This document shows positions 1 through 41,773 of a stretch of DNA of 41,773 nucleotides, in pieces. Origin of the DNA: a virus; IMG/VR virus record IMGVR_UViG_3300024280_000006, positions 1-41,773 of that record. One strand, 5' to 3'. The notes under the pieces were generated by a model. The model was given only the letters and a program-made list of their open reading frames with translations. It made no database searches and was not told the origin of the DNA. Positions within the stretch are counted from its first letter, which is position 1. Each line of letters opens with the position of its first letter. Both the position numbers and the translations under genes were made by a program.

Positions 1-127
1 AGAGATTGCAGGACTTGCGACCGGAGTGGGGCCGGTGTCAGTTACGTCGTAGATTCCGTTCTTGGTTACAGCCCACATCTTCCCCGGCACGCTGGTCGGA
101 GAAATGAATAGAGATGTCGCAGGAAGC
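1..127. repeat. Exact 127-bp terminal direct repeat, left copy (circular-assembly overlap)
   Basis: Bases 1-127 are identical to 41647-41773. The repeat lies inside a tail gene whose reading frame continues across the join (40375-41773 plus 128-381). A length of 127 equals a common largest k-mer in short-read assemblers, so this most likely marks a circular contig and not a biological terminal repeat. The unique genome length is then 41,646 bp. A genuine short terminal repeat of a linear phage, as in T7, cannot be excluded from sequence alone, but it would rarely fall in the middle of a structural gene. Confidence 0.95.
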
Positions 128-381
128 TGATCAGTAGAGCTAAAGTAGTGCATCAGCGTCTCCACAGCCTCCACATCGTCCACAGTGGCCCACGTCTGAT
201 AGCCCTGGCGCGCGGTCAAGCCCGCAGGGGTGGGCACCCAATTCACCAATTGAACAGCGTCGGACATGGGCATGTCTGAGTACTGGTCACGAGTGTTAAA
301 GCCCCCAACGGGGGCTTTGAGGTTCAGCACCTTGCTGACTGCGCCCACCGGCAGGCGAGAGCGGCGAGTTAGATTCAGCAT
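1..381 (-). CDS. Packaged-DNA stabilisation / tail accessory protein, N-terminal part (continues at 40375-41773)
   Basis: This is the 5' part of a gene that crosses the contig junction. The start is the ATG at 381-379, three bases after the TGA of the upstream adaptor gene. Read round the circle the protein is 550 residues. It starts MLNLTRRSRLPVGAV and carries the LKAPVGGFNTRD and MPMSDAVQLVNWVP patches, which recur at the N-terminus of podovirus proteins annotated as stabilisation or gp10-like tail components. Such proteins form part of the neck below the portal and help hold packaged DNA in the head. The position after coat and adaptor genes and before internal proteins fits. A hairpin (AAAGCCCCC/GGGGGCTTT, 298-318) lies inside the coding part. 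The family assignment is from sequence memory; the frame across the junction is seen directly. Confidence 0.7.
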   Translation of the reverse strand, partial: MLNLTRRSRLPVGAVSKVLNLKAPVGGFNTRDQYSDMPMSDAVQLVNWVPTPAGLTARQGYQTWATVDDVEAVETLMHYFSSTDQLPATSLFISPTSVPGKMWAVTKNGIYDVTDTGPTPVASPAIS

Positions 382-383
382 GT

Positions 384-1115
384 TCAGTTACCGAAGTTGG
401 TGATGGGAATGTTGGCGGTGCCGAGCAGCGGCGTGCTGCCATTGGTTCGCCCGAGAATCTGAGTGTATGCGGGGCCGTCCTTCGCGGTTCCGGTGGCAGC
501 CAACGCGTCAAACTCGTTTTGAACAGCCGTGGTATCAAACCCACGATCTTGCTTCCACTTCAAGACAATGCCGACAGCCATCAACAGAGGAGGCAGAAGA
601 ATGACATCACTGTCCTTAACCGCCTCGTCTTTCAGCTCGTCTGCATCGTCTGCGTCCAGCACCCAACCTCGCGTCAGATACATGAACGACAGATTCTGCG
701 GGCTACCGCTGGGCTCCGAGTAGAAAACAACCTGGTCGTTTTCAAACTTATAGTGAAGCTGAAAAGTGGTGGCACCCAACCCCCGAGCAACGATTGTCTG
801 CCATTGCTGAGGATTGAGGGGCCCACTGATGGGCAGCCGGGTGGTTCGGTTCCACTCTGTGTCGTTCACAAAGCGGTCAAAATCTGCTGGCAACCCGTAT
901 TGCAGAGAACCGTTCGTGGTGAAGTTCCACACCTTCTGCATCTTCTGCCAAGGAAACGACTCGCAGATCTGCTGGCCAACAAAGTTCAGCAGATCCAAAA
1001 ACTTCAGGGTCGTGTCGTCCGGGGCAGTAGTGAGGGACGTGGGCTTCTCCATGTCGCAGCGACTCATGGCCGTCCGCACAATGGCGAGTGCCGTCTTGTA
1101 CCGTTCAAAGGCCAT
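384..1115 (-). CDS. Head-tail adaptor protein (P22 gp4 / tail-tubular-A type)
   Basis: A 243-residue protein starting MAFERYKTALAIVRTAM. A strong ribosome binding site (AGGAGGTGACTC) precedes the ATG at 1115. The segment LLNFVGQQICESFPWQKM, followed by a predicted beta-rich middle (WNFTTNGSLQYGLPADFDRF) and a helical C-terminal part, resembles the adaptor proteins that sit between portal and tail in short-tailed phages. It lies three bases upstream of the stabilisation-protein start and 14 bases downstream of the 206-residue protein, so the three are almost certainly co-translated. Assignment rests on gene order plus general resemblance, not on a catalytic motif. A less specific structural role remains possible. 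Confidence 0.6.
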   Translation of the reverse strand: MAFERYKTALAIVRTAMSRCDMEKPTSLTTAPDDTTLKFLDLLNFVGQQICESFPWQKMQKVWNFTTNGSLQYGLPADFDRFVNDTEWNRTTRLPISGPLNPQQWQTIVARGLGATTFQLHYKFENDQVVFYSEPSGSPQNLSFMYLTRGWVLDADDADELKDEAVKDSDVILLPPLLMAVGIVLKWKQDRGFDTTAVQNEFDALAATGTAKDGPAYTQILGRTNGSTPLLGTANIPITNFGN

Positions 1116-1129
1116 GAGTCACCTCCTGC

Positions 1130-1750
1130 TTATTCAGCAGTCTTTTTGGCTGCTTGGTTGGTTGCAGCCTGGGCGGGGGCCTTGGCTACAGGGGCCACAG
1201 CAGCTTCCGGCTTGGGGGCCAGCGCGGCGATCTGCTTCTTCAGCTCTTCAAGCTGGGCCTGCAACGACTCGTTCTGCTCCTGCAGAGCAGTGATCTTGCC
1301 GTCCGGGGCCTTGGCCTCGTTGACGAACTCGATCGCCTTCTGCTTCAGATTGATCAAGCCAGAGATCTTCGACACGTTGCCGTCAGGCGCAGCGGCGAGC
1401 TGCTCCACGGTGTGAATGTTGAAGAAAGCCAGCTCCTGCGCAAGAGCCTTGCTGCCGTCACGCCACAGAGCGATGGGGGTGCCTTGAACCAGCGCAGCCA
1501 CATTGTTCTTGAATGCGGCGTAGTGACGCGGAAAGCGACTCTTGTCCTCAGGACGCAACGGGCGATCCACCACGTTGTTACGATCCCCCGGCACCGTGAT
1601 GCGGATCATCTCCACCTGATCGTAGATGGGACGCCCCTCTTCGAGACTCTTCTCGTCGTTTTTGAGCTCGCCAACGTAGATCTCAACGAAAAGATTTTCG
1701 TCGCCCTTGTTGGTCGTGTGCAGGGTGTAGTCGTAGTCAAGTTCAGGCAT
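1130..1750 (-). CDS. Structural protein with C-terminal coiled coil (unknown role in head/neck)
   Basis: A 206-residue protein starting MPELDYDYTLHTTNKGDEN. The N-terminal half contains the run YDQVEMIRITVPGDRNNVV and then RFPRHYAAFKN, a pattern seen in an uncharacterised family encoded next to coat genes of many short-tailed phages. Residues about 105-135 (LAFFNIHTVEQLAAAP) look like a small helical domain. Residues about 150-180 are a heptad-like coiled coil (LQEQNESLQAQLEELKKQI), followed by an Ala/Pro-rich tail. It lies between the 72-residue protein and the adaptor. A virion or assembly role is inferred from position; no enzymatic motif is visible. Confidence 0.6.
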   Translation of the reverse strand: MPELDYDYTLHTTNKGDENLFVEIYVGELKNDEKSLEEGRPIYDQVEMIRITVPGDRNNVVDRPLRPEDKSRFPRHYAAFKNNVAALVQGTPIALWRDGSKALAQELAFFNIHTVEQLAAAPDGNVSKISGLINLKQKAIEFVNEAKAPDGKITALQEQNESLQAQLEELKKQIAALAPKPEAAVAPVAKAPAQAATNQAAKKTAE

Positions 1751-1776
1751 GGTTTCTCCTTCTAGAGCCTGTTGGA

Positions 1777-1995
1777 TTAAACACCGACACCGTCGCCAGA
1801 TTCAACCTTCACGGCGGTGCCAGGGCTACCACCAAGGCGACTGGCGCCGACACTGGCCTCGTCCGTACCGGCTGCGGAGCCAGCAACGTCATTCAAGCCG
1901 AAGTTGATGCCAGTGGATGCAGAACCCATGTCCAGTCCAGTGTCAACAACAGTCTTCGCATTTGCGGTCACAGCCGCACCATAGGAAACAGGCAT
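1777..1995 (-). CDS. Small Gly/Ala/Ser-rich structural protein, candidate capsid decoration protein
   Basis: A 72-residue protein starting MPVSYGAAVTANAKTV. The start at 1995 is preceded by AAGGAGATTGAA, a strong ribosome binding site. It is rich in Gly, Ala, Ser, Val and Asp, has no cysteine, and lacks a hydrophobic segment long enough to be membrane-spanning. It sits directly downstream of the coat gene, the usual place for a head-decoration protein, but no family was recognised. It is separated from the coat gene by a stable hairpin, which may let its expression differ from that of the coat gene. Confidence 0.5.
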   Translation of the reverse strand: MPVSYGAAVTANAKTVVDTGLDMGSASTGINFGLNDVAGSAAGTDEASVGASRLGGSPGTAVKVESGDGVGV

Positions 1996-2012
1996 TTCAA
2001 TCTCCTTGAAAT

Positions 2013-2032
2013 GTGGGGGCCGGAGCCCCCAC
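2013..2032 (-). terminator. Stable hairpin just after the coat gene (partial terminator or 3' stabiliser)
   Basis: Perfect 8-bp stem with a 4-base loop: on the minus strand GTGGGGGC, loop TCCG, GCCCCCAC. It begins four bases after the coat-gene stop codon (2036-2038) and is followed by only a short ATTTC, so it is not a classic strong terminator. Hairpins in this place commonly stabilise abundant coat mRNA or reduce readthrough. Which of these applies here is inference. Confidence 0.55.
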
Positions 2033-2035
2033 TGA

Positions 2036-3010
2036 TTACGGAGTGATCAGACGACCCAGGTACTGAGCGCCCGAGCAGGTCATGTTGCCTGCCCAAGCCA
2101 GGATGGCCACTTCGGCATCCTGGTTGATGGCGTACCGACGGTTCGGCGACAGGGGAACCATGTCGCGATCGCGGTGAGGGCGCCAGTGGACGTACTTCGT
2201 GTTGATGAAGTACGCCGTCTTGGTGGTGGCATAGCCACCGATACCGCCGTCCAGAACCACGTCGGCGTCCATGAACTTGATCGACGGGAAGCCGAGGTTG
2301 GCCTTGGTCGTGTCCACGAAACGCTGTTGAGCTTGCAGGCTCGACAGGTACAGGTTCCAGAAGTTGGTGTCCATGATGATCAGGTCAGCCCGATCAGCGC
2401 CACGGACCAGCGAACCCCACATGGCGTTCATGGCTGCCTGCACCGTGGATGCAGTCAGAGCCGAGCCAGCCGTGGTGGACTTGCTACGCCAGAAGGTGCC
2501 GATGCTGGTGCTGCGGTCGATGCCACCGTAGGTGCCCGTGGTCGGGGTCACCGGGATCATGGCGTCGAAGCCGACCAGTTGCTTACCGCTGGCACCGGTG
2601 CCGTCACTGTAGACGCCCTGAGCAATCAGGTTCATCATCGATGCTTCGGCGACACGCAGGCGTGCTTCCATCAGATCGATCAGAGCCTCCTTACCAGAGT
2701 TCTTCAGTTGCTCCAGGCCCGAGATCACCACCGGCACAGCAGCTTGACGGAAGTCAAAGCGCGCAGCACCGATCACATCTTGTGCAGCCACAGGCAGCAG
2801 GTCATACCCCGAGTACCAGCCCACGTTGCCGTTTTCAGCGAACGAGATTTCCTCAAGGATTTCGGAACCGCCGGAAACCGGACGAACGTTGCCACGTTCC
2901 TTCAGGTAAGCCAGAGCGGCGTTGTTTTTCGTGACGTTGTCACGAATCTTCCGACTGCGCGACTCAATGGTCGTCGCGATGATGTCGGTAATCGCGGTTG
3001 GAAAAGCCAT
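2036..3010 (-). CDS. Major capsid (coat) protein
   Basis: A 324-residue protein starting MAFPTAITDIIATTIESRSR. The length and pattern (N-terminal helix, EILEEISFAENGNVGWYSGY, IIMDTNFWNLYLSSLQAQQRF, then PNRRYAINQDAEVAILAWAG near the end) match coat proteins of short-tailed phages with an HK97-type fold. It forms the icosahedral shell after assembly on the scaffold encoded immediately upstream. A good sigma70-like promoter (3245-3273) inside the scaffold gene and a stem-loop right after the stop would both favour high expression. The start is supported by ATAGGAGCTCAAA in front of the ATG at 3010. Confidence 0.85.
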   Translation of the reverse strand: MAFPTAITDIIATTIESRSRKIRDNVTKNNAALAYLKERGNVRPVSGGSEILEEISFAENGNVGWYSGYDLLPVAAQDVIGAARFDFRQAAVPVVISGLEQLKNSGKEALIDLMEARLRVAEASMMNLIAQGVYSDGTGASGKQLVGFDAMIPVTPTTGTYGGIDRSTSIGTFWRSKSTTAGSALTASTVQAAMNAMWGSLVRGADRADLIIMDTNFWNLYLSSLQAQQRFVDTTKANLGFPSIKFMDADVVLDGGIGGYATTKTAYFINTKYVHWRPHRDRDMVPLSPNRRYAINQDAEVAILAWAGNMTCSGAQYLGRLITP

Positions 3011-3036
3011 TTTGAGCTCCTATCAAAAAGAAAAGA

Positions 3037-4128
3037 TTAAACTCGTCGGGCTTGTTGATTCATCGCTGCCTCCAAGGCTGAGCGAATATCGTCGCCTACG
3101 TGTTCGTTCCCACTTTGTTGAGGTGCTCCACCGCTCGGCAGGCTGGCCCCGGCTTGCGCTGCTCGCTGGGCCACTGCATTCTGCTGGGCAGCCGTTGTCG
3201 CGAGCCTGCGACGTTCAACGATCTGGGAAATCGTCGGATGAAGCATTGTAGCACGGTCGTATGCCTGCTGCAAGGTCATTTGTTGGCCGCGCCGCGCCGC
3301 AACCTCCAAGAGATCCGCCATGTCATCGCGAACATCATTGGCAAACTCGTTCTTCGGGTCGTTGAAGAATTCGGTGATTTGCTGCTGCATCGTTTGCTGC
3401 TGCGTTTGCTGGAATTCCCCCTGCTTGGTGCGCAGGTTGTTCACAAACTCCACCACAGGGGCAATCTGCTGTTGCAGATGTTGAATGTGTGGATCCACCT
3501 GGGGCTGGGCTGCGGACTGGCCCCCCAACTTGGCGGAAAGCACGCCGTCCAGCGTTTGCAAATCAACACTGAATCGCGTGATCATGTCTGCAACCAGCTC
3601 CGCCTTCTGCTGCGGGGTGCCCACGCGCAGCAACGCGGCAGACTGCATCACGCTCTGCACTGCGGTGGTGTAGGTTCCGCCCTCGGCCGCAATCAGGTGT
3701 CGGTACGGGTCCAAAACCTGATTCATCTCAGCGGTGAACTTGCGAGCCTCAGCCGTGTCGCGCAGCGCCCCTTCAATTTCTCGTTCACGCCGCAGAATCT
3801 CCTGCTGGGCGGCTGGGGGCAGTTGCGCAAAGGTTTCCCGCACCTCGGGCTTCCACGAGACAGGGGCCTTGGCGCCCTGGGCAGGCGGGGCGAGGGGCTC
3901 CTTCTTCTCGTCGACAGGGGCTGTTACTTCCGTCGGTTCTTTTGGAGCCCCATCCTGTACAGGCGATTCTTTGTTTTCCAGGGTTTGGACATCCCCGCTT
4001 CCGGTATCACTCGGTTGCTGGGTTTGGGGGGTGTCTCCGGCGCTGGAGGTTGCTGAGGCTCCGTCGGAGCTGGATTCGAGGGCTCCAAGGGCTTTTTCGA
4101 GGTCATCGCGGATATCTCCGTCACTCAT
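3037..4128 (-). CDS. Scaffolding protein
   Basis: A 363-residue acidic, low-complexity protein starting MSDGDIRDDLEKALGALESS. The first ~80 residues are rich in Ser, Thr, Pro and Glu. The middle and C-terminal parts are helical and Gln-rich (HIQHLQQQIAPVVEFVNN, QTQQQTMQQQITEFFNDP), ending in a basic RRV. This is typical of phage internal scaffolds, which guide coat assembly and then leave or are degraded. The order portal - accessory - scaffold - coat is also standard. CGGAGAATGTAAA precedes the ATG at 4128. An internal promoter near 3245 drives transcription on into the coat gene. Confidence 0.75.
   Translation of the reverse strand: MSDGDIRDDLEKALGALESSSDGASATSSAGDTPQTQQPSDTGSGDVQTLENKESPVQDGAPKEPTEVTAPVDEKKEPLAPPAQGAKAPVSWKPEVRETFAQLPPAAQQEILRREREIEGALRDTAEARKFTAEMNQVLDPYRHLIAAEGGTYTTAVQSVMQSAALLRVGTPQQKAELVADMITRFSVDLQTLDGVLSAKLGGQSAAQPQVDPHIQHLQQQIAPVVEFVNNLRTKQGEFQQTQQQTMQQQITEFFNDPKNEFANDVRDDMADLLEVAARRGQQMTLQQAYDRATMLHPTISQIVERRRLATTAAQQNAVAQRAAQAGASLPSGGAPQQSGNEHVGDDIRSALEAAMNQQARRV
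3245..3273 (-). promoter_or_regulatory. Sigma70-like late promoter within the scaffold gene, upstream of the coat gene
   Basis: On the minus strand: -35 TTGCAG (3273-3268), a 17-bp spacer, -10 TACAAT (3250-3245) with a TG extended -10 (TGC TACAAT). This is close to consensus and lies about 235 bp before the coat-gene ATG. The 14-base string GACCGTGCTACAAT recurs upstream of the portal gene (around 6723-6736), which argues against chance. Confidence 0.65.
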
Positions 4129-4129
4129 T

Positions 4130-4498
4130 TTACATTCTCCGGTGTGTTTCGCGGGCTAGAGTTTCACGCAAAGACGAGTCCCGCACCTCGCCCTTGAAGG
4201 CTGCTTCACGCTGCTGCTGGGCCTTGGCCCAGGTTTCTTTGTAGTCGGCCACATTGGTCACGTTGTGACGGCGGTTGTGCTCGCGGAGCGAGGCACGGCC
4301 AAGAACCACGGACCCGTCAACGGATGACACAAAAGGTTGAATGTCAGGGAGTACCATGCTTCCAACGCCATAAATGGACTCAGCAGGCACCCAACTCCAA
4401 CCATTGCGAACATAGATGACTCCATCCACATCGGCCGAGCCGTCTTCCTCAATCTTTCGAAGCTTTCCGTTCAGTTGCACGAAGCTTGTTCTGGGCAT
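4130..4498 (-). CDS. Conserved phage head-assembly accessory protein between portal and scaffold
   Basis: A 122-residue protein starting MPRTSFVQLNGKLRKIE. The start at 4498 is chosen because GGAGATCACAA precedes it at good spacing; the open frame extends further upstream but inside the portal gene. The core PDIQPFVSSVDGSVVLG followed by LREHNRRHNVTNVADY is a recognisable signature of small proteins found between portal and scaffold genes in several short-tailed phage groups. Function is not established; a virion-assembly role is inferred from position. It overlaps the portal 3' end by 50 bp in another frame and its stop almost touches the scaffold start. Confidence 0.6.
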   Translation of the reverse strand: MPRTSFVQLNGKLRKIEEDGSADVDGVIYVRNGWSWVPAESIYGVGSMVLPDIQPFVSSVDGSVVLGRASLREHNRRHNVTNVADYKETWAKAQQQREAAFKGEVRDSSLRETLARETHRRM

Positions 4499-6623
4499 TT
4501 GTGATCTCCGTTTCGTGTTCTCGAGCCGCTTTCCCTTCGGTAGACTCGTGGTCACGTTGGGCCTGCTGTTGTTCGGCTGCCTGGGCTCCTTGGACAACCG
4601 TCATGTCTGCATCATGCTGGCGATCTGCCGCGCTCTGTTGCGCCTGCATGCCGAGCTTCATCTGCTCAATGATGATCTTGGTGTCGTTGTTCAGTTGAGC
4701 AATCCACTTCTGGGTCTCCAGCTTCATGACCTCCAGGTTCTGCGTCATGGCTGCCATCTGCTGCTCCATCTGGGCGAGCTGCATGTCAGCCTGCGCCTTG
4801 GCTTGGTCGGCCTGGAACTTCATCTGATCGCCTTGCAGCTTGAGCTGAGCCTGTTGCAGCTTGATCTGCTCAGTCTGTGCCTTGATTTGCTCAGGGCTGG
4901 GGCCTTGGTCCTTGCTCTGCTCCTGCGTCTGCATGAGCGTCTTCAGCAGTTGATCCAATGTGGCTTCCATCTCGGTGGCACCACGGAAGCCTGCCGCAGC
5001 CCACTTGATCATCTGGCCAAGAATGGGCGCTGTGGGCGGAGCCATCTCCACCATCGGCTGCGCTTGACTGATGAATTGACCCACCATCGTCATAAACTCA
5101 ACCCGACTGTCACGCTCCTGGTTGTAGTCCGGCATGGCGAGGCTGTCCTCGTTGATCTCGATGCGATACTTGTTCTCGTCGGGGTTCTTCAGCAGTTCGA
5201 TGGCTGGCTGAATGAACTGCTGCTGCGTCGGGTCGGTGATGTTGGCAATCTTAAGAATTGTCTCCGGCTGGTAGTGGCGCATGATGATTTGCGCCTTGAT
5301 GTTCAGCAGGTCACGCACGAACTTGGCCACGTCAAGCTGACGGTCCTGTAGGCGAACGCTGCCGTACTGTGCCTTCAGCTCCTGAGCGCCCAGGGTTTCG
5401 TTCGGGTTGCTGGCGCCCCGCATGATGTCGCTAAGGCCCGTGAGCTCGTACAGCTCCTGCACCTTCTGTGCCTTCTGTTGAATGAGCTGCACCAGCACGT
5501 TGCCGATCTGCTCAACCGGGAACCAGTCGACAACCCCCTTGCCCGCGCCCTTCTCAGAGAACACGGCCCAATTGTCCACCGGGACCATGATGTTGTCGAT
5601 TTGATTGCTGAGCAGTTGCTTCAGCTCGCCGCAGTTCTTGTCGTAGTAGCCCGCAACGCGCAGGGCCTTTTCCAACAGGTGAATGCGTGCGTCCAGCTGA
5701 TTGAGCTGCTCGTACTTATCCTGGCACAGCTTGTAGTCGGGGGTGGGCATCACCTCCTCGTTGGTCAGGTTGCTCAGCAGTGGGGCCGGGCAGGGCCAGA
5801 AGTCTGGCAGGTCCAGCGTGTACGCAGTTTCCTTGAAGGCGAGCGCACTTTCCTTCGACATGTGGTAGATCTTGCGGCTGTCCTTGCAGTAGATCTCGAA
5901 CACCTCGAAGTGATCCTTGGTGAAGCCCTTGGGCAGCCCGTCCTTCTTGACGCGGTCCATCAGGGCTTCGTTGATCTCGTTGGCCGCAGCCTCACCGAAG
6001 AGCTCCTCGTACTTCTTCTTGGTAAGCCACACCCGCTTGGCCACCCAGCGGACGTCGGACCAGCGGCGGGCGGCCGACCACAGCATGTCCTTCCAAGACA
6101 CGTAGTCAACCATCGCGTCTTCGTAGACAACGCGCTGCACCTGGAGGGGCTTGCCGTCCTCACCGTTGACAACCTGCCCTGTGCTGTCCTTCACCGTGGT
6201 GGTGGCAATGTCCGGTGCGTAGCGCACCCACAGGGCGCCGCCACCGGTCACCAAATAGTCAAACACCGCGCTCAACACGTTTTGGTGCATCTGATCCTTG
6301 TCAGTGTCCAAGTCGTGTTGCAGACACCGCTTGAGCATGATTGCTGCCAGAGCGGCCACAGGGTCGTTCGGATTCTGCCACTGCCGCTCCACGCTCACCT
6401 TCGGCTTCTGCGCGTACAGCGCCGCCTTGAGGATGGTGGTGTTCGTCCAGAACAGGTTGTAGCGACTGTCGTCGCTGTTGTGGTCGCGCTTGTCCAAGTA
6501 GATCTTGAGGATCTTCTCTGCCGAGTCGTGCCACTCCTCACGGAAGTGCTTTTCACGCCCCTCGATCTGGGTTTTCCACCAGCCGTGGCTGTACTTGGTT
6601 TCTGCGCGGTGGTCTTCCATCAT
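4449..6623 (-). CDS. Portal protein
   Basis: About 724 residues starting MMEDHRAETKYSHGWWKTQ (ATG at 6623, or the adjacent one at 6620, with CCGGAGAGT in front). Portal proteins form the dodecameric ring through which DNA enters and leaves. The N-terminal and middle regions (LFWTNTTILKAALYAQKPK, DYLVTGGGALWVRYAPD, SWKDMLWSAARRWSDVRW) match the large portals of P22-like and related podoviruses. From about residue 570 to the end it is a long Gln/Met/Lys-rich helical barrel segment (QTEQIKLQQAQLKLQGDQM). ATGA overlap with the large-terminase stop shows translational coupling. Length and gene order agree with the portal call. Confidence 0.85.
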   Translation of the reverse strand: MMEDHRAETKYSHGWWKTQIEGREKHFREEWHDSAEKILKIYLDKRDHNSDDSRYNLFWTNTTILKAALYAQKPKVSVERQWQNPNDPVAALAAIMLKRCLQHDLDTDKDQMHQNVLSAVFDYLVTGGGALWVRYAPDIATTTVKDSTGQVVNGEDGKPLQVQRVVYEDAMVDYVSWKDMLWSAARRWSDVRWVAKRVWLTKKKYEELFGEAAANEINEALMDRVKKDGLPKGFTKDHFEVFEIYCKDSRKIYHMSKESALAFKETAYTLDLPDFWPCPAPLLSNLTNEEVMPTPDYKLCQDKYEQLNQLDARIHLLEKALRVAGYYDKNCGELKQLLSNQIDNIMVPVDNWAVFSEKGAGKGVVDWFPVEQIGNVLVQLIQQKAQKVQELYELTGLSDIMRGASNPNETLGAQELKAQYGSVRLQDRQLDVAKFVRDLLNIKAQIIMRHYQPETILKIANITDPTQQQFIQPAIELLKNPDENKYRIEINEDSLAMPDYNQERDSRVEFMTMVGQFISQAQPMVEMAPPTAPILGQMIKWAAAGFRGATEMEATLDQLLKTLMQTQEQSKDQGPSPEQIKAQTEQIKLQQAQLKLQGDQMKFQADQAKAQADMQLAQMEQQMAAMTQNLEVMKLETQKWIAQLNNDTKIIIEQMKLGMQAQQSAADRQHDADMTVVQGAQAAEQQQAQRDHESTEGKAAREHETEITNAQNKLRATERKASKD

Positions 6624-7975
6624 ACTCTCCGGCTGCGGCGCGGAGCGGTGCTCCACACGTCGTCAAGGGCAAATCCGTAGTTCAACGCTCTCACGTCGAC
6701 TTCGCGATCCAAAATTTGCTGAATTGTAGCACGGTCCTGCACGGGTTTGGCATAGGTGCTGCGGGCGATTGACATGTACCGGAACGCATCCGCGTAGTGG
6801 CTGGACCAGTCGTGCGCCGGTTTGTCGCGGTACACCTTCTTGTCCTCGTCCCACTCCTTGTGGTAGCTCTTCAGGGCGAGAACACCCTCCTTGCAGCCGG
6901 GCAGGGCAAAGTAATAGTCCTGGAACAAAGCGCGACACACCGCAATACCGTCCAACAGGTCAAGTTCTGGCACCAAGTTGGGCCGGATGCCCACTTTGAT
7001 GAACTGCTCCACCATGCTCAGGCCGGTTTGCAGGCTCTTCGCCCGGGCGTCGTGCGGAAGCCACACTTTTCCACGGGGACAGCCAAATTCACGGCATGTT
7101 TCGTTGATCATGGCAATGTAGTGGCTGATTGGCCGTGTGTTGCCTGTGATTGTCCGCACCACAACGGCACCTTCCGGCCGTTCCTGCCAGCACCAAATGG
7201 CGGTGTCGTCCCGCCAGCCCAAATCCAGCGCAAAGTGGATTGGAATGCCTTGCTGCACCAGAATGTCCGTGCTGATGCGCCCTTCCTGCTCTGCCCGTTC
7301 CACTTGCCGAGCGTAGAAAGCGCCGCGCGTGGATGCCTCGAAGCTGCACAGCATTTCCTGCGCAAACTCCTCCTCGTCCATGATCTTCTTCATCTCAGCC
7401 AAGTCATCTTCTGGGATGACATTGGTCTGGTACACATCCATTTTCTGGCGGAACCAGGAGGGGTCGCCCTCCTTTTCGTACCACATGTCGCGGAAGTGAT
7501 TTGGCCCGTTGGGCGTACCCATGAACACCGCCCACCCACGCCGGTCAATCAGGGCAGGCAACAGCACCTGCTTCCACACAGAGGGGCTGATGTTGCCAAA
7601 CTCGTCCAGCGCGGCACCGTCCAGGTACAGGCCCCGAAAGCTGTCCGGGTTGTCCGCCCCGTAGAGCGTGACGCGCCCGCCATTGTGGGGCAGCTCGACG
7701 AAGAGGCCACTCTCGCTGATCTTAGGGTTGTAGGGCGCCGCGTAGTCCTTAAGATACTGCCACGCGATTTCCTTCGCTTGGCGGAACAGCGGCGCGATGT
7801 AGGCGTAGCGCGGATTGGGCCGGGTGTTGTAGCTGCACTTTTCCAGCAGGTCGTTCACCACGCTGACCGTCTTACCCGCGCGACGGTGCATCACCAGGAC
7901 GGCAAAACGCTCATTCCTCCGGTGAAAGTCCCGCATGTAGCTGCGGGGCTTGTACAGACTCTTGATTACTGGCAT
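6620..7975 (-). CDS. terL: Terminase large subunit
   Basis: A 451-residue DNA-packaging motor starting MPVIKSLYKPRSYM. The N-terminal ATPase domain shows the Walker A variant HRRAGKT (residues 30-36) and a Walker B-like region LYLDGAALDEFG (about 115-126), followed by VFMGTPNGPNHF (motif III/C region). The nuclease domain shows HFALDLGWRDDTAIW, with acidic metal-binding candidates, and near the C-terminus HDWSSHYADAFRYM, a conserved terminase signature. It translocates DNA into the prohead through the portal and cuts it. The start at 7975 overlaps the small-subunit gene by 65 bp. Confidence 0.92.
   Translation of the reverse strand: MPVIKSLYKPRSYMRDFHRRNERFAVLVMHRRAGKTVSVVNDLLEKCSYNTRPNPRYAYIAPLFRQAKEIAWQYLKDYAAPYNPKISESGLFVELPHNGGRVTLYGADNPDSFRGLYLDGAALDEFGNISPSVWKQVLLPALIDRRGWAVFMGTPNGPNHFRDMWYEKEGDPSWFRQKMDVYQTNVIPEDDLAEMKKIMDEEEFAQEMLCSFEASTRGAFYARQVERAEQEGRISTDILVQQGIPIHFALDLGWRDDTAIWCWQERPEGAVVVRTITGNTRPISHYIAMINETCREFGCPRGKVWLPHDARAKSLQTGLSMVEQFIKVGIRPNLVPELDLLDGIAVCRALFQDYYFALPGCKEGVLALKSYHKEWDEDKKVYRDKPAHDWSSHYADAFRYMSIARSTYAKPVQDRATIQQILDREVDVRALNYGFALDDVWSTAPRRSRRV
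6723..6736 (-). promoter_or_regulatory. Extended -10 promoter-like element in terL, upstream of the portal gene
   Basis: On the minus strand GACCGTGCTACAAT repeats exactly the -10 region of the promoter at 3245-3273: TACAAT with the upstream TGC of an extended -10. No good -35 is present at 16-18 bp (GCCAAA at 17 bp). The exact 14-base repetition about 100 bp upstream of the portal ATG suggests a weak late promoter. Confidence 0.4.
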
Positions 7976-8285
7976 CCGATTCTACCTGTTCTGTGGGGTG
8001 GATGTCCAAAGCCGTGGGGCCAATGGCGTGCTCGATGATGACCCGCTCCCCCACGCCGATGTTGATGGTGCTGGCAGGCATCAGCTTGGTGTATAGCTTG
8101 TAGAACTCGCCCGGGTTGGCGTTGGCCCACATGGTCAGCCGGTTGACGCCACCGATGAGCTGAAAAGCCTCGTGGAAAGCCGCCACAACCTTCTGCCGGT
8201 TGAATCCATCCGCCGAGTTGCGAAAACGCGGCAGTTTGGTGTCTGGCTGAGCCAGATGCGAGAAGGTTTCGTCCATATCAGCCAT
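7911..8285 (-). CDS. Terminase small subunit / DNA-packaging protein candidate
   Basis: A 124-residue protein starting MADMDETFSHLAQPDTKL. The central part (VVAAFHEAFQLIGGVNRLT, WANANPGEFYKLYTKLMP) resembles small proteins annotated as packaging or small-terminase proteins in podoviruses. It is the first gene of the minus-strand late operon and overlaps terL by 65 bp, the usual terS position. The start is not certain: the nearest AAGGAG is 16 bases upstream of the ATG at 8285, and a second ATG lies at 8276. A promoter-like sequence (8293-8322) would start RNA at about the first ATG. Confidence 0.6.
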   Translation of the reverse strand: MADMDETFSHLAQPDTKLPRFRNSADGFNRQKVVAAFHEAFQLIGGVNRLTMWANANPGEFYKLYTKLMPASTINIGVGERVIIEHAIGPTALDIHPTEQVESDASNQESVQAPQLHAGLSPEE

Positions 8286-8292
8286 GCCGGGA

Positions 8293-8322
8293 ATGGTAGC
8301 ACTCCTTTGGGGACCGTGTAAA
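8293..8322 (-). promoter_or_regulatory. Candidate promoter of the late operon
   Basis: On the minus strand TTTACA (8322-8317), an 18-bp spacer, then TACCAT (8298-8293) with the extended TGC. It shares the TGCTAC core with the elements at 3245 and 6723. Predicted transcription would start within a base or two of the ATG at 8285, giving a nearly leaderless message. This is a sequence match only. Confidence 0.4.
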
Positions 8323-8359
8323 GTGGCTTTTGCATTTTCTACTGTTTGGGGTAACGCCT

Positions 8360-8452
8360 ATGATCGATATGGACGCCATTTACGACGACACCTATTGGGC
8401 CTGCCTGATGTGGTGGCCCTTTGTTGACAACCTACATGCCTGGGAGTGGTGA
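8360..8452 (+). CDS. Tryptophan-rich 30-residue mini-protein or leader peptide
   Basis: An ATG at 8360 opens a 30-residue frame, MIDMDAIYDDTYWAC followed by LMWWPFVDNLHAWEW, with five Trp, and ends TGA at 8450-8452. The last A of the stop is the first A of the next gene's ATG, the classic TGATG arrangement for coupled translation. The upstream GGGGTAACGCC is a weak ribosome binding site. It is the first frame of the short plus-strand cluster, divergent from the late operon. It could be a small membrane-active protein or a leader that sets translation of the following gene; no homologue was recognised. Confidence 0.4.
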   Translation: MIDMDAIYDDTYWACLMWWPFVDNLHAWEW

Positions 8453-8733
8453 TGTACGCTTGGCTCAACAATCTCTACCAGCAGTGGCTATTCTTTTTCT
8501 ACCTGTTCAAGCCGATAATTCGCCTGAGTATGGGGCGCCTGCATGTGTGGCGCGACACTCCAACCTGGGTGGTGGAATGGGTGGCCACCCTTGACGTTGA
8601 TGCGCTGCCCAATGTGCGCGAATTTGACCTCAAGGCGATCTACACCGCCAGTGAAGAGCTGAATTTGCGACTTGAGCGTCGATTGAAGGAAATTCAAGAT
8701 GAAATTGCGAGAGAAACCGAAAAACGTGGCTAA
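8452..8733 (+). CDS. Small protein with hydrophobic N-terminus and coiled-coil C-terminus, unknown
   Basis: 93 residues starting MYAWLNNLYQQWLFFFYLF; GTG codons six and three bases upstream could also serve. Residues about 10-28 form a strongly hydrophobic aromatic stretch that could insert in a membrane. The last third (LNLRLERRLKEIQDEIA) is a charged coiled coil. It is coupled by TGATG to the 30-residue frame and overlaps the next gene by 35 bp. As a divergently transcribed, probably early gene it may act on the host membrane; that is inference and no family was recognised. Confidence 0.55.
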   Translation: MYAWLNNLYQQWLFFFYLFKPIIRLSMGRLHVWRDTPTWVVEWVATLDVDALPNVREFDLKAIYTASEELNLRLERRLKEIQDEIARETEKRG

Positions 8734-9058
8734 GAAGCCCCCCGTGTGGAAGTGGCGGGGGCAGCACGGGCGGCATTTCCGCGTGAAAGAGATGGCCACA
8801 GCACACCTGTTCAACACGATTTTGATGATTTGGAATCACACGATGCCGGAAAGTGCCCGATTTCCGCCTTTTCGTCAGTATCAACTCGGTGATTTCTACA
8901 CGAAAGCGTACCTAGTGACCGCCGTGCAGAACATGGCCACCGAATTGGTGACTCGCGACGATGTGACTGCCCGGCAGCGCCAAATTCTGGGGCAGATGAT
9001 GGCTTGGTTGGAGACCAATCAGGTGGAAATGGAAGCTGTGATGCAGATTGGAGAGTGA
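8699..9058 (+). CDS. Hypothetical early protein, basic N-terminus
   Basis: 119 residues starting MKLREKPKNVAKKPPVWKW, with AAGGAAATTCAAG in front of the ATG at 8699. The first ~30 residues are very basic and the rest is helical (DFYTKAYLVTAVQNMATEL, RQRQILGQMMAWLETNQV). Sandwiched between two other small genes with overlap upstream and a one-base gap downstream, it belongs to a compact operon. No enzymatic motif is visible. A nucleic-acid-binding role is conceivable from the basic segment but not shown. Confidence 0.55.
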   Translation: MKLREKPKNVAKKPPVWKWRGQHGRHFRVKEMATAHLFNTILMIWNHTMPESARFPPFRQYQLGDFYTKAYLVTAVQNMATELVTRDDVTARQRQILGQMMAWLETNQVEMEAVMQIGE

Positions 9059-9059
9059 A

Positions 9060-9371
9060 ATGCTGAAAACTGAGCAAATTCGCATGAGGTTGGCCTTGGT
9101 GGACGCTCAACAAGAGGCTGTGCGCCGCGTTGAAAAGGCTCTGGCGGCGTTGAAGCTGGAGGCTGGGCAGACTGAGATCTACGTCACCGTGAATGGGGTG
9201 CAGTTTCAGTTGACAAGACTGGACCGAGACACAGGGTGGTATCCCCAAGTGCGGAAAAACATGTTGGAAATTCACGCTTTGGCTGTGCAGATGACCGAGG
9301 CGCAACTGGCAGCAGAAAAGAGCAAGCTGGAGGGGCTTGAATTCGCAGTGAAACAGCTTGTGAAGGAGTGA
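9060..9371 (+). CDS. Hypothetical coiled-coil protein
   Basis: 103 residues starting MLKTEQIRMRLALVDAQQ; the ATG at 9060 follows GGAGAGTGAA, and a TTG at 9048 is a possible earlier start. Two helical, Glu/Gln/Ala-rich segments (residues about 1-35 and 75-100) flank a short beta-like stretch (EIYVTVNGVQFQLTRL). It is the last gene of the plus-strand cluster, and its stop codon sits at the start of a three-copy 21-bp repeat. Function unknown. Confidence 0.55.
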   Translation: MLKTEQIRMRLALVDAQQEAVRRVEKALAALKLEAGQTEIYVTVNGVQFQLTRLDRDTGWYPQVRKNMLEIHALAVQMTEAQLAAEKSKLEGLEFAVKQLVKE

Positions 9372-9432
9372 TATCTAAGGGCGTAGGGTAGATGTCTAAG
9401 GACATAGTACAGATATCTAAGGTCAAGATTCG
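9370..9432. repeat. Three 21-bp iterons (GATRTCTAAGG core)
   Basis: The core GATATCTAAGG, GATGTCTAAGG, GATATCTAAGG starts at 9370, 9391 and 9412, exactly 21 bp apart, which is two helical turns. Copies on the same face of the DNA are typical of protein-binding iterons at operators or origins. The array begins at the last codons of the gene ending at 9371. No protein that would bind it is identified. Confidence 0.6.
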
Positions 9433-9748
9433 GGGGATTTTGTGCGTGTACCTCCCCTGGAGCTTGTGCTTGTGATTGAACGCGCCCCTCCCCCCGGCCT
9501 TCGCGATAGTCTGGGACTATCAGTGCCCGACATCTGATAGCGAATGCCTATGTCGACGTCTGATAGTCCAGGACTATCGATCTCTGACATCTGATAGTCG
9601 TTCGCTATCGTCTGTCACTGTTGCTTTATCACCACGCTGCCTGGGTGCATGGGGTTGGGGGTGCAAATGGCAAAGCCCCACGCGGGGGCCTGGGCGGGGC
9701 GTGGCTGCGTGCGCAGGGGTGGGGTAAGGGGTAGCCCTGGGCAGGCAG
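9433..9748. other. Non-coding segment with palindromic repeats and a G-rich stretch
   Basis: No convincing gene is seen. 9505-9609 holds the GATAG-N7-CTATC repeats listed separately. 9640-9735 is G-rich on the plus strand, with runs of four to five G and a short hairpin (GCCCC ACGC GGGGGC, near 9672). Open frames here are either the reverse of repeats or lack ribosome binding sites. The segment lies between a plus-strand cluster and the terminator of a minus-strand gene. Confidence 0.5.
9505..9609. repeat. Array 1 of a 17-bp palindromic element, GATAG-N7-CTATC (four copies)
   Basis: Copies at 9505-9521 (GATAGTCTGGGACTATC), 9536-9552 (degenerate right arm), 9562-9578 (GATAGTCCAGGACTATC) and 9593-9609 (GATAGTCGTTCGCTATC). 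Start-to-start distances are 31, 26 and 31 bp. Three of the four are preceded by a GAC(A/G)TCT box. The same element forms a second array at 10393-10488, on the other side of the small gene 9862-10251. This pattern suggests a dimeric DNA-binding protein acting at operators, a centromere-like site or an origin. Confidence 0.7.
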
Positions 9749-9774
9749 CAAAAAAGCCCGCACGGGGCGGGCTT
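9749..9774 (-). terminator. Intrinsic terminator of the minus-strand gene 9862-10251
   Basis: On the minus strand the stem AAGCCCGC / GCGGGCTT (8 bp, 5-base loop) is followed by a run of T (complement of the A run at 9750-9755). It lies about 90 bp after the stop codon of the gene ending at 9862. There is no T run on the plus strand, so it should act in the minus direction only. Confidence 0.75.
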
Positions 9775-9835
9775 GGGGTTAGGGGCGCACGGCGCGTAGT
9801 GGCTTACGGTGCGTGGCCTTGCGGGCAAGCGCAAG

Positions 9836-9855
9836 GCGCACCCATATGGGTGCGC
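9836..9855. promoter_or_regulatory. Perfect 20-bp palindrome just downstream of a stop codon
   Basis: GCGCACCCATATGGGTGCGC is a perfect dyad without a loop, six bases beyond the stop of the minus-strand gene 9862-10251. It lacks a T run. It could be a protein-binding site, or on RNA a tight hairpin protecting the 3' end. Nothing in the sequence decides between these. Confidence 0.45.
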
Positions 9856-9861
9856 TGCGCA

Positions 9862-10251
9862 TTACGCTGCTTGCAGGTAGCCACGGCGCACGCAGTAGCC
9901 CAAAAATGCCACGGGCACGCCTTGCGGGTTGGTTTGGCTAACCAGCAGGGGCGCCACCTGGGCGGGGCCCTTTTGGCAAGCCGTGGCAATTTGCTGCCAC
10001 CACGCCACATTGTGGGGGGCCTTGGTGCGGTACACCTTGCCGGGCACCAGTGCCACGGTGGTAAACACCAAGCCACCGCGCACGGCCACAGCGGGGGCGG
10101 GGGTTGCGGCTTGGGGGGCTGCCACGGGGGCGGGGGTTGCGGCTTGGGGGGCTGCCACGGGGGCGGGGGCTTGCTTTTGCTTGCCTGCACGCTTGGCAGC
10201 GGGTGCGGGCTTGGTGGCAGCGGCTTGGGTGGTGGTGGTTTGCTTGGACAT
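9862..10251 (-). CDS. Small Ala/Pro-linker protein lying between two palindrome arrays, unknown
   Basis: 129 residues starting MSKQTTTTQAAATKPAPAA. AAAGGTAACGCACC precedes the ATG at 10251. The N-terminal half is a basic Ala/Pro/Lys/Gln linker with two perfect copies of PAPVAAPQAAT, encoded by a 33-bp tandem repeat. The C-terminal half (about residues 60-129: GLVFTTVALVPGKVYRTKA, WWQQIATACQKGP, VAFLGYCVRRGYLQ) looks like a compact folded domain. The layout, a disordered basic arm plus a small domain flanked by arrays of one palindrome, makes it a candidate for the protein that binds the arrays, but this is inference. It is monocistronic, with its own terminator. Confidence 0.6.
   Translation of the reverse strand: MSKQTTTTQAAATKPAPAAKRAGKQKQAPAPVAAPQAATPAPVAAPQAATPAPAVAVRGGLVFTTVALVPGKVYRTKAPHNVAWWQQIATACQKGPAQVAPLLVSQTNPQGVPVAFLGYCVRRGYLQAA
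10093..10169. repeat. 33-bp tandem repeat, two full copies plus 11 bp, with G-quadruplex potential
   Basis: 10093-10125 and 10126-10158 are identical, and 10159-10169 begins a third copy. On the plus strand each unit contains G5-C-G5 and G6 runs, so five or more G tracts lie within about 60 bases, the pattern of a G-quadruplex. In coding terms it gives the repeated APVAAPQAATP linker in the minus-strand gene. Copy number could vary by slippage. Confidence 0.85.
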
Positions 10252-10392
10252 GGTGCGTTACCTTTACATAGTGCGGGCCCAGGTGCCGGGGCCTTGCGGC
10301 GTGCCGTTTGTTTGCGGCATGGATGTATTACAACACAGAAAATTGTAACTGGCCAATTGGTTTTAACTATTGGAAAGCCACATGCGATAGCT

Positions 10393-10488
10393 GATAGCGA
10401 AAGACTATCAGCTTGCGACTTCCGATAGTCTGAGACTATCAATAGGTATTCGCTATCAGAAGTCGACGTCCGATAGCGAGAGACTATG
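10393..10488. repeat. Array 2 of the 17-bp palindromic element GATAG-N7-CTATC (four copies)
   Basis: Copies at 10393-10409 (GATAGCGAAAGACTATC), 10424-10440 (GATAGTCTGAGACTATC), 10441-10457 (AATAGGTATTCGCTATC, directly abutting) and 10472-10488 (GATAGCGAGAGACTATG). As in array 1 a GAC(T/G)TC(C/T) box precedes the copies. For the third copy the box is on the other strand, giving CTATC-AGAAGTC-GACGTCC-GATAG between copies three and four. Eight copies in total surround the gene 9862-10251. Confidence 0.7.
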
Positions 10489-10513
10489 ACCGGGGTCTGA
10501 CGTCGACATCATA

Positions 10514-10580
10514 CGCTCGAGGTCGGAGGGGTCGCGCTCGAGATCGGAGGACTCTGCATCGAGTTCAGCAGTCTGGTATC
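10514..10580. repeat. Degenerate 21-bp direct repeats with TCGAG core
   Basis: CGCTCGAGGTCGGAGG (10514-10529) and CGCTCGAGATCGGAGG (10535-10550) differ at one base and start 21 bp apart. Weaker copies follow with TCGAG at 10559 and TCGAA at 10579. The spacing equals that of the unrelated repeat at 9370-9432, suggesting helical phasing of binding sites. Confidence 0.6.
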
Positions 10581-10666
10581 GAAGCTCTCGGGTCGTAGTC
10601 CGCTGTCGAAGAACTTGTTGTGGCGGCTTCGTGGTCGGACGCGGGGCAAACCGAGCGCTTGGTGTC

Positions 10667-10714
10667 GCTCGGAGGCTCAAAATTTGAGCGGCTCGGAGGC
10701 TCAAATTTTGAGCG
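10667..10714. repeat. 24-bp tandem repeat, each unit holding a 15-bp palindrome
   Basis: Two adjacent 24-bp units (10667-10690 and 10691-10714) share GCTCGGAGGCTCAAA and TTTGAGCG and differ only at the centre of a palindrome: GCTCAAA-A-TTTGAGC in the first and GCTCAAA-T-TTTGAGC in the second. The two palindromes are exact reverse complements of each other. This is a likely site for a symmetric DNA-binding protein. Confidence 0.75.
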
Positions 10715-10767
10715 GGCAAACGGACGGGTCGGAGAGTGCGCTATCGGAGGGCGAGGGCGCGCATCGC

Positions 10768-10968
10768 AGGTTACAGGGTTACAGGTTACACCCTGTTTTG
10801 GGTTAGCCTATGCACACACATGCACATACATACATACATATAAGAATATTTATTAAAAGGTGTAACCTGTAACCTAAATGCCAAAAACCCCATACAAAAC
10901 AACCAGTTAACGCGGGTTACAGGTGCGGTTACACCCCCAGCAAAGTTACAGGCATCACCTGTAACCTG
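10768..10968. other. Candidate replication origin: TTACAGG iterons flanking an A+T-rich core
   Basis: Copies of GGTTACAGG or its inverse CCTGTAACC occur repeatedly: two to three direct copies around 10768-10790, two inverted around 10860-10875, further direct and partial copies at 10915-10934 and 10944-10952, and an inverted one at 10957-10966. Another copy lies just inside the primase gene near 11072. Between the first two groups lies an A+T-rich stretch with CATA repeats (about 10806-10858). Iterons beside an easily melted segment, next to the primase-helicase gene, are the usual build of an origin. This is inference; no initiator has been identified. Confidence 0.5.
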
Positions 10969-10986
10969 CCGCATTTTTAAGCACAT

Positions 10987-13074
10987 TTAAGCGCTGCCAC
11001 GGTGCTTCGCAATGTCGCTGCCGTTGGCATTGGCCCATTTTTGGTCCAGAGTCCAGTACCTGCCAAGCATACCTGTAACCTTAATCGGCTTGCCGCCACC
11101 CACCTGAATCACCCCCATGTTCTTAAGAACAAGTGACAGATTCACCACTTGGCCTTGCCGAATATCCTCTGCCCCTTCCCAATACATCGCGGCCAATTCC
11201 TTGGCCGTGAAGATGCGTCGTCCCACGAGAGGGAGGGGCAGCACGCTGTCAGGGTCCGCCATAAGATCCTTGACCCACAGCTCCATGGGAGTCCGCCCCG
11301 CGTCCTTCACCTGCTCCTTTTCACTGTTGTCGGGTGCCCAGCCAGTCGGGTCAAAGCCTGCGCAGTCGTAGTTGAGCAGATAGTCCATCAACGCTGCGGG
11401 GCCGTCACCGTCCACCCAGGCCGAATACGCCCGCCAGTAGTCGCTGTCCTTGCGGTAATCTACGCTATCGGAGACAGGTTCCCAGCGGACAACACACGCA
11501 CGCCGATCGTCATCATCCAACTTGATGCTGTCGTAGTAGTTACTCGTCGTGCAGAAGTTGGTGCAGTTGGTGATTGTGTATTCGGGCGCTCCCTTGCGGT
11601 TGACTGTGATGGTCTCACTGGTCACAATCAGCTTGATCTTCTGTGCAACCTTCTCCTTCAAGTTGCTATCCCGCGCCATCTTGAGCTCGTCAATGTGGAC
11701 AAACTGCTTGCCTGCGTAGATGCTGTTGAAGTCACTCTCCAGCCTGTCCTGCCCAATCAGCACAGCGTTGGCAGCGCCGTAGATCCGCATCATGGGGGCC
11801 AGTAGGCGCCCTTTACCTGTCCCACTCGGCCCGAAGATGTGTAGGTAGGTATTCAGCTTTGCGCCTGGATTCTGCAGCGGCCATGCCAGCCAGCAGGTGA
11901 TGTAATGGCGCAACCGTTCGTCCTTGACGTTGTTGGCCAGCAAGTCCAGCCACGGGGTCACGTCGCCCTTACGCGCTTCCAGGCCCATGCCCCGCCACAA
12001 GTTGAGCGCTCCATCCACAATTTGGTCTTGCCCAGGCATGTATTCCAGCCGTTCGACCTCGGTGCGCTTGGGGTCTACCATCCACAGGGTGGGCACGTTC
12101 ACCTGCTTGACCTTCTCGTCCTCCTCCACTGTGACGGTGAAGGGTGCATAGTTCACCTGTGTGAACTCTGCTTTGGTCATCAACGTGCCTGTGTCCATCT
12201 CTACGATGCGACTCATCGACCGTACAATCGCCACTCGCTTGTTGAGCTCGGCCTTCATCATGTCGATCTCGTTAATCGCCACGTCCAGGCGCGGTTGATT
12301 TACGAGGTAGTCGTAGGCCCAGTCCTCGCCCAGCTCCACCACAGCGTCGTCAAAGCCCCAATGGTCGCCAGTGCCGGGGTGCCGGGGCAGGAGGATGTGC
12401 TGTGCCCGCACACCACAGATGGTCCAGAGCTTGCTGGCCAATCCGCTAATGGCCTGCTGAACGTCCCAATTGTCTTCCGCATTGCTATCGAACACGATAA
12501 CTGGCTGCAACTTTTTCTGCTTCCAGGGCAGCCAGCGGAGCTCTTCCACCAGAGCAACGTCATTCTTCTTCGAGCTCCACCCAAAAACACCATTCAACCC
12601 GACGCTCCAGTAGCCCAATTTGGCCCCGTTCAACGCTTTGATGCATGACTCGTGGATGTAAACCGTGCTACCTTCCGGGATTGTGCTCCAGTTGAGGATC
12701 GGAGGCAGGTATGCGTGCGGCGGCTGATTCGGCGGACAGGCCATTTTGCCGCGCTTCTTCTGCGTTAGGGCGGCAAAGCCCTTGGCCACGGGTCGAATTC
12801 CTGTCTCTACAAGGCGAGCAGACCACCAATCGATCTGCGTTCCGCGTGTGGTGTAGTGTGGAAAGACGATCGCTGCTCGGTCATCGCTGCTAGAACCACC
12901 GTAGAGCTGGTCGAATACGAACTCGGCGGTCGTAATTACGAGCCCACAAGAGTCAATTAGGTCTAGTCCGATGCCCCGCTGCTCTAGATACTGCTGTGCC
13001 AAGCGGAAGCCTGGAACGGCCACGGCACCCTGTGGCGCTGTGTGTTCAATGTGTGGAAAAGCAAGTTCAGCCAT
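10987..13074 (-). CDS. Primase-helicase (TOPRIM-like domain plus SF3/D5-type ATPase)
   Basis: 695 residues from the ATG at 13074 (MAELAFPHIEHTAPQGAV), chosen because GAGTGAGCAA precedes it; the open frame runs 49 codons further upstream without support. The N-terminal third has a TOPRIM/DUF3854-like pattern, VYIHESCIKALNGAKLGYW (acidic residue near 139) and VIVFDSNAEDNW (near 192). The C-terminal half has Walker A GPSGTGKGR (about 413-421), Walker B FVHIDEL (about 458) and NCTNFCTTSNYYDSIKLDD followed by DRRACVVRW, the SF3-type signature of DUF5906-like phage proteins. It should prime and unwind DNA at the fork. It is encoded opposite to the polymerase operon and next to the candidate origin. 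Confidence 0.75.
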   Translation of the reverse strand: MAELAFPHIEHTAPQGAVAVPGFRLAQQYLEQRGIGLDLIDSCGLVITTAEFVFDQLYGGSSSDDRAAIVFPHYTTRGTQIDWWSARLVETGIRPVAKGFAALTQKKRGKMACPPNQPPHAYLPPILNWSTIPEGSTVYIHESCIKALNGAKLGYWSVGLNGVFGWSSKKNDVALVEELRWLPWKQKKLQPVIVFDSNAEDNWDVQQAISGLASKLWTICGVRAQHILLPRHPGTGDHWGFDDAVVELGEDWAYDYLVNQPRLDVAINEIDMMKAELNKRVAIVRSMSRIVEMDTGTLMTKAEFTQVNYAPFTVTVEEDEKVKQVNVPTLWMVDPKRTEVERLEYMPGQDQIVDGALNLWRGMGLEARKGDVTPWLDLLANNVKDERLRHYITCWLAWPLQNPGAKLNTYLHIFGPSGTGKGRLLAPMMRIYGAANAVLIGQDRLESDFNSIYAGKQFVHIDELKMARDSNLKEKVAQKIKLIVTSETITVNRKGAPEYTITNCTNFCTTSNYYDSIKLDDDDRRACVVRWEPVSDSVDYRKDSDYWRAYSAWVDGDGPAALMDYLLNYDCAGFDPTGWAPDNSEKEQVKDAGRTPMELWVKDLMADPDSVLPLPLVGRRIFTAKELAAMYWEGAEDIRQGQVVNLSLVLKNMGVIQVGGGKPIKVTGMLGRYWTLDQKWANANGSDIAKHRGSA

Positions 13075-13090
13075 TTGCTCACTCTGTCTG

Positions 13091-13119
13091 TTGCGCGGGC
13101 ATTGCGCCTGCGCTATACT
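13091..13119 (+). promoter_or_regulatory. Strong sigma70-like promoter (TTGCGC-17-TATACT)
   Basis: -35 TTGCGC at 13091-13096, a 17-bp spacer, -10 TATACT at 13114-13119. It points right, away from the divergent primase gene. The first 165 bases downstream contain no gene but do contain a structured region ending in a terminator. The same TTGCGC -35 appears at 13301 and 22268. Confidence 0.7.
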
Positions 13120-13125
13120 GCAACC

Positions 13126-13291
13126 CGGCAGCCACGGCCCCGCCTGCGCACCAAGCGGGGCCCCCATGTTACAGCACATGGGCCAGGGCGCCAACGGGGG
13201 CAACAGCCGCTCACTCTCCACCCCCAGCTTGAACGATAGCCCCTACCGTGTGTTCTGTGAAGGACGAATCGGTAGGGGCATTTGTTCTTTT
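13126..13291 (+). ncRNA. Candidate small structured RNA (promoter-to-terminator unit)
   Basis: Between the promoter at 13091-13119 and the terminator ending near 13291 lie about 165 bases without a supported ORF. Predicted hairpins are GGCCCCGC/GCGGGGCC (13136-13143 with 13155-13162), CCCATG/CATGGG (13163-13168 with 13177-13182) and the terminator stem (13239-13279). A second promoter (13301) restarts transcription just after it, which is what one expects for a separate RNA unit. It may alternatively be a regulated leader of the early operon. No known RNA family was recognised. Confidence 0.45.
13239..13291 (+). terminator. Intrinsic terminator with 10-bp perfect stem
   Basis: GCCCCTACCG (13239-13248) pairs perfectly with CGGTAGGGGC (13270-13279) across a 21-base loop, followed by ATTTGTTCTTTT. 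It ends transcription started at 13091 just before the next promoter. The large loop is unusual and could hold a binding site. Confidence 0.7.
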
Positions 13292-13300
13292 ACAACACCC

Positions 13301-13328
13301 TTGCGCTCCTGTACCGACTGCCTAAAAT
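13301..13328 (+). promoter_or_regulatory. Promoter of the early operon (TTGCGC-16-TAAAAT)
   Basis: -35 TTGCGC at 13301-13306, a 16-bp spacer, -10 TAAAAT at 13323-13328, about 42 bp before the first ATG of the long plus-strand operon at 13377. It resembles the promoter at 13091 in its -35. Confidence 0.6.
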
Positions 13329-13376
13329 GGTTTTTGCTGCCACCTGGGCAGTGGTTCTAAGGTAACGGAGAGCGAT

Positions 13377-13703
13377 ATGAACACACCAATCCCCCCTGCG
13401 GCTGCGTGGCCGTTTGCTGTGCAACAGGTGCGCATGGTGCGCGTAAACAGCTACTTTCTGGCTGAACTGCAAGCACCCCCCAGCACACCCATGGATCCCA
13501 TTGAACAGTGGTTGCGCCTGGGCGCCGCCCGCCTGCCGGACCAGCCCACCGACGTGGAATACGTCAACATTCCGTGCACACCTAAGCAGGCACACGAAAT
13601 GCTGATGTTCATCCAGGAAGCTTGGGATTTTCCCAACTGCAACTGGATGGAGTTGGAGTTGCTGGCTGAAATCATCCCCGTGGCACACGAGTATCGCAAA
13701 TGA
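13377..13703 (+). CDS. Hypothetical early protein, first gene of the plus-strand operon
   Basis: 108 residues starting MNTPIPPAAAWPFAVQQV, preceded by AAGGTAACGGAGAGCGAT. It is acidic and helical toward the end (CTPKQAHEMLMFIQEAWDF, MELELLAEIIPVAHEY). As the first gene behind a good promoter it is expected to be made early, when phages subvert the host, but no family was recognised. Its stop overlaps the start of the next gene (ATGA). Confidence 0.6.
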   Translation: MNTPIPPAAAWPFAVQQVRMVRVNSYFLAELQAPPSTPMDPIEQWLRLGAARLPDQPTDVEYVNIPCTPKQAHEMLMFIQEAWDFPNCNWMELELLAEIIPVAHEYRK

Positions 13704-13924
13704 TCAAGCGCCTCAAGGAACAACCCCTGGTGCGCACCAACCGCGCAGGCATTCAAGTGGGTGCTGTGGTGTACTACGACACCGACTGGGAAGAATACCG
13801 CGTGGTGCCCACCGTCAACGGGTTTGAAGACACCAACAGCCGCAGCCACTACCACACTGACGACAAAGACGACGCCTACGGCACCGCAGCCAAGATGATC
13901 GTCCACGCCAGCAACCAAGGTTAA
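13700..13924 (+). CDS. Hypothetical small early protein
   Basis: 74 residues starting MIKRLKEQPLVRTNRAGIQ, overlapping the previous stop by ATGA. It contains a beta-like stretch (IQVGAVVYYDTDWEEYRVV) and a polar Asp/His/Lys-rich middle (SHYHTDDKDDAYG). It shows no catalytic motif or membrane segment. A stem-loop follows the stop codon (13931-13952). Confidence 0.5.
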   Translation: MIKRLKEQPLVRTNRAGIQVGAVVYYDTDWEEYRVVPTVNGFEDTNSRSHYHTDDKDDAYGTAAKMIVHASNQG

Positions 13925-13930
13925 GCCCAT

Positions 13931-13952
13931 GCCGAGCGGGCAGATGCTCGGC
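13931..13952 (+). terminator. Stem-loop between small early genes (weak terminator or processing site)
   Basis: GCCGAGC (13931-13937) and GCTCGGC (13946-13952) form a perfect 7-bp stem with an 8-base loop, followed by GTTCTAAGTT. It lacks a proper U run, so partial termination or mRNA stabilisation is more likely than full termination. Confidence 0.45.
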
Positions 13953-13973
13953 GTTCTAAGTTAGGAGATTGAG

Positions 13974-14543
13974 ATGAGCGAAGGACTTGATCGCACCCGG
14001 TGGTGGTATCCGCTGAGCGAAGACATGGATCCGCACGACCAAACCATGCGCAGCGAAGCCAAGGCCCAGGGGCCGCACCCGTTCAACGTGCTGGAGCTGG
14101 ACAACATCTACGCTGCGGACGAGGCCGAGCACTTCGTCGGGCGGGCAGGTGACGAGTGGGAGAGTGAGGAGCCCTACAACCCCGGGGAAGAACTGCGGCA
14201 CTTCTGGCGTGGCGGTGCGGAAGACGCTGTGCGGAAGCGCGATCACTACGACTATGATGAAGTGGGCTGGCTGCTGGGCAACCTGGACGGCGTGGGCACC
14301 AACGTCGTGTTCGGCTGGTGCGATGAGTCCATCAGCGTGGAACGCCCCCGCTACATGGTGGAACACCGCTGGCGCAACCCCTACACCTTGAAGATGGAGC
14401 GTGGCAGCTACAAGGTGTTCGACCGTCAGTGGGACGCATGGTTGTACGCCACGCTGTTGTACATGACCATTCGCCGCATCACCGACACCATCACCCACGC
14501 CACCTACAAGGCGTGGGACATGACTCAAGAATGGAAGGGCTGA
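13974..14543 (+). CDS. Hypothetical acidic protein rich in Trp/Tyr/His
   Basis: 189 residues starting MSEGLDRTRWWYPLSEDMD, with TTAGGAGATTGAG in front of the ATG at 13974. It is rich in aromatic and charged residues (ELRHFWRGGAEDAVRKRDH, YDYDEVGWLLGNLDGVG). The C-terminal half (SYKVFDRQWDAWLYATLLY, MTIRRITDTITHATYKAW) is helical. No family was recognised. It is part of the compact early operon, with three bases to the next start. Confidence 0.55.
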   Translation: MSEGLDRTRWWYPLSEDMDPHDQTMRSEAKAQGPHPFNVLELDNIYAADEAEHFVGRAGDEWESEEPYNPGEELRHFWRGGAEDAVRKRDHYDYDEVGWLLGNLDGVGTNVVFGWCDESISVERPRYMVEHRWRNPYTLKMERGSYKVFDRQWDAWLYATLLYMTIRRITDTITHATYKAWDMTQEWKG

Positions 14544-14546
14544 ATC

Positions 14547-14900
14547 ATGGCTGCCAAAGGATATCGCCAGCTCGGCGTTGAAGCGGCTGCACGCCTGGGC
14601 GTGTGGTTGATGGGCAACTTGGAATGGGTGGCCGCCCACACCCCGGCGGAAATCGCAGACCGGGTGCGCGAGGAGCTCAAACTCGATCACGTGAACACCA
14701 ACATGGTCCGCGACCTGTGCGCCAAGCTGGGCGTCAGCGTGGCGGCGCCCCGGCGCGGCAATCAGCACACCCGGGGCATTGACCGCACGCACATCGTCGC
14801 CGTGGCGGTGCGCGATCTGTACGAGCACCTGAACCTGCCGGTGCCCCCGCTGCTGCTGGCAGTGGTCAAGCGGCAGGCCCCCAAGCCCGAGGAGAACTGA
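14547..14900 (+). CDS. Hypothetical protein with possible helix-turn-helix
   Basis: 117 residues starting MAAKGYRQLGVEAAARLGV. The middle section TPAEIADRVREELKLDHVN followed by MVRDLCAKLGVSVAAPRRG has the spacing of a helix-turn-helix followed by a basic arm, so DNA binding is possible. The C-terminus is Leu/Pro-rich (LNLPVPPLLLAVVKRQ). The call is based on pattern only; no specific family was recognised. Confidence 0.5.
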   Translation: MAAKGYRQLGVEAAARLGVWLMGNLEWVAAHTPAEIADRVREELKLDHVNTNMVRDLCAKLGVSVAAPRRGNQHTRGIDRTHIVAVAVRDLYEHLNLPVPPLLLAVVKRQAPKPEEN

Positions 14901-14901
14901 C

Positions 14902-15123
14902 ATGGTGCGCGTTTACGTCACCTACGGGTACGGTACGAATCTGCGCAACTGCTACTCCGTCGTTGAAGACGAGACGATTGACGGGGCTTTTGAGCAGATC
15001 AACATCGTCACTGGCGGCAAGTATGCATTCACCTATCAAGACGAGGCCGACTTTCAGCGCCAGATCAAGCAGTACCGCTTGCGCGAAGTCTCCCTGCAAC
15101 CTCAAGTCAAGCTGGAGGATTAA
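14902..15123 (+). CDS. Hypothetical small protein
   Basis: 73 residues starting MVRVYVTYGYGTNLRNCYS. The strong GAGGAGAACTGAC precedes the ATG at 14902. A mixed beta/alpha character is suggested by VRVYVTYGYG and DEADFQRQIKQYRLREV. Its stop codon is immediately followed by the ATG of the next gene. Confidence 0.5.
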   Translation: MVRVYVTYGYGTNLRNCYSVVEDETIDGAFEQINIVTGGKYAFTYQDEADFQRQIKQYRLREVSLQPQVKLED

Positions 15124-15330
15124 ATGCAGTTAGCATCAGTTAATGTCATTTGGCAGCACTTTGCCGTCAAATTCCGCGAGGTAGAGACGTTCAACGCGGA
15201 CGGCACCAAGCCTTGCGCGCACACCGCCACGGCTGCGGTGGTGTTCAACGTACCTGAGCGTGAGGTGACTGAGGGGCACCGCACGAGCATCAAGCGAGCA
15301 ATCGCTCAACATCACTACACCCGCCGATGA
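15124..15330 (+). CDS. Hypothetical small protein
   Basis: 68 residues starting MQLASVNVIWQHFAVKFRE, with GGAGGATTAA in front of the ATG at 15124. It has a beta-rich centre (TATAAVVFNVPEREV) and a basic end (SIKRAIAQHHYTRR). It overlaps the next gene by ATGA. No function can be assigned. Confidence 0.5.
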   Translation: MQLASVNVIWQHFAVKFREVETFNADGTKPCAHTATAAVVFNVPEREVTEGHRTSIKRAIAQHHYTRR

Positions 15331-15566
15331 AAGCCCCTGCCCCACCGACATTCCGCCCCCGCTTCAGCCCCCGCAGCTACGCTGAGTTCAGGGCGGCTGA
15401 GTGGGCCCATCAACCCGGATTGCGCCGCCACTGCAAGCAGTGCGGCCACAGATTCAGCCTTGTGAACACGCACAACGTCCAAGGCTGGCAGCGCACTCAG
15501 TCCGCTGGCATTTGCGAAGACTGCGACATCAACTTGACAAAAGGAACGCAACATGACTCAAGATGA
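15327..15566 (+). CDS. Small zinc-ribbon protein
   Basis: 79 residues starting MKAPAPPTFRPRFSPRSYA. Two cysteine pairs, HCKQCGHRF and GICEDCD about 27 residues apart, form a treble-clef or zinc-ribbon motif. Such miniature proteins in phage early operons often bind nucleic acid or host transcription factors, but the target here is unknown. It overlaps the neighbouring genes by 4 and 14 bp. Confidence 0.55.
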   Translation: MKAPAPPTFRPRFSPRSYAEFRAAEWAHQPGLRRHCKQCGHRFSLVNTHNVQGWQRTQSAGICEDCDINLTKGTQHDSR

Positions 15567-16008
15567 ATTCAACACCAAGGTGGTCGAAGGTTTGGAGCTT
15601 CTCCAGGCGTGGGTCGACTCCAAAGACTTTGAAGAGCTGGTCCTGCTCGGCGAGCCGCTGACTGTGTCGGCAGAATACAGCACACAGCCTGTCACCTGGG
15701 GCAATCAACTCCAGCTCCACGTCTACCGCAAGATGGGCTTGGAAGTCGGCTTGTTGGAAGCCGTGGAGGAGCAGGCCGATGGCTTCAGTGTGGAATTCGG
15801 GGACAAGTACCCTGTTTTCGTAGACAAACTGACCAGTGCCATACTTGAAAAGTGCGGCACGGCGTTGCGCGATCAAATACACGCTGTGGCCCTGGCAGGT
15901 GGCACCCAGGCGCAGCAGTTGCACGGCGTGCGCACCCATGTGGCGGCCCTGCTGTACCAAAGCCGTCAGCACCTTGCCGGGGCCCATGCTGCCCCTGTGC
16001 AGCACTAA
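15553..16008 (+). CDS. Hypothetical acidic protein
   Basis: 151 residues starting MTQDEFNTKVVEGLELLQA, with AAAAGGAACGCAAC in front. It is acidic in the first hundred residues (WVDSKDFEELVLLGEPLTV, LLEAVEEQADGFSVEFGD) and Ala/His/Gln-rich in the last forty. No motif was recognised. It is the last gene before the promoter and hairpin at 16019-16053. Confidence 0.5.
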   Translation: MTQDEFNTKVVEGLELLQAWVDSKDFEELVLLGEPLTVSAEYSTQPVTWGNQLQLHVYRKMGLEVGLLEAVEEQADGFSVEFGDKYPVFVDKLTSAILEKCGTALRDQIHAVALAGGTQAQQLHGVRTHVAALLYQSRQHLAGAHAAPVQH

Positions 16009-16018
16009 ACCGCCCCTG

Positions 16019-16053
16019 TGCTATACTGGCCCCCGGCCCCGTGCTGTGGGGCC
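16019..16053 (+). promoter_or_regulatory. Extended -10 promoter with immediate GC hairpin
   Basis: TGC TATACT (16019-16027) is an extended -10 without a good -35. Starting eight bases later, GGCCCC (16035-16040) pairs with GGGGCC (16048-16053) across a 7-base loop, so the transcript would begin with or near a strong 5' hairpin. The next gene starts at 16078 behind ATGGAGATGAGC. Confidence 0.45.
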
Positions 16054-16077
16054 GTGCAACGTAACATGGAGATGAGC

Positions 16078-16677
16078 ATGAAGATGATGAGCAACGGCAA
16101 TTCCGTGCTGCAAGAAATTGCCCGGAAGATGAGCCCCGCTGCCCTGCAAGTGGCAGCCGGTTACTTCACCACTCTGCTGGAAAACAACCAGCAGTTGCTC
16201 GACAGCTGGGAAGCTGCCACAGAGCCCACGCCAGAAGAGAAACAAGAATCTCGTCTGCTGATCATTCGGCTGGCCAAGCACGTCTGCGACACCCAAGTGC
16301 GCGACATGGGCAGCGTCACCTACACGGATGCCAAGCCCAAGGGCGAAGACGTGATGGGTATGCTCGTTCACTTTCACCTGGACCCCCCGGAAGAGGGCCA
16401 CGAGCTGAAGCACATGCTGCTCCAGAAAATCACCATGAACAATCTGGAAATGGTGCTGAAGGTGGGCGGCACGCTGCGTGATGCAGGTGCCCCAGCATCT
16501 GTCATCGGGGTGATGCTCTACACCGTGGGCAAAACCGAGTTCACCGAAACCGGCGAAATGCTGCGCGGGCAGGTTGAGCTGTTGAAGCAGGTGGCGGCTG
16601 AAAAGGGCGTGCCCCTGCACACCAGCCCGCCCCCGCTGGACGCTTGGCTGCCCCCCAAGGACGCCCCAGGACACTAA
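16078..16677 (+). CDS. Hypothetical protein, 199 residues
   Basis: It starts MKMMSNGNSVLQEIARKMS. Of several in-frame ATGs the one at 16078 is preferred, because the GGAG of ATGGAGATGAGC sits at proper distance, as in the gene at 30311. Mostly helical (SPAALQVAAGYFTTLLENN, ESRLLIIRLAKHVCDTQVR), it ends in a Pro-rich tail (TSPPPLDAWLPPKDAPGH). No family or catalytic motif was recognised. It leads a small group with 16703 and 16923 in front of the replication genes. Confidence 0.55.
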   Translation: MKMMSNGNSVLQEIARKMSPAALQVAAGYFTTLLENNQQLLDSWEAATEPTPEEKQESRLLIIRLAKHVCDTQVRDMGSVTYTDAKPKGEDVMGMLVHFHLDPPEEGHELKHMLLQKITMNNLEMVLKVGGTLRDAGAPASVIGVMLYTVGKTEFTETGEMLRGQVELLKQVAAEKGVPLHTSPPPLDAWLPPKDAPGH

Positions 16678-16702
16678 CCCGCCCACGGGCTAGGGGTGCA
16701 GT

Positions 16703-16933
16703 ATGCCCAAGGGCAAAAAACGCGTCCTAACCCGTGTGGTGCCCCTGTATGGTGTTGACCACACCGTGCAGTGGCACCCCGCAGGGGACGGGGCAACCAC
16801 ATTCACCAGCATTAAGGTGGGTGGGGTTGAGGTTCTAGAAATTTACCGTTGGCAGTATGTGCTGACGCCCGTGGGGGCGGTTCCCCTGATTACCATGTTG
16901 GCTGACATGATGGAGAGCAACAATGTCCACTGA
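16703..16933 (+). CDS. Hypothetical small protein
   Basis: 76 residues starting MPKGKKRVLTRVVPLYGVD. The very basic first residues are followed by an all-beta pattern (HTVQWHPAGDGATTFTSIK, VGGVEVLEIYRWQYVLTPV). It overlaps the next gene by 11 bp. Function unknown. Confidence 0.5.
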   Translation: MPKGKKRVLTRVVPLYGVDHTVQWHPAGDGATTFTSIKVGGVEVLEIYRWQYVLTPVGAVPLITMLADMMESNNVH

Positions 16934-17303
16934 GCAACGATCACTGGCAGCGGTGATTGACCTGTACCACCTGCAACGCCAGCACCGGCTGGATTTGGCG
17001 CGGCAAACCGAAGCCGCAGAAAAGGAGGAACGTCTGCTGAAGGGTGAAATCTTTGAGCGCATGCAAGCAGAAGGTCTGTCTTCTGCTGGCGGCAAACTTC
17101 TGCGCGTAACCCTCGAAACAGAGTACGAACCCACAGTCACTGACTACGACAAGTTCTACAAGTTCATCAAGAAACACGACGCCTTCGAGCTCTTGCAGCG
17201 AAGGGTGAGTGCCGCCGCAGTAAAGGAACGCTGGGCGGACGGCGAGCAAGTGCCCGGCGTTGAAAAGTTCCCTGTCCCTAAACTCCACACTTCAAAGGTA
17301 TGA
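16923..17303 (+). CDS. Conserved phage protein next to the ssDNA-binding gene, unknown
   Basis: 126 residues starting MSTEQRSLAAVIDLYHLQR, with GATGGAGAGCAAC in front. The N-terminal half is a coiled coil (LARQTEAAEKEERLLKGEI). The C-terminal half has the pattern TVTDYDKFYKFIKKHDAFE, then LLQRRVSAAAVKERW and VPGVEKFPVPKL, familiar from uncharacterised proteins encoded beside phage replication genes. It is translationally coupled (ATGA) to the putative ssDNA-binding gene, so a replication or recombination accessory role is likely but unproven. Confidence 0.6.
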   Translation: MSTEQRSLAAVIDLYHLQRQHRLDLARQTEAAEKEERLLKGEIFERMQAEGLSSAGGKLLRVTLETEYEPTVTDYDKFYKFIKKHDAFELLQRRVSAAAVKERWADGEQVPGVEKFPVPKLHTSKV

Positions 17304-18100
17304 GTATGACTTCCACCACTGAAATCTCCACGCAAACCGACAACGAGTTCCTTGCCGAGTTGGCGAGTCAAGCCAAGGCAGCCGCCGCCAAGGAGCGTCC
17401 GGACCTTGCACGCGTCAGCACCCGGGCGGGCATCCTGGCCTACAACGGCGAGGCGATCAAGGGCAACAAACTCCAGTGCGTGATCGTGGGCATGGCCTAC
17501 GAAAATGCGTACTACATCGACGAGTTTGACGCCGACAACCCCAAGAACCCGGCTTGCTTTGCTGTGGCCACTGACGACGAAGGCATGCAGCCGCATCCTG
17601 TGGTGCCCATCAAGTTCAACCAGTTGGACAAGGGCCCCGCTCCGGCCGCAGACTGCTCTGGCTGCTGGGCTGCACAGTGGAAGAGCGACCCCAGCGGTGG
17701 CAAGGGCAAGGCGTGCAAGCAGAAGCGCCGCCTGCTCCTGCTGCCGACGGACGCTCTGGAGTCCCCCGAGGCTGTCCGCAAGGCCGAGCTTGCCGTGCTG
17801 ACGCTGCCGGTGATGAGTGTGAAGAACTACAGCAAGTATGTGAACGGACTGGCTGCTCAAGGCAACCTGCCCCCCTGGGCTGTGATCACGGAGGTCAGCA
17901 CGGCGCCCAACGTCAAGTCGCAGTTCACGGTTGAGCTGAACGCAGTCAAGCCCATCACGGACGTGGCCGTGCTCAAGGCGATCCGCGCTCGGCAGGAGGA
18001 GTTTGACTCTCTGATCACCTTGCCGTTCGAAGCCTACGTCGAGACTCCTGAAGAGGAGAAGGCTGCCCCCGCAGCCAAGAAGGCCAGCAAGAAGTTCTAA
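17300..18100 (+). CDS. Putative single-stranded-DNA-binding protein
   Basis: 266 residues starting MSMTSTTEISTQTDNEFLA. The core contains ILAYNGEAIKGNKLQCVIV, then AYYIDEFDADNPKNPACFA, and a cysteine cluster (ADCSGCW ... GKACKQKRR) that may bind zinc. This matches a phage family usually placed with ssDNA-binding or recombination-associated proteins by context. The C-terminus is Lys/Ala-rich ending in Phe (AAPAAKKASKKF) in place of the usual acidic tip. Its position just before DNA polymerase supports a replication role. The biochemical activity is inferred. Confidence 0.5.
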   Translation: MSMTSTTEISTQTDNEFLAELASQAKAAAAKERPDLARVSTRAGILAYNGEAIKGNKLQCVIVGMAYENAYYIDEFDADNPKNPACFAVATDDEGMQPHPVVPIKFNQLDKGPAPAADCSGCWAAQWKSDPSGGKGKACKQKRRLLLLPTDALESPEAVRKAELAVLTLPVMSVKNYSKYVNGLAAQGNLPPWAVITEVSTAPNVKSQFTVELNAVKPITDVAVLKAIRARQEEFDSLITLPFEAYVETPEEEKAAPAAKKASKKF

Positions 18101-18105
18101 GTACC

Positions 18106-18125
18106 AGGGGCCCTACGGGGCCCCT
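18106..18125 (+). terminator. GGGGCCC hairpin between ssDNA-binding and polymerase genes
   Basis: AGGGGCCC, loop TACG, GGGCCCCT: a perfect 8-bp stem five bases after the stop codon at 18100. There is no T run (ATCTGAT follows), so full termination is unlikely. It belongs to a set of GGGGCCCC-core hairpins in intergenic gaps of this genome. Confidence 0.5.
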
Positions 18126-18143
18126 ATCTGATCGGAGCGCATT

Positions 18144-19988
18144 ATGTCGATTATCACAATTGACTTTGAGACTGAAGCGATTGATGGAAATCCAATTGTA
18201 GATCCCCCGGAGCCTGTGGGGGTTTCCATCAAGTGGGACAACAAACCGAGTCAATACTATGCCTTTGGACACCCAACCGAAAACAACTGTACCAGAGAAG
18301 ATGCAGCGCGGGCTCTTCATCAAGCCCTTAAGAACAAGGATAACGAACTTCTTTTCCACAATGCCGGGTTTGATATCAGTGTTATGCGCGCTGCTTTTGG
18401 GTTCAGTCTTGATGATTGGGATCCTTGCTCAATCCACGACACCCAATACCTTCTATTCCTGCAAGATCCTTACTCCCCAACCTTCAGCCTCAAGCCCTCT
18501 GCTGCTCGCTTGCTGGACTGGCCCGCAGAAGAGCAGGACGCGGTAAAGGCGTGGATCTTGGCCAACGTGCCAGCCGCTGCACGGGCCCCTAGCACGGCAG
18601 GGGCCTACATTTGCAAGGCGCCCGGGGGCTTGGTGGGCCCCTATGCTGTGGGGGACACAGACCGCACCAAGGCCCTGTTTGATTTGCTGTACCCCCGGAT
18701 TGCCGCCGCTGGCATGCTGCCAGCCTACAGGCGCGAGCAGCGACTGTTCCCCATTCTGTACAACAGCACCCTACGCGGCACCCGCTGCGACCGCGCCCGG
18801 CTACAGCAGGACACCGAGCACTTTGAAAAGACGCTGATCATTGTGGAGGACGAGCTGCGCAAGCGGTTGAAGTGCGACAACCTGGACTTTGACAAGGATG
18901 CGCAGTTGGCCGACGCCATGGATCGCGCCGGGCTGGTGCAGGAGTGGATCAAGACCCCCACGGGCAAGCGCAGCACCAAGCGCACCAACTTGATGAAGGT
19001 GTGCAGCGACCCCGAGCTGTTCCAACTGCTGAGCTACCGGGGCGCCCTTAGCACCTGCCTGACCACCTTTGCTCGGCCCTGGCTGCGCCTTTCGGCAGCG
19101 GATGGGCGCCTGCACACGGAGTGGAACCAAGTGCGGGGCGACCGCTCCAGCCGGGACATGGCAGGCACACGCACCGGGCGGTTGTCCTCCATGAACCCCA
19201 ATTTCCAGAACATCAGCAACGAGTTTGAGTCCATTGTGGTGCCCCCTGGGTTGCCACCCCTGCCGCTGATGCGGCGCTACATCCTACCGGAGGAAGGCCA
19301 TGTCTGGCTCAAGCGTGACTTCAGTGCTCAGGAAATGCGGATCATGGCTCACTTCGCTGAGGGCCGCCTGTTCGAAGCCTTCCGCACCGACCCAACAACC
19401 GATCCACACGATGCAGTTCGGGGAATCATTAAAGATCTCCTTGGAATTGACATGCCTAGAAAGTACGTCAAGATTACAGGCTTCGGTATCATGTACGGAC
19501 GGGGGATCCCTAACTTGTCAGCCGCCCTCGGCGTCGATGAGCAAGAAGGACGACGAGTACGTGATGCTTATTTCACTGCCCTTCCGGAAATCAAGGTACT
19601 CAGCAAGTCCACCAGCACCCGGGGCAAGCGCAACGAAGCCATCCGCACCTGGGGCGGGCGACTCTACTATGCCGAGCCCCCTACCGTAGACCCGAAGACT
19701 GGAGCCCGCCGCTCGTTCGAGTACAAGCTGCTGAACTATCTGATTCAAGGTAGCGCGGCCGACCAGACCAAGCAGTCTGTGGTTGACTGGGAAGCGGGCC
19801 GCGCCAGCACGGACGTGTTCCAGGCCACTGTACATGACGAAATTTGTATCAGTGCTCCCATTGACGACCAGCGCGGCGCCATGCAGCGCCTACGCCTTGC
19901 CATGGACGCTGACAGGTTTGACGTTCCCTTCCGTAGTGAAGGTTTTGCCGGTCCCAACTGGTGTGATATCGAGGAGTATGAAGCATGA
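18144..19988 (+). CDS. DNA polymerase, family A, with 3'-5' exonuclease
   Basis: 614 residues starting MSIITIDFETEAIDGNPIV, with CGGAGCGCATT in front. The exonuclease domain shows Exo I IDFETE (D7, E9) and Exo II LLFHNAGFDI (about 70-79). The polymerase domain shows the TGRLSSMNPNFQNIS signature, motif A DFSAQEMRIMAHF (about 392), motif B RKYVKITGFGIMYGRG (about 437-452) and motif C TVHDEICI (about 563). It replicates phage DNA with the primase-helicase encoded on the other strand. The shortened exonuclease-plus-polymerase build is typical of podovirus enzymes. Segments 18144-18480 and 19380-19600 use visibly more A/T-ending codons than the rest. Confidence 0.93.
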   Translation: MSIITIDFETEAIDGNPIVDPPEPVGVSIKWDNKPSQYYAFGHPTENNCTREDAARALHQALKNKDNELLFHNAGFDISVMRAAFGFSLDDWDPCSIHDTQYLLFLQDPYSPTFSLKPSAARLLDWPAEEQDAVKAWILANVPAAARAPSTAGAYICKAPGGLVGPYAVGDTDRTKALFDLLYPRIAAAGMLPAYRREQRLFPILYNSTLRGTRCDRARLQQDTEHFEKTLIIVEDELRKRLKCDNLDFDKDAQLADAMDRAGLVQEWIKTPTGKRSTKRTNLMKVCSDPELFQLLSYRGALSTCLTTFARPWLRLSAADGRLHTEWNQVRGDRSSRDMAGTRTGRLSSMNPNFQNISNEFESIVVPPGLPPLPLMRRYILPEEGHVWLKRDFSAQEMRIMAHFAEGRLFEAFRTDPTTDPHDAVRGIIKDLLGIDMPRKYVKITGFGIMYGRGIPNLSAALGVDEQEGRRVRDAYFTALPEIKVLSKSTSTRGKRNEAIRTWGGRLYYAEPPTVDPKTGARRSFEYKLLNYLIQGSAADQTKQSVVDWEAGRASTDVFQATVHDEICISAPIDDQRGAMQRLRLAMDADRFDVPFRSEGFAGPNWCDIEEYEA

Positions 19989-20641
19989 GATGGTCTTTTT
20001 CTAAGTGGGAAACTTACTTCACCTGCCCAGCGAAGTATCGCTTCCGCTACATCAACAAGCTACCTGAACCACAGAGCACGGCGGCAGCCCGAGGCACCGA
20101 CATGCACGCGATGGCGGAAAACTACATCCTTGGCAAGCACGACGACTTGAGCTGGTTGAAGAACAAAGCCATCGTCCCGGTGCTGAACGACTTCCGCCAC
20201 CACACCAACGGCGATCGCCACATGGAGTACAAGCTGAGTTTCGACGCTGAGTGGGATCAGTGCGGGCACAGGTCGGAGAACACAGCCTGCACCGGGGTGC
20301 TGGACGCTGTGCGTGTGCAGGACGGCGTGGTGTACATCGCAGAGTGGAAGTCTGGCAAACCCAAGGAAACCCACGCCGATCAGCGGAAGCTCTACGCACT
20401 GTTCGGGCTGCGCCGCTGGCTCGGAGTGGAGCGGGTCGAGGCCACAACCTACTACTTTGACGACACCAGCCCAGCCCAACGGCTTGTCGCCAGCGCGGCC
20501 ACGGCGGAGGACAAGCTGCGGGCCCTGTGGAATGGGCGTGTGGAGACCATGGAGGGCGACAAAATCATGGCCCCCAAGGCGAACGCGGGCTGCTATTGGT
20601 GCGCCTACAGCAAGAAGAAGGGTGGGCCATGCCCCCTGTAA
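19985..20641 (+). CDS. Cas4/RecB-like PD-(D/E)XK nuclease with predicted Fe-S cluster
   Basis: 218 residues starting MRWSFSKWETYFTCPAKYR. Nuclease core: GVLDAVRV followed by YIAEWKSGKP (E120, K122 of the E-x-K) and QRKLYALFGL, the Gln motif of the RecB family. One Cys near the N-terminus (C14 in FTCPAKYRF) and three near the C-terminus (CYWCAYSKKKGGPC) have the spacing of the 4Fe-4S cluster in Cas4 and AddB. It probably processes DNA ends in replication or recombination. It overlaps the polymerase stop by ATGA and the VRR-NUC start by 13 bp. Confidence 0.75.
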   Translation: MRWSFSKWETYFTCPAKYRFRYINKLPEPQSTAAARGTDMHAMAENYILGKHDDLSWLKNKAIVPVLNDFRHHTNGDRHMEYKLSFDAEWDQCGHRSENTACTGVLDAVRVQDGVVYIAEWKSGKPKETHADQRKLYALFGLRRWLGVERVEATTYYFDDTSPAQRLVASAATAEDKLRALWNGRVETMEGDKIMAPKANAGCYWCAYSKKKGGPCPL

Positions 20642-21177
20642 AGGAGGCTGACATTGAGCTGAAGGTGGTGGCCTGGGCCGAGCAAAACGGCTGGGTCGCC
20701 ATCAAGCTCAATCTACAGGGGAACACCGGCTGGCCGGACAGACTGTTCGTGGGGCGGTTTGGGCTGGTGGTGTTCATTGAATTCAAACGACCTGGGGAGC
20801 GCCCCAGATTGCTCCAGTATGTGCGGCTGTGGATGTTGCGCACGCGGGGCCATGTTGCGGAGTGGTGTGACAATGTTCAAGCCGGAATTGAAATCCTTCA
20901 AAGAGCGGATGCATCCGTATCAGCGGCGTGGCATCGCCTTGGCCGTGCGGCAAGCGACAGTCGGTTTGCTACTCCGCCCCGGGGCGGGCAAGACGAGCAC
21001 GATGCTGGCTACCCTCCGTATCTTGCTGGACAAGAAGCTTTGCCGACGAATGCTGGTAATCTCGACGAAGCGGTCAGTGCTGGACACGTGGCCGCAGGAG
21101 CCCCAGGCGTGGGAGGAGTTCCAGCATCTCAAGGTGCATGTGTTTCACGACAAAGGCCGCATCAACCCACCCGATGA
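20629..21177 (+). CDS. VRR-NUC domain nuclease with long out-of-frame overlap into the helicase gene
   Basis: The first ~91 residues, starting MPPVKEADIELKVVAWAEQ, are a complete VRR-NUC domain: GWPDRLF (P36, D37), VVFIEFKRPG (E51, K53) and LLQYV (Q63). VRR-NUC proteins cut branched or structured DNA and are common beside phage helicases. The usual standalone protein is about 90-110 residues, but here the frame stays open for another 91 codons, 305 bp into the helicase gene in a different frame (RADASVSAAWHRLGRAA onward), with composition that looks like mirrored helicase codons. Either the protein has a non-homologous tail, or a stop codon was lost. I trust the first 270 bp. Confidence 0.7.
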   Translation: MPPVKEADIELKVVAWAEQNGWVAIKLNLQGNTGWPDRLFVGRFGLVVFIEFKRPGERPRLLQYVRLWMLRTRGHVAEWCDNVQAGIEILQRADASVSAAWHRLGRAASDSRFATPPRGGQDEHDAGYPPYLAGQEALPTNAGNLDEAVSAGHVAAGAPGVGGVPASQGACVSRQRPHQPTR

Positions 21178-22282
21178 TTGTGACATCTACTGTGTCAACT
21201 TTGACAACATTGAATGGCTGCTCAACAGTCCATACATGGAGTGGTTCAAGGGGGAGGTGTTGTGTGTTGACGAGAGCACAGCATTCAAGAACCCACAGAC
21301 AAAGCGGTTCAAGCTGCTGAAAACGATCCTGAAGAAGTTTGCCCGCCGCTACATCCTCACCGGCACGCCCAGCCCCAATGGGTTGATTGACCTATTTGGG
21401 CAGATCTACATTCTGGATGAGGGCACGGCCCTGGGCAGATATATCACGCACTATCGCAACACATACTTCTACCCCACCGGATTCGGAGGCTACGAGTGGA
21501 AATTGCAGCCCGGGGCGGAGGAGCGGATCGCCAAGCGGATTGCTCCCATCACAATGGTGATCAACGAGGAGGAGATCGGAGGGCTACCAGACCTGACATA
21601 CAACTATCGGATCGTACGCCTGCCCCCAAAGGTGATGGCCGAGTACAAGAAGATGGAAGATGAGCTGGTGGCTGCGGTGGAGGGCGACCTGATCGTGGCC
21701 GCGAACGCTGCGGTGGCGTCCGGCAAGTGTCGACAAATTACCGCTGGCGCCCTCTACAATGGGGATGGCGCCCTGAGCGGGGACTGGCAAAAGGTGCGTG
21801 ACTATGCGATTCTGCACAAAGAGAAAATTCGGGCCGTTGAAGAGCTTCTTGATGAACTCAACGGAGAAAGTCTCTTCCTACTATATGAATTCGATTTTGA
21901 GCGGGAAATGTACCTCGAAGCTCTCGGCTCACAAGCGCGAGCGATTAGTGGTTGCACTGACCGGGAAGCCTCTGCCGCCATTCAAGCCTTTCAACGAGGT
22001 GAACTGCGGGTACTTCTGGGTCAGCACGCGTCGGCTTCTAAGTCACTTAACCTACAGTTTAGCTGTTCCAACATCTGCATGTCCACCGTCTCCTGGAGCG
22101 AAGAGCACTATGACCAAGGTATTCTTCGTGTCCGACGCCAGGGCAACAAAGCTGAGAAAGTCACGCTTCACTTTATCGTTGCGAAGGACACTATCGATGA
22201 GAGGGCAGTGCAGACGGTCCAGGCCAAAGATCGTGACCAACGTAGCTTTATGACCATGTTAAAGGGGTTGCGCCGTCGGTAG
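20873..22282 (+). CDS. SNF2/DEAD-like helicase (superfamily 2)
   Basis: 469 residues starting MFKPELKSFKERMHPYQRR. The ATG at 20873 is preferred; the frame extends upstream only over the VRR-NUC coding region. Motifs: HPYQRRGI (Q-like), RPGAGKT (Walker A, 35-41), VLCVDESTAFKN (motif II, about 130), LTGTPSPNG (motif III), and the C-terminal domain with LLGQHASASKSLNLQ, then GILRVRRQGN (motif VI). Such SNF2-type proteins with VRR-NUC and Cas4-like neighbours form a common phage replication/recombination cassette. A promoter for the next gene lies in its last codons. The 3' third (from about 21810) is richer in A+T. Confidence 0.82.
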   Translation: MFKPELKSFKERMHPYQRRGIALAVRQATVGLLLRPGAGKTSTMLATLRILLDKKLCRRMLVISTKRSVLDTWPQEPQAWEEFQHLKVHVFHDKGRINPPDDCDIYCVNFDNIEWLLNSPYMEWFKGEVLCVDESTAFKNPQTKRFKLLKTILKKFARRYILTGTPSPNGLIDLFGQIYILDEGTALGRYITHYRNTYFYPTGFGGYEWKLQPGAEERIAKRIAPITMVINEEEIGGLPDLTYNYRIVRLPPKVMAEYKKMEDELVAAVEGDLIVAANAAVASGKCRQITAGALYNGDGALSGDWQKVRDYAILHKEKIRAVEELLDELNGESLFLLYEFDFEREMYLEALGSQARAISGCTDREASAAIQAFQRGELRVLLGQHASASKSLNLQFSCSNICMSTVSWSEEHYDQGILRVRRQGNKAEKVTLHFIVAKDTIDERAVQTVQAKDRDQRSFMTMLKGLRRR

Positions 22283-22296
22283 GACAGTGGTAATAT
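22268..22296 (+). promoter_or_regulatory. Promoter ahead of the modification island (TTGCGC-17-TAATAT)
   Basis: -35 TTGCGC at 22268-22273, a 17-bp spacer, -10 TAATAT at 22291-22296 with TGG before it (TGn extended). It overlaps the end of the helicase gene and is about 40 bp upstream of the start at 22336. It is the third occurrence of TTGCGC as -35 in the plus-strand operon. Confidence 0.65.
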
Positions 22297-22335
22297 GCTG
22301 GTGTGCTGAGTTAAATCCTGTTGAGTGAGCAAACC

Positions 22336-23208
22336 GTGAATGTTTTTTACCTGGACACCTGTCCAGCTAGCTCTGCTGCCGCCCTGCACGATAAGCATGT
22401 CGTAAAGATGGTGCTTGAAAGCGCACAGATTCTATGTTCTGTGCGTCACCGCGCAGGCTGGGTAGCCCCCTACAAACCCACCCACCTGAATCACCCATCT
22501 GTTAAATGGGCTGGCGCCAGCGTGCGCCATTATCAGTGGGTGCTGGAGCACTTCACCGGGCTGCTGCGTGAATACACCTATCGCTTCGGCAAGGTGCACG
22601 CCTGCGCAGAACTGCTGCCAACCCTGGAACATCTGCCACCGCTGGTGGACGCGGGCTTTGCCCCGCCCCCGCAGTGCATGCCAGATGAATTCAAGGGCCC
22701 CTGCCCTGTGACAGCATACCGAGCATATTACCTTGGACGGAAGGTACAACAGTCTCGATGGACGCGCCGTCCCGCGCCCGCTTTCATTCCTGGAGAACCC
22801 CAAATGACCGAAACCGCAGTTGCTTCCACCTCCACCCGTGCCACCGGCCCGCGCGGCCCCAAGGGCGTGGACTCTCACGCTCGCCTGACCGTGCTGGTGG
22901 GCGACAACCCCAAGCGTCCGGGCAGCAAGGCGCACGACCTGTTCAAGCTGTACGAGGGTGTCAGCACCGTGGGCGAGTTCCTGGCCAAGGGGGGCACCAC
23001 GGCAGCCATCCACTACGATGCCAGCCACGGCTTCATCCAGGTGGAAGGCTTTGAGCCGAAGGCCCTGCCCGAGCGCAAGGCCAAGCCCGCCCCGGTGGAA
23101 GCTGAAGCCGCCCCCGCCAAGAAGGCTCGCAAGGGCAAGAAGAAGGCTGCTGAAGCCGAAGCGCCTGCCGAAACGGCCGACACCACGGCTGTTGAAGAGC
23201 AGATGTAA
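22336..23208 (+). CDS. Conserved phage protein fused in frame to a DNA-binding-like C-terminal protein
   Basis: 290 residues from the GTG at 22336 (MNVFYLDTCPASSAAALHD), with GAGTGAGC in front; a TTG at 22321 is an alternative. Residues 1-150 (LHDKHVVKMVLESAQILCS, KWAGASVRHYQWVLEHFTG, YRAYYLGRKVQQSRWTRR) are a widespread phage family of unknown function, sometimes compared with pyrimidine-dimer glycosylases; that link is weak. Normally the protein ends soon after the WTRR patch. Here it runs without a stop into the next protein, which has its own ATG and ribosome binding site (22804). It is either a real fusion or two products from one frame. Confidence 0.65.
   Translation: MNVFYLDTCPASSAAALHDKHVVKMVLESAQILCSVRHRAGWVAPYKPTHLNHPSVKWAGASVRHYQWVLEHFTGLLREYTYRFGKVHACAELLPTLEHLPPLVDAGFAPPPQCMPDEFKGPCPVTAYRAYYLGRKVQQSRWTRRPAPAFIPGEPQMTETAVASTSTRATGPRGPKGVDSHARLTVLVGDNPKRPGSKAHDLFKLYEGVSTVGEFLAKGGTTAAIHYDASHGFIQVEGFEPKALPERKAKPAPVEAEAAPAKKARKGKKKAAEAEAPAETADTTAVEEQM
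22804..23208 (+). CDS. Internal in-frame gene: small basic protein with Lys/Ala-rich tail
   Basis: 134 residues starting MTETAVASTSTRATGPRGP. The ATG at 22804 follows CCTGGAGAACCCCA, the same type of ribosome binding site that precedes other genes here (for example CTGGAGAT at 28059 and 28776), so independent initiation is likely even though the upstream frame is open. The middle (LTVLVGDNPKRPGSKAHDL, FKLYEGVSTVGEFLAKGGT) looks like a small folded domain, and the last 40 residues are Lys/Ala/Glu-rich (KKARKGKKKAAEAEAPAET). A nucleic-acid-binding or histone-like role is possible but unproven. Confidence 0.6.
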   Translation: MTETAVASTSTRATGPRGPKGVDSHARLTVLVGDNPKRPGSKAHDLFKLYEGVSTVGEFLAKGGTTAAIHYDASHGFIQVEGFEPKALPERKAKPAPVEAEAAPAKKARKGKKKAAEAEAPAETADTTAVEEQM

Positions 23209-23221
23209 GCCGGTGCTCGCC

Positions 23222-23857
23222 ATGGAAGAACTACAAATTTACCGGGGCGTCTATGTGCGTCCCGGCACCATGGATGAGTACATCGTGCGGGAGGTCAAGT
23301 CGGCCTACAAGCTGCTTGACCTCCAGCCCGGTGACCGTGTGCTGGACATCGGCGCCAACATCGGAGCGTTCACTCGCTTGGCCACGGGTGCAGGCTGTCA
23401 CGTCTGCGCCATTGAGCCGGATCCAGAAAACTTCTTACTGCTGATGCGCAACGCGTCGGCCGCTGCGCTCATCAACGCCGCAGTGACTATTGACGGGCGC
23501 CCCGTCACCCTCTACGTCAACAAGGGCACCAACAAGGGCCTCCACTCTACTGTGCCCACCCTGGGCCGCGACAAAGTGGACGTTGACTCTGTGTCCATCC
23601 ACAACGTGCTGCTCGAGTTTGAGCCTGACAAGGTCAAGATTGACTGCGAAGGGGCAGAGTACGAGTTTCTGCACGTCATCTCGGCAAACCGAGACATCAA
23701 GCGGGTGGCTGTGGAATACAACCTGAGCCGGAAGCACGAGCAACAGGCTGCCCGCGTCGCCCACGATCAGTTCCTCCTTGGCCAGTGGCAGTGTCTGCGC
23801 GAACCGCGCTTTGGCACGAAAGCCTGGGCCACAATGGCTGTCTACAGCCGGGAGTAA
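23222..23857 (+). CDS. FkbM-type SAM-dependent methyltransferase
   Basis: 211 residues starting MEELQIYRGVYVRPGTMDE. SAM-binding motif I is VLDIGANIGAFTRLA (about 40-54), the acidic end of motif II is CAIEPDPENF, and KIDCEGAEYEFLHV (about 139-152) is the FkbM hallmark. FkbM enzymes O-methylate sugars and related small groups. Between a DNA-metabolism gene and a glycosyltransferase, the likely substrate is a sugar or modified base made by the phage, which is inference. The ribosome binding site is weak. Confidence 0.75.
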   Translation: MEELQIYRGVYVRPGTMDEYIVREVKSAYKLLDLQPGDRVLDIGANIGAFTRLATGAGCHVCAIEPDPENFLLLMRNASAAALINAAVTIDGRPVTLYVNKGTNKGLHSTVPTLGRDKVDVDSVSIHNVLLEFEPDKVKIDCEGAEYEFLHVISANRDIKRVAVEYNLSRKHEQQAARVAHDQFLLGQWQCLREPRFGTKAWATMAVYSRE

Positions 23858-23860
23858 ACC

Positions 23861-24661
23861 ATGGACATCATCATCCCCTCCAGTGGGCGCCCTGACAGGC
23901 AGCCCACGCTGGAGCAACTCGTCCGCGCTGGACTGCGCCCTATCTTGCTGGTGCAGTTTAATGAGTTCTCCATGTATAAGGAGTGCTGGGGTAGCATCGC
24001 CCGGGTGCATCCGCTGCCCCCCAGCATCACAACCATCGCCCCCACACGCCAGTGGATTCTGGAGCATGTGGGGGAGAGCGATCGCTTCTGCATGGTAGAC
24101 GATGATCTGTGGTTCTACACTCGCCGTGAAGAAGACCGTGGGCGGCTACGGGAGTTGACACCCTATGAACTGCGCGAAGGGTTCCAGACTCTTGATGATC
24201 TACTGAAGCCGGACATGGTGCGCCATGTGGCCCACGCGGGCTTCGCCGCCCGGGAAGGTGCCAACCGCAACACGGACCCCTACATCTACAACACCCGCAT
24301 CATGCGGGTGCTGGGGTATCGCCGCAGCACGCTCATTGACGAGAACATTCGCTTTGACGCGGTGGAGGTGATGGAAGACTTTCATGTGGCTCTCTCTTTG
24401 TTGGAAAAGGGCTACGGAAATGTTGTGGCGAACAATTGGTGCCACAATCAGGCAGGCAGTGGAGCGCAGGGTGGGTGCAGCGTGTGGCGCACCCCTGAGC
24501 TCCAGGCCCGGGCAGCGCATCGGCTGGCCGAGCTGCACCCAGGACTAGTCCGTGTGGTTCAAAAGGAAACGAAGACCGCATGGGGTGGGGGCGTCCGGAC
24601 GGACGTTGTTGTGCAATGGAAGAAGGCTTTCGAAAGGAGCTACCATGAAGACGCTGAATGA
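23861..24661 (+). CDS. GT-A-fold glycosyltransferase
   Basis: 266 residues starting MDIIIPSSGRPDRQPTLEQ, with CGGGAGTAAACC in front. The N-terminus IIIPSSGRPDRQ is the nucleotide-sugar Rossmann-like start of GT-A enzymes. RFCMVDDDLWFY (D80-D82) gives the metal-binding D-x-D, and VEVMEDFHVALSLLEKGYG contains an E-D pair like the catalytic base region. Standalone transferases of this size in phage base-modification clusters attach sugars to modified bases (TET/JBP-associated class), and I suspect that here from the neighbours. Cell-surface or virion glycosylation is the alternative. The donor sugar is unknown. Confidence 0.6.
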   Translation: MDIIIPSSGRPDRQPTLEQLVRAGLRPILLVQFNEFSMYKECWGSIARVHPLPPSITTIAPTRQWILEHVGESDRFCMVDDDLWFYTRREEDRGRLRELTPYELREGFQTLDDLLKPDMVRHVAHAGFAAREGANRNTDPYIYNTRIMRVLGYRRSTLIDENIRFDAVEVMEDFHVALSLLEKGYGNVVANNWCHNQAGSGAQGGCSVWRTPELQARAAHRLAELHPGLVRVVQKETKTAWGGGVRTDVVVQWKKAFERSYHEDAE

Positions 24662-24929
24662 TGTTTGCTTGGATCTGTGGGCCTGGGTGAAGACTGCCCC
24701 CAACGGCCCCGAGCGCGCCCTGCGCGGCGCCCTGGTGGGCGTGGTGGTGCTGCTGTGCGGCCTGGGCGTGGGTGCCGGGGCTGTGGTGTTGGCCATTTGG
24801 ATTGCAGACCTTGTGCTGACAATCAGTGTGTGGGTGTTGGGCATCGTGGGGCTGTGCATCGGCGTCGCCTGGATGAGCACGCTGCTGTGCAGCATCAACA
24901 AGGGAGAGAATGATGCTACGCCTCGGTGA
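24645..24929 (+). CDS. Small membrane protein, two predicted transmembrane segments
   Basis: 94 residues starting MKTLNDVCLDLWAWVKTAP, with AAAGGAGCTACC in front of the ATG at 24645. Two hydrophobic segments cover about residues 26-50 (GALVGVVVLLCGLGVGAGA, VVLAIWIADLV) and 52-75 (LTISVWVLGIVGLCIGVAW). It overlaps the glycosyltransferase by 17 bp and the next gene by 20 bp. It might anchor or export something for the modification cluster, or act as a holin-like protein; its place in the early/middle operon argues against lysis. Confidence 0.55.
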   Translation: MKTLNDVCLDLWAWVKTAPNGPERALRGALVGVVVLLCGLGVGAGAVVLAIWIADLVLTISVWVLGIVGLCIGVAWMSTLLCSINKGENDATPR

Positions 24930-25764
24930 GCTGGCCTACTGGATCAACGAGCGGGAGCGGGTGCGCCAGCGCAAAGAGTCTGGCGCACCTCCACCCTGGA
25001 CCAACAACACCATCATCGCCAACACCCGCTTCTGCAACGTGCGCCGTGAAGACGACAAGGTGACCCGCTGGATCCGCCAGAATTGGGGCGGCTACGTTCA
25101 TCACAAGAATTACACCCTGGCGATGGCGCTGGCCCGCTTCATCAATTGGATCCCCACCCTGGAGGTGATTGCGTTTCCAGAACACTGGACACCGAAGGCC
25201 CTGAAGGACTTGCTGTACCTGCGCGCAAAAAACGAGCAGGTGTTCGGCGGGGCGTACATCATCAGCACCAATGGGCGCAAGATGTCCAAGATAGACTATG
25301 TGGTGGACGTGGTGTTGGACCCACTCCATAACAGCCTGCACGCCCCATTTGTACAGCGGATGTTCGACCGCCCCTGTACCCTGCTGGAAGCTCACCACTG
25401 GTTTATCCAGCAGCAGGGGATCGGCAGCTTCATGAGTGGGCAGCTCATCGCCGACCTGAAGAACACTGCGGGCCACCCCCTGAGCTACGCCTTGGACTGG
25501 GAACGGTTCTGCTGTGCGGGGCCCGGCAGCAAGCGGGGGCTGAATCGCCTGTACGGGCGCGACGTGAACGCGGCCATGACCGAAGAGGTGTTCCAGGAGC
25601 TCATTCAACCCCTGCACGATCTGCTACCCCCGTTGCTGGATCGTGCAGTGTTCACTCACCCTGTTCTGCACATGCAAGACATCCAGAATTGCATGTGCGA
25701 GTTTGACAAGTTTATCCGCGTGAAGGAGGGCGGGCGTGCAAAATCAAACTATCGTGCAAGGTAA
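24910..25764 (+). CDS. DNA base hypermodification protein (5-hmdU kinase helical-domain / alpha-glutamyl-putrescinyl-thymine pyrophosphorylase family)
   Basis: 284 residues starting MMLRLGELAYWINERERVR, with AGGGAGAG in front. The N-terminal line PWTNNTIIANTRFCNVRRE followed by DDKVTRWI (motif about 40-54), the helix-hairpin-helix-like GIGSFMSGQLIADL (about 170-183) and GPGSKRGLNRLYGRD (about 204) are the signature of a phage family (HMUDK helical domain, aGPT-PPlase clade) linked by Aravind and colleagues to hypermodified thymidine in phage DNA. No P-loop kinase domain is fused, so it may act alone on a phosphorylated or pyrophosphorylated base. A thymidylate-synthase homologue follows, a combination expected for 5-hydroxymethyl-uracil-derived bases. 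Confidence 0.7.
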   Translation: MMLRLGELAYWINERERVRQRKESGAPPPWTNNTIIANTRFCNVRREDDKVTRWIRQNWGGYVHHKNYTLAMALARFINWIPTLEVIAFPEHWTPKALKDLLYLRAKNEQVFGGAYIISTNGRKMSKIDYVVDVVLDPLHNSLHAPFVQRMFDRPCTLLEAHHWFIQQQGIGSFMSGQLIADLKNTAGHPLSYALDWERFCCAGPGSKRGLNRLYGRDVNAAMTEEVFQELIQPLHDLLPPLLDRAVFTHPVLHMQDIQNCMCEFDKFIRVKEGGRAKSNYRAR

Positions 25765-25954
25765 GATGCACCTGCAAAAGTCCCGGGGTAGCCCGGGCTA
25801 CATCGGACTCGTGGTGCCCTTTGAAAACCCTGATCAATGGTACTACGAGCCGTTCCCAACTCTTGAGCTGGCGCAGCACTACGCCCATCAACACTCACTC
25901 GTCATCGAAGAGGAATACCATGAGCCCAAAGTTGATTCAAGCCCGGAACGTTAA
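25736..25954 (+). CDS. Hypothetical small protein between the two modification genes
   Basis: 72 residues starting MQNQTIVQGKMHLQKSRGS from a GTG at 25736 behind AAGGAGGGCGGGC; an ATG at 25766 is an alternative. It contains IGLVVPFENPDQWYYEPFP and a helical end (TLELAQHYAHQHSLVIEEE). It overlaps the genes on both sides by 29 and 35 bp, so translation is coupled through the three genes. No family was recognised. Confidence 0.5.
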   Translation: MQNQTIVQGKMHLQKSRGSPGYIGLVVPFENPDQWYYEPFPTLELAQHYAHQHSLVIEEEYHEPKVDSSPER

Positions 25955-26894
25955 TCACGCCCTCAGCGACGCCTTCTGGTGGCTGAAAACTGCTGGCTAC
26001 ACCAACACCAGCAGGAACGGCCCCGTGGTGGTGGCCCCCGGCCCGGTGCTGACTACCTACACCCATCCGATGGAGCGGGTGTTGTTCACCGCGCGACGCA
26101 ACGCCAACCCATTCTTCCATCTGCTGGAAAGCATTTGGATGCTGGCGGGGCGGGCGGACGCAACCTGGGTGGAGCGCTTCAACAAACGGATGCGTGAGTA
26201 CGCAGAGCCCCACAGCGACACGATTCACGGGGCGTATGGTCGACGGTGGCGCAGGCACTTCGGCATCGACCAACTGAAGAGCGCTTTTCGCCTCTTGTCA
26301 CGCGACAGCAAAACTCGACGCGCTGTGATCGGCATGTGGTCGCCTGAGTACGATCTGGACTCCTCGGCCAAAGATGTGCCCTGTAACACCCACATCTACC
26401 TGGACACCACTCAGGGCGAGCTGACCATGACCGTGTGCTGCCGCAGCAACGACGCTCTGTGGGGTGCCTACGGGGCCAACGCAGTCCACTTCAGCATTCT
26501 TCAACAGGCTCTGGCAGAGGGGCTCGGAGTTGCTGTGGGGGCATACCATCAGTTCAGCAACAACCTGCACGCCTACCCCACAGTGGAAATGGCGGGGGAG
26601 TTCTTGCAAAGCCCGCCGGAGCCGGACGACCGCTACGCCACCGACCCGCGCTGCAAGGTGTTGCCTCTGCTGAACGAGGAGGACACGCTGTGGTCATTCC
26701 TTCAAGAATGCCAAGTGTTTTGTGAGTTGGACCACTACGATGGGGACAACAAGTTCCTCGCCACGGTGGCCCAGCCGATGCGGGATTACTACCTGCATCG
26801 CAAGGAGGTCGGGGCCCTCATTTTCCTGCGGGAAATGCCCGACTGTGATTGGAAGTTGGCCGCAATCGAGTGGCACGAAAGGAATGTGAAGTGA
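25920..26894 (+). CDS. Thymidylate synthase homologue (possible dUMP hydroxymethyltransferase)
   Basis: 324 residues starting MSPKLIQARNVNHALSDAF; CGAAGAGGAATACC precedes the ATG at 25920. The nucleophile is C155 in KDVPCNTHIYLD, followed by CCRSNDALWGAYGANAVHF, in which N187 aligns with the pyrimidine-selecting Asn of thymidylate synthase (Asp in dCMP hydroxymethylase), and YHQFSNNLHAY for nucleotide contacts. The Asn suggests dUMP and not dCMP as substrate. It is longer than cellular ThyA (about 264) and lacks the conserved ThyA C-terminus, as in phage enzymes that make 5-hydroxymethyl-dUMP. Beside the hypermodification gene that role is attractive, but plain dTMP synthesis is equally compatible with the sequence. 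Confidence 0.75.
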   Translation: MSPKLIQARNVNHALSDAFWWLKTAGYTNTSRNGPVVVAPGPVLTTYTHPMERVLFTARRNANPFFHLLESIWMLAGRADATWVERFNKRMREYAEPHSDTIHGAYGRRWRRHFGIDQLKSAFRLLSRDSKTRRAVIGMWSPEYDLDSSAKDVPCNTHIYLDTTQGELTMTVCCRSNDALWGAYGANAVHFSILQQALAEGLGVAVGAYHQFSNNLHAYPTVEMAGEFLQSPPEPDDRYATDPRCKVLPLLNEEDTLWSFLQECQVFCELDHYDGDNKFLATVAQPMRDYYLHRKEVGALIFLREMPDCDWKLAAIEWHERNVK

Positions 26895-27445
26895 GCAAGG
26901 CAAACGACACCCAGGTGGGGGGCACCCACTACAACCAGAAGGACAAGCCCCAGCATTGGGACTTGGTGCAGATGTATGGGTGGGACTACTTCCAGGGTCA
27001 AATCACCAAGTACCTGATGCGCTGGAAGACGAAGCACAACACCCCAGAAGGCAGACTGGAGGACTTGAAGAAGGCTCGCCACTTCCTCGACAAGTACATC
27101 GAACTCCAGCAGGCCAACGTAGTCCGGGTCACGGAGGGGCAGGGCACGAGCAACGAGAAGATTCTGGCTGACATGCACGAGAACATCCGCCGCCAATTGG
27201 CCAAGGAGGCAGAGTCTTTGGCGAGGAACGAGAAGCAGATCTATGCTCGCTCGCTGCTTCCACAGGATTGCACGCAGGTCAGCAATGAGCACTTCCAGTG
27301 TGAAGGCTACTACGGCGACAACACTCAACTCTACAAGTGTCTGCGCTGTGGCGCGAATTTGCGAGCTGGGGGGCTGTTCGAAGCAGAGGTGCAACATCGA
27401 GTGTGTGCTGCAGAGCCAACGTCTGGTTACGTTAATCAAGGGTAA
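26891..27445 (+). CDS. DUF3310 protein with C-terminal cysteine motif
   Basis: 184 residues from the GTG at 26891 (MSKANDTQVGGTHYNQKDK), behind AAAGGAATGTGAA and overlapping the previous stop by GTGA. Residues 1-65 are the DUF3310 signature: VGGTHY, then PQHWDLVQMYGWDYFQGQI, KYLMRWKTKHNTPEGRLED and ARHFLDKYIE. DUF3310 is widespread in phages beside nucleotide and DNA metabolism genes; its activity is unproven. The C-terminal third has Cys residues (CLRCGAN, HRVCAAE) that might bind zinc, not usual for the family. Association with the thymidylate synthase suggests nucleotide metabolism. Confidence 0.7.
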   Translation: MSKANDTQVGGTHYNQKDKPQHWDLVQMYGWDYFQGQITKYLMRWKTKHNTPEGRLEDLKKARHFLDKYIELQQANVVRVTEGQGTSNEKILADMHENIRRQLAKEAESLARNEKQIYARSLLPQDCTQVSNEHFQCEGYYGDNTQLYKCLRCGANLRAGGLFEAEVQHRVCAAEPTSGYVNQG

Positions 27446-27450
27446 GCTGG

Positions 27451-27478
27451 TTGCGTCCGCCCCTGACATGGTTATGCT
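27451..27478 (+). promoter_or_regulatory. Candidate promoter (TTGCGT-16-TATGCT)
   Basis: -35 TTGCGT at 27451-27456, a 16-bp spacer, -10 TATGCT at 27473-27478, in the gap after the DUF3310 gene and about 75 bp upstream of the gene at 27555. The -35 resembles the TTGCGC set; the -10 is weak. Confidence 0.4.
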
Positions 27479-27554
27479 GTGGGCACCGCAGCGGGGGCGG
27501 CGCGTTACCGGGCAGACCAGCCCTCCCCGTAGGTCACCAACAATAGGAGATCCC

Positions 27555-27791
27555 GTGCTGCACAACCTGTTCAAACGCGCCTATCTGCGCTGGCTGCTGT
27601 GGGCCTACGCCGACCTGACAAGTGAGAACCCGCTGCATCCCGACATCCCTGGCTTGATGCGAGACATTCAAGCCGTCAACCTCTCGTCCCAGCCTGTGTG
27701 CTGGGACGAGGTCTTCAAGTACTTCGCTGTGCGTGTGCTGTACGCGTCATGGCTGGTACTTGCCTATCAATGCGGCAGGCTGGCCGCTTAA
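27555..27791 (+). CDS. Small hydrophobic protein, unknown
   Basis: 78 residues from the GTG at 27555 (MLHNLFKRAYLRWLLWAYA) with AGGAGA four bases upstream. It has two moderately hydrophobic stretches, LRWLLWAYADL and YFAVRVLYASWLVLAYQC, so it may be peripheral or inserted in the membrane. The open frame upstream of the GTG lacks a start signal. It opens the group leading to the VWA/AAA pair. Confidence 0.5.
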   Translation: MLHNLFKRAYLRWLLWAYADLTSENPLHPDIPGLMRDIQAVNLSSQPVCWDEVFKYFAVRVLYASWLVLAYQCGRLAA

Positions 27792-27805
27792 CCTGGAGAA
27801 GTGAA

Positions 27806-28000
27806 ATGTCCAATGAAGTGAAAGAATTCGTCCGCGTGGCGAAGCAGCAAGATGCCAAGGTGGTCCAGAAGAACTTGGCTGAACCGGCCAAGATCGAAGC
27901 TGGCAAGGGCCTGATGTTCCTCGTGGAAGGTGGCTCCCCTGGCGGCATGCAACGCTGCGAATGCGGCAAGGTGGCCCCGCAGGTCTGTCACCCCATCTAA
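27806..28000 (+). CDS. Small protein with C-terminal cysteine motif
   Basis: 64 residues starting MSNEVKEFVRVAKQQDAKV behind ACCTGGAGAAGTGAA. The end has CECGKVAPQVCHPI, which could hold one metal ion with its three Cys and a His. The middle (KIEAGKGLMFLVEGGSPGG) is glycine-rich. It is immediately upstream of the VWA gene with the same type of ribosome binding site; it may belong to the same functional unit, but this is inference. Confidence 0.5.
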   Translation: MSNEVKEFVRVAKQQDAKVVQKNLAEPAKIEAGKGLMFLVEGGSPGGMQRCECGKVAPQVCHPI

Positions 28001-28058
28001 GCGCCACGCTGCCCCGGCGCTTTCAGGGGCAGCAACCATGTCAACTCTGGAGATTTCA

Positions 28059-28667
28059 ATGAGCAACACCAACAACCTGGAACTGAACAAGGGCGACGAC
28101 TTCATCGTTGCGGTGGACGTCAGCGGCAGCATGCAAGCCACGGACTGCCCCGGGGGCGTGACGCGCATCAAGTTCGCGGCGGAAAACTTCCGCACCTTCG
28201 CCAAGGAAGCCGCCAAGTGGGACACCGACGGCGTCAGCCTGTACGCCTTCGGCGCCCGGGTGCACAGCTTCCCCGACGTGGCCGAAGCGCAGATCGACGC
28301 CACGGTGGACAAGCTGCTGGGCCTGCCCCTGGAAGGCATGACCCGCACCGACCAAGTGATCGCCGCTGCCTACAGCGAGCACAAGGCCCGCAAGAACGAG
28401 CAGACCGTGCTGATGGTCTTCACCGACGGCGAGCCCAGCGACGCCGATGCCGTGCTGCGCATCATCGCGGACATCACCAACGAGGTGAAGGACGAGCGCG
28501 AGTTCAACGTCATCTTCATCACCGTGGGCGACCGCTCCCCCAGCCTCCAGGCTTTCCTGGACAAGCTGGACGACGCCATCCCCGGGGCCAAGCACGACAT
28601 CGTGGACGTGAAGAAGCTGGAGGAGGTGGACTTCTACGCCGCCTTCGACGGTGCCCTGAACGGCTGA
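28059..28667 (+). CDS. von Willebrand factor A (VWA) domain protein with intact MIDAS
   Basis: 202 residues starting MSNTNNLELNKGDDFIVAV, with TCTGGAGATTTCA in front of the ATG at 28059. The metal-ion-dependent adhesion site is complete: D20-V-S22-G-S24, a Thr near 95-97 (GMTRTDQ) and D123 in VFTDGEPSDA. The whole protein is one VWA domain with no signal peptide, so it acts in the cytoplasm. It is followed by an AAA+ ATPase gene; paired VWA and AAA proteins (MoxR-VWA, RavA-ViaA, CoxD-CoxE, chelatases) remodel or load metals into partner proteins. The target here is unknown. Confidence 0.82.
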   Translation: MSNTNNLELNKGDDFIVAVDVSGSMQATDCPGGVTRIKFAAENFRTFAKEAAKWDTDGVSLYAFGARVHSFPDVAEAQIDATVDKLLGLPLEGMTRTDQVIAAAYSEHKARKNEQTVLMVFTDGEPSDADAVLRIIADITNEVKDEREFNVIFITVGDRSPSLQAFLDKLDDAIPGAKHDIVDVKKLEEVDFYAAFDGALNG

Positions 28668-28683
28668 GTGCATCCAGGCAACA

Positions 28684-28703
28684 GGGGCTAGTTTTCTAGC
28701 CCC
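28684..28703 (+). terminator. Hairpin between the VWA and AAA genes
   Basis: GGGGCTAG, loop TTTT, CTAGCCCC: a perfect 8-bp stem 16 bases after the VWA stop. No T run follows, so it probably moderates readthrough or stabilises RNA. A promoter-like TACAGT (28711-28716) without a good -35 follows, then GC-rich inverted bases up to the AAA gene. Confidence 0.5.
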
Positions 28704-28775
28704 GATAGGGTACAGTGGGCCCCGGCCCTACCAAAACGGGGTCCGTACAATGTTTCAACCAACCTGGAGATCGCA

Positions 28776-30236
28776 ATGAGCGGTAACATGAATGAGATGA
28801 GCACCAGCGAACTGAACGCCCTGGTGGCGGCAGCACAGAAAACCCTGAAGGGCAAGGTGGCTGTGGACGTGGCCGAGGTCAAGCACCACGGCAGCCAACT
28901 GATCCTCCCCGAGGGCATGTCCCTGGATGGTGCGATCGACCTGATCAAGCGCCGCCAAGCCTGGGAAACCCAGACGGTCAAGGTCTTCGAAGAGGTGGAC
29001 TGCTTCGTGTGGGACGGCGCCAACGCGCTGAACGACGTGCTGGAAGAGGTCTACGGTTGGGCCCCCACCAGCGCAGGCAACTCCAGCATCAACGTGGAAG
29101 TGGCCTACGGTGTGACCAAGGCTGTGCCGTGGGGCAGCTTCGATCTGCCCGGGGTGCAGGCCCGTGTGGACACCGGCTACACCCGCAAGAATGGCCGCTT
29201 CATCTTCCAGCTGGAAGCCAAGGTGACCCGCGCCCACGAACATCACGTCAAGGCCCTGTTTGCCAAGGTGCAGGCCCGCGTGAAGTCGCACAGCATCTAC
29301 AAGGGCAAGGCCATCAAGCTGCGCATGCGTGACGAAAACGGCGAGGCGATGCCCCTGCCGGTGGTGGAGTTCCTCAACACGGACGCCATCAAGCCCGAGA
29401 ACCTGATCTACAGCAAGGACGTGATGGCCCAGGTGGAAACCAACCTGTTCACCCCCATCCGCCGCGTGCATGACCTGATCGCCAACAACATCCCCGTCAA
29501 GCGCGGCGTGCTGCTGGCGGGCACCTACGGCACCGGCAAGACCTTGGCTGCCACGGTGGCCAGCCGCATCGCGGTGGACAACGGTGTGACCTACATCTAC
29601 ATCCCCCACGCCGACGAGTTGGCCGATGCCGTGCAACTGGCCAAGCAGTACCAGTCCCCGGCCAGCGTCATCTTCTGCGAAGACGTGGACCGCGTGCTGA
29701 GCGGCGACCGCACGCAGGGCATGGACGACATCCTCAACATCATCGATGGCATCGATACCAAGGATGCTCGCATCATGGTGGTGCTGACCACCAACGACAT
29801 CAAGAGCATCAACCCCGCCATGCTGCGCCCAGGTCGCCTGGACGGTGTGGTGGAGGTGACCACCCCTGATGCCGAAGCGGTGGAACGCCTGATCCGCTAC
29901 TACGGTGGCGACGCCATCAGCCCCGAGGCCGACCTGACCGCCGCTGGCAAGGAACTGGCGGGCAACATCCCGGCCACCATCGCCGAAGTGGTCAAGCGTG
30001 CCAAGCTGGCGCAGATGTCTCTCGGCAAGGCTGGCGACCCGCTGGGCAAGCTGGACGGCGACGGCCTGCTGATTGCGGCCAAGAGCATGAGCGGTCAACT
30101 GCGCCTGCTGGCCGAGCGCATCGCCGCCGACGAGGAAGAGAAGACCATCCCGCCGCTGGAGCAAAGCCTGGGCGCTGTGATGATGAGCGCTGTGCAAGCC
30201 AGCATCGCCGTGGAGCGTGCCAAGGCCACTGCCTGA
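28776..30236 (+). CDS. AAA+ ATPase (classic AAA type) with novel N-terminal domain
   Basis: 486 residues starting MSGNMNEMSTSELNALVAA, with CCTGGAGATCGCA in front. The AAA module begins near 220: Walker A GTYGTGKT (249-256), Walker B VIFCEDVDRV (298-307, the first acidic position E302-D303), sensor 1 VVLTTND, and MLRPGRLDGVVEV with the arginine-finger region, all typical of Cdc48/FtsH-like AAA rather than MoxR. The first ~220 residues (FEEVDCFVWDGANALNDVL, AYGVTKAVPWGSFDLPGVQ) were not recognised and may bind substrate or the VWA partner. The VWA gene lies 108 bp upstream. It likely forms a ring that unfolds or remodels proteins. Confidence 0.8.
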   Translation: MSGNMNEMSTSELNALVAAAQKTLKGKVAVDVAEVKHHGSQLILPEGMSLDGAIDLIKRRQAWETQTVKVFEEVDCFVWDGANALNDVLEEVYGWAPTSAGNSSINVEVAYGVTKAVPWGSFDLPGVQARVDTGYTRKNGRFIFQLEAKVTRAHEHHVKALFAKVQARVKSHSIYKGKAIKLRMRDENGEAMPLPVVEFLNTDAIKPENLIYSKDVMAQVETNLFTPIRRVHDLIANNIPVKRGVLLAGTYGTGKTLAATVASRIAVDNGVTYIYIPHADELADAVQLAKQYQSPASVIFCEDVDRVLSGDRTQGMDDILNIIDGIDTKDARIMVVLTTNDIKSINPAMLRPGRLDGVVEVTTPDAEAVERLIRYYGGDAISPEADLTAAGKELAGNIPATIAEVVKRAKLAQMSLGKAGDPLGKLDGDGLLIAAKSMSGQLRLLAERIAADEEEKTIPPLEQSLGAVMMSAVQASIAVERAKATA

Positions 30237-30269
30237 CCAACCCATCCCCGCCTGAAGGGGTAAACTGTA

Positions 30270-30294
30270 GGGGCCCCGCATGGGGCCCCTTTTT
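30270..30294 (+). terminator. Intrinsic terminator after the AAA gene
   Basis: GGGGCCCC, loop GCAT, GGGGCCCC, then TTTTT. It is 34 bases after the stop at 30236 and 17 bases before the next start. A TAAACT sequence (30261-30266) directly precedes it. The next gene's ribosome binding site (TTGGAGATGAGCC) begins just after the T run, so readthrough or a promoter overlapping the hairpin must feed that gene. Confidence 0.75.
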
Positions 30295-30310
30295 ACTTTG
30301 GAGATGAGCC

Positions 30311-30850
30311 ATGCCCAAGTACACTGACATGCTGCAACTGTGCGCCGCAGACCCGCTGCCCGGCCTTGCCCTGGGTGCCCCCTTGCCCCGTGCGCCTGCG
30401 CGCCCTGTGGCCCCGGCCTGGGCCCCTGTTGCGGGGCGCCCCCACCTGTGGCAAAGCCCCGCGGGCGCCCTGGCCTACCGGCCCCCGGAACCTGCCAAGC
30501 CGCAGCCCGCCAAGCCCCTGGAAGACGCAGCCAATCAACTGATCAAAGACACGCTGGCGGGCACTGTGGATCCCTTTGGGCCGCTGCGAGGGCTCCCCAC
30601 GGGGTTGTACATCGTGGAACATTTGCACAACGGGAAGCACAAGCCGTATGCCCGCTATTGGGATCCAGCCAAAGAACATCTGTCCTACGCCATCAGCGTG
30701 AACACCCCCATGTATGACCAGCATGTGTCGCAGGCACGGCGGAAGCTCAAAGCTGAAAGTCTTGAATCTGCCCCGGTGGTGCGGGTCATCGATACGCTGG
30801 GCGTCACCCACTTCGCCTACCGCGCGCTGAAACACGTTGGAATGCTGTGA
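30311..30850 (+). CDS. Hypothetical protein with Pro/Ala-rich N-terminus
   Basis: 179 residues starting MPKYTDMLQLCAADPLPGL. The first ~75 residues are a Pro/Ala-rich flexible region (PLPRAPARPVAPAWAPVAG). The rest appears folded (GPLRGLPTGLYIVEHLHNG, KPYARYWDPAKEHLSYAIS, VVRVIDTLGVTHFAYRALK). No family was recognised. It overlaps the following winged-helix gene by GTGA, suggesting a joint role. Confidence 0.5.
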   Translation: MPKYTDMLQLCAADPLPGLALGAPLPRAPARPVAPAWAPVAGRPHLWQSPAGALAYRPPEPAKPQPAKPLEDAANQLIKDTLAGTVDPFGPLRGLPTGLYIVEHLHNGKHKPYARYWDPAKEHLSYAISVNTPMYDQHVSQARRKLKAESLESAPVVRVIDTLGVTHFAYRALKHVGML

Positions 30851-31113
30851 GCATCACCCGCTACTACAACAGGATGGCCCAGGTGGTCTTCCTGTTGGTG
30901 GGCGCCCCACGCACCATCCCGGAGCTCATTCATCTGTTGGGTATGCGCACCGATCGTGCCAGCGCCCACACGCAGATGAAGCGATATCTGGTTGCCCTTG
31001 AAGAAGAGGGCTTGGTGGCCCAGGTGGGCTTTCGTGACTCAACAGGGAGGGGTGGGCGCAAGTCCACCATCTGGGCATGGGTTCCAAAAGGTGGCGCTAC
31101 AACCGGAAGATGA
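30847..31113 (+). CDS. Small winged-helix-type DNA-binding protein
   Basis: 88 residues from the GTG at 30847 (MSITRYYNRMAQVVFLLVG). The pattern PRTIPELIHLLGMRTDRAS followed by AHTQMKRYLVALEEEGLVA and GGRKSTIWAWV is that of a winged helix: a helix-turn-helix, a long recognition helix, and a beta wing. A phage transcription regulator, possibly of the early-to-late switch, is plausible. It is coupled to both neighbours by 4-bp overlaps. Confidence 0.6.
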   Translation: MSITRYYNRMAQVVFLLVGAPRTIPELIHLLGMRTDRASAHTQMKRYLVALEEEGLVAQVGFRDSTGRGGRKSTIWAWVPKGGATTGR

Positions 31114-31301
31114 AGTGTCAGTGCGGGGGCTATTGGTTCCCGCACAGGCGCGGGGGCGGGGCGTGCCACCATGCTCCGCTGCTCACGCAGGCGCGAATTC
31201 TTGCTCGGCGGGAAGGTCGTGACGTTCTGCAAGCGGTAGCCGACGTACTATACGATCACCCTGAGCAGACTGCAGGACCTCCAGGGGAGTGCCCATTTTA
31301 G
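31110..31301 (+). CDS. Small Cys/His-rich protein, overlapping the endolysin gene tail-to-tail
   Basis: 63 residues starting MKCQCGGYWFPHRRGGGAC, from the ATG at 31110 (ATGA overlap with the previous stop). C3, C5, C19 and following His residues (CQCGGYWFPH ... GACHHAP) suggest a zinc-binding knuckle known from short phage proteins. The helical end is RREGRDVLQAVADVLYDH. Its last 119 bp are antisense to the 3' end of the endolysin gene (31183-31755). Last gene of the plus-strand operon. Confidence 0.55.
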   Translation: MKCQCGGYWFPHRRGGGACHHAPLLTQARILARREGRDVLQAVADVLYDHPEQTAGPPGECPF

Positions 31302-31755
31302 CATCCTGGCGGAAAAGCAGAACCTCAGCCGCCCGGCGCCGCACCAAGCCGGGCAGCACGCGCCCCCCGCCATAGATCCACTTGGCAAACTCTCGTTCAG
31401 CGCCCGCCCAATCGCGGGCGTTTACCTTCTTACGGAGCGTGCTGCCTGCATAGGCTGCGGGGCCCAGATTAAAGATAAAGTCTGCCACAGCGGCAAGGCG
31501 CCCCGGGTAGTGGGCAAGCCCTGGGCTAAGGCGCAAGGCGTGCCCCACATACAGGGGTAGCACAGCACGCAGGCGGGCCCGTGCCTGGGCCACGGTACAG
31601 GGCGCCACATGCAAGCCCGCCACGCGCAAGCCGTAGCCCTGGGTGGCATAGCCTGCCGGGCAAATGTAGGGGTACACCAAGCCGTCCCGCCCCACGCGGG
31701 CAAGCCCTTCAAAGTGGACGCACAGGCTTTCCAGCCCAGGGGGCACAGCGGTCAT
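31183..31755 (-). CDS. Endolysin, GH24 lysozyme (muramidase)
   Basis: 190 residues starting MTAVPPGLESLCVHFEGLA. Catalytic region: E16 in HFEGLA, C32 in YPYICPAGYATQGYG at the position that is Asp or Cys in the family, and T38, matching the E-D/C-T triad of T4/lambdoid-type lysozymes. Later blocks AVADFIFNLGPAAYAGSTL and FAKWIYGGGRVLPGLVRRR fit GH24. It degrades peptidoglycan at the end of infection. No signal peptide is seen, so release needs the upstream holin candidate. About 35 residues after RRRAAEVLLF extend beyond the usual end and overlap a plus-strand gene. Confidence 0.85.
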   Translation of the reverse strand: MTAVPPGLESLCVHFEGLARVGRDGLVYPYICPAGYATQGYGLRVAGLHVAPCTVAQARARLRAVLPLYVGHALRLSPGLAHYPGRLAAVADFIFNLGPAAYAGSTLRKKVNARDWAGAEREFAKWIYGGGRVLPGLVRRRAAEVLLFRQDAKMGTPLEVLQSAQGDRIVRRLPLAERHDLPAEQEFAPA

Positions 31756-32225
31756 CGGCCGAACTTGCGCAGGGCGCGATCCACAAACCAGAAGCTCAGC
31801 ATGCTACCGACCAAAGACTTGTCAAACTCTGTGTAGAGGTCGACAATAGCCCGGTCCCAAGTGATCCCACCCTGCGTGGCGATGTAGAATAGGGCCACCT
31901 TGTACAACGTGTAGATCAACACACAGTGGTAGTAGGTGAGGAATGGGCGCAGCGTGGCGTTCACAGCATCCACCCACGGCACCCCCGTGAGTTGACCCTG
32001 GCCCTTCAAGGCTTCCAGCAGACCCTGACTCCAGGCGGCGTCCTGGGTCACAGTCGACTGCACAGTGAGCTCTTCTCTCTTCTGCTCGCCCTGCACCTTG
32101 GCCAACTGAATCTGCTTGTCAAGCAGGGCCAGCTCCTGAGCATTCTCCTGCTTCTTATGAAACAGCTCGACAAAGTTAGGGGCGAGGCGGAACAGTCCGC
32201 CAAGCAGAAGAGATAGAAGTTCCAT
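31752..32225 (-). CDS. Holin candidate
   Basis: 157 residues starting MELLSLLLGGLFRLAPNFV, overlapping the endolysin start by ATGA. An N-terminal hydrophobic helix is followed by a Lys/Glu/Gln coiled coil (KKQENAQELALLDKQIQLA), and then hydrophobic helices near FLTYYHCVLIYTLYKVALF and around GSMLSFWFVDRAL. The order resembles the 3-TM holin family of gene-transfer-agent type (TLRPFLTYYHCVLIYT). Coupled to the endolysin, it is the best candidate for the pore-forming lysis timer. Confidence 0.6.
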   Translation of the reverse strand: MELLSLLLGGLFRLAPNFVELFHKKQENAQELALLDKQIQLAKVQGEQKREELTVQSTVTQDAAWSQGLLEALKGQGQLTGVPWVDAVNATLRPFLTYYHCVLIYTLYKVALFYIATQGGITWDRAIVDLYTEFDKSLVGSMLSFWFVDRALRKFGR

Positions 32226-32226
32226 T

Positions 32227-33945
32227 TTAAGCCTGCAAGTAAGAGAGTGCGGTTTCAGTCGTCTGGACGATGCAGTCAATCAGCAGAGCTCGACCAGCCA
32301 CAGAGACGTGAGCTCCGTCAAAGCCCCCGCCTGCGGGCGGAAGGGCCCATGCGGCGTTACTGCTGTTGATCCAGGCCACCCCTGCCGGGCGAATCACGGT
32401 GCCATTGCCCGCAGTCACAGAGCCGTCAAGCGGGTCAATGAAGACGCTGTTGGCATCCGCGAATTCCAGGAAGGCCCGCTTCAACGCATCTCGAATCAGC
32501 GGCATTTGCGCGGCGTAGGTCACCGTGACGTACCACGGGCCGATGATGACCAGAGGGCTGCTGGTGATTTCGCGCAGCTTAGTCCAAGCCACCACAGCCG
32601 CAGCAGCCTCCACGGCCGGAGCGGTGCCCGCTGTGGGGGCGTTGTAGCCGTGACCGACCACCACAGCATCGATTGGCGAGGCCATCAGAGTCGCGGTGTT
32701 GAGGTTGAGCACGTCAACAAGATTGCGGCGACCCCCCGCGTTGGCGGTGTAGCTGGTGCCCCCCACGCCACAGGGGAACAAGTGACTGAAGCCCAGCAAC
32801 TCAGCCGCCTGAACACCCGCTTCGTGCAGGGCCAGATTGTAAGCAGGCTGCTCCGTGTCAAAGAACGAGTCCATGAACATGGCGACCATCGGTGCGCGCT
32901 GCGTGGGGCGGCTGATGGTCGCGTTGCTGGCGACAGCCGCGTATTGCAGATTCATGTTGCCAGACGTGGAAACACGAATGCGACGGCGACGCCGTGCGCC
33001 CCCAATGGTGATGGTGAACTTGCGGGAGCTCCCCGTAGCACCTGGAACAATCGGCGCTTCGCCAGCCAGCACGCCGTCCACCCGCACCTGAAGTCGGAGG
33101 TTAGGAGACCCAGCGGTGATTGAGAAGATGCCGACATCGATGACGTCGGCTTCAGTCATAAACTCGATAGCGCGGAACTTGCCCACCTGACCGTTCGCGC
33201 CAAAGCCGGAATCGTTGGTGGAGCCATCAAGATGGGACCATGCGGAATTTCGCAGCGTGGTGCCCGAGCCAGCGACAGTCACCAAGTTGGGTGCGCTGTA
33301 TTGATCAAAGGAGTCGGCCGAGCCCAGGAAGTTGACAACGTTCCCGAGCGAAGTGGCGCCACTCGATTCCACAATCGAAACCAGCGGGGTGGGCAGATCT
33401 TCGGCCACCCAAGTGACCGTACCGTCCGAGATGGTGCCGCTGGTCGCATAGGTGGGCGCAGTGGCGCCCGTGGTGCCTCCGACGCTGGCGCGCAGCCGCT
33501 GGGTCGCCGTCAGGTACATGATCTGTCCAGCGCGGACCACAGTGCTCGCAGCCCATGCGCGCCCCACCAAAGAGGAGCGCTGACCCAGCAGCCACCAGCG
33601 CACCGTGTTGTCGGTGATTTCACCCGGCGTGGCGCCTGGAGTGTAGCTGGGCGCTGTGGTGCCCGTGGTGCCTGCCGTGGTCACCACGGCGAGCTCCCCG
33701 TTGGGGAACACCCGCACATCCTGCACCACCAAGACTTCGCCGGGCAACCAGGGTTGAGCGGGGGCGTAAGCGGCCTGTCGGGCAGCGTCGCGCAGTTGAC
33801 GACGAAGCGAGGCCGTGTTGGTAGAATTCATCCGCCCAGAAGGAGAGATCTCGGGCCCCTCCGGGTCAAAGCCGATGGCCGGTTGACTGGCTGCTGCGCG
33901 CCGCGTGTAGGGAACAACAGGGCCAATTTCGTTAGGGTAAGACAT
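32227..33945 (-). CDS. Tail spike / receptor-binding protein with C-terminal SGNH-hydrolase-like domain
   Basis: 572 residues starting MSYPNEIGPVVPYTRRAAA behind AGAAGGAGATAGCTC. The N-terminal ~200 residues contain repeated carbohydrate-module-like units (TTGTTAPSYTPGATPGEIT and GGTTGATAPTYATSGTISD). The C-terminal half resembles SGNH esterases: VAMFMDSFFDTEQPAYN (block I, with Asp-Ser), DAVVVGHGYNAPT (block III-like) and GFDGAHVSVAGRALLID (D-x-x-H, block V). Such enzymes remove acyl groups from capsule or O-antigen sugars during adsorption. It is followed by the lysis genes and has its own promoter. Confidence 0.65.
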   Translation of the reverse strand: MSYPNEIGPVVPYTRRAAASQPAIGFDPEGPEISPSGRMNSTNTASLRRQLRDAARQAAYAPAQPWLPGEVLVVQDVRVFPNGELAVVTTAGTTGTTAPSYTPGATPGEITDNTVRWWLLGQRSSLVGRAWAASTVVRAGQIMYLTATQRLRASVGGTTGATAPTYATSGTISDGTVTWVAEDLPTPLVSIVESSGATSLGNVVNFLGSADSFDQYSAPNLVTVAGSGTTLRNSAWSHLDGSTNDSGFGANGQVGKFRAIEFMTEADVIDVGIFSITAGSPNLRLQVRVDGVLAGEAPIVPGATGSSRKFTITIGGARRRRRIRVSTSGNMNLQYAAVASNATISRPTQRAPMVAMFMDSFFDTEQPAYNLALHEAGVQAAELLGFSHLFPCGVGGTSYTANAGGRRNLVDVLNLNTATLMASPIDAVVVGHGYNAPTAGTAPAVEAAAAVVAWTKLREITSSPLVIIGPWYVTVTYAAQMPLIRDALKRAFLEFADANSVFIDPLDGSVTAGNGTVIRPAGVAWINSSNAAWALPPAGGGFDGAHVSVAGRALLIDCIVQTTETALSYLQA

Positions 33946-33970
33946 GAGCTATCTCCTTCTGACTCCCCGC

Positions 33971-34000
33971 ATTATACCCGGGGCCGGTGTGGGTGAGCAA
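33971..34000 (-). promoter_or_regulatory. Promoter of the tail spike / lysis genes (TTGCTC-18-TATAAT)
   Basis: On the minus strand TTGCTC (34000-33995), an 18-bp spacer, then consensus TATAAT (33976-33971). It is 26 bp upstream of the tail-spike ATG and would also drive the holin and endolysin genes. Confidence 0.65.
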
Positions 34001-34006
34001 GGCGCG

Positions 34007-34252
34007 TCAACGCTTCGCTTCGCGTAGCGTGCGCTTGATGTCGTTCAAGTCTTCTTTGACCGAACTAAACTTCTCAGAGACTTGACTGTCCTGCAGGGCG
34101 TCCTTCTGCTGCTGGTAGGAGCGGTTCTCCTCCAGAATGGCGATGCGCTTGTCCAGGGCGTAGTAAGCCGCCAACGCGGCACTCAGCATTGTGATAGCAG
34201 TGATGATGTGCCCAAGGCTGACGGTGGGATCGAATGTTACCTGATTCGACAT
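34007..34252 (-). CDS. Small membrane protein with coiled coil (holin- or spanin-like)
   Basis: 81 residues starting MSNQVTFDPTVSLGHIITA. One transmembrane segment (about 14-32, IITAITMLSAALAAYYALD) is followed by a charged coiled coil (KRIAILEENRSYQQQKDAL ... SVKEDLNDIKRTLREAKR). The single N-terminal anchor with a coiled-coil tail is the build of i-spanins and some accessory holins. It lies between tail fibre and tail spike, near the lysis genes. Which lysis role, if any, cannot be decided from the sequence. Confidence 0.5.
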   Translation of the reverse strand: MSNQVTFDPTVSLGHIITAITMLSAALAAYYALDKRIAILEENRSYQQQKDALQDSQVSEKFSSVKEDLNDIKRTLREAKR

Positions 34253-34263
34253 GATTACTCCGA

Positions 34264-35571
34264 TTACAGTGCCAAGTAGATCTTAGCGAACAAGCCCGCA
34301 GCCTTGTTCTTCGTGCCGCCAAACGCCGAGACGGTGATGGTGTGGGTGTGATCCCCGGCAGCATTGGTGTTAGAACTGGTGTTTTGATTGAAGCCGTTCG
34401 TGACCGTGTCTGCATCCCCCTCGCTGGTGCCAATGCGCATCGAGTGAACGTGTTCACCCGCGTTGGCTGCGGTTGCGGTGTGGGTGTGGGTGAGGACTTC
34501 GCCCACGGTGCGGGTGCCCACACTGCCGGACACAGCAGCCACCAGGGCGTCCCCGTCTTCAAGATTGGGCAGCGGGAATCGCTTGTTGGCGGCAAAGTCA
34601 GCCGCAGCGTCCACGCCCCGGGTGCTGGGCGCCCCGGTGTTATCCTGGATGGGGTAATCCGCGTTGTTCGTGCTTTCCCACAGCAGGGTGAACAGGGCGG
34701 AAGTGTCCGCGTTGGCGCGCACGGTGGCTCCGCTGGTGGCGCTGCCAATGGTGCCCCCATTCATCGCCACAGTGCCCGTGGGCGGGTTGGTGGCCATGGA
34801 AGGCACGAGCTGCCCGGTGTGATACTGGCGCACACCAGCCATCGCAGCCGCGATCAAAGCCTCCACCTGTGAGAGCCGCACAAGCCCGTTGGGGGTGGAG
34901 GCGTCCACAGCCCGGGCAGGGCCATCCGTCGTGTTGACGGACATGCGCGCAGTGCCACCAAGCGAGATGTTCAGGCTGTTGGCTGCTCGGTCGTACTCGA
35001 TGATGTCAGTGCTGTCCAGCGTGATCGTGGGCTTGGAGCTGGCCAACGTGAGCGTGAAGTTGGTGTCCACGCGGAAGCCATTCGCACTCAGCACTTGATT
35101 GCTGAATGTGTGATTGCCGCTGTGCGTGGGGTTGTTGCTCCAGGTGACGGAAGACGCAGCGATGGTCAGGGTGTCCCCGGCAGCGTCCCCCAAGGCCACA
35201 TTCCCGTTGAAGGCGATGGCGCCACTGGCGGTGAACGTCGCGCACGAGATGTTGTCAGCGTAGAATCCAGTCGCTGTCCAACGGCTGATGTCGACATTGC
35301 CGATAGCGAAGCGAATATCCGCTGTGCCTGCGCGATAGATGCCCGCCCCAGCCTCCGCATTGAAGCTCAGCGTGGGGGCTGCCTGGGTGCCGTTGATCAG
35401 CTTAAGGGGAACAGACATACCCCCCTTGCCCGAGCGAGAAAGGCTGTCAGTCAGTGCGGCAGAGATATCCGACAGGGTGGTGTTCGCCCAATCTGGTTCA
35501 ATCTCAGTTCCCTCAACCACCGGGTTGATGCCCGAAGGCAGGGTGTAGTTTCCGGAAGAATCGCGGCTCAT
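34264..35571 (-). CDS. Tail fibre protein
   Basis: 435 residues starting MSRDSSGNYTLPSGINPVV. The ATG at 35571 follows GGAGGTACAAGA and overlaps the upstream stop (ATGA); the frame runs further upstream without support. The N-terminus (VVEGTEIEPDWANTTLSDI, AGAGIYRAGTADIRFAIGN) is typical of fibres whose first part attaches to the podovirus tail. The middle is a Thr/Ser/Asn-rich repeated beta region, and the end has His-containing repeats (VLTHTHTATAANAGEHVHS, GDHTHTITVSAFGG), the tail-collar-like tip found in receptor-binding fibres that chelate metal ions. Confidence 0.75.
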   Translation of the reverse strand: MSRDSSGNYTLPSGINPVVEGTEIEPDWANTTLSDISAALTDSLSRSGKGGMSVPLKLINGTQAAPTLSFNAEAGAGIYRAGTADIRFAIGNVDISRWTATGFYADNISCATFTASGAIAFNGNVALGDAAGDTLTIAASSVTWSNNPTHSGNHTFSNQVLSANGFRVDTNFTLTLASSKPTITLDSTDIIEYDRAANSLNISLGGTARMSVNTTDGPARAVDASTPNGLVRLSQVEALIAAAMAGVRQYHTGQLVPSMATNPPTGTVAMNGGTIGSATSGATVRANADTSALFTLLWESTNNADYPIQDNTGAPSTRGVDAAADFAANKRFPLPNLEDGDALVAAVSGSVGTRTVGEVLTHTHTATAANAGEHVHSMRIGTSEGDADTVTNGFNQNTSSNTNAAGDHTHTITVSAFGGTKNKAAGLFAKIYLAL

Positions 35572-37154
35572 TCTTGTACCTCCAGGGCGCCCAAGTTGGC
35601 AGTGTAGGGCATCTGGCGACGGACCATGTCCGCAAACGAGGGCTGCCACCCTTGTTGACCGAAGAGAAAGCGTGCCCCCGGAGCGGTTTGTCCCGCCAAG
35701 CTGATAGCATACAGGGGCGCTGCGGCTGTGGGCAGGGTGTAGGCCAGGGCCCCGGCTGTGGCTGCTTTGGCGGCGACCATAGCAGCCCGCGCGGCGTGCT
35801 GGGTGGGTTCGCGACCAATGGTGCGCAGGGCCGGACCCAGAAGCTGAGCCTGAGCAGGGGCTTGTTCTGTCGCGAACTGATTGCCCGGGGCCAACTTCTG
35901 ATAGGCCCCCATCAAGTCATCAACCTGCATGTTGCGCTGTCCGCGCACGCTGCTCGCTGCCTCGACAAGCCGCTTTGCCTCGAAGTTACGCGCATCCACA
36001 TCCCGCAGAGTGGTCATCTCTTGCGGGCTGAAGCGCGGATTGCGGACAAGCTCGTCAAACCGATTCTTCACGGCGATGAGGGCCTGCTTGGCTTGACGCT
36101 CCTGCACCGTGTTGGTGGGGAAGGCGTCGATCTGGTCCTGCAGAACTTGCCGGTACTCGGTCATCTTTTCCGGGCCCATGCGCAGCGTGTTCCGCGTTTG
36201 CGGGAACACAGACTCAAGGCTTTCAAAAGCCATTTGCCGAGAGTCATTACGAATGCGTGCGTTGGTGACCACGCGGTTCAAGTCCGTGCGGTTGGCGTTG
36301 GAAAGCGTGAAGGTCTTGCCTGCGTACAGACTGGAGTAATCGCGCTCAATGCGCTGAATGGCCTCGTCTGCCAACTCTGCGGAAGTGAGATCGTCAACAG
36401 CTTGCCCCGGCATGATCCGACGGGCAGCCGCATTCAGAACCTCCTTACCCTGGCGGTCCTTCACCTTGGTCACACCGCTGGTCAGCGCGCCGATGAAGCG
36501 CCCGGTCTTGGACTCAGCCCCCTGTTGCAGCGTGGGATTGACCCCCTGGCGCATCAATTGTTCAGCCTCCGCCGAGGGGCGGAACATGCCCGTCAGCCCC
36601 TTGGTGATGCCTTGCAGGGCGCCTGCGGTGATACCCCCGGCTGCTGCGGCCTTCAGAGCCTCCTTGCCCTTGTTGGCCAAAGTTTCCAGGTAGTCCGCCC
36701 CCTGTTCAACAGGATTCAAGAGCGCGGCCTGGGCTCCGCTGACTGCCGCAGCGTTGGCGATCGGGTTGCTGACCCCCCTTGCCGCCAAGCTCTTGCTCAG
36801 CTTGCTGCCGGGCAGCATCGTGGTGGCCACACCCATACCGATGTCGCCAGCGGTACGAAAGTTGGGGTGTGGATCCTGGGCCCGCTCACGCTTAATCTGC
36901 TCGGCGACGAGCGTGTCATCTTCGTTGCCCTTGCCGATGAGCTGCTTGATGCCAGACACCATCTTGACCATGTTGTCGTTGATGCCTGCATCAATAGACC
37001 GCAAGAATGGATTCAGCGGAGACTCTGTGGGCTTGGCAGGGGCTGTGGCAGCCTGCTTTGGGAACCGCTTTTGCAGGGCGGACTTGATCACCCCGGGGTC
37101 AGTACCCTCGGGGAACTCAGCAACCGAGCCATCCGGCAGTTCTACTTCAATCAT
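35568..37154 (-). CDS. Internal virion / ejection protein candidate
   Basis: 528 residues starting MIEVELPDGSVAEFPEGTD, coupled by ATGA to the upstream gene. The first ~30 residues match a short N-terminal motif shared by many large phage virion proteins (EVELPDGSVAEFPEGTDPG). The remainder is helical and Ala/Arg/Gln-rich (AIQRIERDYSSLYAGKTFT, TLRDVDARNFEAKRLVEAA). Proteins of this type in short-tailed phages are carried in the head and ejected to form a conduit for DNA. Assignment rests on size, composition and place between tail fibre and other internal proteins. Confidence 0.55.
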   Translation of the reverse strand: MIEVELPDGSVAEFPEGTDPGVIKSALQKRFPKQAATAPAKPTESPLNPFLRSIDAGINDNMVKMVSGIKQLIGKGNEDDTLVAEQIKRERAQDPHPNFRTAGDIGMGVATTMLPGSKLSKSLAARGVSNPIANAAAVSGAQAALLNPVEQGADYLETLANKGKEALKAAAAGGITAGALQGITKGLTGMFRPSAEAEQLMRQGVNPTLQQGAESKTGRFIGALTSGVTKVKDRQGKEVLNAAARRIMPGQAVDDLTSAELADEAIQRIERDYSSLYAGKTFTLSNANRTDLNRVVTNARIRNDSRQMAFESLESVFPQTRNTLRMGPEKMTEYRQVLQDQIDAFPTNTVQERQAKQALIAVKNRFDELVRNPRFSPQEMTTLRDVDARNFEAKRLVEAASSVRGQRNMQVDDLMGAYQKLAPGNQFATEQAPAQAQLLGPALRTIGREPTQHAARAAMVAAKAATAGALAYTLPTAAAPLYAISLAGQTAPGARFLFGQQGWQPSFADMVRRQMPYTANLGALEVQE

Positions 37155-38191
37155 TCAAGTTCCCCTGTTGCGGGGTTAAACTTCAGCCGCCCACCCTTGG
37201 CAGGCTTGGGGGCCGCTGCGGCAGGAGCCTTGACTGGAGATTCCTTGGGCTGGGGCAGTTTGCGCAGGTCCAGCCCACCCTGACCAACGTAGTTGTCAAT
37301 GATTTCATTGCCATAGCTGGCCGACATGTTCTTCACGCGGGCGTTGAAGTTGCGGCGCACATTGTTCCAGCCGTTGCGCAGCGCAGCCTCGGACATGCCC
37401 TTACCGGCTGCGATTTCCTGCAGGAAGCGCACAGCTTCCGACTCCGTGACTGCGGCGCCGCTACGAGACTTCAGCAAGATGTTGGCGGCGGCTTGCATGT
37501 CGCTGCGCACCATCTGAGTCTGCTCGTCTTCCATGAAGCTGGGCACCAGACCAGCCAAGCGACCAAAGCCGGGCAGTTCGCCCTCTTTGAACTTGCCCAG
37601 CGTGTTTTCCACAGTTTCCAGAGCCTGATTGAATTCCGGGATGCCCGCCTTTTCAAGATCCTTGCCCAGCTTGATGGTGTTGTCGCTCAATGCCTTTGTC
37701 TTCTTGGCTTCCTCTTTGTCGCCCTGGCGCATGCCCGCCAGCAACAGACGATTGTTGTTGGCGTCGGCAGCGAGCTGAGCTCGAAGTGCATTGGCTTGAG
37801 CGGCGAGGCTGGCCTTCAAAGCGTTGGCTTCCTGGGCGCGCTCGCGAGCAGCCAATTGCTGAGCAATGATGTTCTGAGCGGCTGCAAGGCGAGAATCTCG
37901 ACGGTCTTGCGTGCGCACAGGGTTTTCCACATACTCGCCAGACGGCAGCAAAGCCCCTTCCGCAGTCATCTTGGGGGCGCCCCCTTGGGCTTGCTTTGCA
38001 AGAATGTCTGCTGTCTGGGCCAGGGCGGGGTTCCGCAGCATGGGGGCCACAGCCTGAATCGTGTTGAACCGCTGCGACTGCTTGAGCGCGTCGGCCAGCT
38101 TGGCTTGATTCTGGCCACGCAGGAGCTCCGCCTGCTGCATCTGCTGCTGGCGGGAATCGGTGTTACCGAGTGCGTATTCCAGAAAGTCCAT
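37151..38191 (-). CDS. Internal virion protein candidate, Gln/Ala-rich helical
   Basis: 346 residues starting MDFLEYALGNTDSRQQQMQ, with AGAGGTGATAA before the ATG at 38191. Long helices with few aromatic residues (QQAELLRGQNQAKLADALK, ARERAQEANALKASLAAQA) fit an ejection protein like P22 gp16/gp20 or T7 gp14-16. The C-terminal domain (FLQEIAAGKGMSEAALRNG) is more globular, followed by a Pro/Lys/Ala linker (AAAAPKPAKGGRLKFNP). No catalytic motif, for example a transglycosylase Glu, is recognised. Confidence 0.5.
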   Translation of the reverse strand: MDFLEYALGNTDSRQQQMQQAELLRGQNQAKLADALKQSQRFNTIQAVAPMLRNPALAQTADILAKQAQGGAPKMTAEGALLPSGEYVENPVRTQDRRDSRLAAAQNIIAQQLAARERAQEANALKASLAAQANALRAQLAADANNNRLLLAGMRQGDKEEAKKTKALSDNTIKLGKDLEKAGIPEFNQALETVENTLGKFKEGELPGFGRLAGLVPSFMEDEQTQMVRSDMQAAANILLKSRSGAAVTESEAVRFLQEIAAGKGMSEAALRNGWNNVRRNFNARVKNMSASYGNEIIDNYVGQGGLDLRKLPQPKESPVKAPAAAAPKPAKGGRLKFNPATGELE

Positions 38192-38201
38192 TTATCACCT
38201 C

Positions 38202-38639
38202 TTAGCGGATACCGAACATGCCGGAGCCGAGCGCGGCCGGACCCTGCACCGGCATTTGGAAGGGGCTTGGCGTGGGCTGCTTGGGCATGGCTTGCGCCGT
38301 GGGGGCTGTTGCTGCCTGGGTGGCGGCATTTTGGCGCAGCAGAGCAGCCATAAGGGCCTGATTTTGCTGGTCCTGCGCGCCCCGGGCTTTGCCTGCGGCC
38401 TCGCCCGCTTGGTTTTCCTTGTACATGCCCGCAGCCCGACTCAAGCCAGCACCAAGATATTCCATCGGGGTAGCCCCCACGGTCACCTGTCCGGCCTGAC
38501 GCATCTGCGGGGTGGCCCCCATCTCGCTCAACATGCCTGCCTGCTTGCGGAGTTGTTCAGCCATAGCTTCCTGCTCACCAACGGTGCCAGACAACTCCAT
38601 CAGCTTTTGCAGCTCTTCCATGGTAAGTGCATCCATCAT
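38202..38639 (-). CDS. Small Gln/Ala-rich virion-associated protein
   Basis: 145 residues starting MMDALTMEELQKLMELSGT behind TTGAGGAGTAG; two adjacent ATGs (38639, 38636) are possible. The N-terminal half is helical and acidic; the C-terminal half is Ala/Gln/Pro low-complexity ending FQMPVQGPAALGSGMFGIR. Being between two large internal-protein genes, it is probably assembled in the same complex. No family was recognised. Confidence 0.5.
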   Translation of the reverse strand: MMDALTMEELQKLMELSGTVGEQEAMAEQLRKQAGMLSEMGATPQMRQAGQVTVGATPMEYLGAGLSRAAGMYKENQAGEAAGKARGAQDQQNQALMAALLRQNAATQAATAPTAQAMPKQPTPSPFQMPVQGPAALGSGMFGIR

Positions 38640-38646
38640 CTACTCC

Positions 38647-39969
38647 TCAAGGGCGCCCGCCGAGCTGGGCATAGTCAACCATCATGTAGCCGCTGCTGTG
38701 CTGCTTCACAGCTCCGGGGTACTTGGCAGCCACCTCGTCGGCCATGAAGCCCCGCTCGCGATTACCGAAGATTGTGTATTCGTACACCGGCAGCCCAGCC
38801 TGAGTGCCGACCTCGACGATGTCGCTCTTCAAGCGGCGATCGCTGAAGAACATGGCAGCAGCCGCACCTGTGTTCATCATACCGTTCAGCATGGACGCCG
38901 TGTTGGCGTTGTCCACATTAACCGCGTTCAAGTTCGCGTTGTAGCCTTGCTGCATGGCGTTCATGAGTTGCGGAGTCTCAGCCTTGCCCGCAAGCGAGAA
39001 GCTCGGCATGGTGGGCATGTTCACTTGCTGACCAGTCAGCAACGCATTCAGTTCGCTGAGCGGTTGTCCCCGCTTTTGCAGCATCTCTGCAATCGACTGT
39101 TGGCGGAGCTGGTTCTGATACCCACCGAACGACAGGTTGTTCTGGAGCGTCTGGCCCAGAGCCTGATTGCCAAACTGCGCAGCCTGCTGATTCTGAGCGA
39201 ACTGTTGTTGCTGCGCCGAGTTGCCGAAGCTGCCTGCACTCAAGTCTTGTTGGAACTGCTGGGCTGCCTCTGCTCGGCCGGATTCAATGGCTTGCAGACG
39301 AGCGGCGTTTTCACCCTCGTCCAGATCGCGCATGGCGTTCTTCCACGCCTCAGAGCCTCGCGTGAGCCCCTGATTAGCGAGCTGGGTTTCGGTAGCGCCG
39401 CGTCGCTGCTGGAGGGCGGGCTGCATGCGCTGCCACACCGCGTCCTGTGCTGTGTCGCGATAGTTGCTGCCTCCAGGCAGCGTGCGCTGAATATTGCCTG
39501 CATCTGCAATCTGCCCATTGGCAGCCGTGGGGGCGCCGAAGCTGAATGCCGAGGGGAGCTTGCCCCAATCCATCGGATTAGCTGTGGCGCTCGTGGCTTG
39601 ACCGAGCAGTTGTTCAGCGGCGTCGCTGCGGCCCTGCGTGATCCGCTGCTGCGAATCCAGGGCCTTCTGCATCTCAGGGGTCACATTGATGTTCTGCGTC
39701 CACTGAGTGACTTCTTGACCCGTCGCTGGGTCAATAGCCTTGCCGGTGCCCCAGGTTTGCGAGCCAAACGGGGTGTTGACGTTCGGGCGGTTCGCCCACG
39801 TCTGCATGTTCGTCAGCTCTTTGCTGGCCTGCCCCTGCTCAAGTGCCGCCCCTCGATAATCAGGGGTGGCTGGGGCGCTGCTCTTCCCGCCGCCGCCGTG
39901 GTACTTCGAAGCAAAATAGGGGTCAACCGCCCCGTTTCGCTTCGCCTCGAGCCATCGTTGGAGATTCAT
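38647..39969 (-). CDS. Virion protein with C-terminal S74-like self-cleaving chaperone domain
   Basis: 440 residues starting MNLQRWLEAKRNGAVDPYF. The first part holds RPNVNTPFGSQTWG and VTQWTQNINVTPEMQKALD, a signature of podovirus proteins annotated as tail-fibre-domain or internal structural. The centre is Gln/Ala-rich (AQQQQFAQNQQAAQFGNQA). The last ~70 residues (FFSDRRLKSDIVEVG, then RERGFMADEVAAKYP) are a compact peptidase S74/endosialidase chaperone motif, in which S-D-x-R-L-K includes the cleavage serine. Such domains promote trimerisation and then cut themselves off. The gene overlaps the upstream gene by 47 bp and has a promoter within that gene. Confidence 0.65.
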   Translation of the reverse strand: MNLQRWLEAKRNGAVDPYFASKYHGGGGKSSAPATPDYRGAALEQGQASKELTNMQTWANRPNVNTPFGSQTWGTGKAIDPATGQEVTQWTQNINVTPEMQKALDSQQRITQGRSDAAEQLLGQATSATANPMDWGKLPSAFSFGAPTAANGQIADAGNIQRTLPGGSNYRDTAQDAVWQRMQPALQQRRGATETQLANQGLTRGSEAWKNAMRDLDEGENAARLQAIESGRAEAAQQFQQDLSAGSFGNSAQQQQFAQNQQAAQFGNQALGQTLQNNLSFGGYQNQLRQQSIAEMLQKRGQPLSELNALLTGQQVNMPTMPSFSLAGKAETPQLMNAMQQGYNANLNAVNVDNANTASMLNGMMNTGAAAAMFFSDRRLKSDIVEVGTQAGLPVYEYTIFGNRERGFMADEVAAKYPGAVKQHSSGYMMVDYAQLGGRP

Positions 39970-40378
39970 GCTGCTTAATCCATCTACAGTCTGTCTTGTT
40001 CATCTGCAACAAGATCAGATCACCACCGTCTTCGTGACATCCAGGAAGTCTATGAACCTCCTGGAACCCAATCTTGCGTGTGAACGTCAAGATCTTTTGG
40101 TTGGTGCTGTTCACCGGAGCAAGCAGGTATTCGAGGCCAAGTTGAACAAATGGGTACTCGAAAGCCGCGCGTACAAACCGACGTGTGATGGCAGCGGGGT
40201 CGTCGGTCGCAAAGTGCATTTGACATGCTCGACCGACGAAGCCATTATACCCCACCACCGCGCGCAAGTGCAAGCCGTCCGCCACCCAGCCCAGGGCGCG
40301 AAAATCTTCAGCCGCACCGATGTGCGCGCGAACACTCAGCCACGCGAAAAGCAAATCACGGGGCTGAGTTACAATCAC
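39923..40378 (-). CDS. GNAT-fold protein (T7 gp13-like internal virion protein or acetyltransferase)
   Basis: 151 residues from the GTG at 40378 (MIVTQPRDLLFAWLSVRAH), which overlaps the upstream stop as GTGA; a TTG at 40411 would extend it into the upstream gene. Pattern: AVVGYNGFVGRACQMHFAT (beta strands), FVRAAFEYPFVQLGLEYLL, APVNSTNQKILTFTRKIGF and QEVHRLPGCHEDGGDLILL are a GNAT core with the N-x-x-x-x-x-F-x-x-K-x-GF block that ends in acetyltransferases. T7 gp13 belongs to the same fold and is located equivalently. Catalytic activity is uncertain. Confidence 0.55.
   Translation of the reverse strand: MIVTQPRDLLFAWLSVRAHIGAAEDFRALGWVADGLHLRAVVGYNGFVGRACQMHFATDDPAAITRRFVRAAFEYPFVQLGLEYLLAPVNSTNQKILTFTRKIGFQEVHRLPGCHEDGGDLILLQMNKTDCRWIKQHESPTMARGEAKRGG
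40244..40273 (-). promoter_or_regulatory. Promoter within the GNAT gene (TTGCAC-18-TATAAT)
   Basis: On the minus strand TTGCAC (40273-40268), an 18-bp spacer, then consensus TATAAT (40249-40244). It would drive the S74-domain gene at 39969 and onward. The same bases on the plus strand offer TTGACA (40220-40225) with CATTAT or ATTATA at 17-18 bp, so an antisense promoter sharing the same -10 is possible. Confidence 0.55.
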
Positions 40379-41773
40379 AGGGTGCCGCCCACCTGGGCCA
40401 GAATGTCGCAAGACAGAATGCGGGTGCCTCCAGGCACTTCAGTCTTCATGATGAGGCTGCCGTAGTAGCCCCGATCGCTGGGGGTGTCTCGCCACTGTCG
40501 ATAATCTCGCATGGAGCTTCCCCACAGCGCAGTGCCCCAATCTTCAATCCCCCAGCCCTGTGGGATCTCAGGAACATCGGTGGCAGGCGTGTCGGCCGGA
40601 CCCCCGCCTTTGAAGTCGGTCAGCATTCGCGTGCTGAAGTTGGGGCGCTGCTTGCAGACAAAGTAAGGACGGGCCATCTTGAAGGACTTAAGCAACCCTG
40701 GAGCGCCGAAGTCTGAATAGGCCCACTGCACGAGCCCTTGAATGAGAATGCCCCCGGACCCATCTTGCGCCACGCCATCCTTGGTGCCGCGCTGAACGAT
40801 GTAAACCGTCCCGGTGTCTCCCCCAGAAAACATGAGGTCTGCGGCCACCACAGCACAGCGCATCGGCACGCCAGAGCTGGCGCCCCATGCGTTTGTGATC
40901 GTGTTCATGATGTATTGTCGATTCACCACAGACCCATAGTTGGGTACTGTAGCGATCAGCAGGTTCTGGCCATTCAATGTGTAGAGTCCCCAGCCCCGCT
41001 GATTGAAGCTGTACGCACTCTCTTGACTGAAGGTGGGTTGCACCTTTTCAGTGTAGTCGCTCTTGTCTGTAGAAAGGAAGTTTTGGCCGCCCCGGGTGAC
41101 GAACGACATTGGTTGAATGCCCAGCGTGCTGAGCACGAGCAGGTCGCCTCCGTACTGAACAAAGCCACGTCGCCCGCTGGGAATCTGCCCAATGTTCCAC
41201 TGACCCACCAGTCCAAAGGTGCTGGCGCTGCTGGGGTCCGTGCCCTTGTACACCAGAACATCACCATTGGTGCCAACGATGACCAGCAAATCGTCAATGC
41301 CCTCGCCGGCGTCGAGGGTCCAGTTCGCAATGAACTCAACCTTGCCCCCACGCTTGAAAAGAGGCCCAACATCCAGTTTGACTGCCGCACCATAGATGGA
41401 GTCGACAGGAAGATACCACAGATTCGTAGACTCCTGCTCCACAAACCACAGGCGCTTCTTCCAAGACAGAGGGAAGCACAGATCGTTGGGATTGATGTTG
41501 GTGACCTGCACATTGGTCACCTTGGCCCAGGTGGTGCCATCGTAGATGTGATAGCCATCTGTCTCGCTGCAAGCCACCAAGTAGCTTCCGCTGATGTTTG
41601 CAAACATCGTGGAGTGAACAACCCCAGCGGCCTCTGAGCCGGACAAAGAGATTGCAGGACTTGCGACCGGAGTGGGGCCGGTGTCAGTTACGTCGTAGAT
41701 TCCGTTCTTGGTTACAGCCCACATCTTCCCCGGCACGCTGGTCGGAGAAATGAATAGAGATGTCGCAGGAAGC
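40375..41773 (-). CDS. Packaged-DNA stabilisation / tail accessory protein, C-terminal part (begins at 381)
   Basis: This is the main part of the 550-residue protein whose first 97 codons are at 91-381. It includes KMWAVTKNGIYDVTDTGPT at the junction, then an all-beta, propeller-like series of short repeats (DLLVIVGTNGDVLVYKGTD, GDLLVLSTLGIQPMSFVTR, NLLIATVPNYGSVVNRQYI, FSGGDTGTVYIVQ), ending LSCDILAQVGGTL. This resembles the stabilisation or tail-hub proteins of short-tailed phages, which cap the portal side of the neck. The stop TGA overlaps the next gene's GTG. The frame across the contig end is continuous. The 127 bp at 41647-41773 are the second copy of 1-127. Confidence 0.7.
   Translation of the reverse strand, partial: LPATSLFISPTSVPGKMWAVTKNGIYDVTDTGPTPVASPAISLSGSEAAGVVHSTMFANISGSYLVACSETDGYHIYDGTTWAKVTNVQVTNINPNDLCFPLSWKKRLWFVEQESTNLWYLPVDSIYGAAVKLDVGPLFKRGGKVEFIANWTLDAGEGIDDLLVIVGTNGDVLVYKGTDPSSASTFGLVGQWNIGQIPSGRRGFVQYGGDLLVLSTLGIQPMSFVTRGGQNFLSTDKSDYTEKVQPTFSQESAYSFNQRGWGLYTLNGQNLLIATVPNYGSVVNRQYIMNTITNAWGASSGVPMRCAVVAADLMFSGGDTGTVYIVQRGTKDGVAQDGSGGILIQGLVQWAYSDFGAPGLLKSFKMARPYFVCKQRPNFSTRMLTDFKGGGPADTPATDVPEIPQGWGIEDWGTALWGSSMRDYRQWRDTPSDRGYYGSLIMKTEVPGGTRILSCDILAQVGGTL
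41647..41773. repeat. Exact 127-bp terminal direct repeat, right copy
   Basis: Identical to 1-127. See the left copy for interpretation: most likely the overlap of a circular assembly, so that 41646 is followed by 1. Confidence 0.95.

Follow-up and report, generated by a model that had tools for sequence, protein, structure and literature searches.

The gene island of the window, that is, the whole stretch of 41,773 nucleotides analysed here (IMG/VR record IMGVR_UViG_3300024280_000006), is probably a kinase-free thymine-hypermodification cassette, in which a thymidylate-synthase (TS) homologue would lead to 5-hydroxymethyl-dU (5-hmdU) in DNA, a TAGT-family glycosyltransferase would add a sugar to it, and an HMUDK_hel protein (HEL) would serve as the partner. 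Sugar transfer probably takes the place of the kinase and amino-acid chemistry that known phages perform on thymines. The genes in Table 1 include all those named in an initial annotation of this DNA, which were found where it had placed them, on the plus strand. Its suggestion that the island fits the production and decoration of 5-hmdU is supported by the profile matches obtained for all three core proteins. The same gene order was found in dozens of diverged viruses, so the recurrence of the island is beyond chance.

Table 1. Features of the island and the ends of the window.
Feature	Position	Strand	Support
Terminal direct repeat, left copy	1..127	.	exact match to right copy
phrog_624 "DNA binding protein", PF03013-like (pyrimidine-dimer glycosylase) N-terminus	22336..23208	+	phrog_624 1.4e-47
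FkbM-type methyltransferase, accessory	23222..23857	+	PF05050 9.3e-14
TAGT-family GT-A glycosyltransferase, predicted DNA 5-hmdU glycosyltransferase	23861..24661	+	PF20691 3.2e-19; phrog_842 3e-44
Small hydrophobic (membrane) protein between TAGT and HEL	24645..24929	+	sequence only
HMUDK_hel (HEL), predicted HhH-GPD-fold 5-hmdU-DNA-binding/base-flipping partner	24910..25764	+	PF18723 9.3e-39
Small conserved ORF between HEL and TS	25766..25954	+	homologues at same place in loci L007 and L015
TS homologue, predicted dUMP 5-hydroxymethylase, first step	25920..26894	+	PF00303 1.4e-15; phrog_5131 5.8e-94
DUF3310-like protein	26891..27445	+	PF11753 21.8 bits (cut-off 24); phrog_5839 6.2e-23
Terminal direct repeat, right copy	41647..41773	.	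exact match to left copy

The exact direct repeat of 127 bp at the two ends makes it very probable that the genome in the window is complete, and therefore the absence of genes is not due to truncation. Six-frame searches of the whole window gave no match to TET/JBP (PF12851) or to the P-loop 5-hmdU kinase (PF18748), in agreement with the initial annotation. Furthermore, the profile search of the genome gave no match to ADDT/aGPT-PPlase (PF18724), and searches of the window for P-loop AAA_33 proteins, thymidylate kinases and a dNMP kinase that could act on 5-hmdUMP were all negative. No alpha-GT or beta-GT was present among its annotated genes, and no nucleotide-sugar synthesis gene was recognised among the phage genes. 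Accordingly, the window held neither the P-loop kinase and amino-acid:DNA transferase of the M6/ViI-type pathway nor an association of TAGT with a TET/JBP or alpha/beta-GT pathway. Several ORFs of the window had no family assignment.

The TS homologue had been described as carrying a catalytic Cys and a dUMP-type Asn, and its Cys155 and Asn187 indeed aligned with C146 and N177 of E. coli ThyA. Among 112 relatives, C155, R175, S176, D178, and N187 were invariant. The residue that discriminates dUMP from dCMP was Asn in the window protein, in all 112 relatives, and in the TS of phage LuckyBarnes, while the corresponding segment of T4 gp42 is GFRND, i.e. Asp. The homologue thus possesses the catalytic Cys and dUMP-type Asn expected of a dUMP hydroxymethylase, and lacks the Asp at the Asn177-equivalent position of gp42-type dCMP hydroxymethylases. 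The nearest solved protein was the CMP 5-hydroxymethylase 5b6d (1.8e-15), with thymidylate synthases behind it (3e-9), and the subfamily includes gp58 of phage M6. From the M6/YuA subfamily and the closeness to CMP 5-hydroxymethylase, the product is predicted to be 5-hmdUMP, not dTMP.

The initial annotation had recognised a GT-A glycosyltransferase, which was refined here to the TAGT family. The protein scored 70.1 bits against PF20691 (cut-off 27.5) and had a GT-A fold and an acidic motif; D80-D81-D82 were invariant in TAGT. Its model (pLDDT 93) showed the GT-A fold with Z of about 15, and its sequence had no relatives in the PDB. The family, the fold, and the gene order suggest sugar transfer to 5-hmdU, with the predicted acceptor taken from the gene order.

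For the HEL protein, which contains the motifs RFCNVRRED, GIGSFMSGQ, and GPGSKRGLN, the initial annotation had proposed the HMUDK_hel/aGPT-PPlase family. The profile comparison bore out HMUDK_hel (133.9 bits against PF18723; curated cut-off 25), and the aGPT-PPlase/ADDT half of the assignment was not borne out. The AlphaFold model (pLDDT 87) gave VIA Z values of 10.6 to MjOGG 3knt and 9.7 to PUGT 8z2m, where the trust level of the tool for helical proteins is 13. The top rows of this search were nearly all HhH-GPD, save DUF2419, at a Z of about 10, under the helical-fold trust level. Foldseek with the model found no PDB match below 0.001 (E > 0.1), and the sequence had no relatives in the PDB. 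On this model, HEL appears to have the HhH-GPD DNA-glycosylase fold seen in PUGT, an ADDT enzyme, and HEL and the ADDT family appear to share this fold. Homology to the PF18724 ADDT by profile was rejected, as hhalign gave nothing with small alignments and E 0.095 with large ones; since these comparisons were weak or nil, the kinship is drawn from fold similarity only. As placed by motif spacing only, an invariant Phe174 lies where EndoIII-type enzymes have Lys, and an invariant Asp196 follows the hairpin. HEL had 14 residues, including D182, D196, E264, and K267, that were 100% conserved in the TAGT class and the kinase class alike. An apparent 855-aa HEL fusion in locus L014 was an upstream read-through ORF and no fusion. 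The kinase association behind the name HMUDK_hel was not found, PF18748 being missing from the window and from 41 further TAGT-type records, and HEL is unlikely to be part of a kinase despite its family name.

The genes around the core were also compared. The FkbM protein, the membrane protein, and DUF3310 of the initial annotation were all recovered, the last of these weakly in Pfam and with the backing of phrog_5839. The FkbM protein was 48% identical to one encoded 3 nt upstream of TAGT in locus L007, and FkbM was present in only 3 of the 76 TAGT clusters. The membrane protein was missing from most relatives, in which TAGT directly adjoins HEL or lies very close to it. Both were rejected as core parts, being rare in relatives, and are lineage-specific extras; the methylated sugar proposed earlier is thus a local possibility and not a general feature, and FkbM may act as a sugar methylase in the window genome. 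The PF03013 match of the phrog_624 protein reached 20.5 bits, under the cut-off of 23. This gene, considered as a possible partner of TAGT, was a frequent upstream neighbour of it, found in 49/60 TAGT and 2/13 kinase clusters when only loci covering SNF2 were counted, with only 4 phylogenetically independent pairs. DUF3310 adjoined both module types (64/76 TAGT and 17/24 kinase clusters). It was rejected as the missing kinase, as its matches to PHROGs labelled "nucleotide kinase" span those profiles only partly (the C-terminal third of phrog_236).

The distribution of the genes carries the argument for an exchange. Of 125 HMUDK_hel clusters, 76 had TAGT, 24 had the kinase and/or ADDT, none had both, and 25 had neither. 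A TS homologue was found in 75 of the 76 TAGT clusters, and a scan starting from TAGT found HEL in 74/74 loci. Whole TAGT-bearing viral records, the window included, contained neither the PF18748 kinase nor the PF18724 ADDT (0/42), although the PF18748 profile misses some kinases: that of G040/L061 was found only with a profile built in this analysis. At least 8 switches between modules were counted on the HMUDK_hel tree, and at least 8 on the TS tree too. In locus L018, the same chassis, from SNF2 to DUF3310, carries ADDT-kinase-HEL-TS. Because of the cluster counts and the switches on the HMUDK_hel tree, HEL and the TS homologue are, as judged from sequence, the constant core, and the predicted decorating enzyme is exchanged. 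TAGT probably replaces the kinase route and does not supplement it. The unclassified proteins in the decorator slot had no relatives in the PDB.

Among the closest known systems is the thymidine-hypermodification locus of Pseudomonas phages M6 and YuA, in which HMUDK_hel adjoins a TS of the dUMP-hydroxymethylase type and the proteins are related to those of the window (HEL 31%, TS 43%). The DNA of M6 contains a 5-hmdU-derived base (PMC6449724). However, M6 lacks TAGT and encodes the P-loop kinase gp54 (PF18748) and the ADDT gp51 (PF18724) along with a radical SAM protein and further tailoring genes, whereas in the window TAGT occurs with neither kinase nor ADDT. The difference from SPO1, phiW-14, and ViI expected by the initial annotation was likewise supported. 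The TAGT of T2/T6 (beta-glucosyl-HMC-alpha-glucosyltransferase) moves glucose onto phage DNA (PMC13216743) and shares the PF20691/phrog_842 family and GT-A fold, but it adds a second glucose to already glucosylated 5-hmC, while the window TS homologue is dUMP-type. In pelagiphage HTVC023P-type clades, the genes occur together and were reported as colocated auxiliary genes; the available part of that account proposes no kinase exclusion, module swapping, or thymine-glycosylation route (PMC9599517). The cultured Brevibacterium phage LuckyBarnes (NC_047851) has the order TS-TAGT-TAGT-HMUDK_hel with no kinase or ADDT match. It differs in its two TAGT copies, in being a siphovirus of an actinobacterium, and in a C-terminal extension of TS; its authors proposed a dCMP-hydroxymethylase (PMC6588365). 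Rhodoferax phage P26218 and MW202557 share the chassis, from the SNF2 helicase to TS, as well as the TS subfamily, but ADDT and kinase fill the slot and HMUDK_hel is absent. The expected product type, O-glycosyl-5-hmU, is that of base J of kinetoplastids (PMC6449724). Base J is made from T within DNA by a TET/JBP oxygenase; in the window, without PF12851, 5-hmdU would arise at the nucleotide level.

In the proposed route, the TS homologue would, as homology supports, convert dUMP to 5-hydroxymethyl-dUMP, which host kinases would phosphorylate further, as far as the triphosphate; the DNA polymerase of the phage would then build 5-hmdU into DNA, replacing T in part or entirely. TAGT would next attach a sugar to the hydroxymethyl group of this base within DNA, and the product would be an O-glycosyl-5-hmdU resembling base J. 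The donor is probably a nucleotide sugar of the host, as the phage has no recognised gene for making one. In the least certain step, HEL might recognise and flip 5-hmdU and present the base to the decorating enzyme, a partner role that it would have in the sugar and kinase/amino-acid routes alike. The transferred sugar may be methylated by FkbM in the window genome, and the modified DNA would withstand host nucleases.

It is possible, though less likely, that HEL is instead an enzyme in its own right, for example a second transferase, which diverged from a common ancestor with ADDT and which attaches a group to 5-hmdU or to the sugar, or trims one there, with TAGT acting before or after it. 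The structural match to PUGT 8z2m, a 5-PmdU glycinyltransferase, points in this direction, as do viral models that bear the ADDT name in the BFVD list and a profile alignment, though weak, of the HhH and the C-terminal QDxQNxLCEFxK/QExETxLCxxK motifs. The polar residues strictly conserved in all classes may also mean that HEL catalyses a reaction and does more than flip the base. However, HEL was found with at least two unrelated chemistries, so its substrate would need to be common to both; moreover, the kinase whose product ADDT uses is missing from TAGT genomes, and the profile–profile score with ADDT was weak.

The other two explanations concern the chemistry of the island. If the TS homologue made 5-hmdCMP, or only dTMP, TAGT might glucosylate 5-hmC as in T-even phages or modify cell-surface glycans; this would accord with the 5-hmC DNA of T2/T6 from which TAGT is known and with the LuckyBarnes proposal. 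We regard it as unlikely, given the discriminating Asn described above, the service of the same TS subfamily in M6-type thymidine hypermodification, and the presence throughout with TAGT of HEL, which was named from 5-hmdU phages. Even less probable is a classical hypermodification through a divergent kinase or ADDT that escaped recognition, with TAGT as an extra decoration. Because PF18748 misses genuine members such as that of L061, a small chance is left for a divergent kinase in TAGT genomes, and several window ORFs lack a family. Against this stand the lack of either family in all 42 TAGT records, of kinase and TAGT together in all 125 clusters, and of matches to P-loop AAA_33 or to thymidylate kinase anywhere in the window. 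The kinase-free cassette is therefore the reading we prefer.

A broader proposal is offered tentatively: HEL could be a general 5-hmdU reader, a glycosylase fold turned from cutting to base presentation, that licenses interchangeable decorators (TAGT, other candidate glycosyltransferases, or kinase plus amino-acid transferase), and base-J-like glycosylated thymine could be widespread in environmental podoviruses. "Solitary" TAGTs were reported in 288 of 753 phage genomes, with the substrate unknown (2026 paper, PMC13216743), and glucosylated 5-hmdU had not been reported in phage genomes as of a 2019 study (PMC6449724). What appears to be new is the swap that dispenses with the kinase, together with a thymine substrate for the solitary TAGTs. 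The cassette gives one large group of these enzymes a predicted substrate, 5-hmdU in DNA, and HMUDK_hel is uncoupled from the kinase of its name and assigned to the 5-hmdU core. The prediction is directly testable in cultured LuckyBarnes on Brevibacterium iodinum ATCC 15728. Common to dozens of other viruses, the cassette would offer "orphan" DNA glycosyltransferases of phages a substrate that can be tested.

The named genes of the island were all found where the initial annotation had placed them (table), and the PHROG assignments agreed with the Pfam calls. The protein it had assigned to the 5-hmdU-kinase helical / alpha-glutamyl-putrescinyl-thymine family matched the HMUDK_hel profile (PF18723; HEL). 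Moreover, its statement that TET/JBP enzymes and a separate P-loop 5-hmdU kinase are missing was upheld, as six-frame profile searches of the window gave no match to the 5-hmdU DNA kinase (PF18748), the amino-acid:DNA transferase (ADDT, PF18724), Tet_JBP (PF12851), an AAA_33 kinase or a thymidylate kinase. It was different from Pseudomonas phage M6, which possessed ADDT (gp51), the P-loop kinase (gp54), HMUDK_hel (gp55) and the thymidylate-synthase homologue (TS, gp58) at a single locus. Given the exact terminal direct repeat, it is very probable that the window covers an entire genome of 41,646 bp and that the record is complete, either circular or circularly permuted. Its PHROG matches included an amidase, portal, large terminase, family-A polymerase and primase; the similar small virus MW202557 was deposited as Podoviridae and has a P22-like portal. 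Genes for an AAA ATPase and a von Willebrand A protein lie side by side downstream of the island, a pairing that recalls MoxR-VWA systems.

Features of the window and related loci
Sequence	Feature	Position	Strand	Match
Window	127-bp terminal repeat	1-127 = 41647-41773		
Window	phrog_624 gene	22336-23208		PF03013-like N-terminus
Window	FkbM methyltransferase	23222-23857	+	Pfam 9.3e-14
Window	TAGT (PF20691)	23861-24661	+	Pfam E 3.2e-19
Window	HMUDK_hel	24910-25764	+	Pfam E 9.3e-39
Window	TS homologue	25920-26894	+	Pfam Thymidylat_synt 1.4e-15
Window	DUF3310	26891-27445	+	Pfam, below threshold
Window	von Willebrand A/AAA ATPase	28056-30236		
L202 (LuckyBarnes)	TS-TAGT-TAGT-HEL	10436-14451		HEL 4.6e-68
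L002	Mislabelled kinase	12414-12977		
L003	Mislabelled kinase	10603-11181		
L019	Mislabelled kinase	6246-6983		
L055	Slot gene	4719-5996		GT4/GT1, weak
L042	Homologue of L055 gene	4839-5987		
L040	Homologue of L055 gene	3448-4401		
L049	Unclassified slot family	5030-5992		
L058	Unclassified slot family	104-1057		
L051	Unclassified slot family	7606-8538		
L083	Second unclassified family	4998-5999		
L084	Second unclassified family	1-879		
L083	Radical SAM	4051-5025		SPASM
L100	Radical SAM	4119-5093		
L040	Radical SAM	4622-5548		
L064	Nucleoside hydrolase-HMUDK_hel pair	5108-6837		

The closest relatives of the TS were phage proteins of the M6/YuA type. Against solved structures, with the window protein alone as query, CMP 5-hydroxymethylase was the best match (1.8e-15), followed by thymidylate synthases (3e-9). 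C155, R175, S176, D178 and the dUMP-discriminating N187 were invariant across 112 relatives, and T4 dCMP hydroxymethylase has Asp in the segment matching N187. The product predicted from the subfamily is 5-hmdUMP. For the TAGT, the DDD motif was kept, and the model (pLDDT 93) matched GT-A enzymes at Z about 15.

HEL, TAGT and TS queries against viral contigs, together with a collection from genome contigs, supplied the related loci, which were scored with purpose-built profiles. The 125 HEL clusters at 90% identity carried TAGT (76), kinase and/or ADDT (24), neither (25) or both (0); as the scans focused on the family to which the window belongs, the point is the zero overlap, the proportions being no census. 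Furthermore, neither PF18748 nor PF18724 turned up when 42 viral records bearing TAGT, a few of which were near-duplicates, were searched in full. The loci listed anew by a TAGT-first scan, some on contigs that the HEL scan had also picked up, had HEL in 74/74 and TS in 73/74. In 69/76 TAGT clusters the two genes shared a strand, with TAGT upstream (median overlap with HEL 65 nt). In one related locus (L018) the order was SNF2 helicase, ADDT, FAD-dependent oxidoreductase, kinase, HEL, TS, HD and DUF3310, while the corresponding stretch of the window was SNF2, TAGT, HEL, TS and DUF3310. ADDT, kinase and TS occurred without HEL in P26218 and MW202557, and TAGT and TS without HEL in MW202897. The HEL tree required at least eight TAGT/kinase switches with clustered labels, and the TS tree needed eight as well; judged from the HEL tree, the labels are clearly not of single origin. 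Since the slot beside HEL and TS holds exchanged genes on the same chassis, TS and HEL behave as a fixed core, and it is the decorator that varies.

The AlphaFold model of HEL (pLDDT 87) matched HhH-GPD proteins, namely MjOGG (Z 10.6) and other DNA glycosylases, and the 5-phosphomethyl-dU glycinyltransferase PUGT of phage PaMx11 (8z2m; Z 9.7 over 216 residues). The HhH-GPD fold is probable rather than proven, as Z values of this size count as moderate when the protein is helical. Among viral models, it matched best the HMUDK_hel proteins from phiRSL1 and PhiW-14, together with a 637-aa protein of SP10 that bears the name 5-hmdU DNA kinase; the latter is consistent with a kinase-HEL fusion in SP10. 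N43, R46, D49, R76, N79, F174, D182, D196, G204, G206, G210, C263, E264 and K267 showed 100% conservation in the TAGT class and likewise in the kinase class. As HEL is kept alongside either chemistry, its substrate should be one that the two share, most simply 5-hmdU in DNA. The preferred putative role of HEL is to recognise and flip 5-hmdU, and the main rival is that HEL is a second transferase. On a 463-kb viral contig (L064), an inosine-uridine nucleoside hydrolase gene lies directly 5' of HMUDK_hel.

In several clusters with neither decorator, the slot was filled by other genes, including a divergent TAGT relative in L100 (phrog_842 1.4e-8) and three families for which neither Pfam nor PHROG gave a clear match. 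These families may be alternative DNA glycosyltransferases, because the L055 member has a weak GT4/GT1 match. Radical SAM enzymes, possibly a third chemistry, occupied the slot in three viruses without TAGT and without kinase. The phrog_624 gene, whose N-terminus resembles pyrimidine-dimer glycosylase, adjoined TAGT in 49/60 TAGT clusters and was present in 2/13 kinase clusters. FkbM was found in 3/76 TAGT clusters; in the window and the related locus L007 (48% identical) it sits immediately 5' of TAGT. Accompanying sugar methylation is thus possible in the window only, and the initial reading, that 5-hmdU is made and decorated perhaps with a methylated sugar, stood in part while its gene observations held.

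A 2022 pelagiphage report places TS, 'aG/PT-PPlase1' and a TAGT-like gene within one region (PMC9599517), so their colocation was already known. On a comparative basis, the predicted sugar transfer in place of phosphorylation and amino-acid transfer appears to be new to phage thymine hypermodification. Several phage records (M6 gp54, P26218 gp15 and Bhz59) list the 5-hmdU DNA kinase as 'terminase small subunit', and this misannotation conceals the pathway. The phage LuckyBarnes, which is in culture and infects Brevibacterium iodinum, carries the TAGT cassette with no match to kinase or ADDT, and its gp38, labelled 'hypothetical', is HMUDK_hel. Its TS, gp41, was predicted to be a dCMP-hydroxymethylase (PMC6588365); however, the dUMP-type Asn is present, contrary to that suggestion. 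This phage is the obvious test system for the proposed thymine-glycosylation cassette. The T2/T6 TAGT is a GT-A enzyme adding glucose onto already glucosylated 5-hmC, and a solitary TAGT of unknown role occurs in 288/753 phages (PMC13216743). For one large group of these solitary TAGTs, the present loci allow 5-hmdU DNA to be proposed as the acceptor.
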